In this document: in pieces, positions 1 through 64,000 of the stretch
Numbering within the stretch: position 1 is the first letter of the stretch
Layout: every line of letters starts with the position of its first letter
Assembly (NCBI RefSeq): GCF_900182935.1
Contig: NZ_FXUE01000003.1
Location: 310,001-374,000, forward strand
DNA length: 64,000 bases
From: Fibrobacter sp. UWB10
GTDB taxonomy: Bacteria; Fibrobacterota; Fibrobacteria; Fibrobacterales; Fibrobacteraceae
Direction of reading: 5' to 3'
Position numbers and translations under genes: made by a program
Notes under the pieces: model-generated
The model's database searches: none
What the model was told of the DNA's origin: nothing
What the model saw: only the letters and a program-made list of their open reading frames with translations

Positions 1-427
1 AGTCACGCAAAAAGAAGAACACGTCGCCGCGGAGCATGGTGGCGTTGGCGAGGGCTCCTGCCTTGTCCATCTTACGCTGTGCAAACTTGGCCCAAGTGTA
101 GTCCCATTCGCTGCCCATGATAACGGTATCCGGGTGCTTGGGAGCATATTCCGAAAGGAATCCGCCCTTGCCGCTTCCGATTTCGACTTCCACGCGGTCG
201 CCCATATTCGGGAACATGTCTTTCCAGTTAAAGTCCAGCTTGTGGGGGAGTCCATCAGGCGTTGCAATCGGCTTACGGTCGCCGTGCGTGCGGAACACGT
301 AATGCCAAAGGCCCTTCGATTCCGGGTCTTCTTTCAAGTCGCGGTAAAATTCAGGAATCACCACGTCCTTTTCCACTTTTTCTTCGCTTTCGTTCAATAC
401 TTCTTCGTTTGCCATAAATTCTTTCAT
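1..427 (-). CDS. trmB: tRNA (guanine-N7-)-methyltransferase TrmB, 3' end missing
   Basis: The reading frame runs off the left edge, so only the N-terminal ~142 residues are present. The SAM-binding loop reads VEIGSGKGGF and is followed by a GSEWDYTWAKFAQRK helix and a NATMLRGDVF strand, the order seen in TrmB, which makes m7G46 in tRNA. Two in-frame ATGs exist (427 and 415); neither has a good Shine-Dalgarno, so the exact start is uncertain. It lies 30 bp downstream of the RNase Z-like gene on the same strand. The spacer is made entirely of 7-bp repeats, and the two genes may be co-transcribed. Family assignment is by motif recognition. Confidence 0.8.
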   Translation of the reverse strand, partial: MKEFMANEEVLNESEEKVEKDVVIPEFYRDLKEDPESKGLWHYVFRTHGDRKPIATPDGLPHKLDFNWKDMFPNMGDRVEVEIGSGKGGFLSEYAPKHPDTVIMGSEWDYTWAKFAQRKMDKAGALANATMLRGDVFFFLRD

Positions 428-429
428 CT

Positions 430-457
430 CACATTTCACATCACACATTTCACATTT
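430..457. repeat. Heptanucleotide tandem repeat (CACATTT-type, 4 copies)
   Basis: Four 7-bp units in exact register: CACATTT, CACATCA, CACATTT, CACATTT. They fill the spacer between the RNase Z-like gene and trmB and reach the stop codon of the former. Confidence 0.8.
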
Positions 458-1344
458 TATATAAACGCTACAACCTTATCCAAAAACTTTTCCGGAATTT
501 CCTTTGCAATCATTTCGCGAATGTATTTTTCGGAATACTTCATCGAAAAATGTGCAAGGATAATCTTTTCGCATTTCACCTGGTCGCCCATGCGGTTCAG
601 CGCATCTGCAATTTGGCAAATGTGTGTGTGGCCCTTCTTGTGGCTCATTTCATAGTCTTCGGGGGCAAGGAATGTGCATTCCGTAATCAGCACTTTCGAC
701 TGGAATACGCGTTGGTTTTCCAGCAGGCTTTCTCCCATGCAATCGCCCATAAAGCTGACCAGTGGATCGTACACTTCGCGTGTAATTTCAGTACCGCTCT
801 CGCGCAGTTTGATGATTTCGTCGGGAGTCTTTCCCAAGTATTCATCCTTGAGCTTTTTCTTGTAATGGTACAAGGTGGCGCCCATAGCGTGAATCGAGTG
901 CTTGACTTCGAACGCTTCGAGCGCCAAGTCTTTACGGTGTTCCAAAAACTGGAGTTCACCTGCGCTCACGCCGACAATTTCGGGATAGCGGAATTTGTTT
1001 TCGGGCACGCCTTCGAACATGGCCTCGGCACGAATCCAGTCGCGAGCTCCGTCGCAAATGCGTTCGGGCATATAATAAATGCTTTCGCGTTCCACGCCCA
1101 TCATTTTGCGCAGGCTATGGTGACGCATCAGACAACGAGCATGATCGCCATGCGCGTGCGTCAGGAATACGTGATTCAAGGAGGTTGCTGAAAGCGGGCA
1201 TTCGCCCATATCAATGCAAAAATCTAGTTCCGGGAGCTGAATGTAGGTCGCAAGCCCCGAAATCGAAAAACCGACAACAGACGTGCACGAAGTGCTTACG
1301 TGCACCTGCTTTAAGGCGTTATGAATGTATTTACTTTCTGCCAT
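457..1344 (-). CDS. RNase Z-like metallo-beta-lactamase-fold hydrolase
   Basis: This 295-residue protein has the metal-binding motif HAHGDH at residues 63-68, preceded by CIDMGECP. Later elements typical of the RNase Z/ElaC branch are an FMGDCMGESL segment, a strand ending in ITECTF, a KKGHTH histidine motif and a C-terminal ILAHFSMKY histidine. In the family these residues bind two zinc ions for tRNA 3'-end processing or related phosphodiester hydrolysis. The protein is somewhat divergent, so a generic MBL phosphodiesterase role is possible. It precedes trmB on the same strand, which fits a tRNA-maturation pairing. No Shine-Dalgarno is obvious before the ATG. Confidence 0.7.
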   Translation of the reverse strand: MAESKYIHNALKQVHVSTSCTSVVGFSISGLATYIQLPELDFCIDMGECPLSATSLNHVFLTHAHGDHARCLMRHHSLRKMMGVERESIYYMPERICDGARDWIRAEAMFEGVPENKFRYPEIVGVSAGELQFLEHRKDLALEAFEVKHSIHAMGATLYHYKKKLKDEYLGKTPDEIIKLRESGTEITREVYDPLVSFMGDCMGESLLENQRVFQSKVLITECTFLAPEDYEMSHKKGHTHICQIADALNRMGDQVKCEKIILAHFSMKYSEKYIREMIAKEIPEKFLDKVVAFI

Positions 1345-1370
1345 GAATTTTCTACGCCAAATGTAGAAAT

Positions 1371-1398
1371 TTAGAGCTTAGAGCTTAGAACATGGCAC
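1371..1398. repeat. Heptanucleotide tandem repeat (TTAGAGC-type)
   Basis: TTAGAGC, TTAGAGC, TTAGAAC and a degraded fourth unit ATGGCAC follow each other with a strict 7-bp period. They lie in the spacer upstream of the RNase Z-like gene. Confidence 0.65.
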
Positions 1399-1422
1399 CT
1401 AGAAAAAAGCTGTTATTTTAAT

Positions 1423-1450
1423 AAAAAAGAAAAGCCCACTTTTGTAGGCT
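1423..1450 (-). terminator. Rho-independent terminator of the small lipoprotein gene
   Basis: Read on the minus strand, a 7-bp stem AGCCTAC/GTGGGCT closes an AAAA loop (stem arms 1433-1439 and 1444-1450). It is followed by a T-rich tract (TTTCTTTTTT). It lies about 30 bp past the stop of the gene at 1481-2074. Confidence 0.75.
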
Positions 1451-1480
1451 TCCTAAGTTCTACTAAGTAAGCTCTGTCGA

Positions 1481-2074
1481 CTACTTGGTCTTTGCGTTTT
1501 CTGCGATAAGCTTGTCGAAGTCTTCGCAGCTCAAAGCTTCAATGTGGTTACCCATGGCTACGCTACGGGTACGGGCGTTACCCTTCTTTTCGGGAATGCG
1601 GAAGCAGAAATTGTAGACGTTTCCCTTGTCGGTCGGAATGCCCATCTTGAAAATGCGGATTCGCTGGGCACCCTTGTTGTAAATTTCGTGATAATCGTAG
1701 GAATTCTTGATTTTTTCGAGGCGTTTTTGCTGGGAAAATTCAATTTCGTCGTTAATGGGGCCTTCCAATTTGAGGGGAAGGGAGTTCTGGAAACGGAGTT
1801 CCAATTCGTTGCCAGTCTTTACAATCGATGTTTCTTGCGGCTTGATCAGGTAACGCTGCTGCGGAATGTTCTTATAGGCAAAGGTATGCACCGTACGGAC
1901 TCCACACATCTCGCGCATGTCAGGCTGTTCCACAAAGTCGATATCACGGCAGATGGGGGGCATATTGGTAGGAACTTCCAGGCTTTCGCTAGTGTTGCTG
2001 TTGTTTGAACCGGCACAGGCGGAAAGGAGAGTAGCTATAGCGATACTAGAGAATAGCAAGAATGAGAATTTCAT
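1481..2074 (-). CDS. Small lipoprotein of unknown function
   Basis: The 197-residue protein has a clear lipoprotein signal peptide: MKFS, a hydrophobic stretch, then the lipobox LSAC with the lipidated cysteine at residue 20. A Ser/Asn-rich linker follows. The mature part is mixed polar with no recognised domain. It contains a CRDIDF segment and further cysteines (MCGV, NFCF, LSCED) that could form disulfides. Predicted location is the periplasm or outer membrane. It is a stand-alone gene with its own terminator. Its ATG lies exactly six bases after a TATATT hexamer with no Shine-Dalgarno, so the mRNA may be leaderless. Confidence 0.75.
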   Translation of the reverse strand: MKFSFLLFSSIAIATLLSACAGSNNSNTSESLEVPTNMPPICRDIDFVEQPDMREMCGVRTVHTFAYKNIPQQRYLIKPQETSIVKTGNELELRFQNSLPLKLEGPINDEIEFSQQKRLEKIKNSYDYHEIYNKGAQRIRIFKMGIPTDKGNVYNFCFRIPEKKGNARTRSVAMGNHIEALSCEDFDKLIAENAKTK

Positions 2075-2080
2075 ACTTTA

Positions 2081-2086
2081 AATATA
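2081..2086 (-). promoter_or_regulatory. Putative -10 element, leaderless-type spacing
   Basis: TATATT on the minus strand, separated from the lipoprotein ATG (2074) by exactly six bases. With standard geometry the A of the ATG would be the first transcribed base. No convincing -35 is visible. Confidence 0.45.
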
Positions 2087-2276
2087 ATTTTATTATTTCG
2101 TTTTGCATTTAATTTCTTGAGAAAGTTGATTTTTTTCACTTTTTGATTGTAAACTTTTTGTTTCTTTAGTCCGTTTTTAGGCTGAAATATTGGAGTTTGG
2201 GGCTTTAAAATCATCTTTACGCTCTAGTGTTGCTAAAAAAATGTATTTTTGCCGCGGATTAAGAATTGGGTATAAC

Positions 2277-3080
2277 ATGAATATTTATAGCTGGAACGTG
2301 AACGGGTTGCGCTCTGCCCTTAAAAAGGGTTTTACGGACTGGTTTGCTGCAACGAAGCCGGATATCTTGTGCTTGCAAGAAGTCCGTGCCGAGGTAGACC
2401 AGATTCCCGAAGAAGTGGCAAACCCCGACGGCTACTTTGCCTACTGGAACCCTTGCCGTCGCAAGAAAGGTTACAGTGGCGTAGGCATTTATACCCAAAT
2501 TGAACCTGACCGCGTGAACTATGGCTTCGATATCGAGGAATTCGATGAAGAAGGCCGCGTGCTCCAGCTCGTGTTCCCGGATTGGGTCTTGAATTCGATT
2601 TATTTCCCGAATGGTGGCCTGGGCGATGATCGTCTGGATTACAAGTTGCGCTTTTACGATGCCTTCCTTGAAAACTGCAAGCGCTGGATTAACGACGGAA
2701 AGCATGTGGTCACGCTGGGCGACTACAATACCTGCCACAAGGAAATCGATATTGCTCGCCCCAAGGAAAACGAGAATATAAGCGGTTTCTTGCCGATTGA
2801 ACGTGCCTGGATGGACAAGTATGTCGAAAACGGCTTTGTGGATTCGTTCCGCCTGCTGCACCCCGAAGAACGTGACCGTTATTCCTGGTGGTCAAACCGT
2901 TTTGGCGCTCGTAGCCGTAACGTGGGCTGGCGTATCGACTATGCCTTTGTAGACGAAGGTCTTGTCCCCAATGTTCTCAATGCCGAAATTCACCCGGATG
3001 TGATGGGTTCGGACCATTGCCCGATTAGCATTGAACTGGAACCGCCGTTCCCGCCGCTTCCCATTAGTCATGAAGTTTAA
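2277..3080 (+). CDS. xth: Exodeoxyribonuclease III (AP endonuclease family)
   Basis: The 267-residue protein starts MNIYSWNVNG. An upstream in-frame ATG at 2190 would add 29 residues with no family similarity, so 2277 is chosen. Family landmarks are present in order: N7 (WNVNG), the Mg-binding glutamate E35 in LCLQEVR, GDYNTCHKEID, the YSWWS / GWRIDY block, and a terminal GSDHCPI Asp-His pair. It acts in base-excision repair, cleaving 5' of abasic sites and degrading 3' ends. Length matches the ExoA/Xth family. It is a single gene ending at a strong hairpin, with no clear Shine-Dalgarno before the ATG. Confidence 0.92.
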   Translation: MNIYSWNVNGLRSALKKGFTDWFAATKPDILCLQEVRAEVDQIPEEVANPDGYFAYWNPCRRKKGYSGVGIYTQIEPDRVNYGFDIEEFDEEGRVLQLVFPDWVLNSIYFPNGGLGDDRLDYKLRFYDAFLENCKRWINDGKHVVTLGDYNTCHKEIDIARPKENENISGFLPIERAWMDKYVENGFVDSFRLLHPEERDRYSWWSNRFGARSRNVGWRIDYAFVDEGLVPNVLNAEIHPDVMGSDHCPISIELEPPFPPLPISHEV

Positions 3081-3112
3081 GCCGCTTGATGGCTTTGCTA
3101 TAACTATAAAAT

Positions 3113-3136
3113 AAAGGGCACCTTAGGGTGCCCTTT
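3113..3136. terminator. Bidirectional terminator between xth and potD
   Basis: AAAGGGCACC and GGTGCCCTTT form a perfect 10-bp stem around a TTAG loop. It sits between two convergent genes. On the minus strand it is followed by TTTATTTT, so it should serve potD at least as well as xth. Confidence 0.85.
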
Positions 3137-3180
3137 GCTCATAGCTCGTTATTCAGAGGGCCCTGGGCCCGTCCTCAAAA

Positions 3181-4242
3181 CTATCTCGTCTTGACGATTG
3201 TCCAAGCTTCGTCAAACAGCTTGGCTGCGTCACCCGGGTCGCGCAAGAAGACCATACGGTCGATTTCTTCGCGGGAGGGGTTGATCACGCGGTTGTTCTT
3301 GAAGTCATCATCTATCACCTGGAGCGAAGCCTTGTTCGGTGTCGCATAGTTGATGAACTTGGCGAGCTGTGCGCCAATCTTGGCGTCAAGAATGTAGTTC
3401 ATGAAGGCGTATGCGCCGTCGACGTTCGGAGACTTGGAGCTGAGTGTCATGGCGTCTACCCACATAAAGCTGCCTTCGGTAGGAATGGCAAACTGGAGCG
3501 TCGAATCTTCGTCGATGGCGGCCATGGCTTCGCCGTTGAATACGATAGCGGCCCAGTCCATGCCCGAAAGCACTTTGTCCTTGCCGCCCACGGATCCGTC
3601 AAATCCAAGGAAGTGCGGGTCCTTCTTGGCGTCAAGAATCAGTTCGACAGCCTTGTTGATTTCTTCTTGCTTCACGCTGTTGGCATCAAAGCCCTTAGCC
3701 TGGAGAGCCATCGAAAGCATGGAACGGGATTCTTCTAACAAACTAAAATTACCCTTAGTCTGCTTGGCATCAAAGAGCATCTTGTAGCTGACGTTGTTCG
3801 GGTCGATAGTCGTGTCGCGGTAAAGAATACCGGTGGTACCCCAGAGGTAGGGGAGCGTGTAGGTGTTGGTCGGATCGTAGCTCGGGCTCTTGAACTGGTC
3901 GGCCACATTCACGCGGTTAGCAATCTTGTTTGTGTCGATCGGAGCGATAAGGCCCAGGTGAATCATTTGCTGAATCACCACGTCCGAGGCGATAATCACG
4001 TCGTACTGACTTGTGCCTGCGGCCTGGAGCTTGCCAATCATTTCTTCTTGGGCTTCGTACAGTTCCAACTGCAACTTGTAACCCGTCTTCATCTGGAAAT
4101 CGGTAATCATTTCCGGATCGATATATTCGCTGTAAATCATGACGGTGACAGTTTTGGGGTGTTGCTTCTGTTCGTCATCGCAACCCGCAAGAATGCCTAC
4201 CGAAAGGAGGGCGAATAGGGCTAATGCAAAAAGGTTTTTCAT
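3181..4242 (-). CDS. potD: Spermidine/putrescine-binding lipoprotein PotD
   Basis: From the ATG at 4242 the protein is 353 residues. An AAGGAG lies seven bases upstream, and an earlier in-frame ATG (4290) would bury the signal peptide. The lipobox ILAGC puts the lipid on C21. The mature part is a type-2 periplasmic binding protein: VTVMIYSEYIDPEMITDF near the start, YDVIIASD, LPYLWGTTGILY and GYA-type FMNYILDA segments. It should deliver polyamines to PotBC. Its ATG overlaps the potC stop by four bases (ATGA), implying translational coupling. Last gene of the operon, in contrast to transporters where the binding protein comes first. Confidence 0.88.
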   Translation of the reverse strand: MKNLFALALFALLSVGILAGCDDEQKQHPKTVTVMIYSEYIDPEMITDFQMKTGYKLQLELYEAQEEMIGKLQAAGTSQYDVIIASDVVIQQMIHLGLIAPIDTNKIANRVNVADQFKSPSYDPTNTYTLPYLWGTTGILYRDTTIDPNNVSYKMLFDAKQTKGNFSLLEESRSMLSMALQAKGFDANSVKQEEINKAVELILDAKKDPHFLGFDGSVGGKDKVLSGMDWAAIVFNGEAMAAIDEDSTLQFAIPTEGSFMWVDAMTLSSKSPNVDGAYAFMNYILDAKIGAQLAKFINYATPNKASLQVIDDDFKNNRVINPSREEIDRMVFLRDPGDAAKLFDEAWTIVKTR

Positions 4243-5075
4243 ACGAGCTCCTTCGTTGATTTCTTTAATTTTAGTTTTTTTTCTTTCCATTGTCCCTTGA
4301 GGGCTGCTGCAAGCATCGCAAATAGCGTCAGAGAAAAAATAATGGTTGACAAGGCGTGAATCTGGGGCGAAACGCCGCGCTTCAGGGACCCGTAAATGAA
4401 CAGGGGCAGCGTCTGGGATTGCGGTCCGCTCACAAAGAAACTGATAATAAAGTCGTCAAGCGACAGCGTAAAGGCGAGGAGCGCTCCAGCGATGATGGCC
4501 GTTGAAAGCTGCGGCAAAATCACGCGGAACCATGCACCTGCTGTCGAAGCGTACAAGTCGCGGGCGGCTTCAATCTGGTCGCGACCAATGCTTGAAAGCC
4601 TGCTTTGCACTACAAGAACCACAAAGCTGATTTCGAAAGTCACATGCGCGATAATCAGAGTGAACATGCCTGGATCGAAAACGCTTGTAAGGCTACGGAA
4701 CAGGGCAAACACGGAAACAAGCGCAATGGCCATCAGAATGTCCGGCGTCACGACCGGAATATTGATGGACAAGTCAAAGAATTCCTGCGTTTTCTTGCTC
4801 CAGGGTGTACGGTGAATACCGATGGCAAGGAGCGTTCCGAGTAGTGTAGAAATCAGGGTACTGACAACCGCCAGAATAATAGTATTCACGGTTGCGGTCT
4901 GCACAAGCGTATTGTCAAAGAGCTTGGCGTACCAATCGAAGGTGAATCCGCCCCAAGTTTGGCCGTGCTTGTTGGCGTTAAAGCTCTGGATTAAAACCAT
5001 CAAGAGCGGCACATACAAGAGTGCCATGCCAAGGTAAGCAATCAGACGGGCGTATAGCGGGATTTTTCTAGACAA
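4239..5075 (-). CDS. potC: Polyamine ABC transporter permease PotC
   Basis: A 278-residue inner-membrane permease with six predicted hydrophobic segments. The EAA-type loop (EAARDLYASTAGAWFRVILPQ) that contacts the ATPase is clear. The start is taken as the TTG at 5075: a GGGAGG lies 8-9 bases upstream, the sequence MSRKIPLYARL matches the usual start of PotC, and the gene then overlaps the potB stop by eight bases. An ATG at 5105 exists but lacks a ribosome site. Family knowledge: PotB and PotC form the channel for spermidine/putrescine. Confidence 0.88.
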   Translation of the reverse strand: MSRKIPLYARLIAYLGMALLYVPLLMVLIQSFNANKHGQTWGGFTFDWYAKLFDNTLVQTATVNTIILAVVSTLISTLLGTLLAIGIHRTPWSKKTQEFFDLSINIPVVTPDILMAIALVSVFALFRSLTSVFDPGMFTLIIAHVTFEISFVVLVVQSRLSSIGRDQIEAARDLYASTAGAWFRVILPQLSTAIIAGALLAFTLSLDDFIISFFVSGPQSQTLPLFIYGSLKRGVSPQIHALSTIIFSLTLFAMLAAALKGQWKEKKLKLKKSTKELV

Positions 5076-5982
5076 AGCTCTTTCCTCCCGTCTTCTTGAA
5101 TACAATCAGGCTTGCAACGCTCGAAATAATGAGCACGATTCCAAGCATAGCGCCAAAAGGCCAGTCGAGCGCAGTTCCAAAGAACTGTTGCTGAATCAAG
5201 TTACCAATCAGAATGAACTTGGCGCCACCGAGCAAATCGCTTACCACATACATGCCAAGAGTCGGCACAAGCGTTAACACCACCGAGGCGACAATGCCTG
5301 GCATCATTTGCGAAAGAATGCCATGATAGAAGGTACGCAAGGGCTTTGCGTAAAGGTCTCGGGCTGCTTCCACGATTCCCCAGTCCAAGCGCTCGACGCT
5401 TGTGTACAGCGGGAGAACCGCAAACGGGAGCATGCAACTGACCATGCCGATATAGACGGCAAAGGTTCCCGGGTAAAGCGATTCCGCTTCACCGATGATT
5501 CCAAGAGTCCTTGCAAACCAAGTCGGGGGCATTTGAGCTCCGAGCAAAAGCATCCAAGCGTACGTGCGAATCACCAGGTTCGTGCAACTGGGAACCATGA
5601 CAAGTGCAAGCAATAGGGTAGCGGTGCTTTTTTTGTGCGCGCCAATCCAGAATGCCATCGGGAGCCCGATAATCAGGCAAAGCAATGTGGTAATGACGGC
5701 GATTTTAAGACTGCGCCAGATAATCAAGAGGTTGTCTGCTGACCAGCCGAAACTACTGAATCCGACTAGTTTCTTCAGGTTGTCAAGCGAAAAAGACCAG
5801 TCGATGGTTCCGTAGGAACCGCGCTGAGCAAATGCCATTACAATCAGGAACAAGGTCGGGAGCAAAAGGAATACCAAGAGCCACAGCATTCCCGGGGTCG
5901 TCAAAAGCAATCCGAACCGGCGCATGCGTTTGCGCGTGGTGAGCTTGCCTTCGAAAACCTCGATCTTTGTTTTGGAAGCCAT
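5068..5982 (-). CDS. potB: Polyamine ABC transporter permease PotB
   Basis: A 304-residue permease. The N-terminus is cytoplasmic and basic (TTRKRMRRF), followed by about six membrane segments, the first being LLLTTPGMLWLLVFLLLPTLF. The EAA loop is EAARDLYAKPLRTFYHGILSQ. It starts four bases after the potA stop and overlaps potC. In the family PotB pairs with PotC as the heterodimeric channel. Confidence 0.88.
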   Translation of the reverse strand: MASKTKIEVFEGKLTTRKRMRRFGLLLTTPGMLWLLVFLLLPTLFLIVMAFAQRGSYGTIDWSFSLDNLKKLVGFSSFGWSADNLLIIWRSLKIAVITTLLCLIIGLPMAFWIGAHKKSTATLLLALVMVPSCTNLVIRTYAWMLLLGAQMPPTWFARTLGIIGEAESLYPGTFAVYIGMVSCMLPFAVLPLYTSVERLDWGIVEAARDLYAKPLRTFYHGILSQMMPGIVASVVLTLVPTLGMYVVSDLLGGAKFILIGNLIQQQFFGTALDWPFGAMLGIVLIISSVASLIVFKKTGGKSFV

Positions 5983-5986
5983 TTTG

Positions 5987-7051
5987 CTAGTCCGTCAGAA
6001 CTTGAAGGTATTGCGTTTCCATGTAGAGCTTTACCTGGTCCCCCGGGTTGTAAATTTCGTCGGGGTCGGTCATCACGCGGAGTTGAGTCGGCTGATTTCC
6101 GTTTGCTCCAGGTAGTTCTGCAATTAATTCCCAGTAGTCGCCACGGAAGATTCTCTCTAGAATTTTGGCGTCAAATACGTTGTTTGCAAAATTTTCGCCG
6201 GCCGTGCATACATGAATGTCTTCCATGCGAATGGCGACTCCGCCAGTTTTCCAGGCGGGAGCCTTATCGACTGCAAGTTCGCCGAAAGCGGTTTTCACAA
6301 AGAAGTCAGATACCTTTTCGCATTCCAGAATGTTTGCTTCGCCAATGAACGTTGCAACAAAGCGATTGACCGGATGTTCGTAAACGTCTTCGGGACTTCC
6401 ATCTTGGATGATTTCTCCGTTGTACATTACAAGCACACGATCGGACACTGCAATTGCTTCGTCTTGGTCATGTGTGACCATAATGAACGTGGTGTCCGTC
6501 TTCTTTTGAACTTCCTTGAGTTCGGCCTGCAATTTCTTGCGCAGGTTTGCATCCAGTGCCGAAAGCGGTTCGTCAAGCAACAGAATGTCGGGCTCATTCA
6601 CCAGAGCGCGGGCGAGTGCTACACGCTGCTTTTGGCCGCCGCTCAAGGTGGCGGGCATTTCTTTAGCGAGGTCGACAATGTTGGTAATCTTCATCATCGC
6701 ATTTACGCGACGTTCGATTTCCTCTTTGGCGACCTTCTGGCTTTTAAGACCGAAGGCAATGTTGTTGAAAACGTTCAAGTGCGGGAACAGAGCGTAGCTC
6801 TGGAACACCGTGTTAATCGGGCGCTTGGCCGGAGAACGTCTCGAAATGACCTTGCCTCCAAGAATCACTTCACCGGCGTCGGCTTTTTCAAAGCCAGCGA
6901 TAATGCGGAGCAGTGTCGTCTTGCCACAACCCGAAGGGCCGAGCAGTGTTACGAACTGACCGTCTTCAATAAAAACATTGATGTCTTTTAGAACCGCTTT
7001 ATCGCCAAAGCTTTTCTTAACGCCTTTAATCTGTAAGTCGAAAGATTCCAT
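5987..7051 (-). CDS. potA: Polyamine ABC transporter ATPase PotA
   Basis: A 354-residue ATPase. Walker A is GPSGCGKTT (38-46), then Q-loop FQSYALFPH, signature LSGGQKQRVALARAL, Walker B ILLLDEPLSALD, and the switch MVTHDQDEA. The C-terminal ~110 residues form the TOBE-type regulatory region (GGVAIRMEDIHV). It powers uptake through PotBC. It starts eight bases after the aminotransferase stop, so the five genes probably form one transcript. Confidence 0.92.
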   Translation of the reverse strand: MESFDLQIKGVKKSFGDKAVLKDINVFIEDGQFVTLLGPSGCGKTTLLRIIAGFEKADAGEVILGGKVISRRSPAKRPINTVFQSYALFPHLNVFNNIAFGLKSQKVAKEEIERRVNAMMKITNIVDLAKEMPATLSGGQKQRVALARALVNEPDILLLDEPLSALDANLRKKLQAELKEVQKKTDTTFIMVTHDQDEAIAVSDRVLVMYNGEIIQDGSPEDVYEHPVNRFVATFIGEANILECEKVSDFFVKTAFGELAVDKAPAWKTGGVAIRMEDIHVCTAGENFANNVFDAKILERIFRGDYWELIAELPGANGNQPTQLRVMTDPDEIYNPGDQVKLYMETQYLQVLTD

Positions 7052-7059
7052 ACGCCCGA

Positions 7060-8361
7060 CTACGAATGCAGGTATTCTACAATCGCGTCGTGAATCGTGG
7101 TGAACACTTCGCGCAGTTCTTCTTCGTCTTCTTCAAGGAGCGTCACGCGGAAGCCCTTGAGGTCAGTGCAGAAACTTGTACTCGGCACAACGCAAATGCC
7201 CTTCGCACCTAACAGGTAGTAAACGAAGCGGTAGTCCAGGTTGTTGGTCTTGCTGCACCATTCTTCCACTTTCTTCTTGATAATCGGATTGTCAATCTTC
7301 AAGGTCTGGTGGCTGTTCAGCGTTCCTTCACGGAAGATGATGGTGTTGTAGAATGCACCGTAGGTCGGGTTGAAATACAGTTCCGGAATGTCCGAAAGGA
7401 TTTCGTTGATGATGGCGCTGCGGCGGCCAATCTTTTCGTTCAAGGCCGTGCGGTGTTCCATAAAGCGCGGATCACCCAGCACGCGCGGAATCGTCATCTG
7501 CGGGAGCGTGGTCGAGCAGACTTCCACCATCTTGGCGTTATCGATAGCGCGGCAGAAGGCGTCAAACTGTTCGTCCTTGTCACGGTTGTAGTATTCAGCC
7601 CAACCGCAACGAGCGCCCGGCCACGGATATTCCTTAGAAATACCCTTGAGAGCGATACCCGGAACGTCACCGATGTATTCGGCGAGAGCGTAAGCGTGGG
7701 CTCCATTGTACGTAATCTTGTTGTAGATTTCGTCGCAAATAATGAACAGGCTGTAGCGCTTTGCAATGTCAACAATCTTCTGGAGAATGTCGAGCGGGTA
7801 AACCATGCCCGTCGGATTGTCCGGGTTCAAGATCAGAATGCCTGCAATGCTCGGGTTGTACTTCACCTTGTTTTCAAGTTCTTCTAGGTCCGGATACCAG
7901 TGGTTTTCCGGCTGCAAGCGGTAGGTAATCGGGGCCGTGTGGGCGTGTGCCGCTTCGGCAGAGCTATGCGTGCTGTAAGCCGGGGCAGGTCCGATAATGC
8001 GGGTGTTCATCGACAAAAGGCTGTAAATGGTAGCGATTGCGTCACCGAGGCCGTTAAAGAACACGATGTCGTCCACGTTAATCTGTGTGCCGCCGAGTTT
8101 GTTGTTTTCTTTCACCAAGAATTCGCGGGTTTCGAGCATACCCTTAGACGGGCAATAGCCATAGCTACGGTTCGTGCGGGCGAGGTCAACAACGATATCT
8201 TTGATCCAATCGGGAATCTGGCACTTCTTTTCAATCGGGTCACCGATGTTTTCCCAGTGGATGGGGAGGCCGAGTGCTTTGAGCTGGTTTGCCTTCTTCA
8301 CGATTTCACGGATTTCGTAAGAGAGTTCCTTGGCACCTTCGCTCAATAATCTTCTGCGCAT
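7060..8361 (-). CDS. Class I/II PLP-dependent aminotransferase
   Basis: The 433-residue protein has the fold-type-I layout: a SYGYCPSKGMLETREF segment, the ILNPDNPTGMVY motif, the cofactor-binding strand IICDEIYNKITY, and the Schiff-base lysine in KGISKEYPWPGARCGW, followed by the substrate-carboxylate arginine near the C-terminus (FRVTLLE). It resembles alanine/aspartate-type aminotransferases, but the amino donor cannot be read from sequence. It is the first gene of the potABCD operon, an unusual partner; a link to amino-acid or polyamine nitrogen balance is only inference. AGGAG lies upstream of the ATG. Confidence 0.85.
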   Translation of the reverse strand: MRRRLLSEGAKELSYEIREIVKKANQLKALGLPIHWENIGDPIEKKCQIPDWIKDIVVDLARTNRSYGYCPSKGMLETREFLVKENNKLGGTQINVDDIVFFNGLGDAIATIYSLLSMNTRIIGPAPAYSTHSSAEAAHAHTAPITYRLQPENHWYPDLEELENKVKYNPSIAGILILNPDNPTGMVYPLDILQKIVDIAKRYSLFIICDEIYNKITYNGAHAYALAEYIGDVPGIALKGISKEYPWPGARCGWAEYYNRDKDEQFDAFCRAIDNAKMVEVCSTTLPQMTIPRVLGDPRFMEHRTALNEKIGRRSAIINEILSDIPELYFNPTYGAFYNTIIFREGTLNSHQTLKIDNPIIKKKVEEWCSKTNNLDYRFVYYLLGAKGICVVPSTSFCTDLKGFRVTLLEEDEEELREVFTTIHDAIVEYLHS

Positions 8362-8382
8362 TTTTAGCTCCTGTGGAGTTGT

Positions 8383-8438
8383 CGAAAATTCACTTGTTTT
8401 ACGGCGTAATTATAGAATAATAAAATCGTGAATTTTCG
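8383..8438. promoter_or_regulatory. Inverted repeat pair bracketing the aminotransferase-pot promoter
   Basis: CGAAAATTCAC (8383-8393) and its exact complement GTGAATTTTCG (8428-8438) are 45 bp apart centre to centre. Between them, on the minus strand, lies a good -10 (TATAAT, 8409-8414). One arm falls near the expected -35 and the other in the early transcribed region. This looks like a two-site operator rather than an RNA hairpin, since only one arm would be transcribed. Confidence 0.5.
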
Positions 8439-8478
8439 TTTAATTTCTGGTTTTGGGGTTAGTTTTAGGTATAAAATT

Positions 8479-8504
8479 AGGGCAGCCATTTACGGGGCTG
8501 CCCT
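8479..8504 (-). terminator. Terminator after the 36-residue ORF
   Basis: A perfect 9-bp stem AGGGCAGCC/GGCTGCCCT around an 8-nt loop. On the minus strand it is followed by AATTTTATA. It lies 27 bases after the stop of the small ORF and upstream of the aminotransferase promoter, so it separates the two units. Confidence 0.75.
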
Positions 8505-8530
8505 TGAAACTTTTTATCTGGATTTTAGCG

Positions 8531-8641
8531 TTACGCTTTACAGATTTTGGTTTCTCTGGACAGCCCCACAATAGCTCGGGCTGCTGCCGGGCTTGCTGCT
8601 TTCGCTGCTGCTGCGATGTTCTGTCCAAAGATTTTGTTCAT
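8531..8641 (-). CDS. Putative 36-residue alanine-rich small protein
   Basis: A short frame beginning MNKIFGQNIAAAAKAA and ending in SRETKICKA. It is basic and Ala-rich, with a single cysteine near the C-terminus and a likely amphipathic helix. The coding claim rests on context: a consensus TTGACA/TATATT promoter ends exactly six bases before the ATG, and a strong terminator lies 27 bases after the stop, giving a compact ~165-nt transcript. It could instead be a small RNA whose frame is accidental. No family recognised. Confidence 0.5.
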   Translation of the reverse strand: MNKIFGQNIAAAAKAASPAAARAIVGLSRETKICKA

Positions 8642-8647
8642 GGCCTA

Positions 8648-8677
8648 AATATACTTTCAGTTATGCGAAATTGTCAA
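8648..8677 (-). promoter_or_regulatory. Strong sigma70-type promoter of the small ORF
   Basis: On the minus strand TTGACA (8672-8677), an 18-bp spacer and TATATT (8648-8653). The ATG follows after TAGGCC, so transcription would start at or next to the start codon. Confidence 0.7.
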
Positions 8678-8709
8678 GGTTTAGTGGGTAATTTTTTATT
8701 TTTGCAGAC

Positions 8710-9129
8710 ATGCTCCACGATATGCTTTACGACCCCATTCGCCAAAAAGAGGTGCCCGCTACGCCCGAAGAACACGTGCGTCAGGCGACGATTCGCTTTT
8801 TGATGGACGAGGTCAAGGTGCCGCAGAATTTGATAGCGGTGGAGTTTGCGCTTTCGACGGTGGAACCTTCGACAGATGACCGTGTTGATTTGCTCGTGCA
8901 AGATTTCAAGGCGTCTGGCGATTTAAAGCACCCGTGGCTTTTGGTGGAATGCAAGGCTCCTGGCGAATACACTTGGGAGGCTTTGCAGGTGCAATTGAAT
9001 AAGTATTTAAAGGTGCTTACGCCCAAGTACGTGATGCTTTCTTTGGGCGATGCTGTACGCTACTTTGCGCTGGATGCAACCACCAAGCGCTTCAAGAAGA
9101 TTGAAAAACTGCCGGAATTTACGGCGTAG
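8710..9129 (+). CDS. HsdR N-terminal-like nuclease-fold protein
   Basis: The 139-residue protein matches the stand-alone type I restriction R-subunit N-terminal fold: EEHVRQATIRFL, then DDRVDLLV (catalytic-type Asp), and LLVECKAPG (the E-x-K of the PD-(D/E)xK core), followed by a Q..KYL helix and a strand-turn C-terminus. Many bacteria carry such short proteins outside restriction operons and their role is unknown; the active-site residues look intact. It abuts the convergent xseA with no spacer. No Shine-Dalgarno is visible. Confidence 0.7.
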   Translation: MLHDMLYDPIRQKEVPATPEEHVRQATIRFLMDEVKVPQNLIAVEFALSTVEPSTDDRVDLLVQDFKASGDLKHPWLLVECKAPGEYTWEALQVQLNKYLKVLTPKYVMLSLGDAVRYFALDATTKRFKKIEKLPEFTA

Positions 9130-10428
9130 CTACTTTACAACTGACTGTACGCATCCATCTTTGAATCGTGTTGTCAGCGTGTCGCCGGGCTTGAGCTGGC
9201 TCTTGTTACGGATGAACTTGCCGTTGGCATCAAGCGTAAGCGTGTAGCCTTTTGAAAGCGTTGTTTCAGGGTCGGCGCTTTTCACGCGGAGCTCGAAGAG
9301 GCTGAATTTCGACTTTTCAAGGTCTAGAATTTTACGGGAACCCTGGTGCAGACCTTCGCTGTCGCGGGCAATGCGTTCGCGCTCGCCTCTAAAGATAAAT
9401 TGCAAGTCTTTCTGCAAGTTGCCCTTGTAGAGCGATAACTTCATTGCTTCTTTTTGAATGAGGGCGTTTACTTTTTGCTGCAAGCGGTTGCCTTTGTTTG
9501 TCAAGTCGCGGTTGACGGCGACAAGCGTTTCTTTTGTCTGTAACGCAATGTCTTGAGCAAGCGAAAGCATCTTGTTCCAACTGTCTGCAACGCGGTCAAT
9601 CAAGCGCTTGGCGGTATCGGTCGGCGTAATGCAGGATTGATAAGCGACTTCATCCAACAAACTGCGGTCAATTTCATGCCCAATTCCGGTGAATACGGGC
9701 AGCGGAAAGTTCGCGACGGCGCGGCACAAGGCTTCGCTATCGAAAAAGTTCAAATCAGTCTTGCTTCCACCACCTCGGATAATGCAAACTACATCAAGTT
9801 CTGAATCTTTTGCAAGTTCTTCGAGGGCGGCAAGAACCGTTGGCTCGGTGTCGGCACCTTGCATTTTGGCGTAAACCGTTTTCACCTTGAAGTTAAAAGG
9901 AGATTCTGCGAGCTTGGTGGTAAAATCCTTGTAAGCGGCAGTGCCTTCACCTGTAATCAGGCCCACGCGAATGGGGACGTCGGCAAGCTCCAAAGCCTTA
10001 TTCTTTTCGAGCAGGCCTTCGAGCGCAAGCCTTTTTAGAATCGCACTTTTGGTAAGCGCAAGTTCGCCCAGCGTGTAAACTGGGTCAATGTCCAAAATTT
10101 GGGCCTGCAACTTGCCGTAAGGAACGTACAGGTCAGCCTTGATCAAAAAGCTCACCTTGAGTTGTTCTTTCAAGGTAAAAGGCTGCGGGTAATTCTCAAT
10201 TTTTGCACGAATCGCTGCATATTTGGCCGCAAAACAGTACAGCGGCACGGTCGCGAGCGGGTTCACGTTCCCTTCTTCAAAGTCCGCAATACTCAGGTAA
10301 ACGACTTTCGATTTTTCGTTAATCTGGGTAATCACGCCACGCACCCATACGGCAGGGGTAGATTCTACCTTCTGCTTCAAGGCTTTCATGTATTGCGTAA
10401 CGGAGTAGGACTTGTTTTCGGTTTCCAT
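9130..10428 (-). CDS. xseA: Exodeoxyribonuclease VII large subunit
   Basis: A 432-residue protein: N-terminal OB-fold (VWVRGVITQIN...VYLSIADFEEG), then the catalytic core with RVGLITGEGTAAYKDF, CIIRGGGSKTDLNFFD and FTGIGHEIDRSLLDEVA, then a long helical region and a C-terminal LSKGYTLTLD segment. This is the usual order for XseA, which degrades single-stranded DNA from both ends as a complex with XseB. No xseB lies next to it. Its ATG is six bases after TATATT and lacks a ribosome site, so the message may be leaderless. Confidence 0.9.
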   Translation of the reverse strand: METENKSYSVTQYMKALKQKVESTPAVWVRGVITQINEKSKVVYLSIADFEEGNVNPLATVPLYCFAAKYAAIRAKIENYPQPFTLKEQLKVSFLIKADLYVPYGKLQAQILDIDPVYTLGELALTKSAILKRLALEGLLEKNKALELADVPIRVGLITGEGTAAYKDFTTKLAESPFNFKVKTVYAKMQGADTEPTVLAALEELAKDSELDVVCIIRGGGSKTDLNFFDSEALCRAVANFPLPVFTGIGHEIDRSLLDEVAYQSCITPTDTAKRLIDRVADSWNKMLSLAQDIALQTKETLVAVNRDLTNKGNRLQQKVNALIQKEAMKLSLYKGNLQKDLQFIFRGERERIARDSEGLHQGSRKILDLEKSKFSLFELRVKSADPETTLSKGYTLTLDANGKFIRNKSQLKPGDTLTTRFKDGCVQSVVK

Positions 10429-10434
10429 GCGCAG

Positions 10435-10442
10435 AATATACT
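10435..10442. promoter_or_regulatory. Overlapping divergent -10 elements of xseA and the Phd-type gene
   Basis: The minus strand reads TATATT (10435-10440) six bases before the xseA ATG. The plus strand reads TATACT (10437-10442) eleven bases before the antitoxin ATG. The two genes are separated by only 25 bp, so transcription in the two directions may be mutually exclusive. Confidence 0.45.
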
Positions 10443-10453
10443 ATTTTTAGGGC

Positions 10454-10654
10454 ATGTCTAAAGTTGTTTCAGCCATGGAAGTCCGCCAGAATTTTGGCTC
10501 GATGTTGAACCAAGTCTCGCTCAAAGACGAAGAAATCGTCATAGAACGTGCGGGAAAACCCCTGGCGCGTCTGGTAAACGTGAACGCTCCGACGGCAGGG
10601 CTTTTAGACTTTCGCGATATCGGTAAACTTCCGAATCAAATCTGGGAAGATTAG
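10454..10654 (+). CDS. Phd/YefM-family antitoxin, no toxin beside it
   Basis: A 66-residue protein of classic Phd/YefM form: an N-terminal DNA-binding part (VVSAMEVRQNFGSMLNQVSLKDEEIVIERAGKPLARLV) and a short C-terminal tail (FRDIGKLPNQIWED) that in the family wraps a PIN, RelE or Doc toxin. No toxin gene follows: the next gene is convergent and overlaps by four bases. It may be an orphan regulator or the survivor of a lost pair. Confidence 0.8.
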   Translation: MSKVVSAMEVRQNFGSMLNQVSLKDEEIVIERAGKPLARLVNVNAPTAGLLDFRDIGKLPNQIWED

Positions 10655-12378
10655 TCTTCTGCTTTTGTAATAATCGAAATCTTGAGTGTGTCGCGCATAG
10701 AAGGATCGGCAACACTCTGGGCAATCAATTCAGCCGTATTTCCGATGCCGTTTTCAAGGACAATCAGGTAATCCGACGAAATTTCTTGTTCGCCATCGCA
10801 AGCAGAAGCCTTATAGTTACTGCTGTTGTTCAAGAAATCGAGCGATGCGCAAGGCACAAACCAGTCGATATCCGAACCGATTTCTTTCCAATTGCTGCTA
10901 GAATGCTGATTCATTTGGAATGTGAAATCCTTGAATCGCAGCGTGTCTCCCACGGCATAAATTTCTTTTTCCAAGACCTTTTCGTTTTCAAGATCGAAGA
11001 AGTTCATGGATTTCAAAAGACCCGGCTGCTGTACCATGGTGTAAAGTTGCAATACATAAAGCAAGCTGTCAGGAATACCACGGTCAAGCGGGTTCGAATT
11101 TAAGCGCAGGTAATGCAGGTAGTAAGGACCTTCAGGCATTTTGTCGGTCACCTTGAAGCTACCGCCATAAACGCTACTGATGCTTCCTTGAACCTTTTTG
11201 TCTTTGTCCAAGATTTCGTAGGTCACAGGGCTCGTGTAGTTGCTGTCGCTATAGTTTGCAATCCAGTGATTGATAATGAGCGAGTCGCCCTTCTTGTAGT
11301 CACCAATCCAAACGAATTGTTCTTGGCGCAGGTTGTACTTGTAAATGCCAATGTCGTCTTTCGGGCGGGTGCGTTCATAGGCTTCGCCCGGATACTTGAT
11401 TGAGTCCGGCTTGGAGAAGTATTCACCTTGTTCCAATTCGCGGGCCTTAGTGGTTGCTTCGAATGTGGCAAAGGGACCGGTCCAAATGCTAGAGAAACTT
11501 TCGGGCTTAATCTTGATAGACCAGTTGACCGAATCGTTCGGAACAAGCATGGTGTCCAGGTTGGTTTTCGAAGAACCAAGTTCCTTGTCGCCATCGGTAA
11601 GCTTGTACAGGATAATGTTTTCGCCAACGGTCGTCAGGTTTACGCTGTAGCCTTCGCTAGCGGAGAATGCGATAGACACTTCCTTGGGAGCATTGTCAAT
11701 CAAGAGAATGCCGCGCAGAGTGTCAGACATTTTCATGGAGACTTTTTCGTCTTCGCCAGTGTACTTGTAGTAGGCGGAATCAACTTGGACCTTGAGCCTC
11801 AAGCTGGATTCATCGTTGAATTTACCTTCGACTTCAATATAGTAGTGGTTGTTGCTGAAGGTGACGAATGTGTTGGAATCTCTGAAGGTGGCACTGGTGT
11901 CTGCACCGTAACTAGGAATCAAAGCGTTTCTGTAAACGGAATCCTTTCGGTCGGCAGTCTTGGGGGCAGCCTTGGTGGCCTGCAGGTAGTCGCCATATTC
12001 GCTCTTAATGCGAATCGCTTCGTTCTTGATTTTAGAAGTGGTTGCGTACACCTTGATGCGGCTTCCTTTCGGGAATTCGCCTAAGTACATCGGCAGAGTC
12101 GTTGCCGAACTGTCAAGGTAGATTTCGCTTTCGTCCATTTTAGAGCTGTCGCCTTTGAACAGGTCTACATACAGGCGCAGCGTGTCGCCAAGCTTGATTG
12201 TGTCCTTGTAGTCGATGTCCGCGCGAGTGCTTAGGGAACTGCTCGACCTGAACGAGGGTACTGAAGAACTGGAGTCTTCGTCCGAAGATGCCGATGAACC
12301 GGAATCGTCGCCGCAAGCGGTCATGGCGACGGACATGAACAATGCTGCACTAAGGCTTAAGAATTTCTTGAACTGCAT
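10651..12378 (-). CDS. Serine-linker lipoprotein of unknown function
   Basis: 575 residues with a lipoprotein signal: lipobox MTAC, lipidated C22. A Ser/Asp-rich linker (about residues 25-50) follows, typical of Fibrobacter surface lipoproteins. The body is rich in beta-strand patterns with no recognised catalytic motif. An AGGAGA lies upstream of the ATG, 13 bp after the pectate-lyase-fold gene, so the two are probably co-transcribed. A plausible role is polysaccharide binding or organisation at the cell surface. That role is inferred from the operon only. Confidence 0.7.
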   Translation of the reverse strand: MQFKKFLSLSAALFMSVAMTACGDDSGSSASSDEDSSSSVPSFRSSSSLSTRADIDYKDTIKLGDTLRLYVDLFKGDSSKMDESEIYLDSSATTLPMYLGEFPKGSRIKVYATTSKIKNEAIRIKSEYGDYLQATKAAPKTADRKDSVYRNALIPSYGADTSATFRDSNTFVTFSNNHYYIEVEGKFNDESSLRLKVQVDSAYYKYTGEDEKVSMKMSDTLRGILLIDNAPKEVSIAFSASEGYSVNLTTVGENIILYKLTDGDKELGSSKTNLDTMLVPNDSVNWSIKIKPESFSSIWTGPFATFEATTKARELEQGEYFSKPDSIKYPGEAYERTRPKDDIGIYKYNLRQEQFVWIGDYKKGDSLIINHWIANYSDSNYTSPVTYEILDKDKKVQGSISSVYGGSFKVTDKMPEGPYYLHYLRLNSNPLDRGIPDSLLYVLQLYTMVQQPGLLKSMNFFDLENEKVLEKEIYAVGDTLRFKDFTFQMNQHSSSNWKEIGSDIDWFVPCASLDFLNNSSNYKASACDGEQEISSDYLIVLENGIGNTAELIAQSVADPSMRDTLKISIITKAED

Positions 12379-12391
12379 AGGTTATTGTCTC

Positions 12392-15300
12392 CTAGTTCAG
12401 GATATAGAATTGCTGCTCGGCGGTGAATGCTTCGCCAATAACGCGCAAGACATACTTGCCGGTGGGGAAGGCCATCGCCTTGAACTTGAAATGGGTTTTC
12501 TTTTCGCCATCGAGATCGCGGGCGGCAACCGTAAGCATTCGTTTGCCGAACTCGTTCACGATTTCGATTTGCACAAACTGAGGGTAACCGACCGTCAGGT
12601 CGAAATCGCATTCCAGGCTGTAAATGTCAATGTTTACCTTGGTCAGCGTGTAACCGCCGTCCATGGCTTTACCGCCAACAGAGCGGGAATTATCGAAGTA
12701 ACCGACAAAGAGCGAAGGTGCGAATTCCTTGCCCATGGCTGCCGACGGGAGAATCGTTTCGCCCGAATCGACTGCGGTAAGAATCAACGTGTAAAGCTGC
12801 GATGCATGCTTACGCTTAAAGAATTCGGTCAATGTCGGAGTGCGCAGGAATGCGCCGAGCGGAGCCTTCGGGTTAATGGTGATAAGGCCGAGGTAGTCGG
12901 CGTACTTGGTGTCAACGCCACCGCCAGAATTCTTGCGGATGTTGAACTGGCCGCCCTTCTGCTGGGTAAGGTTAGCCGGAGCGTTTTCCCAAGTGAGTTC
13001 GTAACTTGCCCAATCGACGCCCAACTTCTGGTCGCCAAAGTTCATGTCCTTCGACGTTTCCTTCAGACCGAAAATGTTCAGCTGAATCGGCTTCTTGATG
13101 GAATCCTTGTTGAATTCCAACTTGAGGGCTGCGTCGAACAGCGGGCCCGGCAACGAAGACAAATCGAATCGCAGATAAATCTTTCCGGCGTTTCCGCTAG
13201 ACACGTTTGCAACGTGCAGTTCCGGGTCGGTATTGTGCGGGCTGTAATTGTCAAATTCCGAAATCCAGGTGGCTGCACCCTTGCCGCTCGGGAATCCGTC
13301 GCCGCTGTTATCAAGCGTGGTGTAGTGCTTGTCGAACACGTAAACCTTACCGGTGTCAGAACCCGTCTGGTATCCGTCGTCGGCCGTAAAGATAATGTTG
13401 TAGCGTCCGCTCGCGGTAAACGAAACGTCGGTCTCGTAAGCCATACTATCAGAGAATACGACATTACCCGGTCCAAGGCCTTTCTTCCAGCGCACCGGGT
13501 CTTCGCAAAGACCATCGCCACGGCCATCGTCAATCACAGAACCCTTCATCTTGAGCAGGTTCGGCTGCACGATCACCATTTCGTCAGGAATGAATGCCTT
13601 CGGTTTTTCGTTTGCGCCAAGCTTAGGAGCGTAACCGGTAAACAGCGGGATAAATACACCGCCATTCGGAGTATGCTTCAGATCCTTGCCGTACAAGGAC
13701 TTGATGTTAGAAGCCTTTCTGGATTCTTCAACAATCGTGGGGTAGGCGTTACCGCGGGTAAGCGTTTCGCGAAGGCCAGAAATCGAAAGACCGGAGTTGT
13801 CGTTAATGAACATCGGGCGGTCTTTGGCCTTGTCACTTGCGACGATTTCGACACCAATCAGTTCGGCATGAGCCTTGTTGAAGTTCTGGATAATTGTGTT
13901 GCCTTTCTTGGCCGTAAGTCCGAGAATCCAAATGTGACCACCGTTGTTGGTAATCTTCGGACCCTTGGTATCACCAATCAAGGCGACCTGGCGTCCCCAC
14001 AGCTTCTGGTAGTTCAACTGAATGGTGCCAAGTGTTACGTCTTCCAGGTAAATTTCACCGCCGCCAATTTCAGAAGATTCAAGCGAGCGAACCATCATGT
14101 TCTTCAGGAGCAGGTTGCGCTTGGCCTTCATGATAATGCCGCTGCCGAATTCCGAAAATCTTTCAATCGTCAGTTCGTTGAATGCGCCGGCTTCGATAAT
14201 GAATTTGCCCTTACCGTCAATGCGGCCTTCGATACCGATAATCTGGCGAATGCGGTTGCGAATATAAATGTCGCGGTTAATCGTCCAGCGACCTCCCGGC
14301 GGGAAGTACAGCGTTTCTGCGCCGTCATCAATAGCGTCTTGAATTGCCTTGGAGTCATCGGAACCGGTGTTCGATTTTCCACCGTAGTCACCGGCAATGG
14401 TAATCCAGTTGTCAGGCTTCTGTTCCGGGTATGCCGGTGTTTCTGCAACAGCCAAACGCATAGACTGCTTGGGGCTGTGGCAAAGCTGCTTGGTTTCCTG
14501 GGTCGAAAATTCAATGATTTCGCCTTGGATCATTTCTTCGTTGTAGCCCTTCTTTTTGGACTGAATCATGGTCTTGTAGCGAGAAACCTTCATGGACCTG
14601 GCAAACAGGTGGCTTTCGTTCAAGATAGCGGTAGTGGGCTTAACCTTCTTGTTACCGCTGTCGAATTCCAGCAAACCATCAATCAAACTCATCATGGCGA
14701 ATTCGCCGTGGTTGAATACGGCAGGAACGTAGCCTTTGAATCGGAGTGCACGAACCGCGAGGTTCATGTTTTCGTTTTCGAGACCGTATTTTCTCTGACC
14801 ACCCATGGTCACGTGTTCAAGCGTTGCGGTGCCTGTTTCGCCCTTGGCGTAGATACCGATGTTATAACCGCGGATTTCAACATTTTTAATGAGAAGCGGA
14901 CCGATACCTTCGGTAAAGCCTAAGTCAATACCGTACACGCCTAACGAGTCGGTAGAATAAATCTTGACGTTGTGAATTGTTCCTTGGTTTCCGGCGTTGA
15001 ACTGAATACCAATTGCGCCCGGGTTTCCTTTACCGGTACGGATCGTCATATCGCGGATTGCGTTTCTGTACTTGGGACCAGGACCTTCTCCTGTAAAAAT
15101 CATAGCCTTCGGAAAATCGGGGTTATCAAACCCGAAGGTGTTGTCTGCCAATTGTAGAATGGTGCCGCCAATGCTTTGCCCCTGCAAAATGGTACGGCGG
15201 CTGGAAGATTCCTGTTTTTTAGTAACAGGCCAAGTCAGCTGGTCCGTAATTTTGTAAATACCATGCGGCAAATAGATAATATAGTCACCATCGGGGTGAT

Positions 15301-15466
15301 CGTTCAAAGCCCTCTGGATAGCTTCGGTATCGTCAGTCTTACCATCGCCCTTTGCATAGTACGGGTCTTTGGTCACATTGACGATATTCGATGCCATGGG
15401 GAATTCCACCTGGGCAACTACGGAAACCGCAAAAAAGACAATAAAATAAAATAGGGTCCTGTACAT
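12392..15466 (-). CDS. Secreted pectate-lyase-fold polysaccharide-active protein
   Basis: A 1,024-residue exported protein (signal peptide MYRTLFYFIVFFAVSVVAQ). Two right-handed beta-helix domains of the Pectate_lyase_3 type are visible. Each begins with the diagnostic GDGKTDDTEAIQRAL-like motif (about residue 40; the second, GSDDSKAIQDAID, near residue 360) followed by YLP/YFPPG. A short Ig-like strand region (~690) follows, then a carbohydrate-binding-like jelly roll (YLRFDLSSLPG, WASYELTWENAP; ~750-930). The C-terminal ~75 residues (MAFPTGKYVLRV) resemble a FlgD/T9SS-type sorting domain. Substrate is likely pectin or another plant polysaccharide; lyase or hydrolase activity cannot be decided. 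GAGGT precedes the ATG. Confidence 0.82.
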   Translation of the reverse strand: MYRTLFYFIVFFAVSVVAQVEFPMASNIVNVTKDPYYAKGDGKTDDTEAIQRALNDHPDGDYIIYLPHGIYKITDQLTWPVTKKQESSSRRTILQGQSIGGTILQLADNTFGFDNPDFPKAMIFTGEGPGPKYRNAIRDMTIRTGKGNPGAIGIQFNAGNQGTIHNVKIYSTDSLGVYGIDLGFTEGIGPLLIKNVEIRGYNIGIYAKGETGTATLEHVTMGGQRKYGLENENMNLAVRALRFKGYVPAVFNHGEFAMMSLIDGLLEFDSGNKKVKPTTAILNESHLFARSMKVSRYKTMIQSKKKGYNEEMIQGEIIEFSTQETKQLCHSPKQSMRLAVAETPAYPEQKPDNWITIAGDYGGKSNTGSDDSKAIQDAIDDGAETLYFPPGGRWTINRDIYIRNRIRQIIGIEGRIDGKGKFIIEAGAFNELTIERFSEFGSGIIMKAKRNLLLKNMMVRSLESSEIGGGEIYLEDVTLGTIQLNYQKLWGRQVALIGDTKGPKITNNGGHIWILGLTAKKGNTIIQNFNKAHAELIGVEIVASDKAKDRPMFINDNSGLSISGLRETLTRGNAYPTIVEESRKASNIKSLYGKDLKHTPNGGVFIPLFTGYAPKLGANEKPKAFIPDEMVIVQPNLLKMKGSVIDDGRGDGLCEDPVRWKKGLGPGNVVFSDSMAYETDVSFTASGRYNIIFTADDGYQTGSDTGKVYVFDKHYTTLDNSGDGFPSGKGAATWISEFDNYSPHNTDPELHVANVSSGNAGKIYLRFDLSSLPGPLFDAALKLEFNKDSIKKPIQLNIFGLKETSKDMNFGDQKLGVDWASYELTWENAPANLTQQKGGQFNIRKNSGGGVDTKYADYLGLITINPKAPLGAFLRTPTLTEFFKRKHASQLYTLILTAVDSGETILPSAAMGKEFAPSLFVGYFDNSRSVGGKAMDGGYTLTKVNIDIYSLECDFDLTVGYPQFVQIEIVNEFGKRMLTVAARDLDGEKKTHFKFKAMAFPTGKYVLRVIGEAFTAEQQFYILN

Positions 15467-15571
15467 ACTAACCTCGATTGTAAATATATATAAATAAATG
15501 TAAATAAGAATTAAAATTGAAAAATCAATAATTAAAAACGTATTTTTTCGTTTTTTAACTATAAAATTTCA

Positions 15572-16297
15572 TTATTTAGGACATTTTTCGTGTACAAACG
15601 GGTTGTGATCGCCTTGAACCTTAAAAATACGGCGGTCTCGCTCGCATTCTTTGGGGGTTACCGGGTATAATTTGTCCCAAGCCTCGAACAACTTGCGGTC
15701 CTGCTTGGACAAATTAACGCCATAGGTCTTTTCCATGTAGAAATGGGCTCGGGCAATGATTCCACGGGCTTCTTCGCGGGGTTGCGCCTTCTTTTGTTTG
15801 AAATCAACGATGGTCTTGCAACCGCCGTACATGGGTTCGGGATTGTTGGTCCACTGGCTGTACATAAAGTTGTTGCGGTCCCCGTTGACTTCGCCAATGG
15901 CGGGGTACAGGTTGTGCATGTCGCCTTCCATAATCTTGAAGGTCGTATCGTTCGCGCTGCAGTTCTTGCGGCCTCCGTCGCGCCAGCAGGGGAGGTGTTG
16001 TCCCATGTTGTGGGCGGTTACCATGTGCTCCCATTCAATGCGCTCAGCGCGCTTAAAACTCTTGCGTTTTGGATTTTCGCGGGGTTTGAAGTTACAGCTT
16101 GAAAAGTCGACGTTCTTCTTGTCATCGTATTTGCAACCGCAGTAAAGGGTTTCTTGCAGTTCCCCGTAGTACACTCGCCTTAGCTGCTTGCTCGCGTCGC
16201 GGTAGTTGTAATGCTGCGGGGCTGCTGTCGGGTCTACGCGCGACCAGGCAATAGCGATAAAAACCGCCAAAAGCAGTATAATTCCAAAACTTTTCAT
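15572..16297 (-). CDS. Secreted endonuclease I (EndA/Dns family)
   Basis: 241 residues with a signal peptide (MKSFGIILLLAVFIAIAWS). Family landmarks: an early YYGELQETLYCGC block, IEWEHMVTAHNMGQ (catalytic-histidine segment), GDMHNLYPAIGEVNGDRNN (metal-binding asparagines), and a late RAHFYMEKTYG. At least six cysteines could stabilise it outside the cell. Endonuclease I cuts double-stranded DNA without sequence preference, often to salvage nucleotides or limit incoming DNA. Single gene, no clear Shine-Dalgarno. Confidence 0.88.
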   Translation of the reverse strand: MKSFGIILLLAVFIAIAWSRVDPTAAPQHYNYRDASKQLRRVYYGELQETLYCGCKYDDKKNVDFSSCNFKPRENPKRKSFKRAERIEWEHMVTAHNMGQHLPCWRDGGRKNCSANDTTFKIMEGDMHNLYPAIGEVNGDRNNFMYSQWTNNPEPMYGGCKTIVDFKQKKAQPREEARGIIARAHFYMEKTYGVNLSKQDRKLFEAWDKLYPVTPKECERDRRIFKVQGDHNPFVHEKCPK

Positions 16298-16340
16298 ATA
16301 AAAACCATGTAGTAACGAAAAGAAATATAGATAACTATTC

Positions 16341-16440
16341 TAATGTGTAATGTGAGGTGTGAAATGAATTGTAGACAGTAGGAAGTTGACAGTTGGCAGT
16401 GGTTTTGCCATTACACATTACACATTACACATTACACATT
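16341..16440. repeat. Compound heptanucleotide repeat upstream of folC
   Basis: Three 7-bp families sit side by side: TAATGTG twice with a decayed AGGTGTG (16341-16361); GTAGACA, GTAGGAA, GTTGACA, GTTGGCA (16371-16398); and ATTACAC four times (16410-16437). The first and last are reverse complements in register, so the block can fold back as a 14-bp or longer inverted repeat. It extends to within 16 bases of folC. Confidence 0.8.
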
Positions 16441-16443
16441 TTT

Positions 16444-16449
16444 TAAATT
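16444..16449 (+). promoter_or_regulatory. Putative -10 of folC, leaderless-type spacing
   Basis: TAAATT followed by six bases (TGTCGC) and the folC ATG. There is no Shine-Dalgarno. The -35 region would fall inside the ATTACAC repeat, so repeat-number changes could alter promoter strength. Confidence 0.35.
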
Positions 16450-16455
16450 TGTCGC

Positions 16456-17751
16456 ATGCAATCGCTTGGTATGGATTATTTGAATTCTAGGCTCATGTTT
16501 GGCATGGTGCCGGGGCTTGAATCGACTCGCAAACTCTGCAACGCTCTCGGAAATCCTGAACGCTCTTTCAAGACAATCCATATCGTCGGTACCAACGGCA
16601 AGGGCTCTACGAGCTATTACCTCGCAGGCATTTTGCAGGCACATGGTTTTAAGACGGGGCTATTCACGAGCCCGCATCTGGTAAGCCTTCGCGAACGTAT
16701 TCGTGTAAACGACAATCCCATTAGCGATTCTGATTTGAACCGTTTGCTCCTCCAGGTGAAGGCCGCTGCAGAACAAGTGCAGGTGGAACCGACCTTCTTT
16801 GAGGTCTTGACGCTTGTATCGTTTTTGTATTACGCTGAGCAGGGTGTAGATGTTGTTTCGATGGAAGCGGGTATGGGCGGCCGCTTGGACAGTACGGCGG
16901 TGGCATGTGGTAATATCGTGGTTCTTACGAGTATCGGGCTTGAACACACCGAAGTCTTGGGCCCCACCGAAAGCGCTATTCTTAAAGAAAAGATGGCTGT
17001 TGTAGAAGCGGACCGTCGTCGCAATAAGACTTTTGTGGTCGGAGGCCTTTCCGAAGAATTGTTGGCAGAAGCCCGTGCTTATGCAAGTGAACTTGGTGCT
17101 GAATGTATCGTTCCTGAAATTCGGACTGACATCAAGCTCCCGAATTTGGGCCGCCATTACATTGAAAACGCAAGCCTTTCTTTGGCTGCCGCTGAAAGCT
17201 TTATAAAGGGCGCCGGCCGTCCTTATGACGAAGCCTTGGCCCTCAAGACTCTCGAAACCCGCTCTTGGGCGGGGCGCATGCAGCAACTCGCCGACAAGAA
17301 CGGAGAAGTCCGCTACATTCTGGATGGCGCTCATAATTCCCATGCGGTGCGTCGTCTTGTCGAAACGCTCGCTCAATATTATCCGGGAGTCCAGTTCCAT
17401 TGTGTATTCGGGGCTCTCAAGGATAAAGATGTGGGCGAGATGCTCAAGTTGATGTCTCCGTTTGTAAGCCACTGGCATATTACCAAGACGCCGTATCCGC
17501 GTTTCCGTGAATTGGACGATTTGCGATCAGAACTTTCGAATTTGGGTTTGAAGGTGGCTAGCGAAGGCGAACTCAGTCGCGAATTTTTGGATCAGGTCGC
17601 CGAGACTGCCTACGCAGATAATAAAAATGTCCCCGTTTTGGTGACCGGTAGCCTCTATATGATAGGTGAAACGGTGCAGGCTCTCAAGGACGATTTTGAC
17701 GGATTGGCGTTTTTTCGTGGCCTTGAGCCCTCGACTAACGAACACCGCTAA
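16456..17751 (+). CDS. folC: Dihydrofolate synthase / folylpolyglutamate synthase
   Basis: A 431-residue Mur-ligase-family enzyme. The P-loop is GTNGKGST (46-53), followed by the FTSPHLVSLRERIRVN folate-binding segment, EAGMGGRLDSTAV, TSIGLEHTEVLG, the carbamylated-lysine region ILKEKMAVV, and in the C-terminal domain LDGAHNSHAVRRL with the conserved Asp-His. It adds glutamate to dihydropteroate and tetrahydrofolates. Length and motif order are complete. Single gene ending about 270 bp before the V-ATPase operon. Confidence 0.92.
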   Translation: MQSLGMDYLNSRLMFGMVPGLESTRKLCNALGNPERSFKTIHIVGTNGKGSTSYYLAGILQAHGFKTGLFTSPHLVSLRERIRVNDNPISDSDLNRLLLQVKAAAEQVQVEPTFFEVLTLVSFLYYAEQGVDVVSMEAGMGGRLDSTAVACGNIVVLTSIGLEHTEVLGPTESAILKEKMAVVEADRRRNKTFVVGGLSEELLAEARAYASELGAECIVPEIRTDIKLPNLGRHYIENASLSLAAAESFIKGAGRPYDEALALKTLETRSWAGRMQQLADKNGEVRYILDGAHNSHAVRRLVETLAQYYPGVQFHCVFGALKDKDVGEMLKLMSPFVSHWHITKTPYPRFRELDDLRSELSNLGLKVASEGELSREFLDQVAETAYADNKNVPVLVTGSLYMIGETVQALKDDFDGLAFFRGLEPSTNEHR

Positions 17752-17761
17752 TTTTGCGTAG

Positions 17762-17829
17762 AAAACAATTTCTGTAAACCGTTTTGGCTCCAAAACAATT
17801 CTTGTAAATCCAAAAGTTTTCCTTGTAAA
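17762..17829 (+). repeat. Three imperfect direct repeats between folC and the V-ATPase operon
   Basis: AAAACAATTTCTGTAAAC (17762-17779), AAAACAATTCTTGTAAAT (17792-17809) and AAAAGTTTTCCTTGTAAAC (ending 17829) share an A-run plus TGTAAA. They start just after folC. They could be binding sites or a decayed tandem duplication. The rest of the 270-bp spacer is AT-rich with no gene visible. Confidence 0.4.
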
Positions 17830-17933
17830 CTTTAGTTTTCGCATTTTTTGCGTTTTTATCGCCCAAAACGTGATTTTTATCCATTATTTCAAAAAATTTG
17901 CCGTTTTTTTCGTCTTTTTGCCCAAATTACTTG

Positions 17934-17939
17934 TATATT
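17934..17939 (+). promoter_or_regulatory. Putative -10 of the V-ATPase operon
   Basis: TATATT in an AT-rich stretch about 84 bases before the first ATG. A start near 17946 would give a leader of roughly 75 nt. No good -35 is seen. Confidence 0.35.
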
Positions 17940-18022
17940 AGTATCAAAATTTTCCCAAAAGGCTCTTTTGGTGCATTTTTTGCTATCCAAAATCCTTTGG
18001 AACGTCATTGGAGATGATATAT

Positions 18023-18625
18023 ATGGCAGAAGACTTGCAATACCTTATGGAACGCATCCAGAAAGATGCTGTCGATAAAGCAGAAACCGAGGCTGCGGCA
18101 ATCATTGCCCGCGCCAAGGACAAAGCGGCAGAAATCGTAAAGGCGGCAGAAGCCGAAGCGAGCGCCAAGCTCGAAAAGGCCGATAAGGACGCCGAAGCGT
18201 TTACGGAACGCAGCGAACGCACTCTGGAACAGTCTGCCCGCGACCTCCTGCTTTCGGTAGGCAAGAACCTTGAAAAGATGATTATGGATTTGCTGAACCT
18301 CCAGGTGGAAAAGTCCCTCGACGAATCCACCGTGAAGTCCATGCTTTTGACCCTTGCTAAGAACTATTCTTCCGACATCGAAGTAGATTTCTCTGACGCC
18401 GATGCCCGCAAGCTCAGTTCCTTTGTGATGGGCGAATTTGCCAAGCAGCTTTCCGCCGGCGTTAAGGTCGAAAGCGACAAGGGTGTCAAGTTCGGCTTCC
18501 GCGTTAAGCTCGATGGCGGCAAAGTCACTCACGAATTTACTGAAGCGGCCATGGCCGATGCTCTCTCGGCCCTGCTCCGTCCGCAACTTTCCCGCGTTGT
18601 AAACGCCGCTGCCCAGGCCAAGTAG
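18023..18625 (+). CDS. atpE: V-type ATPase subunit E
   Basis: A 200-residue protein from the ATG at 18023, chosen because GGAG lies nine bases upstream (an ATG at 18008 adds five residues). The N-terminal half is a long Ala/Glu/Lys-rich coiled coil (DKAETEAAAIIARAKDKAAEIVKAAEAEA), the C-terminal half compact alpha/beta. In V-type enzymes subunit E is the peripheral stalk anchoring the A3B3 head. First gene of the operon. Do not confuse with F-type AtpE (c subunit). Confidence 0.88.
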   Translation: MAEDLQYLMERIQKDAVDKAETEAAAIIARAKDKAAEIVKAAEAEASAKLEKADKDAEAFTERSERTLEQSARDLLLSVGKNLEKMIMDLLNLQVEKSLDESTVKSMLLTLAKNYSSDIEVDFSDADARKLSSFVMGEFAKQLSAGVKVESDKGVKFGFRVKLDGGKVTHEFTEAAMADALSALLRPQLSRVVNAAAQAK

Positions 18626-18632
18626 GTTAGCG

Positions 18633-19190
18633 ATGAGCTCTCCTTCTTACCTGATGGCCTCTCTTCCGATGATTGAGATGGGCGATGTTCCGCCTCTCTC
18701 CATGGAAGAGTTCCGTCACCGCTGCATCGGTGTGCTGTCCGATTCGGAAATCTCCGCTTTGGACGCCCTTCTCGATGACGGTGAATGCGAAGAATGTGAC
18801 GACGAATTCGTTCGTGCCTACAAGGCCCACGAAATCCAGATGAAGAACGTTTCGGGTAGGCTCCGCGCTGCGGCGTGGGGTCCCGATGTCCGTTTTACGG
18901 ACAAGTCCTTCCCGGGCTACGATGTCACTTTCGCAAAGATGATTCAGGACGCGTTTGCCAAGTCGAATCCTATGGAAAAAGAGCAGGATATCGACAAGGC
19001 CCGTTTCTGGCTTGTGGACTCGCTTGCAGGTGTGGGCGAGGGTACCGTCAAGCATGTTTACGCTTATGCTATCAAGCTGAAAATTTGTGAACGCTGGGCT
19101 CGCCTGACCGAAGCTGCAGGCGACAGCGCCGTGTTGAATGTTATTAATGCAAACGATCCTGCATACGCCTCTACGGTGGAGCAGGAATGA
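18633..19190 (+). CDS. DUF2764 protein of V-ATPase operons
   Basis: 185 residues beginning MSSPSYLMASLPMIEMGD, with a C-terminal helix that includes ICERWARL. Proteins of this DUF2764 type occupy this exact slot between E and A in V-ATPase operons of Chlamydia, spirochaetes and Bacteroidetes. They are suspected to replace subunit C, which is absent here. Starts 7 bp after the E gene, with AGGT upstream. Function is inferred from position. Confidence 0.78.
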   Translation: MSSPSYLMASLPMIEMGDVPPLSMEEFRHRCIGVLSDSEISALDALLDDGECEECDDEFVRAYKAHEIQMKNVSGRLRAAAWGPDVRFTDKSFPGYDVTFAKMIQDAFAKSNPMEKEQDIDKARFWLVDSLAGVGEGTVKHVYAYAIKLKICERWARLTEAAGDSAVLNVINANDPAYASTVEQE

Positions 19191-19207
19191 CCGGAGGTCC
19201 ATTTTCA

Positions 19208-20965
19208 ATGGCTAGTATCGGAAAAATCATCGGCGTGAACGGAAACTTGATCCGTGTCAAGTTCGAAACCGCCGTGTCTCAGAACGAAGTGGCGTATGCC
19301 AAGCTTACCCAGAAAAACAAGGACGGCAAGTCCGAAGTTATCCCCCTTAAGAGCGAAGTCATCCGTATTCGCGGTGACTACGCCGAACTCCAGGTGTTCG
19401 AAGACACCACGGGGCTCAAGACGGGTGACGAGGTGGAATTCACTGGCGAACTTTTGTCCGTAGAACTTGGCCCCGGCCTTTTGACCCAGGTCTTTGACGG
19501 TTTGCAGAACCCGCTCCCGAAGCTTGCTGATGAATGCGGTTTCTTCCTGCAGCGTGGTAAGTATTTGAAGGCGCTCCCGCGCGACAAGAAGTGGGCATTT
19601 ACCCCGGTCGCTAAGGTGGGCGATGTGGTTGTTGCTGGCGATACGCTCGGCACTGTTCCCGAAGGCGTGTTCACGCACCGCATTATGGTGCCGTTCCGCC
19701 TGCTCGGCAAGTGGACTGTGGAATCGGTCGCTGCCGCTGGCGAACATGTGGTTGAAGATGTGGTTGCCAAGCTCAAGAATGACAAGGGCGAAACCCAGGA
19801 CGTGACCATGGTGCAGACCTGGCCGGTGAAGATGCCGATCAAGGCCTTCGAAGAACGTCTCCGTCCGAGCAAGCCGCTGACCATGCAGCAGCGCATTATC
19901 GATACGTTCTTCCCCGTGATGCAGGGCGGTACGTTCTGTACGCCGGGCCCCTTCGGTGCCGGTAAGACCGTGCTCCAGCAGCTCATGAGCCGCTACGCTG
20001 ACGTGGATATCGTGATCTTGGCCGCTTGCGGTGAACGTGCAGGTGAAGTGGTGGAAACCCTCCGCGAATTCCCTGAACTGATTGACCCGCGTACCGGCAA
20101 GTCCCTCATGGAACGTACGCTGATTATTTGTAACACGTCTTCGATGCCGGTGGCTGCTCGTGAAGCTTCTGTGTATACGGGCGTGACTCTCGCCGAATAC
20201 TACCGCCAGATGGGCCTGAACGTGCTCCTCTTGGCTGACTCGACTTCCCGTTGGGCTCAGGCTCTGCGTGAAATGAGTGGCCGTTTGGAAGAAATTCCGG
20301 GCGAAGAAGCCTTCCCGGCTTACCTCGAATCCGTGATCGCTGCCTTCTATGAACGCGGTGGCGTGGTTCGCCTGAAGGACGGCTCTACCGGTTCCGTGAC
20401 GATTTGCGGTTCCGTGTCGCCTGCAGGTGGTAACTTCGAAGAACCGGTGACCCAGGCTACCTTGAAGGTGGTGGGCGCATTCCTCGGCCTTTCCCGTGAA
20501 CGTTCCGACCAGCGCCGCTTCCCGGCAATCCACCCGCTGGATTCCTGGTCCAAGTACGAAGGCATTATCGATTCCAAGAAGGTTGCCGAAGCCCGTCACA
20601 TCCTCGCAAACGGCGTGGACGTGAACAACATGATGAAGGTGGTGGGCGAAGAAGGTACCTCTATCGACGACTTCGTGATTTACCTGAAGTCCGAATACCT
20701 CGATGCCGTTTACCTGCAGCAGGACGCCTATAACGAAATCGACGCCGCTTGCTCTGCTGAACGTCAGAAGTACGTGTTCGACAAGGTTTACACCATTCTC
20801 AAGACCCCGATGAAGTTCAGCGAAAAGGACGTCGCTCGTACGTTCTTCCTTAAGCTCACTCAGTCGACGAAGGACTGGAACCGCGTCAAGTTCGATTCCC
20901 AGGAATTCAAGGATCTTGAACAAAGTATTTTTGCTTCCGTGAAGGAGGTTTCCGCTAATGCATAA
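19208..20965 (+). CDS. atpA: V-type ATPase catalytic subunit A
   Basis: 585 residues starting [12 protein letters not shown] at 19208, with GGAGGT ten bases upstream. An ATG at 19187 overlaps the previous stop but would add an atypical MTGGPFS. The Walker A loop [12 protein letters not shown] is near residue 245. The large non-homologous insert (~110-200), [17 protein letters not shown] with catalytic Glu, and [15 protein letters not shown] all fit the catalytic A subunit. ATP binding and hydrolysis or synthesis occur at the A/B interfaces. Confidence 0.95.
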
Positions 20966-22259
20966 TGTGGCATACCATCGTATTGAACGCATCGCCGGTT
21001 CCGTGATTACGCTCCGTGCCGAAGGTGTAGCAAACCAGGAACTTGCCCAGGTGACAAGTTCGTTCGGAACATCCCTTGCCCGCGTGATCCGTATTGACGG
21101 CGACATGGTGGACTTGCAGGTGTTCGCAGGTGCCCGTGGTATTTCGACCGACTCCGAAGTACGCTTCCTTGGCGAACCGATGAAGGTTCCGTACAGCGAA
21201 GCCTTGCTTGGCCGCGTGTTTAACGGTGCCGGTAAGCCCCGTGATAACGGCCCCGAAGTGGACGGCGAACGCATTACTATCGGTGGCCCTTCCGTGAACC
21301 CCGCAAAGCGTATCATCCCGAAGACGATGGTGCGTACGGGTATCCCGATGATCGACGTGTTCAACACACTCGTGGTTTCGCAGAAGCTTCCGATTTTCTC
21401 TATCGCCGGTGAACCGTATAACGAACTCTTGGCCCGTATCGCATTGCAGGCCGAAGTGGACGTGATTATCCTCGGCGGCATGGGCCTGAAGCACGATGAC
21501 TATCTGTACTTGAAGGACTTCCTCGAAAAGAATGGTGCCTTGAGCCGTACGGTGATGTTCATGCACACCGCCTCTGACCCGATCGTGGAATGCTTGCTCG
21601 TGCCGGATGCTTCTTTGGCTGTGGCTGAAAAGTTCGCTACCGAAGGCAAGAACGTGCTCGTGCTTCTCACCGACATGACGAACTTTGCCGACGCCATGAA
21701 GGAAATCGCCATTACGATGGAACAGATTCCGTCGAACCGTGGTTATCCCGGCGACCTTTACTCTCAGCTTGCTAGCCGTTACGAAAAGGCTGTGGACTTC
21801 GAAGGTTCTGGCTCCATCACCATTCTGGCTGTGACGACCATGCCTGGCGACGACGTGACCCACCCGGTTCCGGATAACACCGGTTACATTACCGAAGGTC
21901 AGTTCTACCTGCGTAAGGGCCGTATCGAACCGTTCGGTTCTCTGTCTCGTTTGAAACAGCAGGTGAACGGCAAGACCCGTAGCGACCACCGTACCATCAT
22001 GAACACCATGATTCAGCTGTACGCAAGCTACAAGGAAACTTTGGAAAAGCAGTCCATGGGCTTCAACATGAGTAACTGGGACCAGAAGCTGTTGAAGTAT
22101 GGCCAGCGTTTCGAAAGCGAAATGATGGACCTTTCCGTCAACATTCCGCTGGAAAAGGCTTTGGACCTTGGCTGGGAAATCCTTGCTGACTGTTTCGCAC
22201 CCGAAGAAACGGGTATTCCGACCAAGATGATCAACGAATATTGGCCCAAGAAGGGGTAA
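20958..22259 (+). CDS. atpB: V-type ATPase subunit B
   Basis: 433 residues. It overlaps the A gene by eight bases, with GGAGG nine bases upstream. Typical B-subunit blocks are [14 protein letters not shown], the KIPIFS-equivalent [55 protein letters not shown] and [22 protein letters not shown]. It lacks a true P-loop, as expected of the non-catalytic subunit. Confidence 0.95.
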
Positions 22260-22260
22260 T

Positions 22261-22893
22261 ATGGCGAAGGTCAAGTTAACTAAAAACGCCCTCAAGGCGG
22301 AACGCGACGCATTGAAGCGCTTCCAGCGCTATCTGCCGACGTTGCTCTTGAAAAAGCAGCAGCTGCAGATGGAAATGCGCACGCTCCAGGAGAGGGTGAT
22401 GGCTAAGCGAGAAGAGGAGGACAAGCTCCGCAAGAGCATGGCTTCCTGGATTTCGCTGTTTGCCGAACCCATCGAATGGTCAAAGTACCTGTCGGTGAAG
22501 GAAGTGCGCCAGGGCGAAGGTAACATCGCCGGCGTGAAGATTCCGACATATGACGGGGTAGACTTTAATATCGCCATTCCGGATTTCTTCACCACGCCCG
22601 TGTGGCTAGACGACGGTATCAGAAGCCTTCAGGGCCTGATTTCGCTGCGTCTGGAACGCCGCGTGCTCGAAAAGCAGTACGAGCTTCTTTCTAAGGAACT
22701 GCGTACCACGAGCCAGCGCGTGAACCTGTTCGAAAAGGTGAAGATTCCCGAGGCGAAGGAAAATATCCGCGTCATCAACATCTTCCTGGGCGACCAGCAG
22801 ACCAGTGGCGTTGCCCGCAGCAAGCTTGCTAAGGGTAAGGCTACCGCCCGTACCGCTGCCCAGGATGCACTCGCGAAGGAGGCCGCCGCATGA
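22261..22893 (+). CDS. atpD: V-type ATPase subunit D
   Basis: 210 residues, almost entirely helical: an N-terminal helix beginning KVKLTKNALKAERDALKRFQRYLPTLLLKKQQL and a C-terminal helix (KIPEAKENIRVINIFLGDQQ) that pair as the central rotor shaft. The basic Ala-rich tail is typical. It starts one base after the B stop and its own stop overlaps the I start (ATGA). Confidence 0.9.
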   Translation: MAKVKLTKNALKAERDALKRFQRYLPTLLLKKQQLQMEMRTLQERVMAKREEEDKLRKSMASWISLFAEPIEWSKYLSVKEVRQGEGNIAGVKIPTYDGVDFNIAIPDFFTTPVWLDDGIRSLQGLISLRLERRVLEKQYELLSKELRTTSQRVNLFEKVKIPEAKENIRVINIFLGDQQTSGVARSKLAKGKATARTAAQDALAKEAAA

Positions 22894-24818
22894 TTACTCC
22901 TATGAAGAAAGTGACGGTGCTGACGGTTGCAAGTGCAGTTGAAGAGACGCTCCAGGCGCTCCGTACGCTTGAAATTTTGCACCTCACGCCCTTGCAGGCG
23001 GCAGCAGGCGCCAAGCTGAACAAGGCCCGCGGCGAAATGAACCGCGTACAGAAGGCCTTGGAAGTGGTGCCCGAAAAGGCCCCGAAGGGTGTGACTCCCG
23101 TGAAGGAAGCCGCTCCGGCAGCAAGCCTTATCGATGAAATCCAGAACCTGGTTGCCGAAAGCAAGCAAGCGGAAATCGACAAGGAACAGGCCGAAGAGGA
23201 ACTCACTAAACTTTCCATGTTCAAGAACCTGGACCCCGCAACGGCAGCAGCACTCGCGGCGAAGGGTATCTATGTCAAACTGTACCAGCTCCATGACGGT
23301 AAAATCCCGTTCGAACTCGATGGCGAAGGTTCCATCGAAGAATTCGGTCAGGATGAAAACGGCAAGTATGTAGCTGTCGTGAGCAGGGGAGAAGCCCCTG
23401 TCGCCGTGAAGGGTAACTTCACCGAACTCACGATGCCGCAAAAATCGCTTGCCGAATACCGCGAAATGGAAGCGAAAGCCAAGGAAACGCTTGCCCGCGT
23501 TGAAAAACGCCTGGGTGAACTTTCGGGCGTCAGGGAATCTATCGAAGACAAACTCCTCGAAGTGGGTGACGACTACCGCATGGTCGAAGCCGAAGCCTCG
23601 ATGGTGGGCGACAAGAACGTCGCTGCCGTGCAGGGCTTCTGCCCGGCTCCGCGTGTCGGCGAACTCGAGAAGGCCGCCCGCGAACACGGCTGGGGCCTCC
23701 TGGTGGACGACCCCGCCGAGGACGACGATATCCCGACGCTGTTGACCTACAGCAAGCTCAGCCGTCCCATGCAGTTCCTGTACGACATCATCGGCATTTC
23801 GCCGGGGTACAAGGAAGTGGACGTGTCGGCCGTGTTCCTTTGCTTCTTCAGCATCTTCTTTGCGATGATTGTGGGCGACTCGGCTTACGGCCTGTTGTTC
23901 CTCGGTCTGGCACTCTTTGCCCGCTCCAAGATGCCGAAGGCAAACCCTGCTGGTTTCCACTTTATCTACCTCATGAGCATCGCCACCATCGTGTGGGGTG
24001 TCATCAACGCAAGTTTCCTCGGACTTTCTCCGGCGCTTGCGGGGTGGACGTATTACCTGGACATCACCAACTACGGCTGGTTGCCTGAACCGCTGAAGAA
24101 CGCGATGCTCTGGATCCGCACTAGTGCCCCGACTGACCCTGCGAAGTTCGAAGCCTACAAGGCCTTTGCCCAGTCGATCACGATCCTGCCCGATAGCTTC
24201 GTGCCGAAGGCAGCAGGTGCCTCCCAGATGCAGCATATCCAGCTGTTCTGCTTCTGCATCGCCGTGGTCCACCTGAGTATCGCTCATATCTGGAACGTGT
24301 GCGTGCGCATCAAGCGCAAGGACTCTACGTTCATGGCGCAGGTGGGCTGGCTTATCGGCTGTTGGGTGATGTTCTTCCTTGCGTGCCAGATGGTGCTCGG
24401 TATCGATATGCCGAAGTTCGTCATCCCGATGTTCATCGTGGAAGCCGTTCTCCTGGTGCTCTTTACCGTTCCGCCGAAGCGCCTCAAACAGGACTTCATC
24501 AGCATCCCGATGCTTGTGCTTGACGTGGTGAACAGCTTTACCGACGTGATCAGTTACATCCGTCTGTTCGCTGTGGGCATGTCCGGTGCGGCCATTGCCG
24601 AAGCGTTCAACGACATGCTTTCGCCGCTGTTCGGCTCCGCTGTCGGTATCGCCGGTGCAGCCTTCCTGCTGCTCTTCGTGCATGGCCTGAACATCGCGCT
24701 TGCGGTCATGGGCGTCGCGGTCCACGCGGTACGTCTGAATACACTCGAATTTTCAAATGGACTTGGCCAGGAATGGAGCGGATTCGCGTTCGCGCCCTTC
24801 GCCAAGCAGAAAAATTAA
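22890..24818 (+). CDS. atpI: V-type ATPase membrane subunit I
   Basis: 642 residues (subunit a/I family). The soluble N-terminal half has coiled-coil arms (EQAEEELTKLSMF; AKETLARVEKRLGEL). The C-terminal half, from about residue 310, has seven to eight membrane helices including FFAMIVGDSAYGLLF, and the functional helix FTDVISYIRLFAVGMSGAAIAEAFN, whose arginine faces the K ring. It forms the ion half-channels. Somewhat short for the family, which fits the compact bacterial V-ATPase type. Confidence 0.92.
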   Translation: MITPMKKVTVLTVASAVEETLQALRTLEILHLTPLQAAAGAKLNKARGEMNRVQKALEVVPEKAPKGVTPVKEAAPAASLIDEIQNLVAESKQAEIDKEQAEEELTKLSMFKNLDPATAAALAAKGIYVKLYQLHDGKIPFELDGEGSIEEFGQDENGKYVAVVSRGEAPVAVKGNFTELTMPQKSLAEYREMEAKAKETLARVEKRLGELSGVRESIEDKLLEVGDDYRMVEAEASMVGDKNVAAVQGFCPAPRVGELEKAAREHGWGLLVDDPAEDDDIPTLLTYSKLSRPMQFLYDIIGISPGYKEVDVSAVFLCFFSIFFAMIVGDSAYGLLFLGLALFARSKMPKANPAGFHFIYLMSIATIVWGVINASFLGLSPALAGWTYYLDITNYGWLPEPLKNAMLWIRTSAPTDPAKFEAYKAFAQSITILPDSFVPKAAGASQMQHIQLFCFCIAVVHLSIAHIWNVCVRIKRKDSTFMAQVGWLIGCWVMFFLACQMVLGIDMPKFVIPMFIVEAVLLVLFTVPPKRLKQDFISIPMLVLDVVNSFTDVISYIRLFAVGMSGAAIAEAFNDMLSPLFGSAVGIAGAAFLLLFVHGLNIALAVMGVAVHAVRLNTLEFSNGLGQEWSGFAFAPFAKQKN

Positions 24819-24857
24819 ACCAAGGGATGATTCCCGCTACTTAATGAGGAAAAAACA

Positions 24858-25313
24858 ATGGAACCGAATACAATGGTGACTCTCGCTAAAATGGGTGCTG
24901 CAGCTGCGCTTGGCATTGCGGCTATGGGCTCTGCCCTTGGTTGCGGAACGGCCGGTATGTCCGCCATCACGATGTGGAAGAAGGCTTATGCCCAGGGCAA
25001 GTCTGCTCTCTTCACACTCTTGGTGTTCGTGGGTGCCCCGATTTCCCAGACGATTTACGGCATGTTGCTCATGAACTTCATCTTGAGCAAGGCAGCCGAA
25101 AACGGCTTTACCAACTGGGGCGGCTGCCTCGGCGCCGGTATCTTCGGCGGTCTCGGCATGATGGCTTCTGCCTGGTATCAGGGCAAGTCCGCTGCTGTGG
25201 CTTGCGATGCTCTCGGTGAAACCGGCAAGGGCATGGTGAACTACTTGATGGTGCTCGGTATCGTGGAAACCGTGGCCCTGTTCGTTCTCGTGTTCTCCAT
25301 GATGGTGCTTTAA
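24858..25313 (+). CDS. atpK: V-type ATPase K subunit, copy 1 (full ligand set)
   Basis: 151 residues forming four membrane helices (two hairpins), the duplicated proteolipid type. Aligned by eye to Enterococcus hirae NtpK, the ion site reads Ser-Gln in APISQTIYG (for Thr64-Gln65), Gln in WYQGKSA (for Gln110) and Glu in VETVALF (for Glu139). This is nearly the complete sodium-binding set. Located directly after subunit I with a GAGG ribosome site. It builds the membrane rotor ring. Confidence 0.9.
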   Translation: MEPNTMVTLAKMGAAAALGIAAMGSALGCGTAGMSAITMWKKAYAQGKSALFTLLVFVGAPISQTIYGMLLMNFILSKAAENGFTNWGGCLGAGIFGGLGMMASAWYQGKSAAVACDALGETGKGMVNYLMVLGIVETVALFVLVFSMMVL

Positions 25314-25331
25314 TCCAGCGAGGTAACACGT

Positions 25332-25787
25332 ATGGATCAAGCTCAACTTTTAACGCTCGCGAAACTCGGCGCGGTGGCGGCCCTGGGCCTTGCCGCGGTG
25401 GGTTCTGCGCTGGGCTGCGGGACTGCCGGCATGGCGGCCATCGGGGCCTGGAAGAAGGCGTATCTCAAGGGTAAGAACGCGCTGTTTACGCTGCTCATCT
25501 TCGTGGGCGCGCCGATTGCGCAGACAATCTACGGCATGTTGCTGATGATGTACATCCTGAACAAGTCCCAGGCGGCCCCGGCCAACTGGGCTGCATACCT
25601 GGGTGTCGGCATCTTCGGTGGCATCGGCATGATGGCCAGCGCCTGGTACGTGGGCAAGTCCGCTGCGGACGCCTGCAACGCCCTCGGCGAAACTGGCAAG
25701 GGCCTGGTGAACTACCTGATGGTCTTGGGCGTCGGCGAAACCGTCGCACTGTTCGTCATGGTGTTCTCGATGATGTTGGTGTCGTAG
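25332..25787 (+). CDS. V-type ATPase K subunit, copy 2 (altered ion site)
   Basis: 151 residues, clearly paralogous to the copy 18 bp upstream along its whole length. The glutamate (GETVALF) and the first glutamine (APIAQTIYG) are kept, but the Ser/Thr ligand is Ala and the helix-3 glutamine is Val (WYVGKSA). In the Na+-type site these side chains contact the ion, so this copy probably binds H+ or binds Na+ poorly. Last gene of the operon; a strong terminator follows about 100 bp later. Confidence 0.9.
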   Translation: MDQAQLLTLAKLGAVAALGLAAVGSALGCGTAGMAAIGAWKKAYLKGKNALFTLLIFVGAPIAQTIYGMLLMMYILNKSQAAPANWAAYLGVGIFGGIGMMASAWYVGKSAADACNALGETGKGLVNYLMVLGVGETVALFVMVFSMMLVS

Positions 25788-25795
25788 GACAAAGT

Positions 25796-25870
25796 GTCAT
25801 CCTGAGCGAAGTTTCCTAAGGTCGGTGAGCTTGCCGAACCGCCGAAGGAAACGAAGTCGAAGGAACTCCT
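25796..25870. repeat. Dispersed intergenic repeat with internal dyad
   Basis: It begins GTCATCCTGAGCGAAG and ends in GAAGTCGAAGGA, the pattern of a repeat I know from many bacterial genomes. Nested inverted arms lie inside: GTTTCCT (25811-25817) with AGGAAAC (25846-25852), and GGTCGG with CCGAACC. A shortened relative occurs inside the lipoprotein gene at 35,074. Confidence 0.6.
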
Positions 25871-25884
25871 AAGCAATGAAAATA

Positions 25885-25912
25885 GCGGGGCAATGCCCCG
25901 CACCCTTTTTTT
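25885..25912 (+). terminator. Terminator of the V-ATPase operon
   Basis: GCGGGGC (25885-25891), loop AAT, GCCCCGC (25895-25901), then ACCC and a run of seven T. A strong intrinsic terminator. Confidence 0.9.
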
Positions 25913-25917
25913 ATAAT
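25912..25917 (+). promoter_or_regulatory. Putative -10 of the DUF3791/DUF3990 operon
   Basis: A consensus TATAAT beginning inside the T-run of the preceding terminator, about 30 bases before the first ATG. No good -35 is visible. Confidence 0.45.
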
Positions 25918-25947
25918 TGGACTGCGAAAAACAATTAGGATTAGACC

Positions 25948-26163
25948 ATGGTTCAGGAATCTTTTGAATTTGTCGTGTATATGATTCACGCTTGCGCAAA
26001 CAAGTGGAATCGTTTGCCGTCTTTTGTGTATCGAAAGCTGGCTGAATCAGGCTGTATTCAGAAATTCCTTGTTCCCAATTACGAAATTTTGCATACGCAG
26101 AGCACTGATTTCGTCGTCAGCGATATTGAAGAATATCTGAACGTCCGTAAGGTGGCCATATGA
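25948..26163 (+). CDS. DUF3791 protein, putative antitoxin-side partner
   Basis: 71 residues with the DUF3791 pattern: FVVYMIHACANKWN, a middle helix ending in LAESGCIQKFL, then NYEILHTQSTDFVVSDIEEYL. Genes of this type typically lie immediately upstream of DUF3990 genes, as here, with a four-base ATGA overlap. The pair behaves like a toxin-antitoxin cassette in arrangement; which partner neutralises is not established from sequence. TAGGAT lies upstream of the ATG. Confidence 0.7.
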   Translation: MVQESFEFVVYMIHACANKWNRLPSFVYRKLAESGCIQKFLVPNYEILHTQSTDFVVSDIEEYLNVRKVAI

Positions 26164-26645
26164 TCGTCTATCATGGTTCGAACGTTGTTGTTGACAAGCC
26201 GGATGTTGAGCATTCTTTTCGACCGCTTGATTTCGGAAAGGGATTCTATGTCACGACGGTGCGTGAACAGGCTGTCCGTTGGGCGCACAGGAAAATCGAT
26301 ATTCTAAAGGATGGGAACCTGAAGCCGATATTGAATGTCTATGACATGGACGATGTCCCTGCCGCACTCTCCGTTAAGACGTTCCCCGATGATTTAGAGG
26401 AATGGATTGATTTCGTGTGCAAATGTCGCGATGGTTCCTTGGAATATGCCCAATACGATGTAATTATGGGCAAGGTCGCAAATGACAAGGTTTTCCGTGT
26501 AGTGGATATGTATCACTCCGGTATCTGGGATATGCCGCGGGCATTGAAGGAAATAAAGGCTTATCCGACTTACGACCAGATCGCCTTTATCACGCAAAAG
26601 GCTATTGATGCGGTCCTGAAATACAAGGGTTGCGAAGAGGTGTAA
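26160..26645 (+). CDS. DUF3990 protein, putative ADP-ribosyltransferase-like toxin
   Basis: 161 residues. The opening MIVYHGSN and the LDFGKGFYVTTVREQAVRWA block are the DUF3990 hallmark and resemble the H-Y-E class of ADP-ribosyltransferase folds (Y-H-G-S/T strand, then a G-x-G-F-Y-x-T strand). YDVIMGKVANDKVFR and a C-terminal YDQIAFITQKAIDAVLKY complete the pattern. Enzymatic activity is inferred, not shown. The downstream ORF starts one base after the stop. Confidence 0.65.
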   Translation: MIVYHGSNVVVDKPDVEHSFRPLDFGKGFYVTTVREQAVRWAHRKIDILKDGNLKPILNVYDMDDVPAALSVKTFPDDLEEWIDFVCKCRDGSLEYAQYDVIMGKVANDKVFRVVDMYHSGIWDMPRALKEIKAYPTYDQIAFITQKAIDAVLKYKGCEEV

Positions 26646-26646
26646 A

Positions 26647-26862
26647 ATGGTAGACGAAGATGTTCTGGAAAAAGTCTATCAGGAACGCTTAGAAGAGCGC
26701 ATTATTGCGCATCTTGCGCAGGTGAAGAACTGTTCGCTAGAACAGGCGATGGATATGTATTATAACAGCGAACTGGCTGACAAAATCCATCAAGGGAAAG
26801 ATGGAATCCAGTATCTGGACTATAAGGTCTTGGTGCAGATACTTGTTGATATGGGAGGTTAA
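26647..26862 (+). CDS. Small acidic protein, third gene of the DUF3791/DUF3990 cassette
   Basis: 71 residues, helical: an ERIIAHLAQVKNCSLEQAMDMYYNSELADKI core then YLDYKVLVQIL. The same pattern (II..V...SL.EAM..FY.SE...K) recurs in the oppositely oriented gene at 27,015-27,245, so both belong to one small family and mark the 3' end of two related cassettes. Function unknown; an antitoxin or accessory role is possible. Confidence 0.6.
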   Translation: MVDEDVLEKVYQERLEERIIAHLAQVKNCSLEQAMDMYYNSELADKIHQGKDGIQYLDYKVLVQILVDMGG

Positions 26863-27014
26863 GCCATCTTGGAGATAATCTCTGCGAATCCGTCATTGTC
26901 CGCTAGGGCAATTTCGGAAAGAATGTCGGAAAAGGTGTCGGATAGCACGCTCGGGTACCTGAGCCCGGTAGAGTATAGGTTGAAAAGGCTGGCCGCGTAA
27001 GGAGCCTGCTTAGG
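26859..27014 (-). pseudogene. 51-codon open stretch continuing past an in-frame TAG
   Basis: After the TAG of the minus-strand gene at 27,015 the same frame stays open for 51 codons to a TAA that overlaps the stop of the convergent gene. The translation has protein-like composition (SLFNLYSTGLRYPSVLSD... ending EIISKMA). It has no credible start of its own. It may be a 3' remnant of a lost gene, or an extension cut off by a nonsense mutation. Confidence 0.35.
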
Positions 27015-27245
27015 CTAGACTTCGAGTTGAGTCAGTTTCCCGTTTTCCTGTTCCGCCTTGAATATGTCGTAGACATAGGGAGAACTTTCGAGATAAAGCC
27101 CGGTTTCCGGGTCAACCAACTTGGCGAATGTTTCAGAAGCGTAGAACCTACGCATAGCCTCGATGAGAGAGAGTTTCTGGTCTTCCATCACATACGAGAT
27201 GATGTCTCCCGTTATGAGTTCAGCAAGCATTTTTGGCTTAGACAT
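27015..27245 (-). CDS. Small helical protein, mirrored cassette copy
   Basis: 76 residues: AELITGDIISYVMEDQKLSLIEAMRRFYASETFAKLVDPETGLYLES, related to the third gene of the plus-strand cassette. AAGGAG sits seven bases before the ATG. It follows the DUF3791 gene of the mirrored locus after only ~54 bp, where a DUF3990 gene would be expected. Function unknown. Confidence 0.6.
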   Translation of the reverse strand: MSKPKMLAELITGDIISYVMEDQKLSLIEAMRRFYASETFAKLVDPETGLYLESSPYVYDIFKAEQENGKLTQLEV

Positions 27246-27309
27246 AGGCCGACTCCTTCTTTTTCAACAACGCAATCGCTTTTTCTGAGAGGAAGAGAAT
27301 CACTGTATC
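27238..27309 (-). pseudogene. C-terminal remnant of a DUF3990 gene
   Basis: In the frame from GAT at 27,309 the sequence reads DTVILFLSEKAIALLKKKE then SAYV and stop. This matches the end of the intact DUF3990 protein (DQIAFITQKAIDAVLKYKG...). Only these 23 codons remain, directly abutting the end of the DUF3791 gene, so the toxin-like gene appears to have been removed by an internal deletion. Confidence 0.6.
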
Positions 27310-27515
27310 TTCCCTCCGTTCTGTTGGCTGACTAGCGTCAGGTCGTTGATGGCGTCTTCAAATGAGAGTGTATGCTCCACATCGTAGAATTCGACAAGGA
27401 AATCCATCGCTCCGTGATTGCATAGATAATCAAAAGCCTGCTTTTCGGTGAGGCTCTTGTTTGCGGCGAACTCGTTGACGCATGCAACGGTATATCTGAT
27501 CAGTTTCTTGTCCAT
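27300..27515 (-). CDS. DUF3791 protein of the mirrored, toxin-less cassette
   Basis: 71 residues in the DUF3791 pattern: IRYTVACVNEFAANKSL, TEKQAFDYLCNHGAMDFLVEFYDVEHTLSFEDAINDL. It is closer to the family consensus (YDVEHTLS) than the plus-strand copy. Its last residues (GGKIQ) are encoded by the deletion junction. The preceding 27-codon ORF ends three bases upstream. Confidence 0.65.
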   Translation of the reverse strand: MDKKLIRYTVACVNEFAANKSLTEKQAFDYLCNHGAMDFLVEFYDVEHTLSFEDAINDLTLVSQQNGGKIQ

Positions 27516-27518
27516 TTC

Positions 27519-27602
27519 TTAGATAATATACATCTTGACATCGCCGTTGTCTGTAACGGTGAAACTGTAGTTGGCGATTTCATTAAGCTGTTGCTCGGAC
27601 AT
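27519..27602 (-). CDS. Possible 27-residue ORF between cassette genes
   Basis: A short frame starting MSEQQLNEIANYSF and ending GDVKMYII. It begins inside the end of the 96-residue gene and ends three bases before the DUF3791 start, as expected for a coupled micro-ORF. It may be the truncated N-terminus of a longer protein. No family recognised. Confidence 0.4.
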   Translation of the reverse strand: MSEQQLNEIANYSFTVTDNGDVKMYII

Positions 27603-27873
27603 TGTCCACCTCGACAGATGTTATCGGTTGCAAGAAAATTTTCGGGTCGATGTAAAGGTCTTCAAGGATGGGGACCAGGTCGATATAGTCCTCGACGAGT
27701 TTGTCCTTGTTCTGGCTATATACGGCATCGACCACCAGGTAGCCGTTGTCCCATTCCTTCACCTTTGCAATCTTGACAAGGCTATACGGCCCCTTGAACC
27801 GTATAGTCCGTCCGTTAAAGGAGAAGGATATGTAACATCCGTCATTTGACAGGATTGCCTTAGAATTGACCAT
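27583..27873 (-). CDS. Hypothetical protein, first gene of the mirrored cassette
   Basis: 96 residues, beta-rich at the N-terminus (MVNSKAILSNDGCYISFSFNGRTIRFKG), then an acidic helical tail. No family recognised. It overlaps the 27-codon ORF and is read in the same direction as the DUF3791 remnant locus, so it is probably the promoter-proximal gene of that operon. Confidence 0.5.
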   Translation of the reverse strand: MVNSKAILSNDGCYISFSFNGRTIRFKGPYSLVKIAKVKEWDNGYLVVDAVYSQNKDKLVEDYIDLVPILEDLYIDPKIFLQPITSVEVDNVRATA

Positions 27874-27937
27874 ATTTGAAATGTAATTTAATTGGCGGGC
27901 TTAGTCAATAGCCTTAGGGGTCTGACTAAATGCTCGC

Positions 27938-28165
27938 TTGCACGATTCCTGTAAAAAAGGTATATTCAATGGTAAAAAGAGGTATATTCTGACTGGGCTT
28001 GAAAAATATTTGAAGGATTATTTTGATCGAAAGGAAGCGCTTGCTTACCGTTCAAAGATTATACAGCGTACAGAAAACCTGTTTGAACGAAACGCTTTGT
28101 TGGAAGAGTATTATCCACTTCGCTTTTTAATCTGGACGGAAAATGTTGAGAAAAATCGTAATTGA
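27938..28165 (+). CDS. Doubtful short ORF
   Basis: 75 codons from a TTG with no ribosome site; Lys/Glu/Tyr-rich and helical (LEKYLKDYFDRKEALAYRSK). Its 5' part includes a direct duplication, GTAAAAA..GGTATATTC twice within about 45 bp, which also looks promoter-like. It could be a small gene or the tail of a decayed one. Confidence 0.3.
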   Translation: MHDSCKKGIFNGKKRYILTGLEKYLKDYFDRKEALAYRSKIIQRTENLFERNALLEEYYPLRFLIWTENVEKNRN

Positions 28166-28211
28166 AAATCTGGGTGTGTTTAACCTCATTTTTGCCTAAA
28201 AACCACCTACA

Positions 28212-28942
28212 ATTGTGTAAAGCCGCTTCCGCATTTGCGGGAGCGGCTTTTACATAGTGGGGGTGTTGCCTGAACTTTTGCTTTTGTTACAATGTCACTT
28301 GTGTTGAGCTGCGGGGGCAAATGTCCGGGCGGTTTTGTCACTTGTGCAAAACGGCCCGGTCTTTTGCCGGAGTGTCTTTTACACTTATACGAAGAAGCCT
28401 GAACATTTGGCCGAGCACCTTCACCGCTTAGGTGATGGTGCTGGGGCATTTGCAGGAGCAGCATTTACAAAGTGAGGTTCATGCTAGAGCGTTTGCAGGA
28501 GTGGCATTACCACGGTGATGAAGTTGCTTGGGCTTTTGCGCGAGTGGTTTCACCACTTGTGCAAAGGTCTTCGGACAATTGCATAAGCGCTTTTTCCACT
28601 TGTGCAAAGGCGCTTGAACTTTTGCGGGAGATGCTTTTACAAGGTGAAGAAGGTGCTTGGACTTTTGCCGGGGCGTGTTGCATTCTTGTGTAAAGGGGCT
28701 CGGGCAAACGTCCGAGGGGCAACACCACTTGTGTAAAGGCACTTGAGCATTTGCTGGAGCACCTTCACCGCTTAGGTGATGGTGCTGGGGCATTTGCTGG
28801 AGCTGCATTTACAATGTGAAATTCTTGTTTGAGCATTTGCGGAAGCTGCTTATACAAAGTGACAATGGCACTTGGACATTTGCAGGACCTCCAACCACAC
28901 TTTTGGGCTGCTTTTCGGGGCTTTTGCCCCCTTTTACCACCA
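28212..28942. repeat. 43-bp tandem array, about 17 units, dyad-bearing
   Basis: Seventeen consecutive units, each exactly 43 bp. The core hexamer (A/T)TTTGC recurs at 28233, 28276, 28362, 28405, 28448, 28491, 28534, 28577, 28620, 28663, 28749, 28792, 28835 and 28878; altered cores fill 28318 and 28706, and the last core is shifted by one base. Typical unit halves are CTTGTGTAAAGGTGCTTGGG and CATTTGCGGGAGCGGCTTTT followed by ACA. Unit junctions form dyads (TTTACAC-TT-GTGTAAA). Several junction arms vary in a compensatory way, for example GTTTTG with CAAAAC at 28,340 and GCACC with GGTGC at 28,427 and 28,771. The final unit overlaps the stop codon of the neighbouring gene. Confidence 0.92.
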
Positions 28943-30385
28943 GAGTTTCAGGCGCAAGTAGTCGATTGCCTGGTGCGAGAGAATCCACCAGAGTGTGCGT
29001 TCTCCGGCGAAAATCTTCGCGATACCTGTCATGCCTGGGCGGAACCACGGGGGAGTCGCCCGCACGAACTCGCCGCGCACGGCGAAGGTGTTCTCCTGGT
29101 CCTTGACACTTGCCGTCGGGTTCATGAGCGTGGTGCGGAACCTGTACACGTAATCGGGACGGCTCTTGATGGCCATGAAGCCCTCGCCGCCAAGCCGCAC
29201 GTTGTTCACTTCGAGTTCGCTTACGTCGGCCTCCATGTAGATTTCTTCGATGGATGCCAGCTGGAACAGCTCGCCGCCCTGGTTCACATGCGACCCCACG
29301 CGCTTTTGCAGGTCGCCCTCGATGACCACCGCGCTGTCCGATTCGCAGCGCACCACCGAGCGAGAGAGCTTGTAGCGCACCGTCTTTAATTTCGCCAGTG
29401 TCTGCGAGAGCTTGGCCTGCTGTATGCGCAGGTCGGCCAGCTGCCTGTTCGCCTGGGCCTTCTGTATTTCGCGGCGGTTGTCCTGTTCCTGGGCCATTAG
29501 GTCGGCCTCTTCTAGCTTGAGTTCCTTCTGGTCGAGTCGCAAGAGTTCGTCGCCCTTGTACACGATGTCGCCCGGCTTCACCTTCACGCTCTGGATGAAC
29601 CCGTCGAAGGGGGCGCTCAGGTAGGTGATGTGGTCGGTCTTGAGCATGGCCGGGGCGCTTACCCTGTAGGGGATGGGCACCAGTGCCGCGAAAAGCACGA
29701 ACGCCGTAAGCAGGATTCCCAGCAGTTTTGCCCAGGTGTGTTCGTGGCCCAGCAGCTTGGCGAACCCCTCCCGCGCGGCACGGGCGAGCCTCTTGCCGAA
29801 CCAGCCGCTCTTGCGGTAGAGTTCGTCTATCCTTGCGCTAGTGAGCGTTGCGACCAGGTGGATCTGGGCGGACTCCTCGTCGTCGAAGGGGTGCGCCCCG
29901 CGTTCGCAGGTGATTACCGCGATGGTCTCTTCGCCCCGCCTTACCGGGACCGAGAGCATTTGCCCCACGCCGTAAGTCTTGCTGTAGTACTCGTGGATTC
30001 GGGTGGCGAGCGGGGTGCCGCCGTCTGGGGGTGGGTAGGCTATGCTGGCGTCCTGTTCGTAGGCCTCTTCCATGGCGCACTCCAGGTCGCGCACCACCTG
30101 CATCTTGCCCTCGAAATGGTCGGTGTGGCTTATGGCCGCGAGCACCACGTAGTCGTGCTTGACCATGCCGATGCTCACCCTTTCGGCGTGGTGGCGGTCG
30201 GCGATTTCGCCCGCGAGTGCGAGTGCCGCCGTCTTGAAAGTCTTCGCCTCGCCGACAACCCGCACGATGTCCAGGACTTCGTTCATCTGCCCGATCTTGG
30301 AACTGGTTGTGCGCAACGCGTTCTGCAGCGCCTTGATGATGGCGCCCTGGTCGAACTGCGGCTTTTCCTGTTTTTCTGCGGTCAT
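28934..30385 (-). CDS. GAF-domain membrane-fusion protein (HlyD family)
   Basis: 483 residues. A cytosolic N-terminal GAF domain (about 30-190; ERVSIGMV, VGQMLSVPVRRGEETIAVITCERG) precedes one membrane helix (220-238). The periplasmic part is a split biotinyl-lipoyl/barrel-sandwich domain (SAPFDGFIQSVKVKPGDIVYKGDELLRLD ... GSHVNQGGELFQLA) around a long coiled-coil hairpin (270-340). Such proteins connect an inner-membrane export component to a TolC channel. No ABC transporter or M50-type partner lies beside it; a TolC/adaptor operon of similar GC content is 22 kb away. Its stop codon lies inside the last unit of the 43-bp array. Confidence 0.8.
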   Translation of the reverse strand: MTAEKQEKPQFDQGAIIKALQNALRTTSSKIGQMNEVLDIVRVVGEAKTFKTAALALAGEIADRHHAERVSIGMVKHDYVVLAAISHTDHFEGKMQVVRDLECAMEEAYEQDASIAYPPPDGGTPLATRIHEYYSKTYGVGQMLSVPVRRGEETIAVITCERGAHPFDDEESAQIHLVATLTSARIDELYRKSGWFGKRLARAAREGFAKLLGHEHTWAKLLGILLTAFVLFAALVPIPYRVSAPAMLKTDHITYLSAPFDGFIQSVKVKPGDIVYKGDELLRLDQKELKLEEADLMAQEQDNRREIQKAQANRQLADLRIQQAKLSQTLAKLKTVRYKLSRSVVRCESDSAVVIEGDLQKRVGSHVNQGGELFQLASIEEIYMEADVSELEVNNVRLGGEGFMAIKSRPDYVYRFRTTLMNPTASVKDQENTFAVRGEFVRATPPWFRPGMTGIAKIFAGERTLWWILSHQAIDYLRLKLWW

Positions 30386-30436
30386 TGGCTGTCGGTTAGG
30401 GTGTTTGGGTGGTAATAATAGTAAAACGAATTTGTG

Positions 30437-30982
30437 TTACGAAAATAGGTTGCCAGAATTTTTTTTGATTTCTGTTGTAATTACGGCCAATCTTTTTTCC
30501 GTATTGCCTTTTTCGCCTTTTTTTAGTTCATTACCATCAATGTCTGTTTTTATCATGAAGTTGATGTTTCGGGGAGATAAGTGAATTGATTTAATGATTA
30601 TCAAATCGGGACGGTACGTCTTTTTGACAAGTTCAAGAGCTAAAAGAGCTTTTTGACCGAATGCAATTGCATATTTTGTTGTTAAAAGATCCCTGTTAAG
30701 GCGTGCAATATTGTTTGAATCTACGATTTCTTCATTGCTTGCTTCACTCCGCTCTGTTTTGCGTTTGTATTCAATTTTATCCCAAGCGTTGGTTATTCCG
30801 ACTAAAGATCGTTTGAGGCGAAATCCTTGAAAGTGTAAATGTTTAAGAATAAAGTCTAGCGCTTTGCCTGTTTTACCAGCACAGGGCAGTCCCTTTTTCT
30901 CTTCAAGCCGACCAGGACAGGAGAATACGGCTGTGATTGCTGTAGAACTGTTCAAATTTTCGAAATAGGGATGATGTTTCAT
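30437..30982 (-). CDS. Uracil-DNA-glycosylase-superfamily-like protein
   Basis: 181 residues from the ATG at 30982, with AAAGGA upstream; a second ATG two codons earlier is possible. The segment VFSCPGRLEEKKGLPCAGKTGKALDFIL resembles the family-4/5 UDG loop (P-G-x-E, then G-x-P-x-x-G). Later parts are YAIAFGQKAL and a histidine motif (SIHLSPRN) like the usual H-P-S. These pieces suggest a UDG-fold enzyme, but the catalytic residues are not standard and the tail is divergent. AT-rich, unlike the gene before it. Confidence 0.55.
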   Translation of the reverse strand: MKHHPYFENLNSSTAITAVFSCPGRLEEKKGLPCAGKTGKALDFILKHLHFQGFRLKRSLVGITNAWDKIEYKRKTERSEASNEEIVDSNNIARLNRDLLTTKYAIAFGQKALLALELVKKTYRPDLIIIKSIHLSPRNINFMIKTDIDGNELKKGEKGNTEKRLAVITTEIKKNSGNLFS

Positions 30983-31005
30983 TTCCATTCCTTTTAAGAC
31001 AGATT

Positions 31006-31027
31006 AGGGGCTAGTTTACTAGCCCCT
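31006..31027. terminator. Perfect 9-bp hairpin between two minus-strand genes
   Basis: AGGGGCTAG, loop TTTA, CTAGCCCCT. On the minus strand the T-tract is weak (AATCTG), so it may act as an attenuator or processing site between the gene at 31,033 and the UDG-like gene. Confidence 0.5.
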
Positions 31028-31032
31028 ATATT

Positions 31033-31449
31033 TTATTTCAATAGTTCTGCGATGATTCTTGCCTGAACATCGGGATTCATTTCGATGTACATGGTGCCAC
31101 CGCGCATGAAATCGTATTTGTCCTGAAGTCGGCCAAGCCATAGCCAGTTACTTTGCCTTGTTGCGTGAAATTTCCAGGCAACTTCCCTTGCGTAGCCAAG
31201 ATTATCGGTCTCGCTAGGTTGCAGTATCTTAGAAGATGTTACGAAGCCGATGGCCTTGATATAAAGTCCTGCCTTGGGACTGAACGACTTAAGGAAGACG
31301 ATATCCCCTATATTTATCTGGCGAAGCATTTCGTGAAACGCCGGAGCGTCCTTGCTGTCCCAGCCAATACAAGCGATGCCTTTGCTGATGAAGGTTGATG
31401 TGTGGTCTTCTGTGCCGCTAGAATATGCGGCTCCAATACCATAAAACAT
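31033..31449 (-). CDS. Small PUA/EVE-like domain protein
   Basis: 138 residues. ISKGIACIGWDSKD ... INIGDIVFLKSFSPKAGLYIKAIGFV has the strand pattern and G-D-I-V-F turn of PUA/EVE-like modified-base-binding folds. The end is a short helix. A GAGAGG ribosome site precedes the ATG. In defence islands such domains often recognise modified DNA; that role here is only inference. It has AT-rich neighbours of similar orientation. Confidence 0.45.
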   Translation of the reverse strand: MFYGIGAAYSSGTEDHTSTFISKGIACIGWDSKDAPAFHEMLRQINIGDIVFLKSFSPKAGLYIKAIGFVTSSKILQPSETDNLGYAREVAWKFHATRQSNWLWLGRLQDKYDFMRGGTMYIEMNPDVQARIIAELLK

Positions 31450-31583
31450 ATTTTACCTCTCTAATAAATTTAGGTATAGGATTCTGTTAATGGAGTGTGC
31501 CCTGTTCCACAATTTCGTGGTATTACAATCAGCTCACTAGCCTATCGCATAATAGAAAAAAACAGGTATGATGGCAAGGGGGT

Positions 31584-31610
31584 AGAAAAAAGAACCCTGC
31601 TATAGCAGGG
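31584..31610 (-). terminator. Terminator of the 97-residue gene
   Basis: On the minus strand CCCTGC-TATA-GCAGGG followed by TTCTTTTTTCT; 13 bases past the stop codon at 31,623. Confidence 0.85.
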
Positions 31611-31622
31611 CCTTAGAAAAAA

Positions 31623-31916
31623 CTAATCTTTGTCTTTTTCACTTCGATATACTTGCCATTCTCCAATGTTTGCCCCGAAAATTCTCCGGGGCTCGAGACC
31701 GAAATCTTCTAGCTCTTTCCATATAGCATCAACTTTCTTTTTTCCTGCTTCCGTCGAAGAAACTAAACCTATATAGGTTGATTCAGGTAGACGGATTTTC
31801 TTTTCTGGAGTTAATTTAAAAAAGCCATGTCTTGCGAGTATTTCTTCCCTTTGATCCGTTGTTGAAGAATCTGAATCGGAATCAAGTGTAATAACCATCC
31901 TTACTTTTTCAGCCAT
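31623..31916 (-). CDS. Hypothetical 97-residue protein
   Basis: Alternating strands and helices (VRMVITLDSDSDS, STYIGLVSS, KKVDAIWKELEDFGLEP, GEWQVYRS) suggest a small ferredoxin-like fold. No family recognised. A good ribosome site (AAGGAG) and its own terminator support expression. The upstream spacer of ~300 bp also contains the opposing CRP-like promoter. Confidence 0.55.
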   Translation of the reverse strand: MAEKVRMVITLDSDSDSSTTDQREEILARHGFFKLTPEKKIRLPESTYIGLVSSTEAGKKKVDAIWKELEDFGLEPRRIFGANIGEWQVYRSEKDKD

Positions 31917-32007
31917 AAATACTCCTTGTTGCTGAGTTTAGTTTATAGTCTAAAAATGTCTTTTTATTGATGAAAATCCAATAACTTTATTCAAAAAAAC
32001 TTTGCTG

Positions 32008-32051
32008 TGTGACGTGTGTCACGCTAATTGAAAAATGAATACGGTTATAAT
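32008..32051 (+). promoter_or_regulatory. CRP/FNR-family-like site with promoter
   Basis: TGTGA-CGTGTG-TCACG (32008-32023) matches the CRP consensus TGTGA-N6-TCACA with one mismatch. A perfect TATAAT lies at 32046-32051. A start near 32058 places the centre of the palindrome at about -42, the class II activator position. It would drive the YunG-like and NACHT genes. The rest of the 300-bp spacer holds a G-rich leader and no gene. Confidence 0.5.
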
Positions 32052-32092
32052 ACGCCCACGTTTCAGCGGTATACAAAAAAAATCGGACTGCA

Positions 32093-32119
32093 GGGCGGGG
32101 TGTGGGGTGAATAAGGGGG
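32093..32119 (+). other. G-quadruplex-type motif in the presumed 5' leader
   Basis: Four G-runs (GGG, GGGG, GGGG, GGGGG) separated by loops of 1, 3 and 7 bases on the coding strand, satisfying the standard G4 pattern. The last run can instead pair with ACCC a few bases later (GGGT-GTTTT-ACCC), so two structures may compete. Confidence 0.5.
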
Positions 32120-32219
32120 TGTTTTACCCTCGTTTGGGGTGATTGAGGCTGGAAAAGATTACTTCTTTATTATTTTTATGTTTAATTGGATCGCTTTTTG
32201 CGGTAGGAGTTGTTATTCT

Positions 32220-32630
32220 ATGGATGCGGCTAAACTGGACCAATTGAAGGATGTCCTGAATCGGGTATGGGCCGAGGACACCTGTTATCCTGGTTCGTGG
32301 AATAAGAATATCCCATGCAAGGGACAATGTGAGCCGACGGCATGTGTCGTGCAGGATTTGTTTGGCGGTGATATTTACAAGATTGTCGGCGACGAGTCAA
32401 TCGGTGCTAAGGGCGCGCATTTTTTCAATGTTATTGATGGCAAAATTGTTGACCTGACTGCCGCTCAGTTTGATGGTCCTGTTGCCTATGGAAAGGGCAA
32501 TAAGGTGGAAGGACTTGCTCTTCGACAGCTGAGAACTCATAGCCGATTTAATCGAAAGCAACGCTATGAAAACCTGAAAAGAAAGATTGCTGCTATAATG
32601 GAATATCCTTTAAATGCTGAGGGGAAATAA
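32220..32630 (+). CDS. YunG-like protein
   Basis: 136 residues starting MDAAKLDQLK at 32220, with AGGAG ten bases upstream; a longer frame from 32139 has no ribosome site. The core TCYPGSWNKN-IPCKGQCEPTACVVQDLFGGDI followed by GAHFFNVIDGKIVDLTAAQF matches the YunG type (invariant G-Q-C then T-A-x-V-V-Q-D, and an H-F-N/D-G-K-x-x-D-L-T block). The Cys, His and Asp could form a papain-like triad. Function is unknown. It sits 10 bp upstream of the NACHT gene in the same direction. Confidence 0.55.
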   Translation: MDAAKLDQLKDVLNRVWAEDTCYPGSWNKNIPCKGQCEPTACVVQDLFGGDIYKIVGDESIGAKGAHFFNVIDGKIVDLTAAQFDGPVAYGKGNKVEGLALRQLRTHSRFNRKQRYENLKRKIAAIMEYPLNAEGK

Positions 32631-32640
32631 AAGGCTGTTT

Positions 32641-34917
32641 ATGACGAAACAAGAATATATCCAATCCTTGAAGAAAGAAGTTGAACAGTTTCATCCTTTT
32701 CTAAGGGACCGGCTTTTTGCGGCTATGCAAAAAGAGGCTGCTATTGATTCCTACGATTATACACATGGAAATAATGAGCAAGGTGCTGATTTTATAGTTA
32801 TGACACGTAATAGTGTTACTAAGAGGGAATATGCTGTTGCTGTAATTGTTAAGTCCGGTTCTATCACAAACTCACTTGATGTTGTTGAACGACAAATTTC
32901 TCAATCGACAACAGACCGAAAAAATCAAAATGGTGAAGAGTTTTCTGTCCGTAGTTTTTGGGTAATTACAAATAATACCATCTCAAAGAATGCAAGAGAT
33001 TATATAAATAAAAAATTCGATAACTTGAATATTGAATTTTGGGATTATCAAGAAGTAGTTAGATTAAGTGATTTGTATATGGGTGATGATTGGTTGGAAC
33101 CGCATCATTCGACAAATACCTTCTTGCAGACGAAACGGCAGTATTTTGTGGATATGATGTCAAGGAATTCCCTTGCCCAAAATTTAGGAGAATTCTCTTT
33201 AAGACAAACTGTTGTTGAACGAAAGGCCGAATACAATAGCAACCAGCAGAAGAATGACCCGCCGAAGAAGGTAAATGTCTTGGAGTGCGCCAAAAAAAGG
33301 AAAATGATTCTGCTTGAGGGGGGATTTGGTTCTGGCAAAACTCGCATGCTCCATCAGATTGGCCTTGATTTGTGTGACCAAAAGAATGATGAACACCCGT
33401 TGATTCCGATTTATTTGACATATCAGGATTTATGCACCAAATATAGACTCGATGCAGACGAAGTTGTTCTCAATGAAATAGAAAAGAGTGTTCAGGATGA
33501 ACTGCAAGATGATGGCCAGTACCTGTTCCTTATAGATGGTGTTGACGAAGCAAACTTTCCTGATCGTGAAAAAGCTGAAAAGTTATTCAAGTTTTATCAA
33601 AAAATAGAATCGAAAAATGCGAATGCGGTCCTGGCGACTAGAAACATAACGCCGCTATTTCAAAAAGAAGAAAGACTTAAGAGCGACTGTCGTGTATTGG
33701 AAATACGTCCTTTATCTACAACAGAAATAATCCGCTACATTTTGAATGTTTGCAAAAGAGAAAATCTTTCGAATAGGGTGTTCTCGGATTTAAGCAGTAA
33801 TGATTTGCTTAAGGATATTGCGAAAATCCCCATTACGGCGATTCTACTTGCTCAGATATTAAAAAACGATGTGAAAGATTTGCCATCTACATTGCCCGAA
33901 CTTTTCCAGAAATTTGTAGAGTTGTCTTTGGGAAGATGGGATGTCGAAAAGGGCTTGCTAGCCCAAAAACAGTATGAAGCTCTCGATGCTATTGCGACCG
34001 ATATTGCGATATACATGTTCGACAACTCCCTTACGCAAATAGGCGAAGATGAGGCGAAAGGGTTCTTTGTAAAATATGTAAATGAGCGCAACACCGGATT
34101 GGTTGTTGAGCTGCTATATAGACATTTAGTGGATAATTCTGGCATTGTGACGGTATATGATGGATGTTTTTCGTTCAAGCACCGTGCAATTTTGGAATTC
34201 CTGTATGCTAGAAGGAAGGCTCTGGAAAAGACTCTCCCTATCAACAAGCAAATGCTGACTCTGAATTGGCAAAATGTCTATTATTTCTATTACGGATGTC
34301 TGAAAGATTGCCCTGATGAAATTAAGGCGTTCAAGGATCTCGAATGCAGTAACACGTTTGAAAAAATGATGAAGCTGTTTTTTGCGCCGAATTTCCTTTT
34401 GGCAGCATACAATACACCATATGATGTTATATCTGAAACTTTGTCTAGCGCATTCAATGAGTCTGGTCACATCTATCTTGAAATGAAAAAGGATGCCGAT
34501 TGCCCATTTTTGCGTTTTTCGGAGATGAATTTTCTGTGGTTCTTCCAAATGCTGATGAGGAATCTATATTCCTACAATTTCTTTAGAGATGCCATCGAAA
34601 AATATCTGGTGGATTTAGACTCGAATAAAATTACCGAACCCGATGCTTACACGCTGTTCTTTATTTCTATGATTCGCGTGACATTAAAAATCGACAAGCC
34701 AACAGATTTCTTGTTCGATATGCAAAATAAGTTGCCTGCCCAGATTAAGCTGGGGCTTTTCCATGAAGTTAAATCCGAAAAGGACTTGTCGGAAAAAGCG
34801 ACGACTTACATTAAGAAAATGACTAACAAATTGAAAAAAAATGGTTTTGCCGATAAGGGATTCTTGAAAACCCTTTACAATGAACCTTTAACGGTTAAAG
34901 CTAAAAAGAAAGTTTAA
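32641..34917 (+). CDS. NACHT/STAND NTPase with nuclease-like N-terminus
   Basis: 758 residues from the ATG at 32641 (AAAAGG upstream). The N-terminal ~160 residues look like an Mrr-type PD-(D/E)xK fold (GNNEQGADFIV ... YAVAVIVKSG ... RSFWVITNN), but the acidic residue of E-x-K is replaced by Ile. The central NACHT domain has Walker A GGFGSGKTR (~227) and Walker B LFLIDGVDEA (~295). Its helical region follows (LEIRPLSTTEIIRYIL, FKHRAILEFLYARR). The C-terminal ~300 residues are helical and would be the sensor. Architecture fits bacterial NLR-like anti-phage proteins; this is inferred. AT-rich. Confidence 0.72.
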   Translation: MTKQEYIQSLKKEVEQFHPFLRDRLFAAMQKEAAIDSYDYTHGNNEQGADFIVMTRNSVTKREYAVAVIVKSGSITNSLDVVERQISQSTTDRKNQNGEEFSVRSFWVITNNTISKNARDYINKKFDNLNIEFWDYQEVVRLSDLYMGDDWLEPHHSTNTFLQTKRQYFVDMMSRNSLAQNLGEFSLRQTVVERKAEYNSNQQKNDPPKKVNVLECAKKRKMILLEGGFGSGKTRMLHQIGLDLCDQKNDEHPLIPIYLTYQDLCTKYRLDADEVVLNEIEKSVQDELQDDGQYLFLIDGVDEANFPDREKAEKLFKFYQKIESKNANAVLATRNITPLFQKEERLKSDCRVLEIRPLSTTEIIRYILNVCKRENLSNRVFSDLSSNDLLKDIAKIPITAILLAQILKNDVKDLPSTLPELFQKFVELSLGRWDVEKGLLAQKQYEALDAIATDIAIYMFDNSLTQIGEDEAKGFFVKYVNERNTGLVVELLYRHLVDNSGIVTVYDGCFSFKHRAILEFLYARRKALEKTLPINKQMLTLNWQNVYYFYYGCLKDCPDEIKAFKDLECSNTFEKMMKLFFAPNFLLAAYNTPYDVISETLSSAFNESGHIYLEMKKDADCPFLRFSEMNFLWFFQMLMRNLYSYNFFRDAIEKYLVDLDSNKITEPDAYTLFFISMIRVTLKIDKPTDFLFDMQNKLPAQIKLGLFHEVKSEKDLSEKATTYIKKMTNKLKKNGFADKGFLKTLYNEPLTVKAKKKV

Positions 34918-34928
34918 TAACAGGAGTA
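34908..34928 (+). repeat. Junction repeat, copy 1
   Basis: 21 bases (starting GAAAGTTTAATAAC, ending AGGAGTA) that include the last codons and stop of the NACHT gene and the ribosome site of the lipoprotein gene. It is identical to 63,046-63,066. Confidence 0.8.
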
Positions 34929-34932
34929 AGAA

Positions 34933-36078
34933 ATGAAAACGATTAAGAAAATTGGCCTGGTGAGTGCTGTCGCGTTTGCGATGTTTGCGCTTTCGGCTTG
35001 CGATGACTCTTCGTCGGCTAGTTCCGATGAAACAGGTGTTTCCAGTTCGTCTGTAGAGTCGCCTGATTCGAGTGTCACCCTGAGCGGAGCGTCAGCGGAG
35101 TCGAATGGGTCTAGTAACGAAAATATGGAAAAAGACAAGTCGTCTAGCAGTAAGAAAACGACTTCTAGTTCTTCTGCTTTATCGACGGATTCGAAGAATT
35201 CTTCATCAAGTGGTAAGTCGGGTAGCAGTAGTTCCCAGACTTACCGCAGATGTCAAGAAGGGATGCTTGATACCTTGTATGAAGAGACGCGCACTCTTTA
35301 CAAACATTGCGAAAATGATATGTGGAGAACGGATTCAATTGTGAAAATTGTAATAGAACAGCCCAAGGTTTACCCGAATATGGATAGCGTATTTGGGTCG
35401 GAGTTTAAAGCGTACGGCACGTACGAAGATTTGCGTGATAACAATGTTTACAAGACTACCAAATATTATGAAAAGTTCCAGCAGAATGGTGGAACTGTAA
35501 TAGACAGTTTTACCGTAATGGCTCAGAACCTGAATTACGCAGAAATAATGATTGACAGCACCACGACAGTATTTGATGACAGCAAGGTCGAAAAACGCTG
35601 CTACAAGGATGACCCCTGGTATTGCGACAACTACTTTGGTGCCCGTTACACCTGGAGCGAGGCTATGGGACTCCCCAAGGTGTGTGACAGCGTTGGTGTT
35701 GCAGATAACCCCAAGTGCAACATTGACCTTAGCAAAAAAGTTCAGGGGGTATGCCCGACGGGTTGGCATGTGATGACGGAAACCGAATGGAAACACTTTG
35801 CCTACACAAACGGCCTAAATATGACTTATTCTCTATTGTCACATGCCGTATGGGAAAAGAAGAGCGGGAATAATCCTTATGGAATGTCCGTTCTGCCAGA
35901 AGGCGATGAATACCCTTATAATAAAGGTGCCAGTTTTTGGATTCCCTACGAAAAGTCTGAGAGTAATGGCGGAGTAGTTGATTTGGCCATTGATTATTTC
36001 ACAGTAAGTTCAGCAAGAAAGTATGGTTTTATGAGTATTCGCTGTGTACAAGACGAAGGCGATACTTTTTTAAGGTAA
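34933..36078 (+). CDS. FISUMP-domain lipoprotein
   Basis: 381 residues. Lipobox LSAC, lipid on C23; a long Ser-rich linker (about 24-110) follows. The C-terminal domain has the FISUMP pattern: VMAQNLNYAEIM, GARYTWSEAMGLP, VCPTGWHVMTETEWKHF, and a final SIRCVQD. Cysteines around CYKDDPWYCDNYFG are typical. This domain is a hallmark of Fibrobacter surface proteins; its role is unknown. The linker contains an in-frame copy of a dispersed repeat. The giant LEPR gene starts 31 bp downstream and may be co-expressed. Confidence 0.88.
   Translation: MKTIKKIGLVSAVAFAMFALSACDDSSSASSDETGVSSSSVESPDSSVTLSGASAESNGSSNENMEKDKSSSSKKTTSSSSALSTDSKNSSSSGKSGSSSSQTYRRCQEGMLDTLYEETRTLYKHCENDMWRTDSIVKIVIEQPKVYPNMDSVFGSEFKAYGTYEDLRDNNVYKTTKYYEKFQQNGGTVIDSFTVMAQNLNYAEIMIDSTTTVFDDSKVEKRCYKDDPWYCDNYFGARYTWSEAMGLPKVCDSVGVADNPKCNIDLSKKVQGVCPTGWHVMTETEWKHFAYTNGLNMTYSLLSHAVWEKKSGNNPYGMSVLPEGDEYPYNKGASFWIPYEKSESNGGVVDLAIDYFTVSSARKYGFMSIRCVQDEGDTFLR
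35074..35109 (+). repeat. Dispersed repeat inside the lipoprotein Ser-linker
   Basis: GTCACCCTGAGCGGAG, CGTCA, GCGGAGTCGAATGGG: the same pattern as the intergenic repeat at 25,796, here read in frame as TLSGASAESNG within the Ser-rich linker. Confidence 0.5.
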
Positions 36079-36109
36079 AAACAAGAAAAATAAAGAACGG
36101 AGCAGACTC

Positions 36110-39100
36110 ATGGCTAAGAAAAATCCGAACGACAAGAATCTAAACAATTACAAAATAGAGGCACTTGAACCCCGTTGGATGATGGATGGTAACCAGTGGG
36201 GTAGTGAAATTCTGTCCAGTGGTTATGATGTTGTTGAGTCTGCTTCGGCTAGTTATGAAAAGTGGGAGTCTACCAAAATTGATACCGTAACACTTAAGGA
36301 CGAAAACTCGGGTGAAATGAGTTTTGCGTCCATCAAGGATTTTCTGGATAATGAAAATATACTTGAAACAGGGATGAACTGGGTCAAGGATAGGGTCGGT
36401 GCTGCATGGAATCGGGTGTTGGCTGATAATAATCTCGATTCCACATCTGTTGTTTCTGCCGCAGATGTCTTTGACGAACTTGATGGAACTCTAAACGACA
36501 AGGATGGGTGGCAATTTACAATATCTTGTGGAACGAATGATTTTACCGTAAGCGCAACATTCAACAAGTATTATGAGGTGCCAGATGACACGTTCCTTAT
36601 TGCGGACTTGAAGAATTTTGCGGGCGTAGACCTTAAACTTATTCCACTGGATTCAGAAAAAGCCTTGCATGTGACAGGTTCCTTTAGCTGCAAATTTGAT
36701 GGGCAAGAAAGTGTTTCCTATACAACGAAACCAAATCTCAATGCAGAAATAGCCTTTAAGCAGATTATATCCAATCAAGTTGACCTAGAAGATTTGGAGG
36801 ATGACTACGGCCTGGAACAGAATCCTTCTTACTACGGAACACAGGGGAATGCGTTCAATTATATATCAGTTGCAGATTCTCCAAATGACGATGTTTCGGA
36901 TTATTCTGCCAAAGTAGGAATGAATCTTGGAAGTGTTTCTCAAAAAGTTACAAAGACCCATTCTGGCGACTTGAATTTTTATACCGGTATTGTAAACGAT
37001 TCTACAACACAGATTCTTAAAGGCCCCAATGAAGAAAATCTCTTCTCGAATGTCTATGTCAAATTGATATATGATGAATCGCAACGGGTCTGGAAATGGA
37101 ATGATAATGTTATAGCGGCTTTAGAAAATTTTGACATGGGGTTGGTGCTCCGCAAACTTTCGGACCTTTCACAATGGTTGCAATTAAATTCTACTGCAAC
37201 TTCCGAGAATCCGACACCTTTGCTATACGATTCCTTCAATGGAATATTGAACCAAAACGCCTCTGAGAATGCGTGTCTACCGAAACTGCTGAGTGAAGTT
37301 ATTGAAAAAGCACCTTCGACATTGGTAGGCTTGTATCAGTGCGCACAAAAATTTTCTTACACTTTTTTAACATACGATTCAACTTCGAAAAAGTTAGTTA
37401 TTCCGTTTAGATTAAAGTTGCAAATGCCTGGATCGACGGACCAAACGCAACTGGTTGATGCGGAAATCGAAACGGTAGTTTCGTTGGCGACAAAGGCCCT
37501 TACCGATCGTGGTTTTGTTGTCCGTGATAATAAATCACTTGACCTGACTACAAAAAACATTATATTAAGTTTTGACCTTGTTGTTGATTTAGGAGATGTT
37601 TCGAGTAGCAAGGTGTCAAAAGATTCAAAAATCGTAGAGTTCCTGAACGAAAATGCTTTTGAAAATACTTTTGGAACGAACTGCGTCATTGCTGATAATG
37701 GGCTGGGTTTTGCATTCCCTGATAGTTCTACCTATAAAGCCAAGGATGATGTCCAGGGAATTTATTTTACCGTATCGACAACTCCAAAGGATGCATATGC
37801 CTATAGTGATGCATATATTACTTTCAACAGCGATTTTTTAGCAGCTGTAAATGAAGATGAGGAAATTGAGCTGATTTTAAAGAAGAACGGGGATTCCGAT
37901 GTAAAGCAATCTTTCTGCTTCCATGCTTCTGGGTCCATAGAAGAATTGGCGTCAGCAATTCAGGCTGAATTAGCGACTAACGAGAAATATCTAGAACATA
38001 AAAAAGCAACTGTTCGCTATGTCGGTAACTATCTTATTATTACCAATCTGGCGAAAGATTTTTATGTAGCATCTCTAGAAGTTGATGATGAGAAGGCTAC
38101 AATAAATGAAAGCTCCACGCAACCGGTATTTGTTGAAGTCTCAAAAAAAATGCCTATAGCAATTCCTTCGGCTGGGACAATAACACTCAGTATAAGTGGC
38201 GTAGATGATGTAGTAATAAGTCCAAACTTTTCAGGGGCGAAAAATGAGGAGGATGTGGTTCGTGTATTAAACCAATGTCTAAATGATCTTCAAGGAAATG
38301 ATAAAAAATTTGTGGCAGAACTTAGGGATGGTAAGGTCGCGTTCCGTACAACGGGAGCCTATTGTGCAAGTTCTTTTACCGTCAGTGGCTCAAATTTAAG
38401 TGAAATAGGATTTGTTCAAAATCTGACATCCAATAATTCATGTTTAGAAATTATTGTCGAAAGAGATAATGATAATAAAGAATTTAAGGCTAATGTCAAC
38501 TTCGATGATTGGTGGTTGTCATCGGAAGGATTGTCACAAAGAACGGTAGGTAACCTGTTAAGTAAAATCTGTGGAACATCTTTTGTTGGTGACCAAGAGA
38601 CTGTATCAGACGTTTTGTCCTTTGATGAAAATACACTTAAAATTGCGGGGACAAACAGTTATACTATAAAGTCGATAAAAAATTGTAATGGGTTCTCTTT
38701 GGCGTCGTTGCTTGGGATTGCTGGCGAAAATACCGCCGATGTGCCTGCAGATTTCACTGTTGATGTTTGGAAACTTGATGCAGAAGAATCGATTTTATAC
38801 AAGAATTTTGAATTAAGTTTTGAACAGACTTTGACTGGTAATGCCGAAATAGACGCTAATCTAGGACTCATACGTAGCCAGTTTAAAAAAGACAATGTGA
38901 ATTTAGAACATACGATTACATTGTCTATAAATGCGGAGCCGGGTGCTAATGAATCCTTTGAGTTGCCTGACTATAGATTGAATGCTACGCAGGAAATAAT
39001 AAATAAAAAATTTGATGAAGTAGTATCGTCTTACAACAATCTTTGCAGCTTGGCATCGAATTTAAGTTTAAACCCAATTACCCTTTCATCTTTGGAAACT

Positions 39101-42100
39101 TTTTTTCAACTGATAAACACTATTGAACAGTTCCAAAGTTCAATATATGATTTTAAACAAATTGTTGATAATTCTTGGAATAATCTCAATTCTATAAAAT
39201 ATAAATCCTATACTTCAGCTATACAGTCTCTAGCGCAATCATACAACGGATTTGTGACGGATTTTGAAAATGTATGTCAGTGTATCGAGTGTATAAATGT
39301 TGATTCTTTTAAACAGATTCTTGCTAATCCAGTTGGTTCTAACCAGTCGCTTAATCTAACAAATCTTTCCAACCTTTTGGAGGAACTAGAGGGGATTATT
39401 GAGGATATAAACTCTTTAGATGTTTCTACGATTTTGAATGATGTTAAGACTTCTTTGTTGTCGGTTGTTCAAACAATAAAGAGTGACTATGAACAAGGTG
39501 CTTCCGTCATCGTGTCAAAAACACAAGGCGGCACCTTAGTTCTTGAAGAAGTAGACTCGTGCAAATTGGGCTCAATTTCTTTACGTGATTTATCTTCTGT
39601 TGAAGAACTTGTTTCTGATAATGTTTCTTCATTGAGCAATGGTGTTCTTGCTAACCAAAATGTTTTAGATGCTTGGTCTGTTACTTCTGCTCATGATGTT
39701 TTAAACTTGTTGGGAAATGAATTTGGTGAAAAATTTTTGGGTAAACCTAAAATAGGTGAAACTTCAACAACTTTTGATGGTCTTGTTTCAGAAAGTTTGT
39801 TGTCTTCGAAGATTCCATTCATTGACCATTCCTTTATAGAACTAGCTGGCCTTGATACAAAATTGTATGAACTGTATAATTTGATGAACAAGGCTGAATC
39901 CCTTACTCTCCAAGATTTTGTGGAACAGTTGTCTGCTAGAACTGGTATAGGTTGTGTTTTGTCGATGATTGAATCTAACGAAACATATGCCGTCGTTTTG
40001 AATTTTGGATGGTCCTATGCCATAATGGATAAGAAAATTACACTAGGAAATCTCGGTGGCCCTTCATCCTTTATTGGAGGCGGAATTGATGTGACTTTAA
40101 ACGGTCACTTGAATTTTAATTTGCAGGCGAAAGTTGTTTACTCGAATGGAAACGTATCAATTGTCTTCGATCAAACAAATCCGTTGGTAGATGCCTCTTT
40201 TACGATAGCACAAAATCCACTTTCTGGTAAGATTAATGTTAATATTGATGGAGAACAATCCTTGTCGCTTCTCGAAATAACGGGAGGTAGTTATATTGAT
40301 GTCGAAGCATCTTGTAAGTTTGGTTTTGGAACAAATACGTTCTTTGAATGTAAGGAAGCTTCCCTGAAAGTTGATGGTCTGCTTAACCTTTCTTTGCTTG
40401 GGGCGGACGCAGGTTCCATTGAGATTGGCTCAAGTTACGGGAATAATTCCATAAATCTGCTGAATTTAGGTGACTTGTCCTCGCTAACGCCACAGTTGAT
40501 TTACTTAAGCGAAACGGACGAAGAAGCCGATACAATAAAAGGTAATTCTCCAATTTATGTTGATTTACATAAATTGGATATATCTCTTTCCCGTTTTAAC
40601 CTGTTCGACAACCTGGCTTTGGTTGGCGATGGGCTCTCGCAACTTTTGCGCAAGGCGATTAGTGGCTTGAATAGCGAAGTCTTGCGTGATTCAATGAGAA
40701 ATGTGCCTTTTATCGGGGACCGTATCATTGCCGCTGCGGATTGTCTTACCAGATTGGATTCCGATTTTGTGGAGCCGCTCCGTAAATTCCTGAATAGTAC
40801 CCGAAACGTTGATGAAGTCGTGATTGCCGAGAAGTTGTATGATATTTTAAGTCAATACAATCTGTTTGCAACGGAATTAGACAGGCCTTTGGCAAATTTG
40901 GAAAATGGTGCGACAGAAACATGGGCTGACAAGCAATTTACTCATTGCTATAATGGAATTCAGTATTATAAGAATGAGGACGAGGCCGGCTGGCGCTTGC
41001 GTTTAGGTGGACAGTACGAACTGGACCGCAATGCTGATTTTGATTTGGGTTTCCCTGGATTAGGTCTCCGTTCAGAAGGTGGACTTAAAATTACCTTGGG
41101 ATGGATGCTGGATATTGGATTTGGTGTCAATAAAAATACAGGAGCGTTTATCCTGTTGTCCAATGGAAAAGAATTTTGGAGTGGAGAAGGTGAAAATAAG
41201 ACTCTTAACAGGTCTACATCCGGTGTCGATTACGAAGAAAATAAAGAAGGTTTAACGAATCATGTCGGTGACGACTTGAAGGTCTGGATTACAGTTAGTA
41301 CGAACGATGGCTTTGAAATAGATGGCTCGTTGGGCTTTTTACAGATGACGGCGACGGGCCATAATTTTACAGGGGCTTCTGCATACCTTGGCGTTGATTT
41401 GAATGATGGAAGGAATGACAAAACAGTAGATGCTGAGACGGATGGCAAAGATGACTATGGAAAAGACTCTGTAATAAACATCTATAGCCTCGCATCAGAA
41501 CTTTCTGTAGAGGCAAACTTGCTTGCAAGTGTTAATATTGATGGTTTGGAATTAGAATTGGGTATAGGGGATGGATCGAGTGCATTCCCGAAGTTGACTG
41601 CTGAATTGAATCTTGACTGGTCCGCTTCAATTGGTGGTGGCGAAAATAATGGTCTCAAACTGTTGTCGCTGAGTAATCCCACCTTTGATGCAGGAAGTTT
41701 TATTTCGAATACTTTTGGTTCTGTGGTCAAAAGGATTCAGAGCGTAATAGGCCCCATACAGCCGTTAATTGATTTCTTGCAGGCTGAAATCCCTGTTTTG
41801 AACAAGTTGCCTGCTGGCAAGATTCGGATTACTGTCCTTGACCTTATCAAGATGTATGGCTCCAAGAACGATATGGACTTTGGATTCTTGGATGACATAA
41901 TCGCAATTAATAGAATTGTAAAATTATTCAATGAAGGCTCAAACAATAATTTGAGTAATGATTTGCTCTTGAAGTTGCCTGATCTAATTTTATATGAAGA
42001 TGCTGATGGTTATGATTCTAGTAATGGAGATAGGCGAAAAAGATCTGATGCAAATATATCCAGCATAAATTTCCTCAATGGATTTTCGGACAATCTTGAT

Positions 42101-45100
42101 TCGTATATACAAACGCTTCGAGAAACGTTTACTCTTTCTTCTGCAACGAATACTTTTGACTGGGGAAACTATCAAAGTAAATTTAACGACATTATGAGTG
42201 GCTTGAACGGCGTTATTAATGAAAACCCTCGAGCTTCATCTTCTGCGAGTGCTTCTTTTTCAACAAGTGGTGGCGGCGGGTTTGCTTTCCCGATTCTTAC
42301 CAACCCATTGACTGAAATTGTTGGTCTTTTCCTGGGTAGGGAATCTACCTTGGTGACATACGACATGTCACCGCTAAAGTTCGACTTTGACTGGAAAAAT
42401 AGTTACCCGATTGTGGGACCGCTATGTGCCGACATTGGTTTTAATTTCGGGGCCTGCATTGACTTGGAGTTTGGGTATGATACACACGGATTGCGTCGTT
42501 GGAGAGAGAGTGACTACAAGAATTATGCGGCTTTAATTGACGGCTTTTATATTGCTGACTGGAATGATGACGGCAAGGATCTTGCTGAGGTCGTATTCCA
42601 TTCGGGTATTACGGCTGGAGCCAGTATCGCGGGCCGGGCTGGTGTCAATGTAGGCTTGAATCTGGATGTGAATCTTGATTTTAAGGACCCGAATAATGAC
42701 GGGAAAATTCGCCTTGGTGAAATGGCGGATATGCTCAAGACGAACCCGATAATGATATTCGATGCTTCTGCTGATATAGAAGTGGAAGCCTATGCATATT
42801 TGGATTATTTCTTCGGTCGCAAAAAATGGACCTTGTGGAGCAGCGATGCGTTTGAATTATTCGATACCGCTTCTAAAAAATCTAATACGCCAACACTTGT
42901 TTCAGACAATGGAGATTACCTTGTTGTAAATGTTGGTGATTTTGCGGCAGGTAGGAATTCTGGTAATCTGAGCGATGGCGATGATGTCGTAACGATTGAA
43001 TTTACGGGCGCGAAAAAGTTTAAAGTTTCTTGGGGAAATTATTCATCCGAAGAAATCAGTCTTGACAAAGACTCAAGTAATCCCAAGAAAGGCATCTGCG
43101 TTTATGCGGGAAAAGGCCGTGACACAATCACAATAAAGTCTTCGAAGGATGTAAATGTTTCTGCCGATGTTGTTGTCTATGGCGGAGACGGTGAGGATTT
43201 AATTGATGCTTCCGGATTGAGTTTGGCTGCGGATGGAAATGCCATATTGATTGGAAATGGCAGCCTTGACGTTATCAAAGGTGCTGGTGGTTTAGGAAAC
43301 AACTTCATATTTGGAGAGATCGCGCGATTTGTAAAGGACGACGATAAGGTAAAACTAGCCGAGGCCTATCCCGATGTAGCTTCTGCGGAAACCAATGTTT
43401 TGTTTGGTGGAGCGGGGAAAAACTTCATCTTCGGTGGGGCAGGTAGTGATATACTCTATGCCGGAGATTTCGCAGAAACGACGAACTATCTGTTTGGCGA
43501 TGGTGGTAGAATAGAATACAACGAAGACAATCTTCTCGAAGTTAGCCGTTATGATTTGTTTGACGAAGGCGGCGATGATTTAATATATGGTAGCGTTAAT
43601 GACGATAAACTGTATGGCGGTGCCGGAACAGACTGGATTGAAGGTCTTGAAGGTGATGACGAAATCTATGGTGGCCAAGGAAATGATATCTTAATCGGCG
43701 GAAACGGAACTGATAAAATCTATGGGTATGATGGAGCAGATGTCATATTTGGCGATACGCCTGCCGAGCCGAACATGGTGATTGCTGGTGCTGGTGATAC
43801 AGTAGGTATTCTGCCTTATGACTATCTTTCTTCGGATTACTATGATAGTAAATCATCTCACCCGTTGTTCTCCAGTGCAGGCTTGGTGCTGACAACACCT
43901 CAACAGCATTTTGTTAATCTGCCTTTTGAAAAAATTAAAAGCATTGTTTATTCAGGAGAACAAATAAACGTTAATAAACTTACGGTTCTATCAAAAATAC
44001 TTGGGTTAAATGAAGAGGAACTAAAAACTAATGACTCGTATGATACAACCAAGATAGAATCTGCAATTTTAAGTAAACTTTCCAAAGTCCAGGATAATGA
44101 GGGCCTGTCTAATTCAACGGATTACATTTACGGCGGCAATGGTTCTGACATCATCTTCGGCGATGACGGTGCAGACGGAGCATCTGCTTCGGGTGGTAAT
44201 GATGTTATCGAAGGTGGCGCCGATAACGACTTTATCGATGGCGATGCCGGTGACGACCGCATAACGGGCGGTTCCGGCGAAGATGTCATTTACGGCGGCC
44301 AGGGTAACGACATTCTCGATGGCGGTGCCGGGAATGATATCGTGTTCGGTGATGACGGAATTAATGGATTTGCGACAGACCAGAAGGGGACTTCGGATTT
44401 ATTTGCCTATCAGGAAGATAGCGAAGCGAGAAAGAATCAGGGCCTCGTATTTGGAGACACCATCAATTCTTTCGTAAATAATTTCGGAATCAAGGCAGAT
44501 GCGAAGTCGAATACAAGTGGCGGGGCCGACACGATTATTGCCGGGAATGGCAGCGACATCGTGGACGGCCAGAGCGGCGACGATTCCTACATCGTGAACA
44601 TGATGGGGGGCGGTAACCGCGCCTATACAAACGTGATGGATTCGGGTGAAAATGACGCGTCCGATTCCTTGACCATCAACGGAACCGTCAATGCCGACGA
44701 ATTCCTGATTCGCGCGTCGGACCTCGGCCTGGGTATGGTGGCATCGCTGCCGGAAATCCAGACCGACCCGAACAGCCCTGCAAGCAGGACCCAGATCGAG
44801 CGCGTGAACTTCTGGAACGTGGGGGTCGAAAAGACCGGCGTCGAAAACCTCGCCGTGAATGCCGGTGCCGGAGACGACAAGATTTCCATTGACGGGACAC
44901 TTTCTACAATCTCCATCGATGCTGGCGCCGGTAACGATATGGTAACGGTTGGCCAGATGTTCGATTCAAAACGGACGACCGACGCAAATCTCAGCAACGT
45001 GCAGCCCAAGGATGTTTTCGGGACGACGGAGACGACCCAGGGCTACCTGAGCAACGGCGTAGAACACGCAACATCCATTGTCGGTGGTGAAGGTAACGAC

Positions 45101-48100
45101 ACCTTCAACGTGTTGCACAACAAGGCGGCGGTGTCGCTTTCCGGTGGCCTTGGCAACGACACGTTCAATGTCGCCATGTTCCAGGAAAAGCATGAAGACG
45201 AAACCACGTCGATTGTCGAGAACGGCCCGGTCACGCTGATTGGCGGAGCGGGTATCGACAAGATGAGCATCGCCGGAAGCGAAGGGGACGACACCTTTGT
45301 GATTTCCCATGGGCGGATTTTCGGCGAGGGGATCGATGTGCAGACGGTGAGCATCGAGGACAAGAATGTCTACGGTGGCGACGGCGACGATTCCTTCTAT
45401 GTGCTTGATTCTGAAACGAAGGAAATAACGAAGCTCTACGGCAACAAGGGCAACGACAGCTTCTACAACGGGGGCGTGGGTTCCGCCGACATGCCCGCGT
45501 TCCTGACGGCGACCGCGGTGGATTCCGGAGCCATCAATGTCGTGTTCGTGAACGCGAACGACACGACGAAGGTGCTTGACACGCCTACGGCCGTATTGCC
45601 CGAAAACGGAAATGCGGTTGATGCCTACAGGGTGAAACTTGATAGGGCTCCCAAGGCGGGCGAGACCGTTACGGTGACGGTGTTCGCTCCCGGGGCGACC
45701 ACGGAAGCGCATGGACGCGGCGACCGCGAAATCTGGCTTGTGGACGGAAGCGGAAATCTTTGCAAGTCTCTCTCGTTCAAGTTCGCCGCCACGGCGACGG
45801 GCGACGGCGTTGTCGCTTGGAATTCCCCGCAGTTGGTAAAGGTGAAGGCCATAGGCGATGCGGTACGCGAAGGGGACGACTACTTCTCGCTGCTGCACAA
45901 TGTGTCGCTGACCGCGACACAGACGAATGTCGAAGCGTCCGTGGTGAAAACCTGCAAGAACGCACTGGTGTTCCTTGACGAACCCGGTACGCAAACGACC
46001 GTTGACAACAAGTTCTCGGTAACGCAGGAAGTCGTTGTGACTGCCTCCACTGGGAATGAAGTCGCTGTGGATAACCTTTCATTGCCTCCCGCTACGAGCG
46101 GGATAAGTGCCTGGTATATGCAGGACGGGGCACCCGTCTTCATTGATGCGGGGAGATTGTCCATCGATGAAGATGTGCTGAAAATAAATATAAATTCTCT
46201 GGGATTGACGCCCGGCACGAGGATTTATTTCAACTACCAGCATAGCGAAGTCTTGCTGGATGACGAAAGCATTGTCCAGATGGCCTACAGTACCGAGGGC
46301 ATGACCGATATGCTTGAATTTACGTCTGCGGATGATGGGACGAAAAATTCCGTATGTGCCGAGAGTCTGCTTGGAACCATAGACGCGGACAATGCAAGGT
46401 ATGTCTACAGGACTGCGGGCACCCAGATAATTATCCTTGACAAGGTCTCGCTCAAGCCGGTTTCCCTCAAGGGGAATGTATCATTCCAGCCGGTGGACGG
46501 CTCTATCGTTTACCCGCAGGTGACGATTTATGACGAGGAGAATTCCTTCCAGAATGTCTCCAAGGAAGAAATCGCGCAGCACATGCAGGACAACACGATT
46601 GAAAACATCAAGGGCGCCCTGTACGAAGACGGCATGGGCAAGGAGTTCAGCCTTGGCGATGTCGGCCCCGCGATGCTCCGTTACGGTACTTCGACGACGC
46701 CGACAACCAACGACGAGAAAAATGCGGCATCCGCCGAAGACCTTGCCGCCTGGGCCGCGGCTGCCCAGGCCGCAGCGCAATTTGACGAGAGCCAGAGCGT
46801 GGACCGTGTTTTCACCAACAACATGGGAAATGCCAAGGCGGGCGTAAAGAACGACCTTCAGGCTTTGGAATCTGTCGGGACCATCGACCAGTCCGTGATT
46901 CCGGTGGCGGGCGGTTCGCCGGTTATTCTCAATTCCCTGCCCGATGTGCAAAAACAGGCCGACACGGAATGGTTCAATTCGGACTCCGAGTCGCTCCGCT
47001 TTACCCATAAGGACCTGGCGGCAACCGACGAGAACCGTATCAACACCGGCAACATGGAATACGGGGAATACAACCTGGGTACGGGCGCGGACACGGTGGA
47101 TATCTACAAGTCCATCTACCGCGAGGACGGATTCCAGACCTTTACCGTGATGAACAGCGGCGAAGGTGGCGACACGATTAATGTCCATAGCTACCAGGAT
47201 GGCGAAGACGACCAGCTGGTGATCAACGCTGGCGAGGGCAACGACACCGTGGCTGCTACCGGTGCGAATGTGATCAAGGAAGGCCTTATCGTGTTTGGTG
47301 GCCTTGGTGATGACTCCATTGACATAGACAGCGACAGTTCCCTTGTCTTCGGCGACCGTGGCCAGGTGCTGTACCACGACGATGACGGCAACGTGGTGAC
47401 CCGCCTCGGCGACGACAGGACCGGTACACCCGGCGTTGATGAGGAAGATGAAGAATGGAATGCTGGCGGTTCCGACTATGCGACAGGCAAGAACAAGGAT
47501 TCCGAAGCCTACTGGCAGACCGACGGTGTTCGCCGCGGCCCGAGCATTGCCCGCACGGTGACTGAGAACCAGGGTGGAAACGATGTGATAACCCTTGCCG
47601 ACGGCAGGAATGTCGTTTTCGGAGGAGTGAACGCAACACGAACCGTTCCTGCGGATGCTAGCGAGCATGAGAACGAGAATGAAGTCATTTCGACTGGCAA
47701 TGGCAACGACCTTGTATTCGGCGATGACGGCTATGCCACCTTCGGAGGGCATGCCTCTATTGCCGAAGCCCTCGGGCAGGATAACGCTCCCGAAGTTCGC
47801 ACCGAGGCGACCCTCAGTTTCAACTTCCAGGGAGCTTCGCAGACTGGGCTTGATTCTGCCGCCGTGGCGGGTGCCCTGAATGCGACCCATGGCGACGACT
47901 ACCGCAGCGCCAACTGGAACAACGTGGGCGGGAACCTTGCGGGCACCTACGGCAACGACGACCGCGAGGTGGTGCGCTTTGACGACGGCACCCGCGCAAG
48001 CGCCGTGAGCGTGAGCTACGGTGGCATCGAGAGCCACCGCAATACGGACACCGACAACCGTATCAACCTGCAGGCCTACGGCCACAACTTCGCGAACGCC

Positions 48101-50668
48101 TCTACCGACGCGGATGCGGCGCTGATGAACGCGGGCCTCATGACCACGGCCCCGAACGCCCAGTGCGACAACAGGCTCGAAGTCGTGGTGGATGGCCTTG
48201 CCCAGTACTTTACGGAATACAGGGTGGTGGTCTATCTGGATATACCGGATTCCCATTCCGCGTACGAGCACAGCGTCCGCAAGGTGAGCCTGTATGTGGG
48301 CGACTCCAGTGCTGCCCTGCAGAGCTTCTATGTGGACGATGCCGAAGGCGAAAATTTTGACGGCGGCTACGAACGGGCCACAGCCACGACGGCATCCGCG
48401 GCAACCTACGCGAACTACGCCGTGTTCACGGTGTCTGCGGCCAATTTTGCCGACAACTTCCGCGTGGTTATCGAGGACGCGTTCCCCGACCAGCACCCCA
48501 ACGGCAAGAACTTGCCGGGCATTGCGGCCATACAGGTGCGCGGCGACCTGCATGCGCAGGATGTGGCCGTGTCTACGCAGCTGAACCTCGGCGGTGACGA
48601 TACCGTCTCGACGGGTGGCGGCGACGACATCGTCGTGGGCGGTGCCGGTAGCGACTACATGGCGACCTTCGGCGAACTTGCGGGCGGCATACGTGACAAC
48701 GACCTTGTGTTCGGCGATAGCGCCGAGGTGCGTTTCGAGGACCGCCTAGGCACTGGCGATACCATGGTGTCGTCTGCCCGTAGCCTTGACCCTGACGCGG
48801 ACGACCTTGTGCAGGGAGTCTCGTTCGACGACCGTATCGTGACGGGTGACGGCAACGACACCGTTGTGGGCGGTCTCGGTGGCGACAAGATTCTTGCGGG
48901 TAGCCAGTTCGAACTCACGCAGCTGGGCATCGCGCAGGCGTTCTATGGTGACGAGGCTACGGTGGAAAGCCTTGACGCCGCGAACGGCCCTGCCGCCATC
49001 CGCGACCTGGAACAGCTCAAGGATACGACGGTGGAAGGCCGCAAGGTGCTGAGCGTCAACTTCACGACCCGCGACGCGGGCGATTCTACCACGGCCTCGG
49101 GCCATGCGGGCGTGGTTCACGATACGGGCTGGAACAACCTCTACCTGTACAACGGCCACCTGTACACGCACGAGGGTAACGAGAACTCGACTACGCCCGT
49201 GCTGCGCTACAGCGACGGCGGCACGGTCACAGACAGTTCCGTCGGCATATCCCTGACATCGTACGATTCGGGAACGACTGACCAGGGCCAGAACGGGAGC
49301 CTCGTGTTCCGCACCTCTACGGAGCTTGACGGCGACACGGCCAACAGCCGCCTGTTCGCGGGCTACACGGCCGCCCAGCAACAGCAGGACATCCATGTTT
49401 CGCTCACGAACCTTTCTTCGTTCCGTGGCGCGGGCGGGACCTGCGATGTGTATGTGTACCTGGGTGCTGACGACTCCGACACGGACGCCCACAGCCACAT
49501 CTACGAAATCCAGGGTTCCGAGGATGGTAGCCGCTACCTGAACGACTGGAAGGGTCACGCCTTTGACGGCGACTATCGCGAGGCGACCTGTAGGAACCGT
49601 AGCGATGCGCTCGCGAACCTTGCCGTGGGAGCCACCCCCATGGTGGAACTCATCGGCAACTACGTCGTGTTCCACGGTGTTGCGGGCGATACCTTCGACC
49701 TGTATATCCGCAACCTGCACACGGAAGGCGGCCAGTGGCCTATGAACATGCCGGTGATTGCGGCCATCCAGGTGGTGGCGGGCTCGGGCAGGGCCGATGC
49801 CGCCGTGGGTGGCGACCATGACCGCGACCTCGTATTTGGCGACAGCGCTGCGCTCACCTTCGACATGGATGTGCCGTATGCTGCCGGGGAAGACCTCGCG
49901 GACTTCGCGAACATCAACCGGGTGAACGGGGCTTCTTCTGTGGCGCTTGACGATGGCCTCTATGCCCTCGGTGCCGATGATGCCATTTACACGGGCATGG
50001 ACCGCGACGTGGTGGTGGCGGGCGAAGGGCTCGATACGGTGACACTCGGCTCGGGCGACGATGTCGCCCTTGGCGACAACGCCTCGCTGGTGCTGGAGCA
50101 CAACAACCCCGTGGGCGTGTTCCGCCCCGATGTGGAAACTGTGCTCGAAAGCAACAACTACCAGGCCGACACTGCGGCATACCTGGGTTCGCCCACGGTG
50201 GATGCCGGGGATATCCAGGACAAGTTCGAGGATGGCGATGTGCCGGGAGTGACGCTCGAAGCGTCTGCAAACGGCGGCACGGATACATTCACCGATGCGA
50301 CCGACAAGGACTGGACCGTGCAGCAGGAAGTGACTCCGGGCACGATTTCGCGCACGATTGACATTTCTTCGGGTGCGCAGGTGATTACCTTTGCCGAGGG
50401 AGAAACGGTGCTGCTGGTAAGCGACACCTGGCCCGGCAAGGACAATCCGTGGTGGAATCCGAACATCGTGTTGATTTCTGATGGTCTGGGCCATAGCGTC
50501 CCCGCCCTTGCATGGGAGTGGGACGTGAACGGCACAACTATGACGGCCTCGACGCAGGAAGGCTACTACTTCACCGTAGATATTCCCGACACTCCCAATG
50601 GCGATAACCGCTACGAAATTCGCGTGACCGCACTCGCCGCAGGCACCGCCGTCATTTCTATCGGGTAG
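36110..50668 (+). CDS. Giant LEPR-motif, RTX-repeat surface/secreted protein (4,852 aa)
   Basis: The N-terminus has no signal peptide but a LEPRWMMDG motif (residues 19-27), close to the LEPR-xLL motif at the start of many giant bacterial exoproteins. Residues ~30-2,380 are Ser/Asn-rich, repeat-poor, adhesin-like. RTX-type calcium-binding nonapeptides (GGxGxDxI/L) cluster at ~2,390-2,560 and ~2,670-2,830 (GGQGNDILDGGAGNDIVFGDDG), and again beyond 3,650, often ending in VFGD. Two related ~220-residue jelly-roll-like domains lie near 3,900 and 4,310. Expected export is type I through a TolC channel, with calcium-driven folding outside. Base composition changes sharply near 44.5 kb. CGGAG precedes the ATG. 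Single uninterrupted frame. Confidence 0.85.
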   Translation: MAKKNPNDKNLNNYKIEALEPRWMMDGNQWGSEILSSGYDVVESASASYEKWESTKIDTVTLKDENSGEMSFASIKDFLDNENILETGMNWVKDRVGAAWNRVLADNNLDSTSVVSAADVFDELDGTLNDKDGWQFTISCGTNDFTVSATFNKYYEVPDDTFLIADLKNFAGVDLKLIPLDSEKALHVTGSFSCKFDGQESVSYTTKPNLNAEIAFKQIISNQVDLEDLEDDYGLEQNPSYYGTQGNAFNYISVADSPNDDVSDYSAKVGMNLGSVSQKVTKTHSGDLNFYTGIVNDSTTQILKGPNEENLFSNVYVKLIYDESQRVWKWNDNVIAALENFDMGLVLRKLSDLSQWLQLNSTATSENPTPLLYDSFNGILNQNASENACLPKLLSEVIEKAPSTLVGLYQCAQKFSYTFLTYDSTSKKLVIPFRLKLQMPGSTDQTQLVDAEIETVVSLATKALTDRGFVVRDNKSLDLTTKNIILSFDLVVDLGDVSSSKVSKDSKIVEFLNENAFENTFGTNCVIADNGLGFAFPDSSTYKAKDDVQGIYFTVSTTPKDAYAYSDAYITFNSDFLAAVNEDEEIELILKKNGDSDVKQSFCFHASGSIEELASAIQAELATNEKYLEHKKATVRYVGNYLIITNLAKDFYVASLEVDDEKATINESSTQPVFVEVSKKMPIAIPSAGTITLSISGVDDVVISPNFSGAKNEEDVVRVLNQCLNDLQGNDKKFVAELRDGKVAFRTTGAYCASSFTVSGSNLSEIGFVQNLTSNNSCLEIIVERDNDNKEFKANVNFDDWWLSSEGLSQRTVGNLLSKICGTSFVGDQETVSDVLSFDENTLKIAGTNSYTIKSIKNCNGFSLASLLGIAGENTADVPADFTVDVWKLDAEESILYKNFELSFEQTLTGNAEIDANLGLIRSQFKKDNVNLEHTITLSINAEPGANESFELPDYRLNATQEIINKKFDEVVSSYNNLCSLASNLSLNPITLSSLETFFQLINTIEQFQSSIYDFKQIVDNSWNNLNSIKYKSYTSAIQSLAQSYNGFVTDFENVCQCIECINVDSFKQILANPVGSNQSLNLTNLSNLLEELEGIIEDINSLDVSTILNDVKTSLLSVVQTIKSDYEQGASVIVSKTQGGTLVLEEVDSCKLGSISLRDLSSVEELVSDNVSSLSNGVLANQNVLDAWSVTSAHDVLNLLGNEFGEKFLGKPKIGETSTTFDGLVSESLLSSKIPFIDHSFIELAGLDTKLYELYNLMNKAESLTLQDFVEQLSARTGIGCVLSMIESNETYAVVLNFGWSYAIMDKKITLGNLGGPSSFIGGGIDVTLNGHLNFNLQAKVVYSNGNVSIVFDQTNPLVDASFTIAQNPLSGKINVNIDGEQSLSLLEITGGSYIDVEASCKFGFGTNTFFECKEASLKVDGLLNLSLLGADAGSIEIGSSYGNNSINLLNLGDLSSLTPQLIYLSETDEEADTIKGNSPIYVDLHKLDISLSRFNLFDNLALVGDGLSQLLRKAISGLNSEVLRDSMRNVPFIGDRIIAAADCLTRLDSDFVEPLRKFLNSTRNVDEVVIAEKLYDILSQYNLFATELDRPLANLENGATETWADKQFTHCYNGIQYYKNEDEAGWRLRLGGQYELDRNADFDLGFPGLGLRSEGGLKITLGWMLDIGFGVNKNTGAFILLSNGKEFWSGEGENKTLNRSTSGVDYEENKEGLTNHVGDDLKVWITVSTNDGFEIDGSLGFLQMTATGHNFTGASAYLGVDLNDGRNDKTVDAETDGKDDYGKDSVINIYSLASELSVEANLLASVNIDGLELELGIGDGSSAFPKLTAELNLDWSASIGGGENNGLKLLSLSNPTFDAGSFISNTFGSVVKRIQSVIGPIQPLIDFLQAEIPVLNKLPAGKIRITVLDLIKMYGSKNDMDFGFLDDIIAINRIVKLFNEGSNNNLSNDLLLKLPDLILYEDADGYDSSNGDRRKRSDANISSINFLNGFSDNLDSYIQTLRETFTLSSATNTFDWGNYQSKFNDIMSGLNGVINENPRASSSASASFSTSGGGGFAFPILTNPLTEIVGLFLGRESTLVTYDMSPLKFDFDWKNSYPIVGPLCADIGFNFGACIDLEFGYDTHGLRRWRESDYKNYAALIDGFYIADWNDDGKDLAEVVFHSGITAGASIAGRAGVNVGLNLDVNLDFKDPNNDGKIRLGEMADMLKTNPIMIFDASADIEVEAYAYLDYFFGRKKWTLWSSDAFELFDTASKKSNTPTLVSDNGDYLVVNVGDFAAGRNSGNLSDGDDVVTIEFTGAKKFKVSWGNYSSEEISLDKDSSNPKKGICVYAGKGRDTITIKSSKDVNVSADVVVYGGDGEDLIDASGLSLAADGNAILIGNGSLDVIKGAGGLGNNFIFGEIARFVKDDDKVKLAEAYPDVASAETNVLFGGAGKNFIFGGAGSDILYAGDFAETTNYLFGDGGRIEYNEDNLLEVSRYDLFDEGGDDLIYGSVNDDKLYGGAGTDWIEGLEGDDEIYGGQGNDILIGGNGTDKIYGYDGADVIFGDTPAEPNMVIAGAGDTVGILPYDYLSSDYYDSKSSHPLFSSAGLVLTTPQQHFVNLPFEKIKSIVYSGEQINVNKLTVLSKILGLNEEELKTNDSYDTTKIESAILSKLSKVQDNEGLSNSTDYIYGGNGSDIIFGDDGADGASASGGNDVIEGGADNDFIDGDAGDDRITGGSGEDVIYGGQGNDILDGGAGNDIVFGDDGINGFATDQKGTSDLFAYQEDSEARKNQGLVFGDTINSFVNNFGIKADAKSNTSGGADTIIAGNGSDIVDGQSGDDSYIVNMMGGGNRAYTNVMDSGENDASDSLTINGTVNADEFLIRASDLGLGMVASLPEIQTDPNSPASRTQIERVNFWNVGVEKTGVENLAVNAGAGDDKISIDGTLSTISIDAGAGNDMVTVGQMFDSKRTTDANLSNVQPKDVFGTTETTQGYLSNGVEHATSIVGGEGNDTFNVLHNKAAVSLSGGLGNDTFNVAMFQEKHEDETTSIVENGPVTLIGGAGIDKMSIAGSEGDDTFVISHGRIFGEGIDVQTVSIEDKNVYGGDGDDSFYVLDSETKEITKLYGNKGNDSFYNGGVGSADMPAFLTATAVDSGAINVVFVNANDTTKVLDTPTAVLPENGNAVDAYRVKLDRAPKAGETVTVTVFAPGATTEAHGRGDREIWLVDGSGNLCKSLSFKFAATATGDGVVAWNSPQLVKVKAIGDAVREGDDYFSLLHNVSLTATQTNVEASVVKTCKNALVFLDEPGTQTTVDNKFSVTQEVVVTASTGNEVAVDNLSLPPATSGISAWYMQDGAPVFIDAGRLSIDEDVLKININSLGLTPGTRIYFNYQHSEVLLDDESIVQMAYSTEGMTDMLEFTSADDGTKNSVCAESLLGTIDADNARYVYRTAGTQIIILDKVSLKPVSLKGNVSFQPVDGSIVYPQVTIYDEENSFQNVSKEEIAQHMQDNTIENIKGALYEDGMGKEFSLGDVGPAMLRYGTSTTPTTNDEKNAASAEDLAAWAAAAQAAAQFDESQSVDRVFTNNMGNAKAGVKNDLQALESVGTIDQSVIPVAGGSPVILNSLPDVQKQADTEWFNSDSESLRFTHKDLAATDENRINTGNMEYGEYNLGTGADTVDIYKSIYREDGFQTFTVMNSGEGGDTINVHSYQDGEDDQLVINAGEGNDTVAATGANVIKEGLIVFGGLGDDSIDIDSDSSLVFGDRGQVLYHDDDGNVVTRLGDDRTGTPGVDEEDEEWNAGGSDYATGKNKDSEAYWQTDGVRRGPSIARTVTENQGGNDVITLADGRNVVFGGVNATRTVPADASEHENENEVISTGNGNDLVFGDDGYATFGGHASIAEALGQDNAPEVRTEATLSFNFQGASQTGLDSAAVAGALNATHGDDYRSANWNNVGGNLAGTYGNDDREVVRFDDGTRASAVSVSYGGIESHRNTDTDNRINLQAYGHNFANASTDADAALMNAGLMTTAPNAQCDNRLEVVVDGLAQYFTEYRVVVYLDIPDSHSAYEHSVRKVSLYVGDSSAALQSFYVDDAEGENFDGGYERATATTASAATYANYAVFTVSAANFADNFRVVIEDAFPDQHPNGKNLPGIAAIQVRGDLHAQDVAVSTQLNLGGDDTVSTGGGDDIVVGGAGSDYMATFGELAGGIRDNDLVFGDSAEVRFEDRLGTGDTMVSSARSLDPDADDLVQGVSFDDRIVTGDGNDTVVGGLGGDKILAGSQFELTQLGIAQAFYGDEATVESLDAANGPAAIRDLEQLKDTTVEGRKVLSVNFTTRDAGDSTTASGHAGVVHDTGWNNLYLYNGHLYTHEGNENSTTPVLRYSDGGTVTDSSVGISLTSYDSGTTDQGQNGSLVFRTSTELDGDTANSRLFAGYTAAQQQQDIHVSLTNLSSFRGAGGTCDVYVYLGADDSDTDAHSHIYEIQGSEDGSRYLNDWKGHAFDGDYREATCRNRSDALANLAVGATPMVELIGNYVVFHGVAGDTFDLYIRNLHTEGGQWPMNMPVIAAIQVVAGSGRADAAVGGDHDRDLVFGDSAALTFDMDVPYAAGEDLADFANINRVNGASSVALDDGLYALGADDAIYTGMDRDVVVAGEGLDTVTLGSGDDVALGDNASLVLEHNNPVGVFRPDVETVLESNNYQADTAAYLGSPTVDAGDIQDKFEDGDVPGVTLEASANGGTDTFTDATDKDWTVQQEVTPGTISRTIDISSGAQVITFAEGETVLLVSDTWPGKDNPWWNPNIVLISDGLGHSVPALAWEWDVNGTTMTASTQEGYYFTVDIPDTPNGDNRYEIRVTALAAGTAVISIG

Positions 50669-50691
50669 TTTTTACTAATTTTGGAGCGCAA

Positions 50692-51936
50692 ATGCATATG
50701 AAGAAATTGGTAATAAAAGACATCGGTCCGATACAAAGTGTTTCTTTGGACTTGAAAAAGATAAACGTCGTAATTGGTCCACAGAGTGCAGGAAAAAGCT
50801 GCATTTTGAAAATAGCCTGTTTCTGTGCCTGGGCAGAAAAACGCATCTTGCTGGAACAGGGGAAAAATGGCTTTGCAAACTTTAGCTATGTCATTGATAA
50901 TCTAATCGTATTCCATAAACTGGATGGTTATATCCGTTATGGAAGTCTTATTGAATATAAATCCGATTATGTTCATTTTATTTGCGATTTCAGTAAATCG
51001 ACATTTGACTTGACTATATTTGAAGGTTGTTGGCGATACAAGCGAAGTAAGATTTCTTATATACCCTCGGAAAGAAATCTTGTTGCGGCTATTCCCAACT
51101 GGTTTGAGGTAAAGTTCGATAATACGAATATCCGAAACTTTATCGCAGACTGGAATGGTGTCAGGGGCATGTATAGTCCTGGCAATATGCTTGATATTTT
51201 AGATTTGAATGTCAAATACTACTATGATGCGGAAGCATCTAGGGATTATGTCTTGCTTGGTGATGGGAACAAGGTTAACTTGACGAATGCATCTAGTGGA
51301 TTGCAGTCCGTTATCCCAATGTGGGCTTACCTGAAGTTCCTTTTTGATGAACAGTATTCTGCCAAGTTGCCTTCCAATATCGTAAGTGATAGTGAAAACG
51401 AATCGGTGCTTTTCCATATATACGAAAAACGCTACAAAAAATCCCTGGAAGTGCTTGCAAGTGAAGACGATCGATATTTTGGAAAAGTCGGTCGCTTGAC
51501 ATTGCCCTTTAAGTCTCAAAAAGACTATAAGGAATGTTTGAAACTATACGAGAACTTTACTCGAACTGCGTATTCGGATATATACCTGGAAGAACCCGAG
51601 CAGAATCTATTCCCGCTTACGCAGGTTGAACTTGTGCAAAGTCTTCTGAAAAATGCTTCGATGCATTCTGACGGATTGTTTATTGCGACGCACAGTCCCT
51701 ACCTTTTATATGCGATTAACAATTATATGCTTGGATATATTGTTCGCGACAGATTGCAGGATGATGACCGAAAGGATTGTTTTGTAGATCCCCAAAATGT
51801 AGCTGCATGGGAATTACGTGATGGGACTGTAACCCCGCTACAAGATGAAGATGGACTCATTCGAGGCAATTACTTTGACCGCGTAATGAAGCGTGTGATG
51901 AACGAATTTTCCAACTATGCCGCATACTATGGCTAA
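50692..51936 (+). CDS. AAA/ABC-type ATPase (OLD-like), first gene of a two-gene module
   Basis: 414 residues. Walker A GPQSAGKSC (about 27-35); an SSGLQSVIPMWAYL signature-like helix; Walker B YSDIYLEEPEQNLFP with catalytic Glu; and an IATHSPYLLYA switch histidine. This is the order of the AAA_15/AAA_21 type found in defence ATPases such as PtuA, AriA and OLD. No TOPRIM domain follows. GGAG lies upstream. The next gene overlaps it by 20 bases. AT-rich between two GC-rich blocks. Confidence 0.8.
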   Translation: MHMKKLVIKDIGPIQSVSLDLKKINVVIGPQSAGKSCILKIACFCAWAEKRILLEQGKNGFANFSYVIDNLIVFHKLDGYIRYGSLIEYKSDYVHFICDFSKSTFDLTIFEGCWRYKRSKISYIPSERNLVAAIPNWFEVKFDNTNIRNFIADWNGVRGMYSPGNMLDILDLNVKYYYDAEASRDYVLLGDGNKVNLTNASSGLQSVIPMWAYLKFLFDEQYSAKLPSNIVSDSENESVLFHIYEKRYKKSLEVLASEDDRYFGKVGRLTLPFKSQKDYKECLKLYENFTRTAYSDIYLEEPEQNLFPLTQVELVQSLLKNASMHSDGLFIATHSPYLLYAINNYMLGYIVRDRLQDDDRKDCFVDPQNVAAWELRDGTVTPLQDEDGLIRGNYFDRVMKRVMNEFSNYAAYYG

Positions 51937-52519
51937 CATTGTTGATAAATTTGAACACGCCCACGAATATCAAAATGACGTGTGGGTCGCCGATTATACG
52001 GAACGGACGCGTTTCGAACCGGAGAGCGCAAAAAAGGGTGTCTGCGTCTCGGAATCCGAGTTTGACGATATAAAGTCATTCCATTTGCAGAATCCCAAAC
52101 ATGTTGTAATCTATGGTGTTAATTTTGAAGAGCATCCACATTTCTTTCCTAAAAAAAAGAAGAATTGCGAATGCCTTTTCAAACCGAGAGATGTTGTCGA
52201 TGGTGGATTTTTACTTCTTTGTGAATTGAAGTATTGTAGAGCCCATAACATTGAGGAAAATGTCGATAAGGCTTACGAACAGCTTAAGTCAACCTGGTCG
52301 CTTTTGGAAAGCCGGCAAATCTTCGATAGAAACCACTGCAAGAGTTTTCTCAATATATCTGTTCCAGACCATAGCGATAAATCGCCTTTCAGGTCCTTCA
52401 CGGCAAGCCAGGATGAAGAACTGAAGTGGCTGAAGAAATATAAGATAAATTTGCTTGGCGAGAAAGACCTTTTGATTCTTGATAAGGGCGTTGTCAGAAT
52501 CCCGGAAACGGAAATATAG
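51917..52519 (+). CDS. Unknown protein with nuclease-like ELK motif, partner of the ATPase
   Basis: 200 residues (or 196 from the ATG at 51929; neither start has a clear ribosome site, suggesting coupling to the ATPase gene). A strand DVVDGGFLLLCELKYCRAHNIEENVDKAYEQLKSTWSLL resembles the D...ExK of PD-(D/E)xK nucleases followed by a Q/K helix. Four cysteines are present, two in the NCECLF and KYCRA segments. No family recognised. It ends seven bases before the convergent tolC-like gene. Confidence 0.5.
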   Translation: MPHTMANIVDKFEHAHEYQNDVWVADYTERTRFEPESAKKGVCVSESEFDDIKSFHLQNPKHVVIYGVNFEEHPHFFPKKKKNCECLFKPRDVVDGGFLLLCELKYCRAHNIEENVDKAYEQLKSTWSLLESRQIFDRNHCKSFLNISVPDHSDKSPFRSFTASQDEELKWLKKYKINLLGEKDLLILDKGVVRIPETEI

Positions 52520-52526
52520 ACTAGCC

Positions 52527-54023
52527 CTATTCTGCGGTTAGGTCTTCGCGCAGCACGAGTCTATCGTTTTTCCAGGTTTCCAGGCCGTTCTGCAGTAGCA
52601 GTTTGCCCGTGGCCCGCATCAGCCGGACATCGATGATTCGGAGTGTTCGCATGTTTTCGAGCTGTCGGCGCTCCGCTTCGCGCAGGTCCTCTTCCACCTC
52701 GAAAATTTCGCGGTAGTTGCTCTTGCCCATGGCGAGTTTCTTGAATTCCTCTTCGAGTTCCTTCTGGTGGTATTCCACCGCAATCTGCCCGTAGCGCCAC
52801 TGTTCGCGGATTTCTTGCGCCCTATTCTGCAGAATCCTGTATTCCTCGAAGATTTGCGCCTGCAACAGCATGAGCCTTGTACGGGCGGCCCTCACGCTGT
52901 ATTTCTGTGCCGATATGCGGTGCCGCTCGGCAACGCCGCCGAACAGCGGTATGTTTACCTCGATACCGCCAGCAAGCACGGTCTGGCGCTTGCCCTCGGT
53001 CTTGAAGTTCCTCACGGCCTCGCGGGCCTTGTCGTTCCTGCTCCTTATGCCGTAATTGCCCACGAGGTCCACGGTGGGGAGCCAGTCGGCCCGCCTTGCC
53101 GAAAGTTCCGATTCGCGGAGCATGACCTCGGCCCCTTGCGAGAGGTAGCCCGGATGCATGAGCGACATGGAATCCAGGAATGTGAGCGAATCTAGCCTTG
53201 CCGCCGAATCGGGGGCGAGGTCCGGGCGCATGGCGATGGGGCGGGGGTCGTGGATGTATTCGCCGGACGACAGCGTGAGCAACAGCGTGAGCCTTGCGCC
53301 GCGCAGCTTGTCGAGTGCGTCGAGCCTTGCCGACTCGCGGTCGGAATACTCCGCCACGGCCTTGCTATAGTCAAGGGGCGAAAGCAGACCCTGCTTGAGC
53401 CGCTTGCCCGCATCTTCCACGATGTCCTTTGCCACGCGGGCCGACTCGGTGGCCGAGGCCAGGAACCGGTCGGCGTAGTAGTAGTTCCAGTAGGCGTCGC
53501 AGAACTTTTCGAGGACATCGTTCAGGGCGTCGCGGTATTTCTGGTAGGCGAGTTCCCTGCGGAGCCTTGCCTGTTCCAGCTCGTTCGTGGCCGAGAAGAA
53601 CAGCGGGCCGTCCTTCAGCAGGTGCTGGCGCAGCTCCCCGCCAAAATAGAGTTCCGAGGTGTAGTCGCTGTGCGTATAGGTGGCCTGGTTGAACCCCACG
53701 TTATATTCGGTGCCGGTGGGGAGCGCCCCCTGCACGCCTATCTTGTATTCTTCCTTTGTTTCCGTAAACAGTGCGCCGGGCCGCTCGGCGGTCTCCTTGA
53801 ACGCGCGGCCCACGAGCCTTGGCTCGAACTTGCCGTAGGCCCCCGTGGCCGCCTCGGATTCCGAGAGCCATGCGAACTTCGCTTCCGTCACGTCGGCGTT
53901 GTTCGTGAGCACGGCCTGCAGGGCAGTCCCGAAATCCAGGTACAGCGAGTCGCCCTTTTCTTCGGCGGCAAGGGCGGCAACTACTGCCAGGGTGGCGATG
54001 ATGTTTACGGCGCGGAAACTCAT
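52527..54023 (-). CDS. TolC-family outer-membrane channel protein
   Basis: 498 residues with a signal peptide (AVNIIATLAVVAALAAEE). The duplicated TolC organisation is visible: long helices (NELEQARLRRELAYQKYRDALNDVLEKF; ARVAKDIVEDAGKRLKQGLLSPLDYSKAVAEYSDRE) and the second-half equivalents (ESELSARRADWLPTVDLVGNYG; VRAARTRLMLLQAQIFEEYRILQNRA). It forms the outer-membrane exit duct. Its start overlaps the adaptor stop by four bases (ATGA). It is GC-rich like the adaptor. Confidence 0.85.
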   Translation of the reverse strand: MSFRAVNIIATLAVVAALAAEEKGDSLYLDFGTALQAVLTNNADVTEAKFAWLSESEAATGAYGKFEPRLVGRAFKETAERPGALFTETKEEYKIGVQGALPTGTEYNVGFNQATYTHSDYTSELYFGGELRQHLLKDGPLFFSATNELEQARLRRELAYQKYRDALNDVLEKFCDAYWNYYYADRFLASATESARVAKDIVEDAGKRLKQGLLSPLDYSKAVAEYSDRESARLDALDKLRGARLTLLLTLSSGEYIHDPRPIAMRPDLAPDSAARLDSLTFLDSMSLMHPGYLSQGAEVMLRESELSARRADWLPTVDLVGNYGIRSRNDKAREAVRNFKTEGKRQTVLAGGIEVNIPLFGGVAERHRISAQKYSVRAARTRLMLLQAQIFEEYRILQNRAQEIREQWRYGQIAVEYHQKELEEEFKKLAMGKSNYREIFEVEEDLREAERRQLENMRTLRIIDVRLMRATGKLLLQNGLETWKNDRLVLREDLTAE

Positions 54024-54817
54024 TTAAGCAGGATTTTCCCCGTGACACCCGGCTCGACGGCCAGGTCCGTGTTGTCGAATATGACCTTCACGGTGCGCAG
54101 CATGCTGGACTTGTCCACCACGGGCGACACGAACTCGATCGTGCCCTTCTTGCGGCGAACCTGCTTGCGCCCGTCGAGCGAAAGGCTTACCTGTTGGCCG
54201 GGTTTTAGCTTGCCCGCCCTGTTCGCCACCACATAGGCGACCATGCGGCAGGTGCGCACGTCCGCGATTTCGATGACGGGTTCCAGGGCTTCGACGCTTT
54301 CGCCCTTGTTCTTGGATATGGAAACGATTTCGCCGTCGAAGGGGGCGGTGAGAACGCGCTTTTCGAGTTCTGCCCGGGCGACATCGTGTTCGAGCTTCGC
54401 GCGTTCCCTCTCGGTTTGCGCCGAGGTGAGTTCGGCTGCGGCCACGTCGTGGTTCATCTGCTTTTCCCAGACCTGTTCCGCGCTTACGGAGTTGCTGTTC
54501 TCGAAAAGGTTGCGGGTCGCGTCCAGGTCCTTCTTGTAGGCCTGGAGTTTTGCCCTGGCCGAGAGTACTGCCGAGGAGTCGTTTGCCGTGATACCCGTGA
54601 TGCGGACGCGCAGCCGTTCCTCGCGGTTCACGAGGTTCATGAGCGTGTCGCCTTTGCGCACGAACGCGCCTTCCTTGACCCAGATGCTGTCAATCTTCCC
54701 GGACACGGTAAATCCGACGCGGGCCTGGTTGATGGGTTCCGTGACGCCGTCGAACCCCTGCTGCGCAAGTGCGAATGCAGCGAGGGCGAGTGCTGTAAAA
54801 AGTGCCTTGCCGAGCAT
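54020..54817 (-). CDS. HlyD/RND-type periplasmic adaptor protein
   Basis: 265 residues with a cleavable signal (ALFTALALAAFALAQ). Lipoyl half-motifs GFTVSGKIDSIWVKEGAFVRKGDTLM and APFDGEIVSISKNKGESVEALEPVIEIAD flank a coiled-coil hairpin (about 80-165). A beta-barrel end follows (GQQVSLSLDG, VEPGVTGKILLK). It bridges an inner-membrane pump to the TolC protein encoded next. It starts one base inside the lipoprotein stop (TGATG). No pump gene is present in the operon. Confidence 0.85.
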   Translation of the reverse strand: MLGKALFTALALAAFALAQQGFDGVTEPINQARVGFTVSGKIDSIWVKEGAFVRKGDTLMNLVNREERLRVRITGITANDSSAVLSARAKLQAYKKDLDATRNLFENSNSVSAEQVWEKQMNHDVAAAELTSAQTERERAKLEHDVARAELEKRVLTAPFDGEIVSISKNKGESVEALEPVIEIADVRTCRMVAYVVANRAGKLKPGQQVSLSLDGRKQVRRKKGTIEFVSPVVDKSSMLRTVKVIFDNTDLAVEPGVTGKILLK

Positions 54818-56307
54818 CAGTCTGCCGCCGCGCTAGAGGAACTGGAAGACGAACTAGACGCAACCGATGAACTGGACTCTGCCGACGAACTTGAAGCCTC
54901 GGAAGAGCTGGATGCCTCGGACGAACTGGACTCGGGTGCCTTGGAAAGCTCGGTGAGCACCGTCAGCCCCTGCAAGTAGAGCCCGTTCTTTGCGTGGGCG
55001 GTGATGTTCATGCCCACGGTGTCGCCCGCCGCAAGGGAGTCGTCGAATGTCTCGAACATCTTGACGAACAGCGTGTCGGCCTTGATCCAGGCGTCGGCAT
55101 TGGGGGACTCGTTGTCGGCGTAGATGGACTTCTTGACCTTTGCAGCCTTGCTCCACTGGACCGTGGCGAGCGAGTCGGAGAACTTGACCCAGAGCGTGTC
55201 GTTTACCGAGAATGTCGCCTTGTAGCGGCTGCTTGCCGCCCAGGCGTTGCTCGTGACGGCATAAAGCCCGCGGTTCGTGGTAAAGGCCGCGTCGCCCGAA
55301 AGGTCTACGGTCAGCCTTTCGCCCTTCTTGGTGTAGCCCACGATGCTCACGGAGTAGGACTTCTCGGCGGCAAGGGGGGCAGTGTGGCGCAGGTACAGCG
55401 TGTCGCCCTTGATTTCGGGCATGAGGACTGTCGCTGAATCGCCCGCGAGGCTTACGGAAATGTTCTCCTTGCTGAGCGCCTCGCTGAACACGTAGTAGGG
55501 CGTAATGAGCGGCGAGAGGTTCTTGTAGCCCATGCGGTTGTTGTCCATTACGTTTGAAGATACGATGACGGGGGCGCTCTCCTTGAGGGTGTCGCGGACG
55601 AGGAAGATTCTGCCCATGTCGTGCACGGCGTCGGAACGCAGGCGGGGGAGCGCCGTGTTCGAAAAGCGGTAGGTCTTGCCCTTGTAGGTGAAGGGTTCCG
55701 CCGAGAGCGTGAGGCCGGAATCGGCGGGGAGTTTCTTGAATGTGAAGCGGCCGAGCGAATCCGTCGCGGCGGAGAATGTTTCGGGGGCGATGTTCACGAA
55801 GGCCGTGTCCTGGTGCGCGAGGCGCAGCTTTACCTTGGTGGCGGGCGACTTTACGCCCGTGGCCTCTTCCTGCACATAGAGTTCGCCGGAAATTCCCGCG
55901 TTCAGCGGCGAAAGCCGCACGACGCGCGACCCGCTCGCCACCACGCCCTCCATGTAGCTCGATTCGCCCGTGGATGCCACCGTGATAATCTTGGGGGCGT
56001 AGTAAAGCGTGTCCTTCTTGTCAACCGTGTAGTGGCTGAAGGTGAAGGTGTGCTGGCCGTAGGGCAGGCCGTCTATGAAGAATGCCCCCGACTCGTCGGT
56101 ATAGGCGGTCTTCTGCTTGCCGGAACCGTCCATGTAGTCTATGGTGGCCCCTTCGAGGCCAAGCCCGTTTGCGCCGCTTACGACACTGCCCGAGAAGGTC
56201 CATTTGGAGTATTCGTCGTCCTCGGAATCGGACACGGAACAGCCCGAAACGAGAGCCGCCACGGCAAGCACCGTGACAAAGGATGTACAAAGTTTAACTA
56301 GGTTCAT
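54817..56307 (-). CDS. Ig/CarboxypepD-reg-type lipoprotein heading the export operon
   Basis: 496 residues from the ATG at 56307, with AAGGGG four bases upstream; the open frame continues upstream but without signal-peptide logic. Lipobox LVSGC, lipid on C23. A carboxypeptidase-regulatory-like beta domain follows (GATIDYMDGSGKQKTAYTDESGAFFIDGLPYGQHTFTF), then further Ig-like repeats including an Ig_5-type domain (PVIVSSNVMDNNRMGYKNLSPLITPYYVFSEAL). The tail is an almost pure Ser/Ala/Glu stretch (~460-496), here C-terminal rather than after the lipobox. First gene of the lipoprotein-adaptor-TolC operon. Confidence 0.8.
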   Translation of the reverse strand: MNLVKLCTSFVTVLAVAALVSGCSVSDSEDDEYSKWTFSGSVVSGANGLGLEGATIDYMDGSGKQKTAYTDESGAFFIDGLPYGQHTFTFSHYTVDKKDTLYYAPKIITVASTGESSYMEGVVASGSRVVRLSPLNAGISGELYVQEEATGVKSPATKVKLRLAHQDTAFVNIAPETFSAATDSLGRFTFKKLPADSGLTLSAEPFTYKGKTYRFSNTALPRLRSDAVHDMGRIFLVRDTLKESAPVIVSSNVMDNNRMGYKNLSPLITPYYVFSEALSKENISVSLAGDSATVLMPEIKGDTLYLRHTAPLAAEKSYSVSIVGYTKKGERLTVDLSGDAAFTTNRGLYAVTSNAWAASSRYKATFSVNDTLWVKFSDSLATVQWSKAAKVKKSIYADNESPNADAWIKADTLFVKMFETFDDSLAAGDTVGMNITAHAKNGLYLQGLTVLTELSKAPESSSSEASSSSEASSSSAESSSSVASSSSSSSSSAAAD

Positions 56308-56402
56308 AAAACCCCTTGATATGCCTCGGAAATCTAGTAAAAGGCCCTCCATTTTACTAAATATCCAAAAGACATTAACCTTAAAAACAAAGGAATTGCA
56401 AA

Positions 56403-56741
56403 ATGGCAGAAAACAAGCAGCCGCAAATCGAATGGAACGACAAGGACATGCGCACCACCTACGTGAACGCGACCAACGTGGTGGCCGGACGCGAAGAGGT
56501 GATGATGATTCTCGGCGTGAATCGCGCATGGCAGATGAACCAGGAAAAGGTCGATGTCGCCATCTCCGACCGAATTGTGATGAACCCCTACACGGCAAAG
56601 CGCCTCGCCATTATGCTCAGCGCCACCGTGCGCGCCTACGAAAAGAAGTACGGCCCGCTCGACATCGGCGTGAACACCGCCCCGGCGGCAGCCCCTGCCG
56701 CCTCCGCGGCCGCCAAGGCCACTGGCAAGTCGGCCAAGTAA
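56403..56741 (+). CDS. DUF3467 family protein
   Basis: 112 residues. TTYVNATNVVAGREEVMMILGVN ... VDVAISDRIVMNPYTAKRLAIMLSATVRAYEKKYGPLDIG is the DUF3467 signature (strand, then R-I-V-M-x-P-x-T-A-K-R-L helix). An Ala-rich tail follows. Function unknown. AAAGGA precedes the ATG. It is divergent from the lipoprotein operon, with ~95 bp between the starts. Confidence 0.8.
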   Translation: MAENKQPQIEWNDKDMRTTYVNATNVVAGREEVMMILGVNRAWQMNQEKVDVAISDRIVMNPYTAKRLAIMLSATVRAYEKKYGPLDIGVNTAPAAAPAASAAAKATGKSAK

Positions 56742-56817
56742 CGCCCGCCCCGACCGCCCCCCAAGGTCCAATCTCTTTGGGGGAGGGGGAGGAGCAAATT
56801 TCTTAAGAGGATTTACA

Positions 56818-59800
56818 ATGAGTGAATCATTTGATTTTAGAGTTATGGATGACTCTGCTTCCGATAATGATTTATTAAAAGATGGAACTCACCAGAGAAT
56901 TGCCGACAGACTTTTTGAATTGATAACGAAGTCGGCAACCAAGGGGTTGACCATTGGTCTTGAAGGAAGCTGGGGTTCTGGTAAATCGACTGTTGTAAAT
57001 CTATTAAGAAAGAAACTGGAAGAAACGAAAGAGACTTTCGTTTTCTACATGGATTCGTGGGCGCATGAGGGCGATTTCTTGCGCAGAGCATTTCTTGAAA
57101 GTTTTGCCCAGCAACTGCAGAATTGTTGTGAAAAAGATGATTCTATACAAGAGCTAAAAGATAAAATAAGCAATAGAGTTATAACAAAGACAATAGAAAC
57201 AAAGCCTGTAATGGGATGTATTGGAAAGCTATGCGCTTTTTTGCTTGTCTTTGTTGTGCCTATAGGATTTTTATTTATAGATAATAGTTGTGATAATCTA
57301 ACGATAGACCTTGATGCTTCGTTAAATATACTTTTTGTATTAGGTGTTTTATTAGTTCTTCTTCCAGCATTAATTGCATTAGTCGCTTATTTAGGTCAAT
57401 TGCTTGTTCAGTTGTGGAAGAAAAGAAAAACAAAGGAAAAAGTTAATAAAGATTTTACGCTTGTTTTTTGGTCGACCGATACTACTGAATCTATGACAAA
57501 TGAAACAACAAGGGAACCGGAAAAGACCTCTATAGAATTTGAGAATTTTTTTGAACAACTCCTTGGAAAAACTTATGAAAAAGGGTTTAAAAATGTTGTT
57601 TGTGTTATAGATAATTTGGATAGAATAAATCCTGAAGATGCTCTGAAAATTTGGTCAACTCTTCAGATATTTGTAGAATCGAATAACTTAAAAAGAAGTA
57701 AGTCTTGCAAGAGTGATGTTTGGGTTGTTGTTCCTTATGACGAGTCTGGATTAAGATTGTTGTGGGATAAAAAAGATAGGTCGCAAACTGAATGCGAGAA
57801 AGAAGGATTACCTAACGGAAGTGGTGATTCAAAGGAAACAGATAAAAAGAAAAACGTTCTTTGTTCTAAATCATTTTTTGATAAAAGTTTCCAGTTAAGA
57901 ATTGAAGTCCCGAAAATGCTTTTTGAAGGATGGGAAAACTATGCTGACAAAATTATACATGATTCTTTAGAAAATAGTTTCAGTGAAGATCAAATGTCGT
58001 GTGTGCTGGAAATGCTTAAGCGAGGTCGAGTAAGCATTAGCGATGCGCCTAGTCCCCGCGAAATAAAAACATATGTGAACCAAGTTGGTTTTCTATACCC
58101 CTTGCATAAGGGAAATGCCTCTTTAGAATCCTTGTGCTTTTATATTGATTTGAAGTATTTGAAATCCAAGTCGGCAGATGAAATCAAAAAAGGTTTGTTG
58201 GATCGGAGTATTTTGTCTGAAAACAAGGTGCTTGGTTTTGTAAAAGAAAAAACGGATATCGAAAAAGAGTTGTGTGCAATTCTCTTTAATGTGAATGGTG
58301 AAAAAGGAATGGAACTTCTTATAGAAGATCCTGTTCTAAATGCATTGAATGAGAGAAATGAAGAAAAGCTACAAAAGTTAGTCCGCAATCATGAACATGC
58401 TGTGAAGATTTTTGTTGAAAATATTTTGGCAGAGAATAAATATGATTGCAAAAATTATATGCATTTGTTAATGAAAACATTTGAGGGAAAACTAGAAGCT
58501 GATTTGTTGCGGTTTGTTGTTCGTAATTGCGACCAAATATGCAACCAAATGGATAAAATTGCCTCAGTTGATGATTTATGTGCCATTTTCCAGATTGTGA
58601 AAGAAAACTCGGAAAACGATTCGCTGTATCAGTTGTCAAAAAAATATGTTGCAATGCAACATGAACTTCTCAAAGGAGATGAAGATAAATCAACTGTAGA
58701 AAAAGTTGTTGATTCTATTGAACAGGTTTATGACATTGTTGACGACCATGATTTAATTTATATTGATTACAGACAATTAGGAATGAAACATTTCCAACAG
58801 GTCGCGGATGCCGTTGGGATAGAAAGATCGTCAAAATTCGGAAAATTTGTAAGAAGTACAGATTCTTTGGATGAGGATTATTCCCAAAAAATTGTACCGA
58901 ACTCCCCAGAATTAGCGCTGTTGCCTAAATTTCCTATTATTCTTGCGTGCAGTTCTGGCTGCTTGCAATGGAATAAAACTTTGCAGGCGATAAATAAATT
59001 GATTGTTTTTAGGCCTCAGAATAATGTTTTGAATACGGATGCTTTTGTACAGTGTGTTGAGGTTTTATCAGCATTGCAAGGTTATGAATTGAAGGAAGAA
59101 TGTGACGCTATAAAATCTTTACTGAATAGACCCGACTTCTGGTACTATGTGTCGGTGTCTCAAAAAGAACGTGTGAAATTGAGAGCTGCATACCTATTGG
59201 CTAAATATACCGACGATTTGATTTCGCCCCAAGTTCAATTTACGGGACAGTCGCTAAATGGGTATAATTCTACTAAGGCTGTCTTTAAAGAGAAGAATGA
59301 TGAAATTGTAAGATATTTTTGCAAAAAAATAAATGCGACGAAAAAATCTGATTTTATTTGGTCCCTTGCGAAGAATCATACATATCAATTGATTGGTGGA
59401 ATCATTGAAAAGCAGTTGAAGGATGAGGAACATTGGTTCTTCAATACCGATAAACCTTTTGAATGTTTTGCCAACGCTATTGAATATGAATATTCAGATA
59501 ATGAAAGCGTAAGAATGCGATTGTTGGCTGAGTTTGAAAAATCTGCACATTTAGTGGCAAATGTGCAGAAAGCAGAGACTCCTATAACAACTTGTTTAAG
59601 TGCGTGCAAAATTCTTTTGGAAAGCGAATACTCTACAACTGTTGTTGAAAAGGTGAAACGTGAACTTGCCACGACGAAAAAGGATGGTTGGTCTAATGCA
59701 TTGAATGGCAATACCGAACTTCTGGATATTGTACGAAGGTGCAAAGAACTTGATGAGCAACCGCTAGAAGAATTATCAAATGATTTTGCAGATGCTTTTA

Positions 59801-60282
59801 AAGAGTATGTCAAGTCGGCAATGAGTGCTGAAAATGCTGACTGTTTAACAACGGAAGATTTGGCTGGTCTTTATGATTGTATGAGTGATTCTTTCAAGAG
59901 GTATGTATCTGGCGAAGTTGTGAATGAAATCATTGTGCGAAATTTTGTCGTGCACCCTCAAATAAGAGATTTCCTTGTCACAAAGTTAGACTATGATGTG
60001 TTAATCGGAAAACATCTAGATGCAGAAAAGATTATAAAGGATCTTGTCGAAGATGCTAAGTGGAGCCAACTTGAATTTGTTGTTGCTTTGATAGATAAAC
60101 TTGATAAACGATTTGTTCCAAAAGTTTATGATGCGAATGTTATGATAAAACTCCTGAAATCTTTAAAAGGTAAAGCAGAAGAAGGTCAATTGAAAATTGT
60201 TGAGTCGCTATGTAAGTTTTTTAATGTAGATTTTGATTCGTTAGAAAATGCCGTAGATGACAATGATGGTGAAGAATCTTAA
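56818..60282 (+). CDS. KAP-family P-loop NTPase, first gene of the four-gene cassette
   Basis: 1,154 residues. KAP layout: Walker A GSWGSGKST (50-58); two membrane segments inserted between Walker A and B (about 131-155 and 167-197); Walker B VVCVIDNLDRINPEDALKIWS (~258-278); and an arginine-rich sensor region (RVSISDAPSPREIKTYVNQ). The remaining ~700 residues are helical with no recognised domain, possibly sensor repeats. KAP NTPases are membrane-associated and recur in bacterial defence islands. AGAGGA precedes the ATG. Strongly AT-rich. The HNH gene starts 17 bp downstream. Confidence 0.78.
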   Translation: MSESFDFRVMDDSASDNDLLKDGTHQRIADRLFELITKSATKGLTIGLEGSWGSGKSTVVNLLRKKLEETKETFVFYMDSWAHEGDFLRRAFLESFAQQLQNCCEKDDSIQELKDKISNRVITKTIETKPVMGCIGKLCAFLLVFVVPIGFLFIDNSCDNLTIDLDASLNILFVLGVLLVLLPALIALVAYLGQLLVQLWKKRKTKEKVNKDFTLVFWSTDTTESMTNETTREPEKTSIEFENFFEQLLGKTYEKGFKNVVCVIDNLDRINPEDALKIWSTLQIFVESNNLKRSKSCKSDVWVVVPYDESGLRLLWDKKDRSQTECEKEGLPNGSGDSKETDKKKNVLCSKSFFDKSFQLRIEVPKMLFEGWENYADKIIHDSLENSFSEDQMSCVLEMLKRGRVSISDAPSPREIKTYVNQVGFLYPLHKGNASLESLCFYIDLKYLKSKSADEIKKGLLDRSILSENKVLGFVKEKTDIEKELCAILFNVNGEKGMELLIEDPVLNALNERNEEKLQKLVRNHEHAVKIFVENILAENKYDCKNYMHLLMKTFEGKLEADLLRFVVRNCDQICNQMDKIASVDDLCAIFQIVKENSENDSLYQLSKKYVAMQHELLKGDEDKSTVEKVVDSIEQVYDIVDDHDLIYIDYRQLGMKHFQQVADAVGIERSSKFGKFVRSTDSLDEDYSQKIVPNSPELALLPKFPIILACSSGCLQWNKTLQAINKLIVFRPQNNVLNTDAFVQCVEVLSALQGYELKEECDAIKSLLNRPDFWYYVSVSQKERVKLRAAYLLAKYTDDLISPQVQFTGQSLNGYNSTKAVFKEKNDEIVRYFCKKINATKKSDFIWSLAKNHTYQLIGGIIEKQLKDEEHWFFNTDKPFECFANAIEYEYSDNESVRMRLLAEFEKSAHLVANVQKAETPITTCLSACKILLESEYSTTVVEKVKRELATTKKDGWSNALNGNTELLDIVRRCKELDEQPLEELSNDFADAFKEYVKSAMSAENADCLTTEDLAGLYDCMSDSFKRYVSGEVVNEIIVRNFVVHPQIRDFLVTKLDYDVLIGKHLDAEKIIKDLVEDAKWSQLEFVVALIDKLDKRFVPKVYDANVMIKLLKSLKGKAEEGQLKIVESLCKFFNVDFDSLENAVDDNDGEES

Positions 60283-60299
60283 ACGATGGGTTTTTTGTT

Positions 60300-60665
60300 A
60301 TGACCGAAGAAGAAATTGATGCTGTTTGGGAAAAAGGCCGGAAAGTGCCGGACTATGACCCTTCCAAGTTTAGGAAGGATGCCTGCGGTGCGTGGATTGC
60401 GCGAGATCAGTTTGGCAAAACAGATGCCGAATTCGGGTGGGAAGTTGACCATATTTATCCCCAGGCTTTAGGCGGCGGCGATGATCCTGAAAACAAAAGA
60501 CCGCTACATTTTAAGAATAACCGAAGCAAAGGTGTTGATTACCCTTCATATAAATCTGTTGTGACTGCTCGTGGAAATAAAAATGTTGAGCAAGAACGTG
60601 TATTGCGTGTGAATAAGAATAAGATGGAACTCTTGAACTCTAAGTATGGAGCGCCCAATGCTTGA
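60300..60665 (+). CDS. HNH endonuclease
   Basis: 121 residues with a compact HNH core: GWEVDHIYPQALGGG (catalytic D50-H51), DDPENKRPLHFKNNRSKG (N65, H70, N73-N74). A short basic C-terminal part follows. No zinc-ribbon cysteines. It would nick or cut DNA or RNA. It overlaps the next gene by eight bases, so the two are translationally coupled. Confidence 0.82.
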   Translation: MTEEEIDAVWEKGRKVPDYDPSKFRKDACGAWIARDQFGKTDAEFGWEVDHIYPQALGGGDDPENKRPLHFKNNRSKGVDYPSYKSVVTARGNKNVEQERVLRVNKNKMELLNSKYGAPNA

Positions 60666-61782
60666 AAAAATGACAGTAAAAGGCTTATTGCATCAGTTCA
60701 GTTATGAATTAGACTTTACTAATGAAAACGGACCTGCTGTAAAGTATATTACGGGACCGAATGGATTTGGTAAAACGACAATTTTGAAACTGTTGGTCGC
60801 TCTGTATGGTGCCGATTGGAAGACAATGGCGGCATTGCCGTTCGATTCTTTTGAATGTGTAATGGACGGTAAAACCTTAAGCGTAACAAAAGAAGAGTGG
60901 CAGATAATACAAAATGATGATTCAGATGAACAAGATGACCTTGATGTTCGTTTAGACATTTTGTTTGAAGGCCAAAAAACATTGCAGGTTTCTGTAAAGG
61001 GGCGTGATGGTAAGTTCTACACACCGAAAAAGAGCGGGGACCACTCTGTCGAGATGATTCTCTCGCAAAAGAAAATCTTGTACATTCCAGATACACGTGT
61101 CATAGAAAAGAATCTTCCCAAAAGAAACCGAAAGTCTCCTGTGAAGACTTGTAATGATTCTTTCATTAAGTATCTGTCGATTCTTTCTGATAAAATAGGG
61201 GATTTTCTAAAGAGCAAACTCAAAAATGAATTCCCGGTGAATGAACCCATCGAAGGTTTGAAATTTCCTCTAGTTGACAAAATGCTCGGATTCGGCTTGA
61301 ATTCTGAATTCTTGACAGATGTCAAAAAATATGGTTCAATTGTTGAAAATCTCTTGAACGATGAGTATTCTATTAAGCATGAAGTTGATAAACTTGAAAA
61401 GTTTATGGAACTTATAAATCGGTATGAATTTGTCAACAAGAAAATCTCAATATCCGAGAATGATGGATTTCGGTTTAAACTGAATGATTTATTCAATTCA
61501 ATTATTGATTTGGATGATTTGTCGTCTGGCGAACGCCAATATTTGATGCTTGTTTATAAAATGCTATTTGAATCAAACGAGCATACTTTAGTTCTTGTTG
61601 ATGAACCTGAAAATTCCATGCATATGTCTTGGATTCTTGAGTTTCCCAAAGTCATCAAGGAACTTTGTAAATGGAGTGATTTGCAATTCATTATCTGCAC
61701 CCATAATTCCAACATTTTTGAACAAAGATGGGATATGTCGCAGGACTTGTTTGAAAAGAGTCAACTGAGGAAGGCAGAATGA
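60658..61782 (+). CDS. ABC-type ATPase, AriA-like
   Basis: 374 residues from the ATG at 60658, with GGAG six bases upstream (an ATG at 60646 adds four residues). Walker A GPNGFGKTT (33-41); signature LSSGERQYLMLVYKML (~288); Walker B LVLVDEPENSMH (~311); His switch ICTHNSNI (~347). This belongs to the SMC-like AAA_15/AAA_21 group. Followed by a DUF4435 gene with a four-base overlap, it matches the AriA-AriB arrangement of PARIS, although it is shorter than typical AriA. Confidence 0.78.
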   Translation: MLEKMTVKGLLHQFSYELDFTNENGPAVKYITGPNGFGKTTILKLLVALYGADWKTMAALPFDSFECVMDGKTLSVTKEEWQIIQNDDSDEQDDLDVRLDILFEGQKTLQVSVKGRDGKFYTPKKSGDHSVEMILSQKKILYIPDTRVIEKNLPKRNRKSPVKTCNDSFIKYLSILSDKIGDFLKSKLKNEFPVNEPIEGLKFPLVDKMLGFGLNSEFLTDVKKYGSIVENLLNDEYSIKHEVDKLEKFMELINRYEFVNKKISISENDGFRFKLNDLFNSIIDLDDLSSGERQYLMLVYKMLFESNEHTLVLVDEPENSMHMSWILEFPKVIKELCKWSDLQFIICTHNSNIFEQRWDMSQDLFEKSQLRKAE

Positions 61783-62615
61783 TTCAAGCTCCATTGCAAG
61801 AAGTGACGGAAGCAAACCGTCCTGGCGACACTTTAGGTGCCATTCACCAAAGTATCAATTCGCATATGCAAGCGATGTGGGTTATTGTTGAAGATGAACC
61901 TGATGTTTTGGTTTATAGCAAATTCTTTTCAACAGATCGCTTAAATGTCCGGTCATCATCGATAAACAAAAGAAAGAGTTGTAAGAATGTTGAAAAAATC
62001 GTAGATACAATATTAAACGAAAATTATGAAAAAATTATAGGAATTAGAGACAGAGATTCTATCGACTTCTTGCCTGCTTATACGTTAAAAAAGAATGTAT
62101 TCTTGACAGATCAGCGTGATATTGAAATGCAAATGCTCAAGACCAATGGTGTTGTTTTGTTACTTAAACAAAAAGATTCTGGTATTGAACAGAAAATTGA
62201 AAACGTCAAGCCGCTTGCTAGAGCTATAGGATGTTATCGAATCTTTAATGACATTAAAGAGTTTGGTTATTCATTCAACAAGAAATTAAAAATAGGTCGT
62301 TTTAGAGACGATAAAGCCCATGTTCTTAAACAGGGCGCTTTAGTAGAGCTAGATAGTTCCTTTTTTGAAGGAAGAACGGAGCAAGATAGGAACGATTTTG
62401 ATAATCTTAAAGATGTTTGTGATTTAAAAGATTTCGCGTTGGTTTGTAATGGGCATGATTTTCTTGCTTTATTAGATTGCTTAGCGACTATTCCTCATTT
62501 GAAGGAATTTTTGCCTCAATGCTACGACATTGAGTCTTTTAAACAGTCTGCCCTTTATTCTGATTTAAAAGGCTGGGCCGATCATAATAATGTTTCACTA
62601 TTTGAGGGAACATAA
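61779..62615 (+). CDS. DUF4435/TOPRIM-type nuclease, AriB-like
   Basis: 278 residues. The TOPRIM-like core is WVIVEDEPDVLVYSKFF (E38/E40, D42), then IIGIRDRDSIDF (D91-R-D93), then FLTDQRDIEMQML, the usual DUF4435 sequence. In PARIS, AriB carries this domain and is the toxic effector released by AriA when phage proteins are sensed. The catalytic acids look intact. Coupled to the ATPase gene by an ATGA overlap. AT-rich; the short LEPR gene begins six bases downstream. Confidence 0.75.
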   Translation: MIQAPLQEVTEANRPGDTLGAIHQSINSHMQAMWVIVEDEPDVLVYSKFFSTDRLNVRSSSINKRKSCKNVEKIVDTILNENYEKIIGIRDRDSIDFLPAYTLKKNVFLTDQRDIEMQMLKTNGVVLLLKQKDSGIEQKIENVKPLARAIGCYRIFNDIKEFGYSFNKKLKIGRFRDDKAHVLKQGALVELDSSFFEGRTEQDRNDFDNLKDVCDLKDFALVCNGHDFLALLDCLATIPHLKEFLPQCYDIESFKQSALYSDLKGWADHNNVSLFEGT

Positions 62616-62620
62616 AAGTT

Positions 62621-63055
62621 TTGGCAAGAATGAAAGAGAACAAAGAAAATCCCTTTATAATCGAGTCGCTGGAACGGCGACAGATGATGGATGGCGCACC
62701 CGGCGTTATCTTGACACCGGACGGCATTGAACAGCTCGAAGCCGTTATCGAGGCCCCGGCGGTGATTGGCGAGATAGAACAGCCCGTCAATGTGACCCCA
62801 AACGACGCCGACTTCTTGACCAAGGCGAGTATCAGGCAGCTTGCTAACACGGAATTTGTCCGTAACCCCGAGACGGGGCTGTATGTGGCAGAAGATTCCG
62901 GCGAAATAGTCAAGTCCGTAAACAAGGACTTGATAATAAACCCACAGAAAAATTTTGAAATACAACAGTCCGCACCGCTGAGCGCTGCGGATATTCAAGC
63001 CCTGCTCTCCATAGACCCGGACAACCTGGGCGGCAAGGGCGACACGAAAGTTTAA
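62621..63055 (+). CDS. Short LEPR-motif protein
   Basis: 144 residues if started at the TTG 62621 (MARMKENKENPF), 141 from the ATG at 62630. The TTG start gives an N-terminus like that of the giant protein (MAKKNPNDK). The motif SLERRQMMDG parallels ALEPRWMMDG. The remainder is acidic and helical (DADFLTKASIRQLANTEFVRNPETGLYVAEDSGE) with no repeats. It may be a stand-alone small member of the family, or the N-terminal stub of a former giant gene. GC-rich compared with the cassette before it. Confidence 0.6.
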   Translation: MARMKENKENPFIIESLERRQMMDGAPGVILTPDGIEQLEAVIEAPAVIGEIEQPVNVTPNDADFLTKASIRQLANTEFVRNPETGLYVAEDSGEIVKSVNKDLIINPQKNFEIQQSAPLSAADIQALLSIDPDNLGGKGDTKV

Positions 63056-63066
63056 TAACAGGAGTA
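63046..63066 (+). repeat. Junction repeat, copy 2
   Basis: The same 21 bases as at 34,908-34,928. Here they span the end of the short LEPR gene and the ribosome site of the second FISUMP lipoprotein gene. Confidence 0.8.
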
Positions 63067-63072
63067 CAAATT

Positions 63073-64000
63073 ATGAACAAGTTCAAGACACTACTTTTCT
63101 TAGCCGTGTTTAGCGGAATTGCCCTTTGGGGATGTGACGATTCGTCGTCTGCCTCTAGCAACGGACCGGATGAAAACGCAGCGGTTGATTCTTCATCTTC
63201 AATCTGTAAAGATTGTGAAGATGAATCAAGTAGTTCTTCTAAAAAGATTGAATCCTCTGATGAAAAGGATGCTATGGTATCAAGTGATGCCAAATCAAAT
63301 AGTTCGTCTTCGTCTAGTAAAAAAAACGATACTAGTTCGTCATCCCAGAGAGACGATTCTTTGTCAAGTAGTAGTTCTTATGTTCATATCCGTTGTAATG
63401 AAAATGAAAGAGATACTGTTGTTAAAGATTGGGGTGTAAAATATTATCGCTGTGAAAACAACGATTGGGTTTTAGATACAACAATCTACATCGAAAAACC
63501 CAAAGAATACCCTGTGATGGATAGTTTGTTTGCTACAGAATACGAACCTGTTTATAGTGAATTCGAAGATCCGCGAGACCATCAGGTGTATAAGACGACG
63601 ATTCTCCACTTGCGCGGTGATGACGGAAGACTTGTTGACGATGTTTTAATTGAGGTGTTCGCCCAGAACTTGAATTACGGTGAGATGATTGATACTAGTA
63701 TAAAAATACACGATGACACTAAGGTGGAAAAGTATTGTGACTTGAATGACGAATGGTTCTGCAACAACGGCTGGGGCGGCCGTTACACCTGGAGCGAAGC
63801 AATGGCCTTGTCTGCCAAGTACGACTCAGTGCTTTGGAAGGATACCGTAGGTGGAGACACTAGGATACATCAGGGTTTGTGTCCGGAGGGTTGGCATATA
63901 ATGAATGCCTATGAATGGAAAAACTTCACTTCATCTGCAGGGGAAGATTTGGCTTCAAAGGTGAATTGGACTTTGAATAAGCAATATGTGAATTCAACAG
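63073..64000 (+). CDS. FISUMP-domain lipoprotein, 3' end missing
   Basis: 309 codons are present and the frame is open at the window edge. Lipid cysteine C21 (IALWGC). The Ser-rich linker (about 24-115) is followed by the same domain as the lipoprotein at 34,933: IEKPKEYPVMDSLF, VFAQNLNYGEMID, GRYTWSEAMALS, LCPEGWHIMNAYEWKNF. GGAG lies eight bases before the ATG. The two genes are recent relatives, including their upstream junction. Confidence 0.85.
   Translation, partial: MNKFKTLLFLAVFSGIALWGCDDSSSASSNGPDENAAVDSSSSICKDCEDESSSSSKKIESSDEKDAMVSSDAKSNSSSSSSKKNDTSSSSQRDDSLSSSSSYVHIRCNENERDTVVKDWGVKYYRCENNDWVLDTTIYIEKPKEYPVMDSLFATEYEPVYSEFEDPRDHQVYKTTILHLRGDDGRLVDDVLIEVFAQNLNYGEMIDTSIKIHDDTKVEKYCDLNDEWFCNNGWGGRYTWSEAMALSAKYDSVLWKDTVGGDTRIHQGLCPEGWHIMNAYEWKNFTSSAGEDLASKVNWTLNKQYVNST

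Follow-up and report, generated by a model that had tools for sequence, protein, structure and literature searches.

The window analysed in this study is a stretch of 64,000 nucleotides from Fibrobacter sp. UWB10 (contig NZ_FXUE01000003.1, positions 310,001 to 374,000). At positions 8531-8677 of the window, a first-pass annotation had described a promoter, an ATG at close spacing, a 36-codon frame and a terminator with a 9-bp stem, and each of these was found where it had been placed, on the minus strand. The description of the peptide as Ala-rich and basic was also correct. Two points had been overlooked: the unit lies upstream of the gene at 8361..7060 (minus strand) and reads towards it, and, given the distance from promoter to ATG, its transcript is expected to begin on the ATG or directly beside it. 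Since both are on the minus strand, the unit is placed as the upstream leader of this gene. The right-hand neighbour (8710..9129, HSDR_N_2 domain) points away from the unit. The features of the locus, in the direction of reading, are as follows.

8648..8677, minus strand: leader promoter P1, TTGACA-18-TATATT (TTGACA at 8677..8672, TATATT at 8653..8648).
8531..8641, minus strand: ORF of the leader peptide, 36 codons (MNKIFGQNIAAAAKAASPAAARAIVGLSRETKICKA), with 11 Ala codons, probably leaderless; the ATG is at 8641, six bases past TATATT, and the TAA at 8533..8531; the frame is kept in 62/62 leaders.
8621..8631, minus strand: region 1 (UCUUUGGACAG), near the start of the frame, pairing with region 2 (helix 1:2).
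8594..8614, minus strand: first tract of Ala codons, codons 10-16 (GCA GCA GCA GCG AAA GCA GCA), the stall site proposed from codon content.
8550..8567, minus strand: region 2 (GGGGCUGUCCAGAGAAAC), towards the end of the frame, pairing with region 1 or region 3 (helices 1:2 and 2:3).
8516..8545, minus strand: small hairpin (AUCUG/CAGAU) whose loop contains the stop codon; 88.8% of cells paired.
8494..8510, minus strand: region 3 (GUUUCAAGGGCAGCCCC), past the stop codon, pairing with region 2 as antiterminator or with region 4 as terminator (helices 2:3 and 3:4).
8504..8479, minus strand: stem of the intrinsic terminator, made of regions 3 and 4, with a 9-bp stem, an 8-nt loop and a T-rich tail.
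8473..8487, minus strand: region 4 (GGCUGCCCU, or GGCUGCCC plus a U tail), pairing with region 3 (helix 3:4).
8383..8438, minus strand: candidate second promoter P2, a -10-like match (TATAAT at 8414..8409) within an 11-bp inverted repeat (arms 8383-8393 and 8428-8438).
7060..8361, minus strand: the putatively controlled gene, a PLP aminotransferase (NCBIfam NF005334), assigned by profile match and solved relatives.

The promoter and terminator pieces taken singly were weak, and lay within the range of shuffled sequences: the pattern scan gave three promoter-like sites versus 1.6 expected from shuffles, and three terminator-like sites versus 3.6 expected. The RNA fold of the unit was 4.45 standard deviations more stable than that of shuffles, none of 200 being equally good, and a DNA match to the unit was present in 41/61 genomes of the genus, 37 of them spanning at least 80 nt. 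Thus DNA conservation and fold stability raise the unit above the chance level. Three of the 41 matches were only 26-31 nt long and one was cut by a contig end; the remaining 37 were analysed further.

In each of the 37 genomes whose match is extended, the aminotransferase gene was located downstream on the same strand, and the opposite flank varied. The regions upstream of this gene were then taken from 116 genomes of the phylum (76 from the genus and 40 others). A short leader ORF was present on the same strand in 62 of the 116 regions, comprising 58/76 Fibrobacter genomes and 4/6 of a sister genus; the remaining 34 upstream regions, from further genera and families within the phylum, yielded no leader frame. 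The relatives named by GTDB are Fibrobacter MAGs, many of them labelled F. succinogenes. A search ahead of the gene in 22 outgroup loci, mostly from Bacteroidota, likewise turned up no Ala-rich leader. A covariance model built from 54 leaders and run over 167 whole genomes of the phylum found 62 strong matches, all with E at or below 6e-25, and the genomes that hold them are exactly those picked out by the ORF-based search. Of its ten weak matches (E between 4e-4 and 0.01), two are leader remnants that again precede the aminotransferase gene. Each of the 62 leaders precedes this gene and shares its strand. Therefore, the compact unit proposed in the first-pass annotation holds insofar as promoter, translated frame and terminator go together, but it is not a free-standing gene.

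The aminotransferase gene was found without the leader in 17/76 genomes of the genus, and the region of one more (G039) was cut by a contig end. Among the 17 is a genome of the same species, in which the entire leader is missing and the aminotransferase gene is intact. In three genomes (G012, G027 and G040), just a terminator-like remnant of the leader is left. The leader thus seems to be lost as a unit, judging from these sequences. Two loci (L021 and L025) have a common upstream flank and differing leader variants, suggesting recombination at the leader. A multi-copy or mobile element was considered and rejected: the own genome has one DNA match to the unit, and its second covariance-model match is weak (E 0.0014).

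The frame of the leader is conserved. Among the 62 leaders, the start codon is ATG in 57 and GTG in 5, and the stop codon is TAA in 48, TAG in 10 and TGA in 4. The distance from the start codon to the anchor takes nine values, every one of them a multiple of 3, and the non-coding spacing from the stop codon to the terminator takes 12 values with no such rule. This evidence is partly circular, as the leader search itself demanded an in-frame ORF; in the DNA-based set, which is free of ORF selection, the frame is present in 37/37 extended members. The first-pass annotation had named substitutions that ignore the codon structure and break the fold as a sign against the unit. Frame and fold were both kept, but the count of synonymous and non-synonymous changes did not discriminate. 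In the 3' part of the leader, 10/31 changes were synonymous in frame 0 (6.7 expected) and 10/29 in frame 1 (6.3 expected). The count therefore does not single out the frame, which is expected if RNA pairing dominates the 3' part.

The -10 element lies 7 nt ahead of the start codon in 57/62 leaders, 6 nt in the window and 8-9 nt in three, with one unscored. With the start codon only about 7 nt past the -10 element, a leaderless mRNA is probable. The pattern TTGMC-17/20-TATWTT-6/8-ATG matches 14 sites in the own genome; at eight of these it begins a frame of at least 140 codons, which suggests that ordinary genes share the layout. At three loci (L269, L274 and L275), a promoter-ATG layout of the leader type starts a frame of about 278 codons with a further long frame behind it; the three look similar and are candidate leaderless genes of Fibrobacter.

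Ala codons make up 30% of the leader codons (9-15 per leader) versus 7.4% in 25 long ORFs of the window. The choice of Ala codon is also shifted, with GCA accounting for 432/670 leader Ala codons (64%) versus 22% in the same 25 ORFs. In 62/62 leaders, the first Ala codon comes 2-4 codons past region 1, and in several of them additional Ala-rich stretches are inserted in frame. According to a model of attenuator sensitivity in the cited part of PMC1183508, an attenuator can be sensitive only when one specific synonymous codon is used and control codons make up a large share of the codons. No Pfam or NCBIfam family matched the leader peptide.

The helices 1:2, 2:3 and 3:4 are mutually exclusive as predicted from the sequence, and 1:2 and 2:3 overlap the ORF. 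Their conservation was assessed in 54 sequences, the 62 leaders less near-duplicates. Helix 1:2 was paired in 95.8% of cells, with 8 cells changed on both sides; the antiterminator helix 2:3 in 93.8%, with 16 such cells; and the terminator helix 3:4 in 97.1%, with 11 such cells, although the independent compensatory events are few since these changes come from few clades. As a control, helices slid by 1-3 columns were paired in 26-66% of cells. The hairpin around the stop codon, with 8 cells changed on both sides, is weaker than the other helices, and is perhaps an RNA polymerase pause hairpin. In the Fibrobacter clade with MNKIFEQNIIAAAIAAGAAEARACVKSCATVQEL, GGAC/GUCC becomes GAAC/GUUC in helix 1:2 and GGCUG/CAGCC becomes GACUG/CAGUC in helix 2:3, a compensatory change from GC to AU in each; the sister genus carries GACUGUCC/GGACAGUC. 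The same clade has a 10-nt frame-changing insertion, which swaps the C-terminal half of the peptide and leaves the helices in place. It is thus the RNA pairing, and not the C-terminal peptide sequence, that is conserved. The suggestion of a membrane- or nucleic-acid-binding peptide in the first-pass annotation is not supported; a regulatory RNA was the other option that it listed.

The downstream aminotransferase scored 694.7 bits against NF005334 (cut-off 443). Among solved structures, its best matches were AlaA of E. coli (4cvq; glutamate-pyruvate aminotransferase; E 1.1e-40) and 1xi9, a putative transaminase. AlaA is a distant match, and the enzyme may be one that makes alanine. Ala codons ahead of an alanine-transaminase-like gene are the arrangement to be expected of a classic attenuator. 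A -10-like match at the P2 site was present in 74/76 genomes of the genus, whether the leader was present or absent. With the P2 candidate just before the gene, the expression controlled by attenuation would come on top of a baseline. The inverted repeat at 8383-8438 (CGAAAATTCAC / GTGAATTTTCG), which flanks TATAAT, occurs with or without the leader; its arms vary between genomes and often still match each other, and it is a candidate operator or hairpin. A gene for a PotA-like ABC ATPase (5987-7051, minus strand) begins 8 nt past the aminotransferase gene, with permease-like frames behind it. A leader serving a polyamine-transport operon was rejected, as the PotA-like gene follows the aminotransferase gene in just 9/80 named loci.

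The own genome contains a second candidate leader of this kind. At C1:100664-100848 (minus strand), a putatively leaderless frame (MMNFVTTATLNRRWWRGL) of 18 codons with tandem Trp codons is followed by a terminator and then by trpE. Its -10 element lies about 7-8 nt ahead of the ATG, akin to that of the Ala leader. A DNA match to the trp leader was present in 33/41 genomes of the genus, although some matches were short. When 20 trp loci were read, the tandem Trp codons were kept in 20/20 and trpE was downstream in 19/20. The trp leader before trpE serves as an internal control for the Ala leader, and Fibrobacter thus appears to use regulation of this kind more generally. A crude leaderless scan, which is blind to other layouts, found no leader for hisG or for two leuA-like genes in the own genome.

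From these observations, we consider it very likely that the unit is a ribosome-mediated transcription attenuator that senses the supply of alanyl-tRNA and controls the alanine aminotransferase gene. RNA polymerase would begin transcription on the ATG or directly beside it, and the leader peptide would be translated without a Shine-Dalgarno sequence. If charged tRNA-Ala is scarce, the ribosome would stall on the Ala codons, mostly GCA, past region 1 and cover region 1; regions 2 and 3 would then pair, the terminator would be blocked, and transcription would enter the aminotransferase gene. When charged tRNA-Ala is in good supply, the ribosome would move on to the stop codon, helix 1:2 would form, and the 3:4 terminator would end transcription. 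The second promoter near the gene probably supplies a baseline outside this control.

To model the ribosome on the leader, a footprint of 15 nt before the P site and 12 nt after the A site was assumed. With this footprint masked at the first three Ala codons, 186/186 cases were predicted to form the antiterminator before region 4 exists. In the full-length RNA with the same stalls, the antiterminator was the minimum-energy fold in 136 cases, and the terminator still formed in 50/186. With the ribosome at the stop codon, the full-length RNA was predicted to have the terminator in 57/62 leaders. The folds without a ribosome were ambiguous, giving the antiterminator in 54/62 before region 4 and the terminator in 47/62 at full length. 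In a codon-by-codon scan, predicted stalls from the start codon to about 13 codons past region 1 led to the antiterminator. The fold model thus agrees that the position of the ribosome decides the fold, without singling out the Ala codons. Since stalling anywhere in the range given above is enough, the specificity for Ala rests on the codon content and not on the fold.

The latter point bears on a second reading, in which the unit is a ribosome-mediated attenuator with another trigger, either a general slowing of translation (antibiotic or ribosome stress) or an amino acid such as Ile, the second commonest leader residue (10.7%). Non-Ala stalls in the same stretch also yield the antiterminator in the fold model. 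However, Ala is the residue in excess and is strongly shifted to GCA, the tract grows by more Ala-rich insertions, the downstream gene is AlaA-like, and the trp leader of the same genome couples Trp codons with trpE; we therefore regard another trigger as improbable. Slightly less credit still is given to a free-standing small RNA or peptide that acts in trans and lies near the aminotransferase gene incidentally. Its own promoter and terminator would give a transcript of about 165 nt, and in the cited part of PMC7298713 the attenuator transcript and peptide of Sinorhizobium peTrpL also act in trans. Such a product would not be expected to keep to the same gene and strand in 62/62 cases while the other flank changes, to pair the 5' arm of its terminator (region 3) with region 2 as well, or to have the peptide C-terminus replaced in one clade. 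A ligand- or protein-binding leader (a riboswitch, T-box or similar) with an untranslated ORF would fit the strong conserved alternative RNA structures, but it is most improbable, given that frame, start and stop are kept across nine lengths and that no catalogued Rfam leader or riboswitch, T-box included, matched the window at its gathering score, the lower matches in 8360-8760 being at chance level.

The ribosome-mediated attenuation proposed above is a known type of switch. The ribosome-mediated attenuators of amino-acid operons given in the cited part of PMC1183508 are those of trp, his, leu, thr, ilv and pheA. The Fibrobacter leader resembles them in its short ORF rich in the product amino acid, three exclusive helices, an intrinsic terminator and a biosynthetic gene downstream; unlike those listed there, its control codons are for alanine, and no Rfam leader matched it. 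It also resembles the trp attenuator rnTrpL/peTrpL of Sinorhizobium meliloti, whose transcript begins with the leader ATG and is leaderless according to the cited part of PMC7298713; that system differs in sensing Trp and in its demonstrated action in trans. The trpE leader of Fibrobacter shares with the Ala leader the close spacing from -10 to ATG, a short frame with control codons, a terminator and a biosynthetic gene; it differs in its 18 codons and tandem Trp.

In the titles and abstracts of the open-access literature, no alanine attenuator and no attenuator of any kind in Fibrobacter was found, and the word 'alanine' was not found when the main texts of PMC2965389, PMC1262725 and PMC1183508 were searched for it. 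The sensed amino acid was therefore not found described in the open-access literature searched. The cited part of a 2010 survey states that leader-peptide systems had not been shown beyond Proteobacteria and Actinobacteria until its own case in Firmicutes (PMC2965389). We think it rather likely that the unit is the first alanine-sensing ribosome-mediated attenuator and, together with the trp leader, a sign of a general regime of leaderless attenuation in Fibrobacterota, with the start about 7 nt past the -10 element; that the GCA-reading tRNA-Ala is the sensor; and that the leader is gained and lost as a cassette atop a constitutive second promoter.

Ribosome-mediated attenuators are known for only some of the amino acids. 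If true, the Fibrobacter case would add alanine to the range of specificities, widen the taxonomic spread of the mechanism and, its mRNA being probably leaderless, broaden the modes of initiation as well. Moreover, the leader codons may double as annotation, pointing to an alanine-making role in Fibrobacter for the poorly named NF005334 family. In this rumen bacterium, a ribosome on a tiny Ala-rich peptide would decide whether the downstream gene is transcribed.

Follow-up and report, generated by a model that had tools for sequence, protein, structure and literature searches.

The window analysed here, a 64,000-nucleotide stretch (positions 310,001 to 374,000) of a contig of Fibrobacter sp. 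UWB10, carries a two-gene module inserted between the 3′ end of a giant gene and a convergent tolC-like gene. The first gene of the module (A; positions 50692 to 51936 of the window, forward strand) encodes a 414-residue ATPase of the OLD/ABC type lacking a Toprim domain, and the second (B; 51917 to 52519, forward strand) a 200-residue predicted PD-(D/E)xK effector. Open reading frame analysis confirmed the coordinates assigned to both genes in a preliminary description of this DNA. The size of the overlap between them depends on the start codon chosen for B, which has two in-frame ATGs: the first gives the 20 bp of the preliminary description, while the second, at 51929, would yield a 196-residue protein and an overlap of 8 bp. 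The start of a B homologue at another locus (L005) corresponds to this second ATG. The module is literally wedged behind the giant gene, as had been proposed, with 23 bp between the stop codon of the latter (50668) and the start of A (50692), and 7 bp between the stop codons of B (52519) and tolC (52527). The giant gene (36110 to 50668, forward strand), whose 3′ end forms the left border of this site, encodes a 4,852-residue protein with HemolysinCabind repeats, and the right border is a TolC-like outer membrane efflux gene (52527 to 54023, reverse strand; Pfam OEP, E=4.6e-33). The giant protein starts near an LEPRWMMDG motif, contains RTX-type repeats and is adjoined by TolC and HlyD genes; it is probably a type I-secreted surface protein. 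A search for promoter-like sites between the giant gene and A retrieved none, and the 23-bp gap suggests that the module is probably cotranscribed with the giant gene. Comparison with the orthologues in genome G118 yielded dN/dS ratios of 0.09 for A and 0.12 for B, which indicates that both genes are under purifying selection and thus evolve as proteins rather than as chance reading frames.

A matches the Pfam families AAA_15 and AAA_21. Among PADLOC models, its best match is PDC-M29A (hmmscan E=1.1e-49), aligned over residues 3 to 395 to positions 1 to 389 of the 410-position profile, with weaker matches to AriA, GajA, HEC-01A and PtuA; the score against HEC-02A (4.6e-9) is far poorer than that against PDC-M29A. 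Profile searches identified an OLD-family protein, AriA and a retron PtuA as the nearest solved relatives. These similarities bear out the OLD/PtuA-like assignment of the preliminary description and support classification of A as an OLD/AriA/PtuA-like ATPase. The Walker A motif, GPQSAGKS (residues 29 to 36; 50776 to 50799, forward strand), has G29, Q31, G34, K35 and S36 invariant across nine A homologues. The Walker B region, IYLEEPEQNLFP (residues 297 to 308, including LEEPEQNLFP; 51580 to 51615, forward strand), retains invariant E300, E301, P302, E303, N305, L306 and P308, and the H-loop, THSPY (residues 333 to 337; 51688 to 51702, forward strand), is also invariant in A homologues. Together with a signature-like ASSGLQS segment, these motifs are largely invariant among distant relatives. 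Pfam detected no Toprim domain in A, and the chain ends 77 residues after the H-loop, leaving no room for a Toprim nuclease.

The preliminary description placed B in no known family. This holds for Pfam, NCBIfam and PHROGs, none of which returned a match, and for direct PADLOC searches, in which neither PDC-M29B model was significant (a sub-threshold hmmscan match at E=0.022 was the only one). Profile-profile comparison, on the other hand, aligned the B group with the PDC-M29B group (hhalign, 95.7%, E=1e-8), and a B-group member from genome G025 bridges to the PDC-M29B models at E=1e-5. Inspection of the gene downstream of each A homologue distinguished three groups of B proteins: that of the window (about 194 to 211 residues), the PADLOC type (about 166 residues) and a type of 154 to 170 residues. 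This short type matched the PADLOC type at 96.6% (E=6e-10) in profile-profile alignments and the window group at 54%, the latter across a C(D/E)…ELK…QL core. A (C/S)(D/E)-x(12-30)-E(L/I/T)K pattern recurs in every one of the 22 B proteins, across a set in which overall identity falls to about 15%. Five relatives within the B group (L005, L007, L051, L052 and L053) match no PADLOC model. As judged from these profiles, B is a divergent branch, and a distant relative, of the PADLOC candidate effector PDC-M29B; what it adds to the catalogues is a divergent subfamily, not the wholly new effector first envisaged. Two other relationships were considered and rejected: hhalign gave a probability of 0.1% for HEC-02B, with a single sequence on one side of the comparison, and searches of the B sequence against the PDB returned chance-like matches only, including weak G-alpha matches that miss the ExK strand.

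The LLLCELKYC motif that had drawn attention to B contains E103-L-K105 (52223 to 52231, forward strand), whose glutamate and lysine are invariant in 16 diverse homologues. Upstream of it, C84-E85 is invariant within the B group, and all 22 B proteins have D or E at the position of E85, the proposed first catalytic acid, which belongs to an NCE motif (E85 codon, 52169 to 52171, forward strand). An AlphaFold2 model of B built on the 16 aligned homologues reached a pLDDT of 84.9 and a pTM of 0.86; it was used instead of one obtained with nine sequences (pLDDT 45.7), which was unusable. In this model, E85 directly precedes strand 86-90 and E103-x-K105 closes strand 98-104, which is followed by helix 109-132 and strand 142-148. 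Enzymes of the PD-(D/E)xK superfamily carry an acid some 10 to 30 residues before the (D/E)xK motif, at matching strand positions; the order of elements in B is as expected, E85 and E103 are 18 residues apart, and both the alignment and the model place E85 and E103-x-K105 at matching strands. Foldseek searches of the PDB returned no match below E=0.001 (best match E=0.05, probability 0.87). The eleven best matches are all nucleases, namely Nt.BspD6I, Card1, BsmI, BstEII and EndoMS, although seven of them are entries of a single enzyme, Nt.BspD6I; FokI follows at rank 15, and we take all these proteins to be PD-(D/E)xK enzymes. The best match of the model in a library of viral structures is an uncharacterised protein (E=0.004). 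B thus likely adopts a PD-(D/E)xK fold with ExK in place, as far as the model can tell. The structure prediction and Foldseek search that the preliminary description had called for did not point away from a nuclease fold. Its view of the motif as part of a nuclease core gains a predicted fold with ExK suitably placed, while structural similarity to known nucleases is weak (E=0.05).

Intact adjacent A and B genes were found at 25 of the 29 ATPase loci checked in Fibrobacterota, Bacteroidota plasmids and viral contigs, against the alternative raised in the preliminary description that the pair might never co-occur elsewhere. The Fibrobacterota contributed 21 loci with an A homologue (E<1e-40), some of them close relatives rather than independent cases: an intact B lies next to A at 18 of them, B is damaged at two, and the last has a broken A and no B. 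One of the damaged copies, in genome G103, has an internal deletion. The other, in G100, is split by a 307-bp insertion next to an intact A. This element (L094, about 9790 to 10096) has exact 11-bp inverted ends (ATTATTCCGGA/TCCGGAATAAT) and, by its sequence, resembles a small mobile element of the non-autonomous type. Plasmid and viral pairs were retrieved by searching for the ATPase and then reading the next gene; tBLASTn of B against plasmids and scans of viral sequences with B proteins yielded nothing. All three plasmid A homologues (Muribaculaceae, Bacteroides and Persicobacter) are followed by an intact B, as are all four of the viral-contig homologues with the pair. Microcystis phage Mic1 encodes an A homologue alone (L050, 4007 to 5245), without B; it may simply be an orphan, or may act as a decoy subunit against the host system. 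Several pairs lie in defence-like or mobile surroundings and others in polysaccharide clusters: GmrSD and a DNA methylase adjoin the Persicobacter pair, one pair lies on a plasmid with a MOBV relaxase, pairs on viral contigs are near phage structural or repressor genes, and pairs in Bacteroides and Fibrobacter (L048, L011 and L012) lie inside polysaccharide biosynthesis clusters, another kind of variable locus. Inspection by eye also noted KAP-like P-loop proteins beside A–B pairs in L016 and L017. Exchange of A and B partners between lineages was not established from the trees, in which the groups compared were named after the trees had been seen: the B tree rejects the cluster observed in the A tree (p=0.0001), and the A tree does not reject the B group as a clade (p=0.165).

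The same locus was located across the genus by means of the tolC gene of the window. In strains G076, G069 and G138, both flanks are 94 to 97% identical to the window, whereas the sequence from about 50341-50416 to 52519 differs. This segment (50341 to 52519) thus behaves as an exchange slot, in which HEC-02 or Septu modules replace the pair in sister strains. The final ∼110 codons of the giant gene also differ between strains because the break of the exchange falls inside that gene. At this slot, all nine Fibrobacter genomes compared have an ATPase gene followed by one for a small protein, and in none is it empty. The pair of the window occupies it in four genomes (G000, which is that of the window, G075, G118 and G100), HEC-02A and HEC-02B in two (G076 and G098; 1e-134 and 1e-43), Septu PtuA and PtuB in G069 and G138, and a second type of PtuA and PtuB in G091. 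Families were named by hmmscan on one module per kind, with G098 and G138 carrying modules that hardly differ from the ones in G076 and G069, and the two Septu types scored E=1e-133 and 7e-141 for PtuA and 1e-56 and 6e-60 for PtuB. TolC paralogues with 60% identity are at other loci, which lack such modules. Between the window and G100, identity is 97 to 99.7% in A and about 92% in B, with 66 to 77% in the left flank and a fall to 71 to 80% on the right. The corresponding values are 91 to 99% in the module and 69 to 81% in the left flank for G118, and 86 to 99% and 67 to 69% for the HEC-02 modules of G076 and G098. Module identity that exceeds flank identity on one or both sides shows that cassettes have moved between strains; the mosaic suggests that they spread through homologous recombination within the last part of the giant gene and on the tolC side. 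A broader proposal, to which we give somewhat less than an even chance, is that Fibrobacter has a dedicated slot for ATPase–effector defence pairs, formed by the 3′ terminus of the giant gene together with the convergent tolC. This pair, HEC-02 and both kinds of Septu would then be interchangeable modules that replace one another through homologous recombination, no recombinase being involved, and that are transcribed as the final cistrons of the giant-gene message; the effector subfamily of this pair would lie outside present catalogues.

The presence of Septu at the same site links the pair, through its position, with an established defence system. Since sister strains hold other antivirus modules at this spot, the pair is very probably one as well, and its family, its slot, its recurrence and the further defence-type genes of the window all support the ATPase-nuclease antiphage design that the preliminary description had recognised. 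Most PD-(D/E)xK enzymes cut DNA. With good though not complete confidence, we propose that A and B form a two-gene antiphage module of an ABC/OLD ATPase and a small nuclease, in which A senses infection and holds B, and B cuts once infection occurs. The genes themselves, their conservation, the predicted fold and motif, the constant pairing and the replacement by Septu or HEC-02 are the basis of this proposal. A, an OLD-type ATPase without a Toprim of its own, would serve as an ATP-dependent sensor and as a scaffold in physical complex with B; an infection-linked signal perceived by A would act as the trigger that releases or activates B; and B, with catalysis by E85, E103 and K105, would then cleave nucleic acid, either DNA or tRNA, stopping phage growth directly or through arrest of the cell. 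Occupancy of the same site by Septu makes this division of labour, with A sensing and restraining and B cutting, the likeliest reading. There are precedents for such an arrangement. In PARIS, AriA forms a hexamer that retains the nuclease AriB until a viral trigger releases it, and AriB then cuts tRNA-Lys (PMC11455837). Septu requires the active sites of both its ATPase and its HNH nuclease, and cuts tRNA-Tyr (PMC13096335).

The closest known counterpart is PDC-M29. A is related to PDC-M29A over nearly its full length, B is homologous to PDC-M29B and keeps its C(D/E)…E(L/I)K…Q core, and gene order is the same. B differs in its greater length (200 versus about 165 residues), in having "CE" and an insert after ELK, and in belonging to a subgroup most of whose members match no PADLOC model. 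PDC-M29 is named in no paper of the literature searched, where no functional test of it was found either; on sequence grounds, the pair is a variant of a candidate that PADLOC lists already, apparently still untested, and does not constitute a novel type of system. Septu shares the slot (G069, G138 and G091) and likewise has a gene for a small, ∼200-residue nuclease behind that of its ATPase, but PtuB is an HNH nuclease, whereas B has ExK, matches neither PtuB models nor HNH families in Pfam or PADLOC, and is accompanied by an ATPase that is only weakly PtuA-like. HEC-02, another PADLOC candidate, at the same slot in G076 and G098, also combines an ATPase with a small partner bearing an ExK-like motif (FLEAKSS); its ATPase is of another family and its partner finds no match in B. 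PARIS has a related ATPase, as seen in the profile match of A to AriA, and a separate nuclease effector. AriB, however, is a Toprim/DUF4435 nuclease, and B has no Toprim or DUF4435 match in Pfam or PADLOC and a different predicted fold. Finally, A shares its OLD-type ATPase domain with Gabija and OLD, but GajA and OLD carry a Toprim nuclease within the ATPase chain, and Gabija pairs its ATPase with a helicase, which B is not.

Among alternative explanations, B could be a toxin and A its antitoxin, the pair serving mainly to keep the cassette, or whatever carries it, in the population, with at most a secondary part in phage defence. Two small overlapping genes, found also on plasmids and in viral contigs, would fit such a role, and PARIS itself has been described as a toxin–antitoxin system (PMC11455837). 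Nevertheless, alternating with Septu and HEC-02 at one chromosomal site, as this pair does, is how defence modules behave, and we consider this explanation unlikely; the persistence of a dead B beside an intact A in G100 says little either way. Marginally less likely still is that B has a PD-(D/E)xK fold that no longer cuts, acting as a structural or DNA-binding partner while A does the work. The weak Foldseek matches and the solitary A of the Microcystis phage are compatible with a noncutting B, but retention of the acid, the glutamate and the lysine in 22 of 22 proteins, while identity drops to about 15%, is hard to account for without catalysis. That the pair serves the giant gene, for instance as a regulator, or a source of diversity, of its product or its secretion, is very improbable: the short gap without a promoter-like site and the abutting tolC would suit it, but most homologous pairs are elsewhere, without a giant gene, and unrelated Septu and HEC-02 pairs take their place here.

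Under the sensing-and-cutting reading, a PADLOC candidate acquires a plausible mechanism, an ATPase governing a predicted PD-(D/E)xK effector, and PDC-M29 gains a branch of effectors that escapes the current models. The slot also provides a natural allelic series, with Septu, HEC-02 or this pair at one site in close relatives, which is strong positional evidence for a shared job and makes comparison of the modules simple. Should this slot prove typical, a survey of the modules that alternate at sites of its kind would be an inexpensive route to new defence genes.

Defence-type genes lie on both sides of the giant gene, with a NACHT-Mrr gene upstream and A and B, a KAP gene and an AriA-like pair downstream. 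The upstream gene (32614 to 34917, forward strand) encodes a 767-residue NACHT protein with an NCH1 C-terminal domain (E=2e-65) and a weak Mrr-type match at the N-terminus (E=7e-4), a candidate bacterial NACHT protein with a putative nuclease effector. Downstream, a 1,154-residue KAP-family NTPase with a PifA/QatA-like N-terminus (56818 to 60282, forward strand) precedes an AriA-like ATPase gene (60646 to 61782, forward strand; PADLOC AriA, E=2e-25). The latter overlaps by 4 bp a gene (61779 to 62615, forward strand) for a 278-residue protein that matches no PADLOC model and shows the Toprim/DUF4435-like motifs VEDEPDVLVYSKFF, GIRDRD and TDQRDIE. These two genes, which possibly represent a divergent PARIS system, have counterparts in G100 that are about 80% identical.
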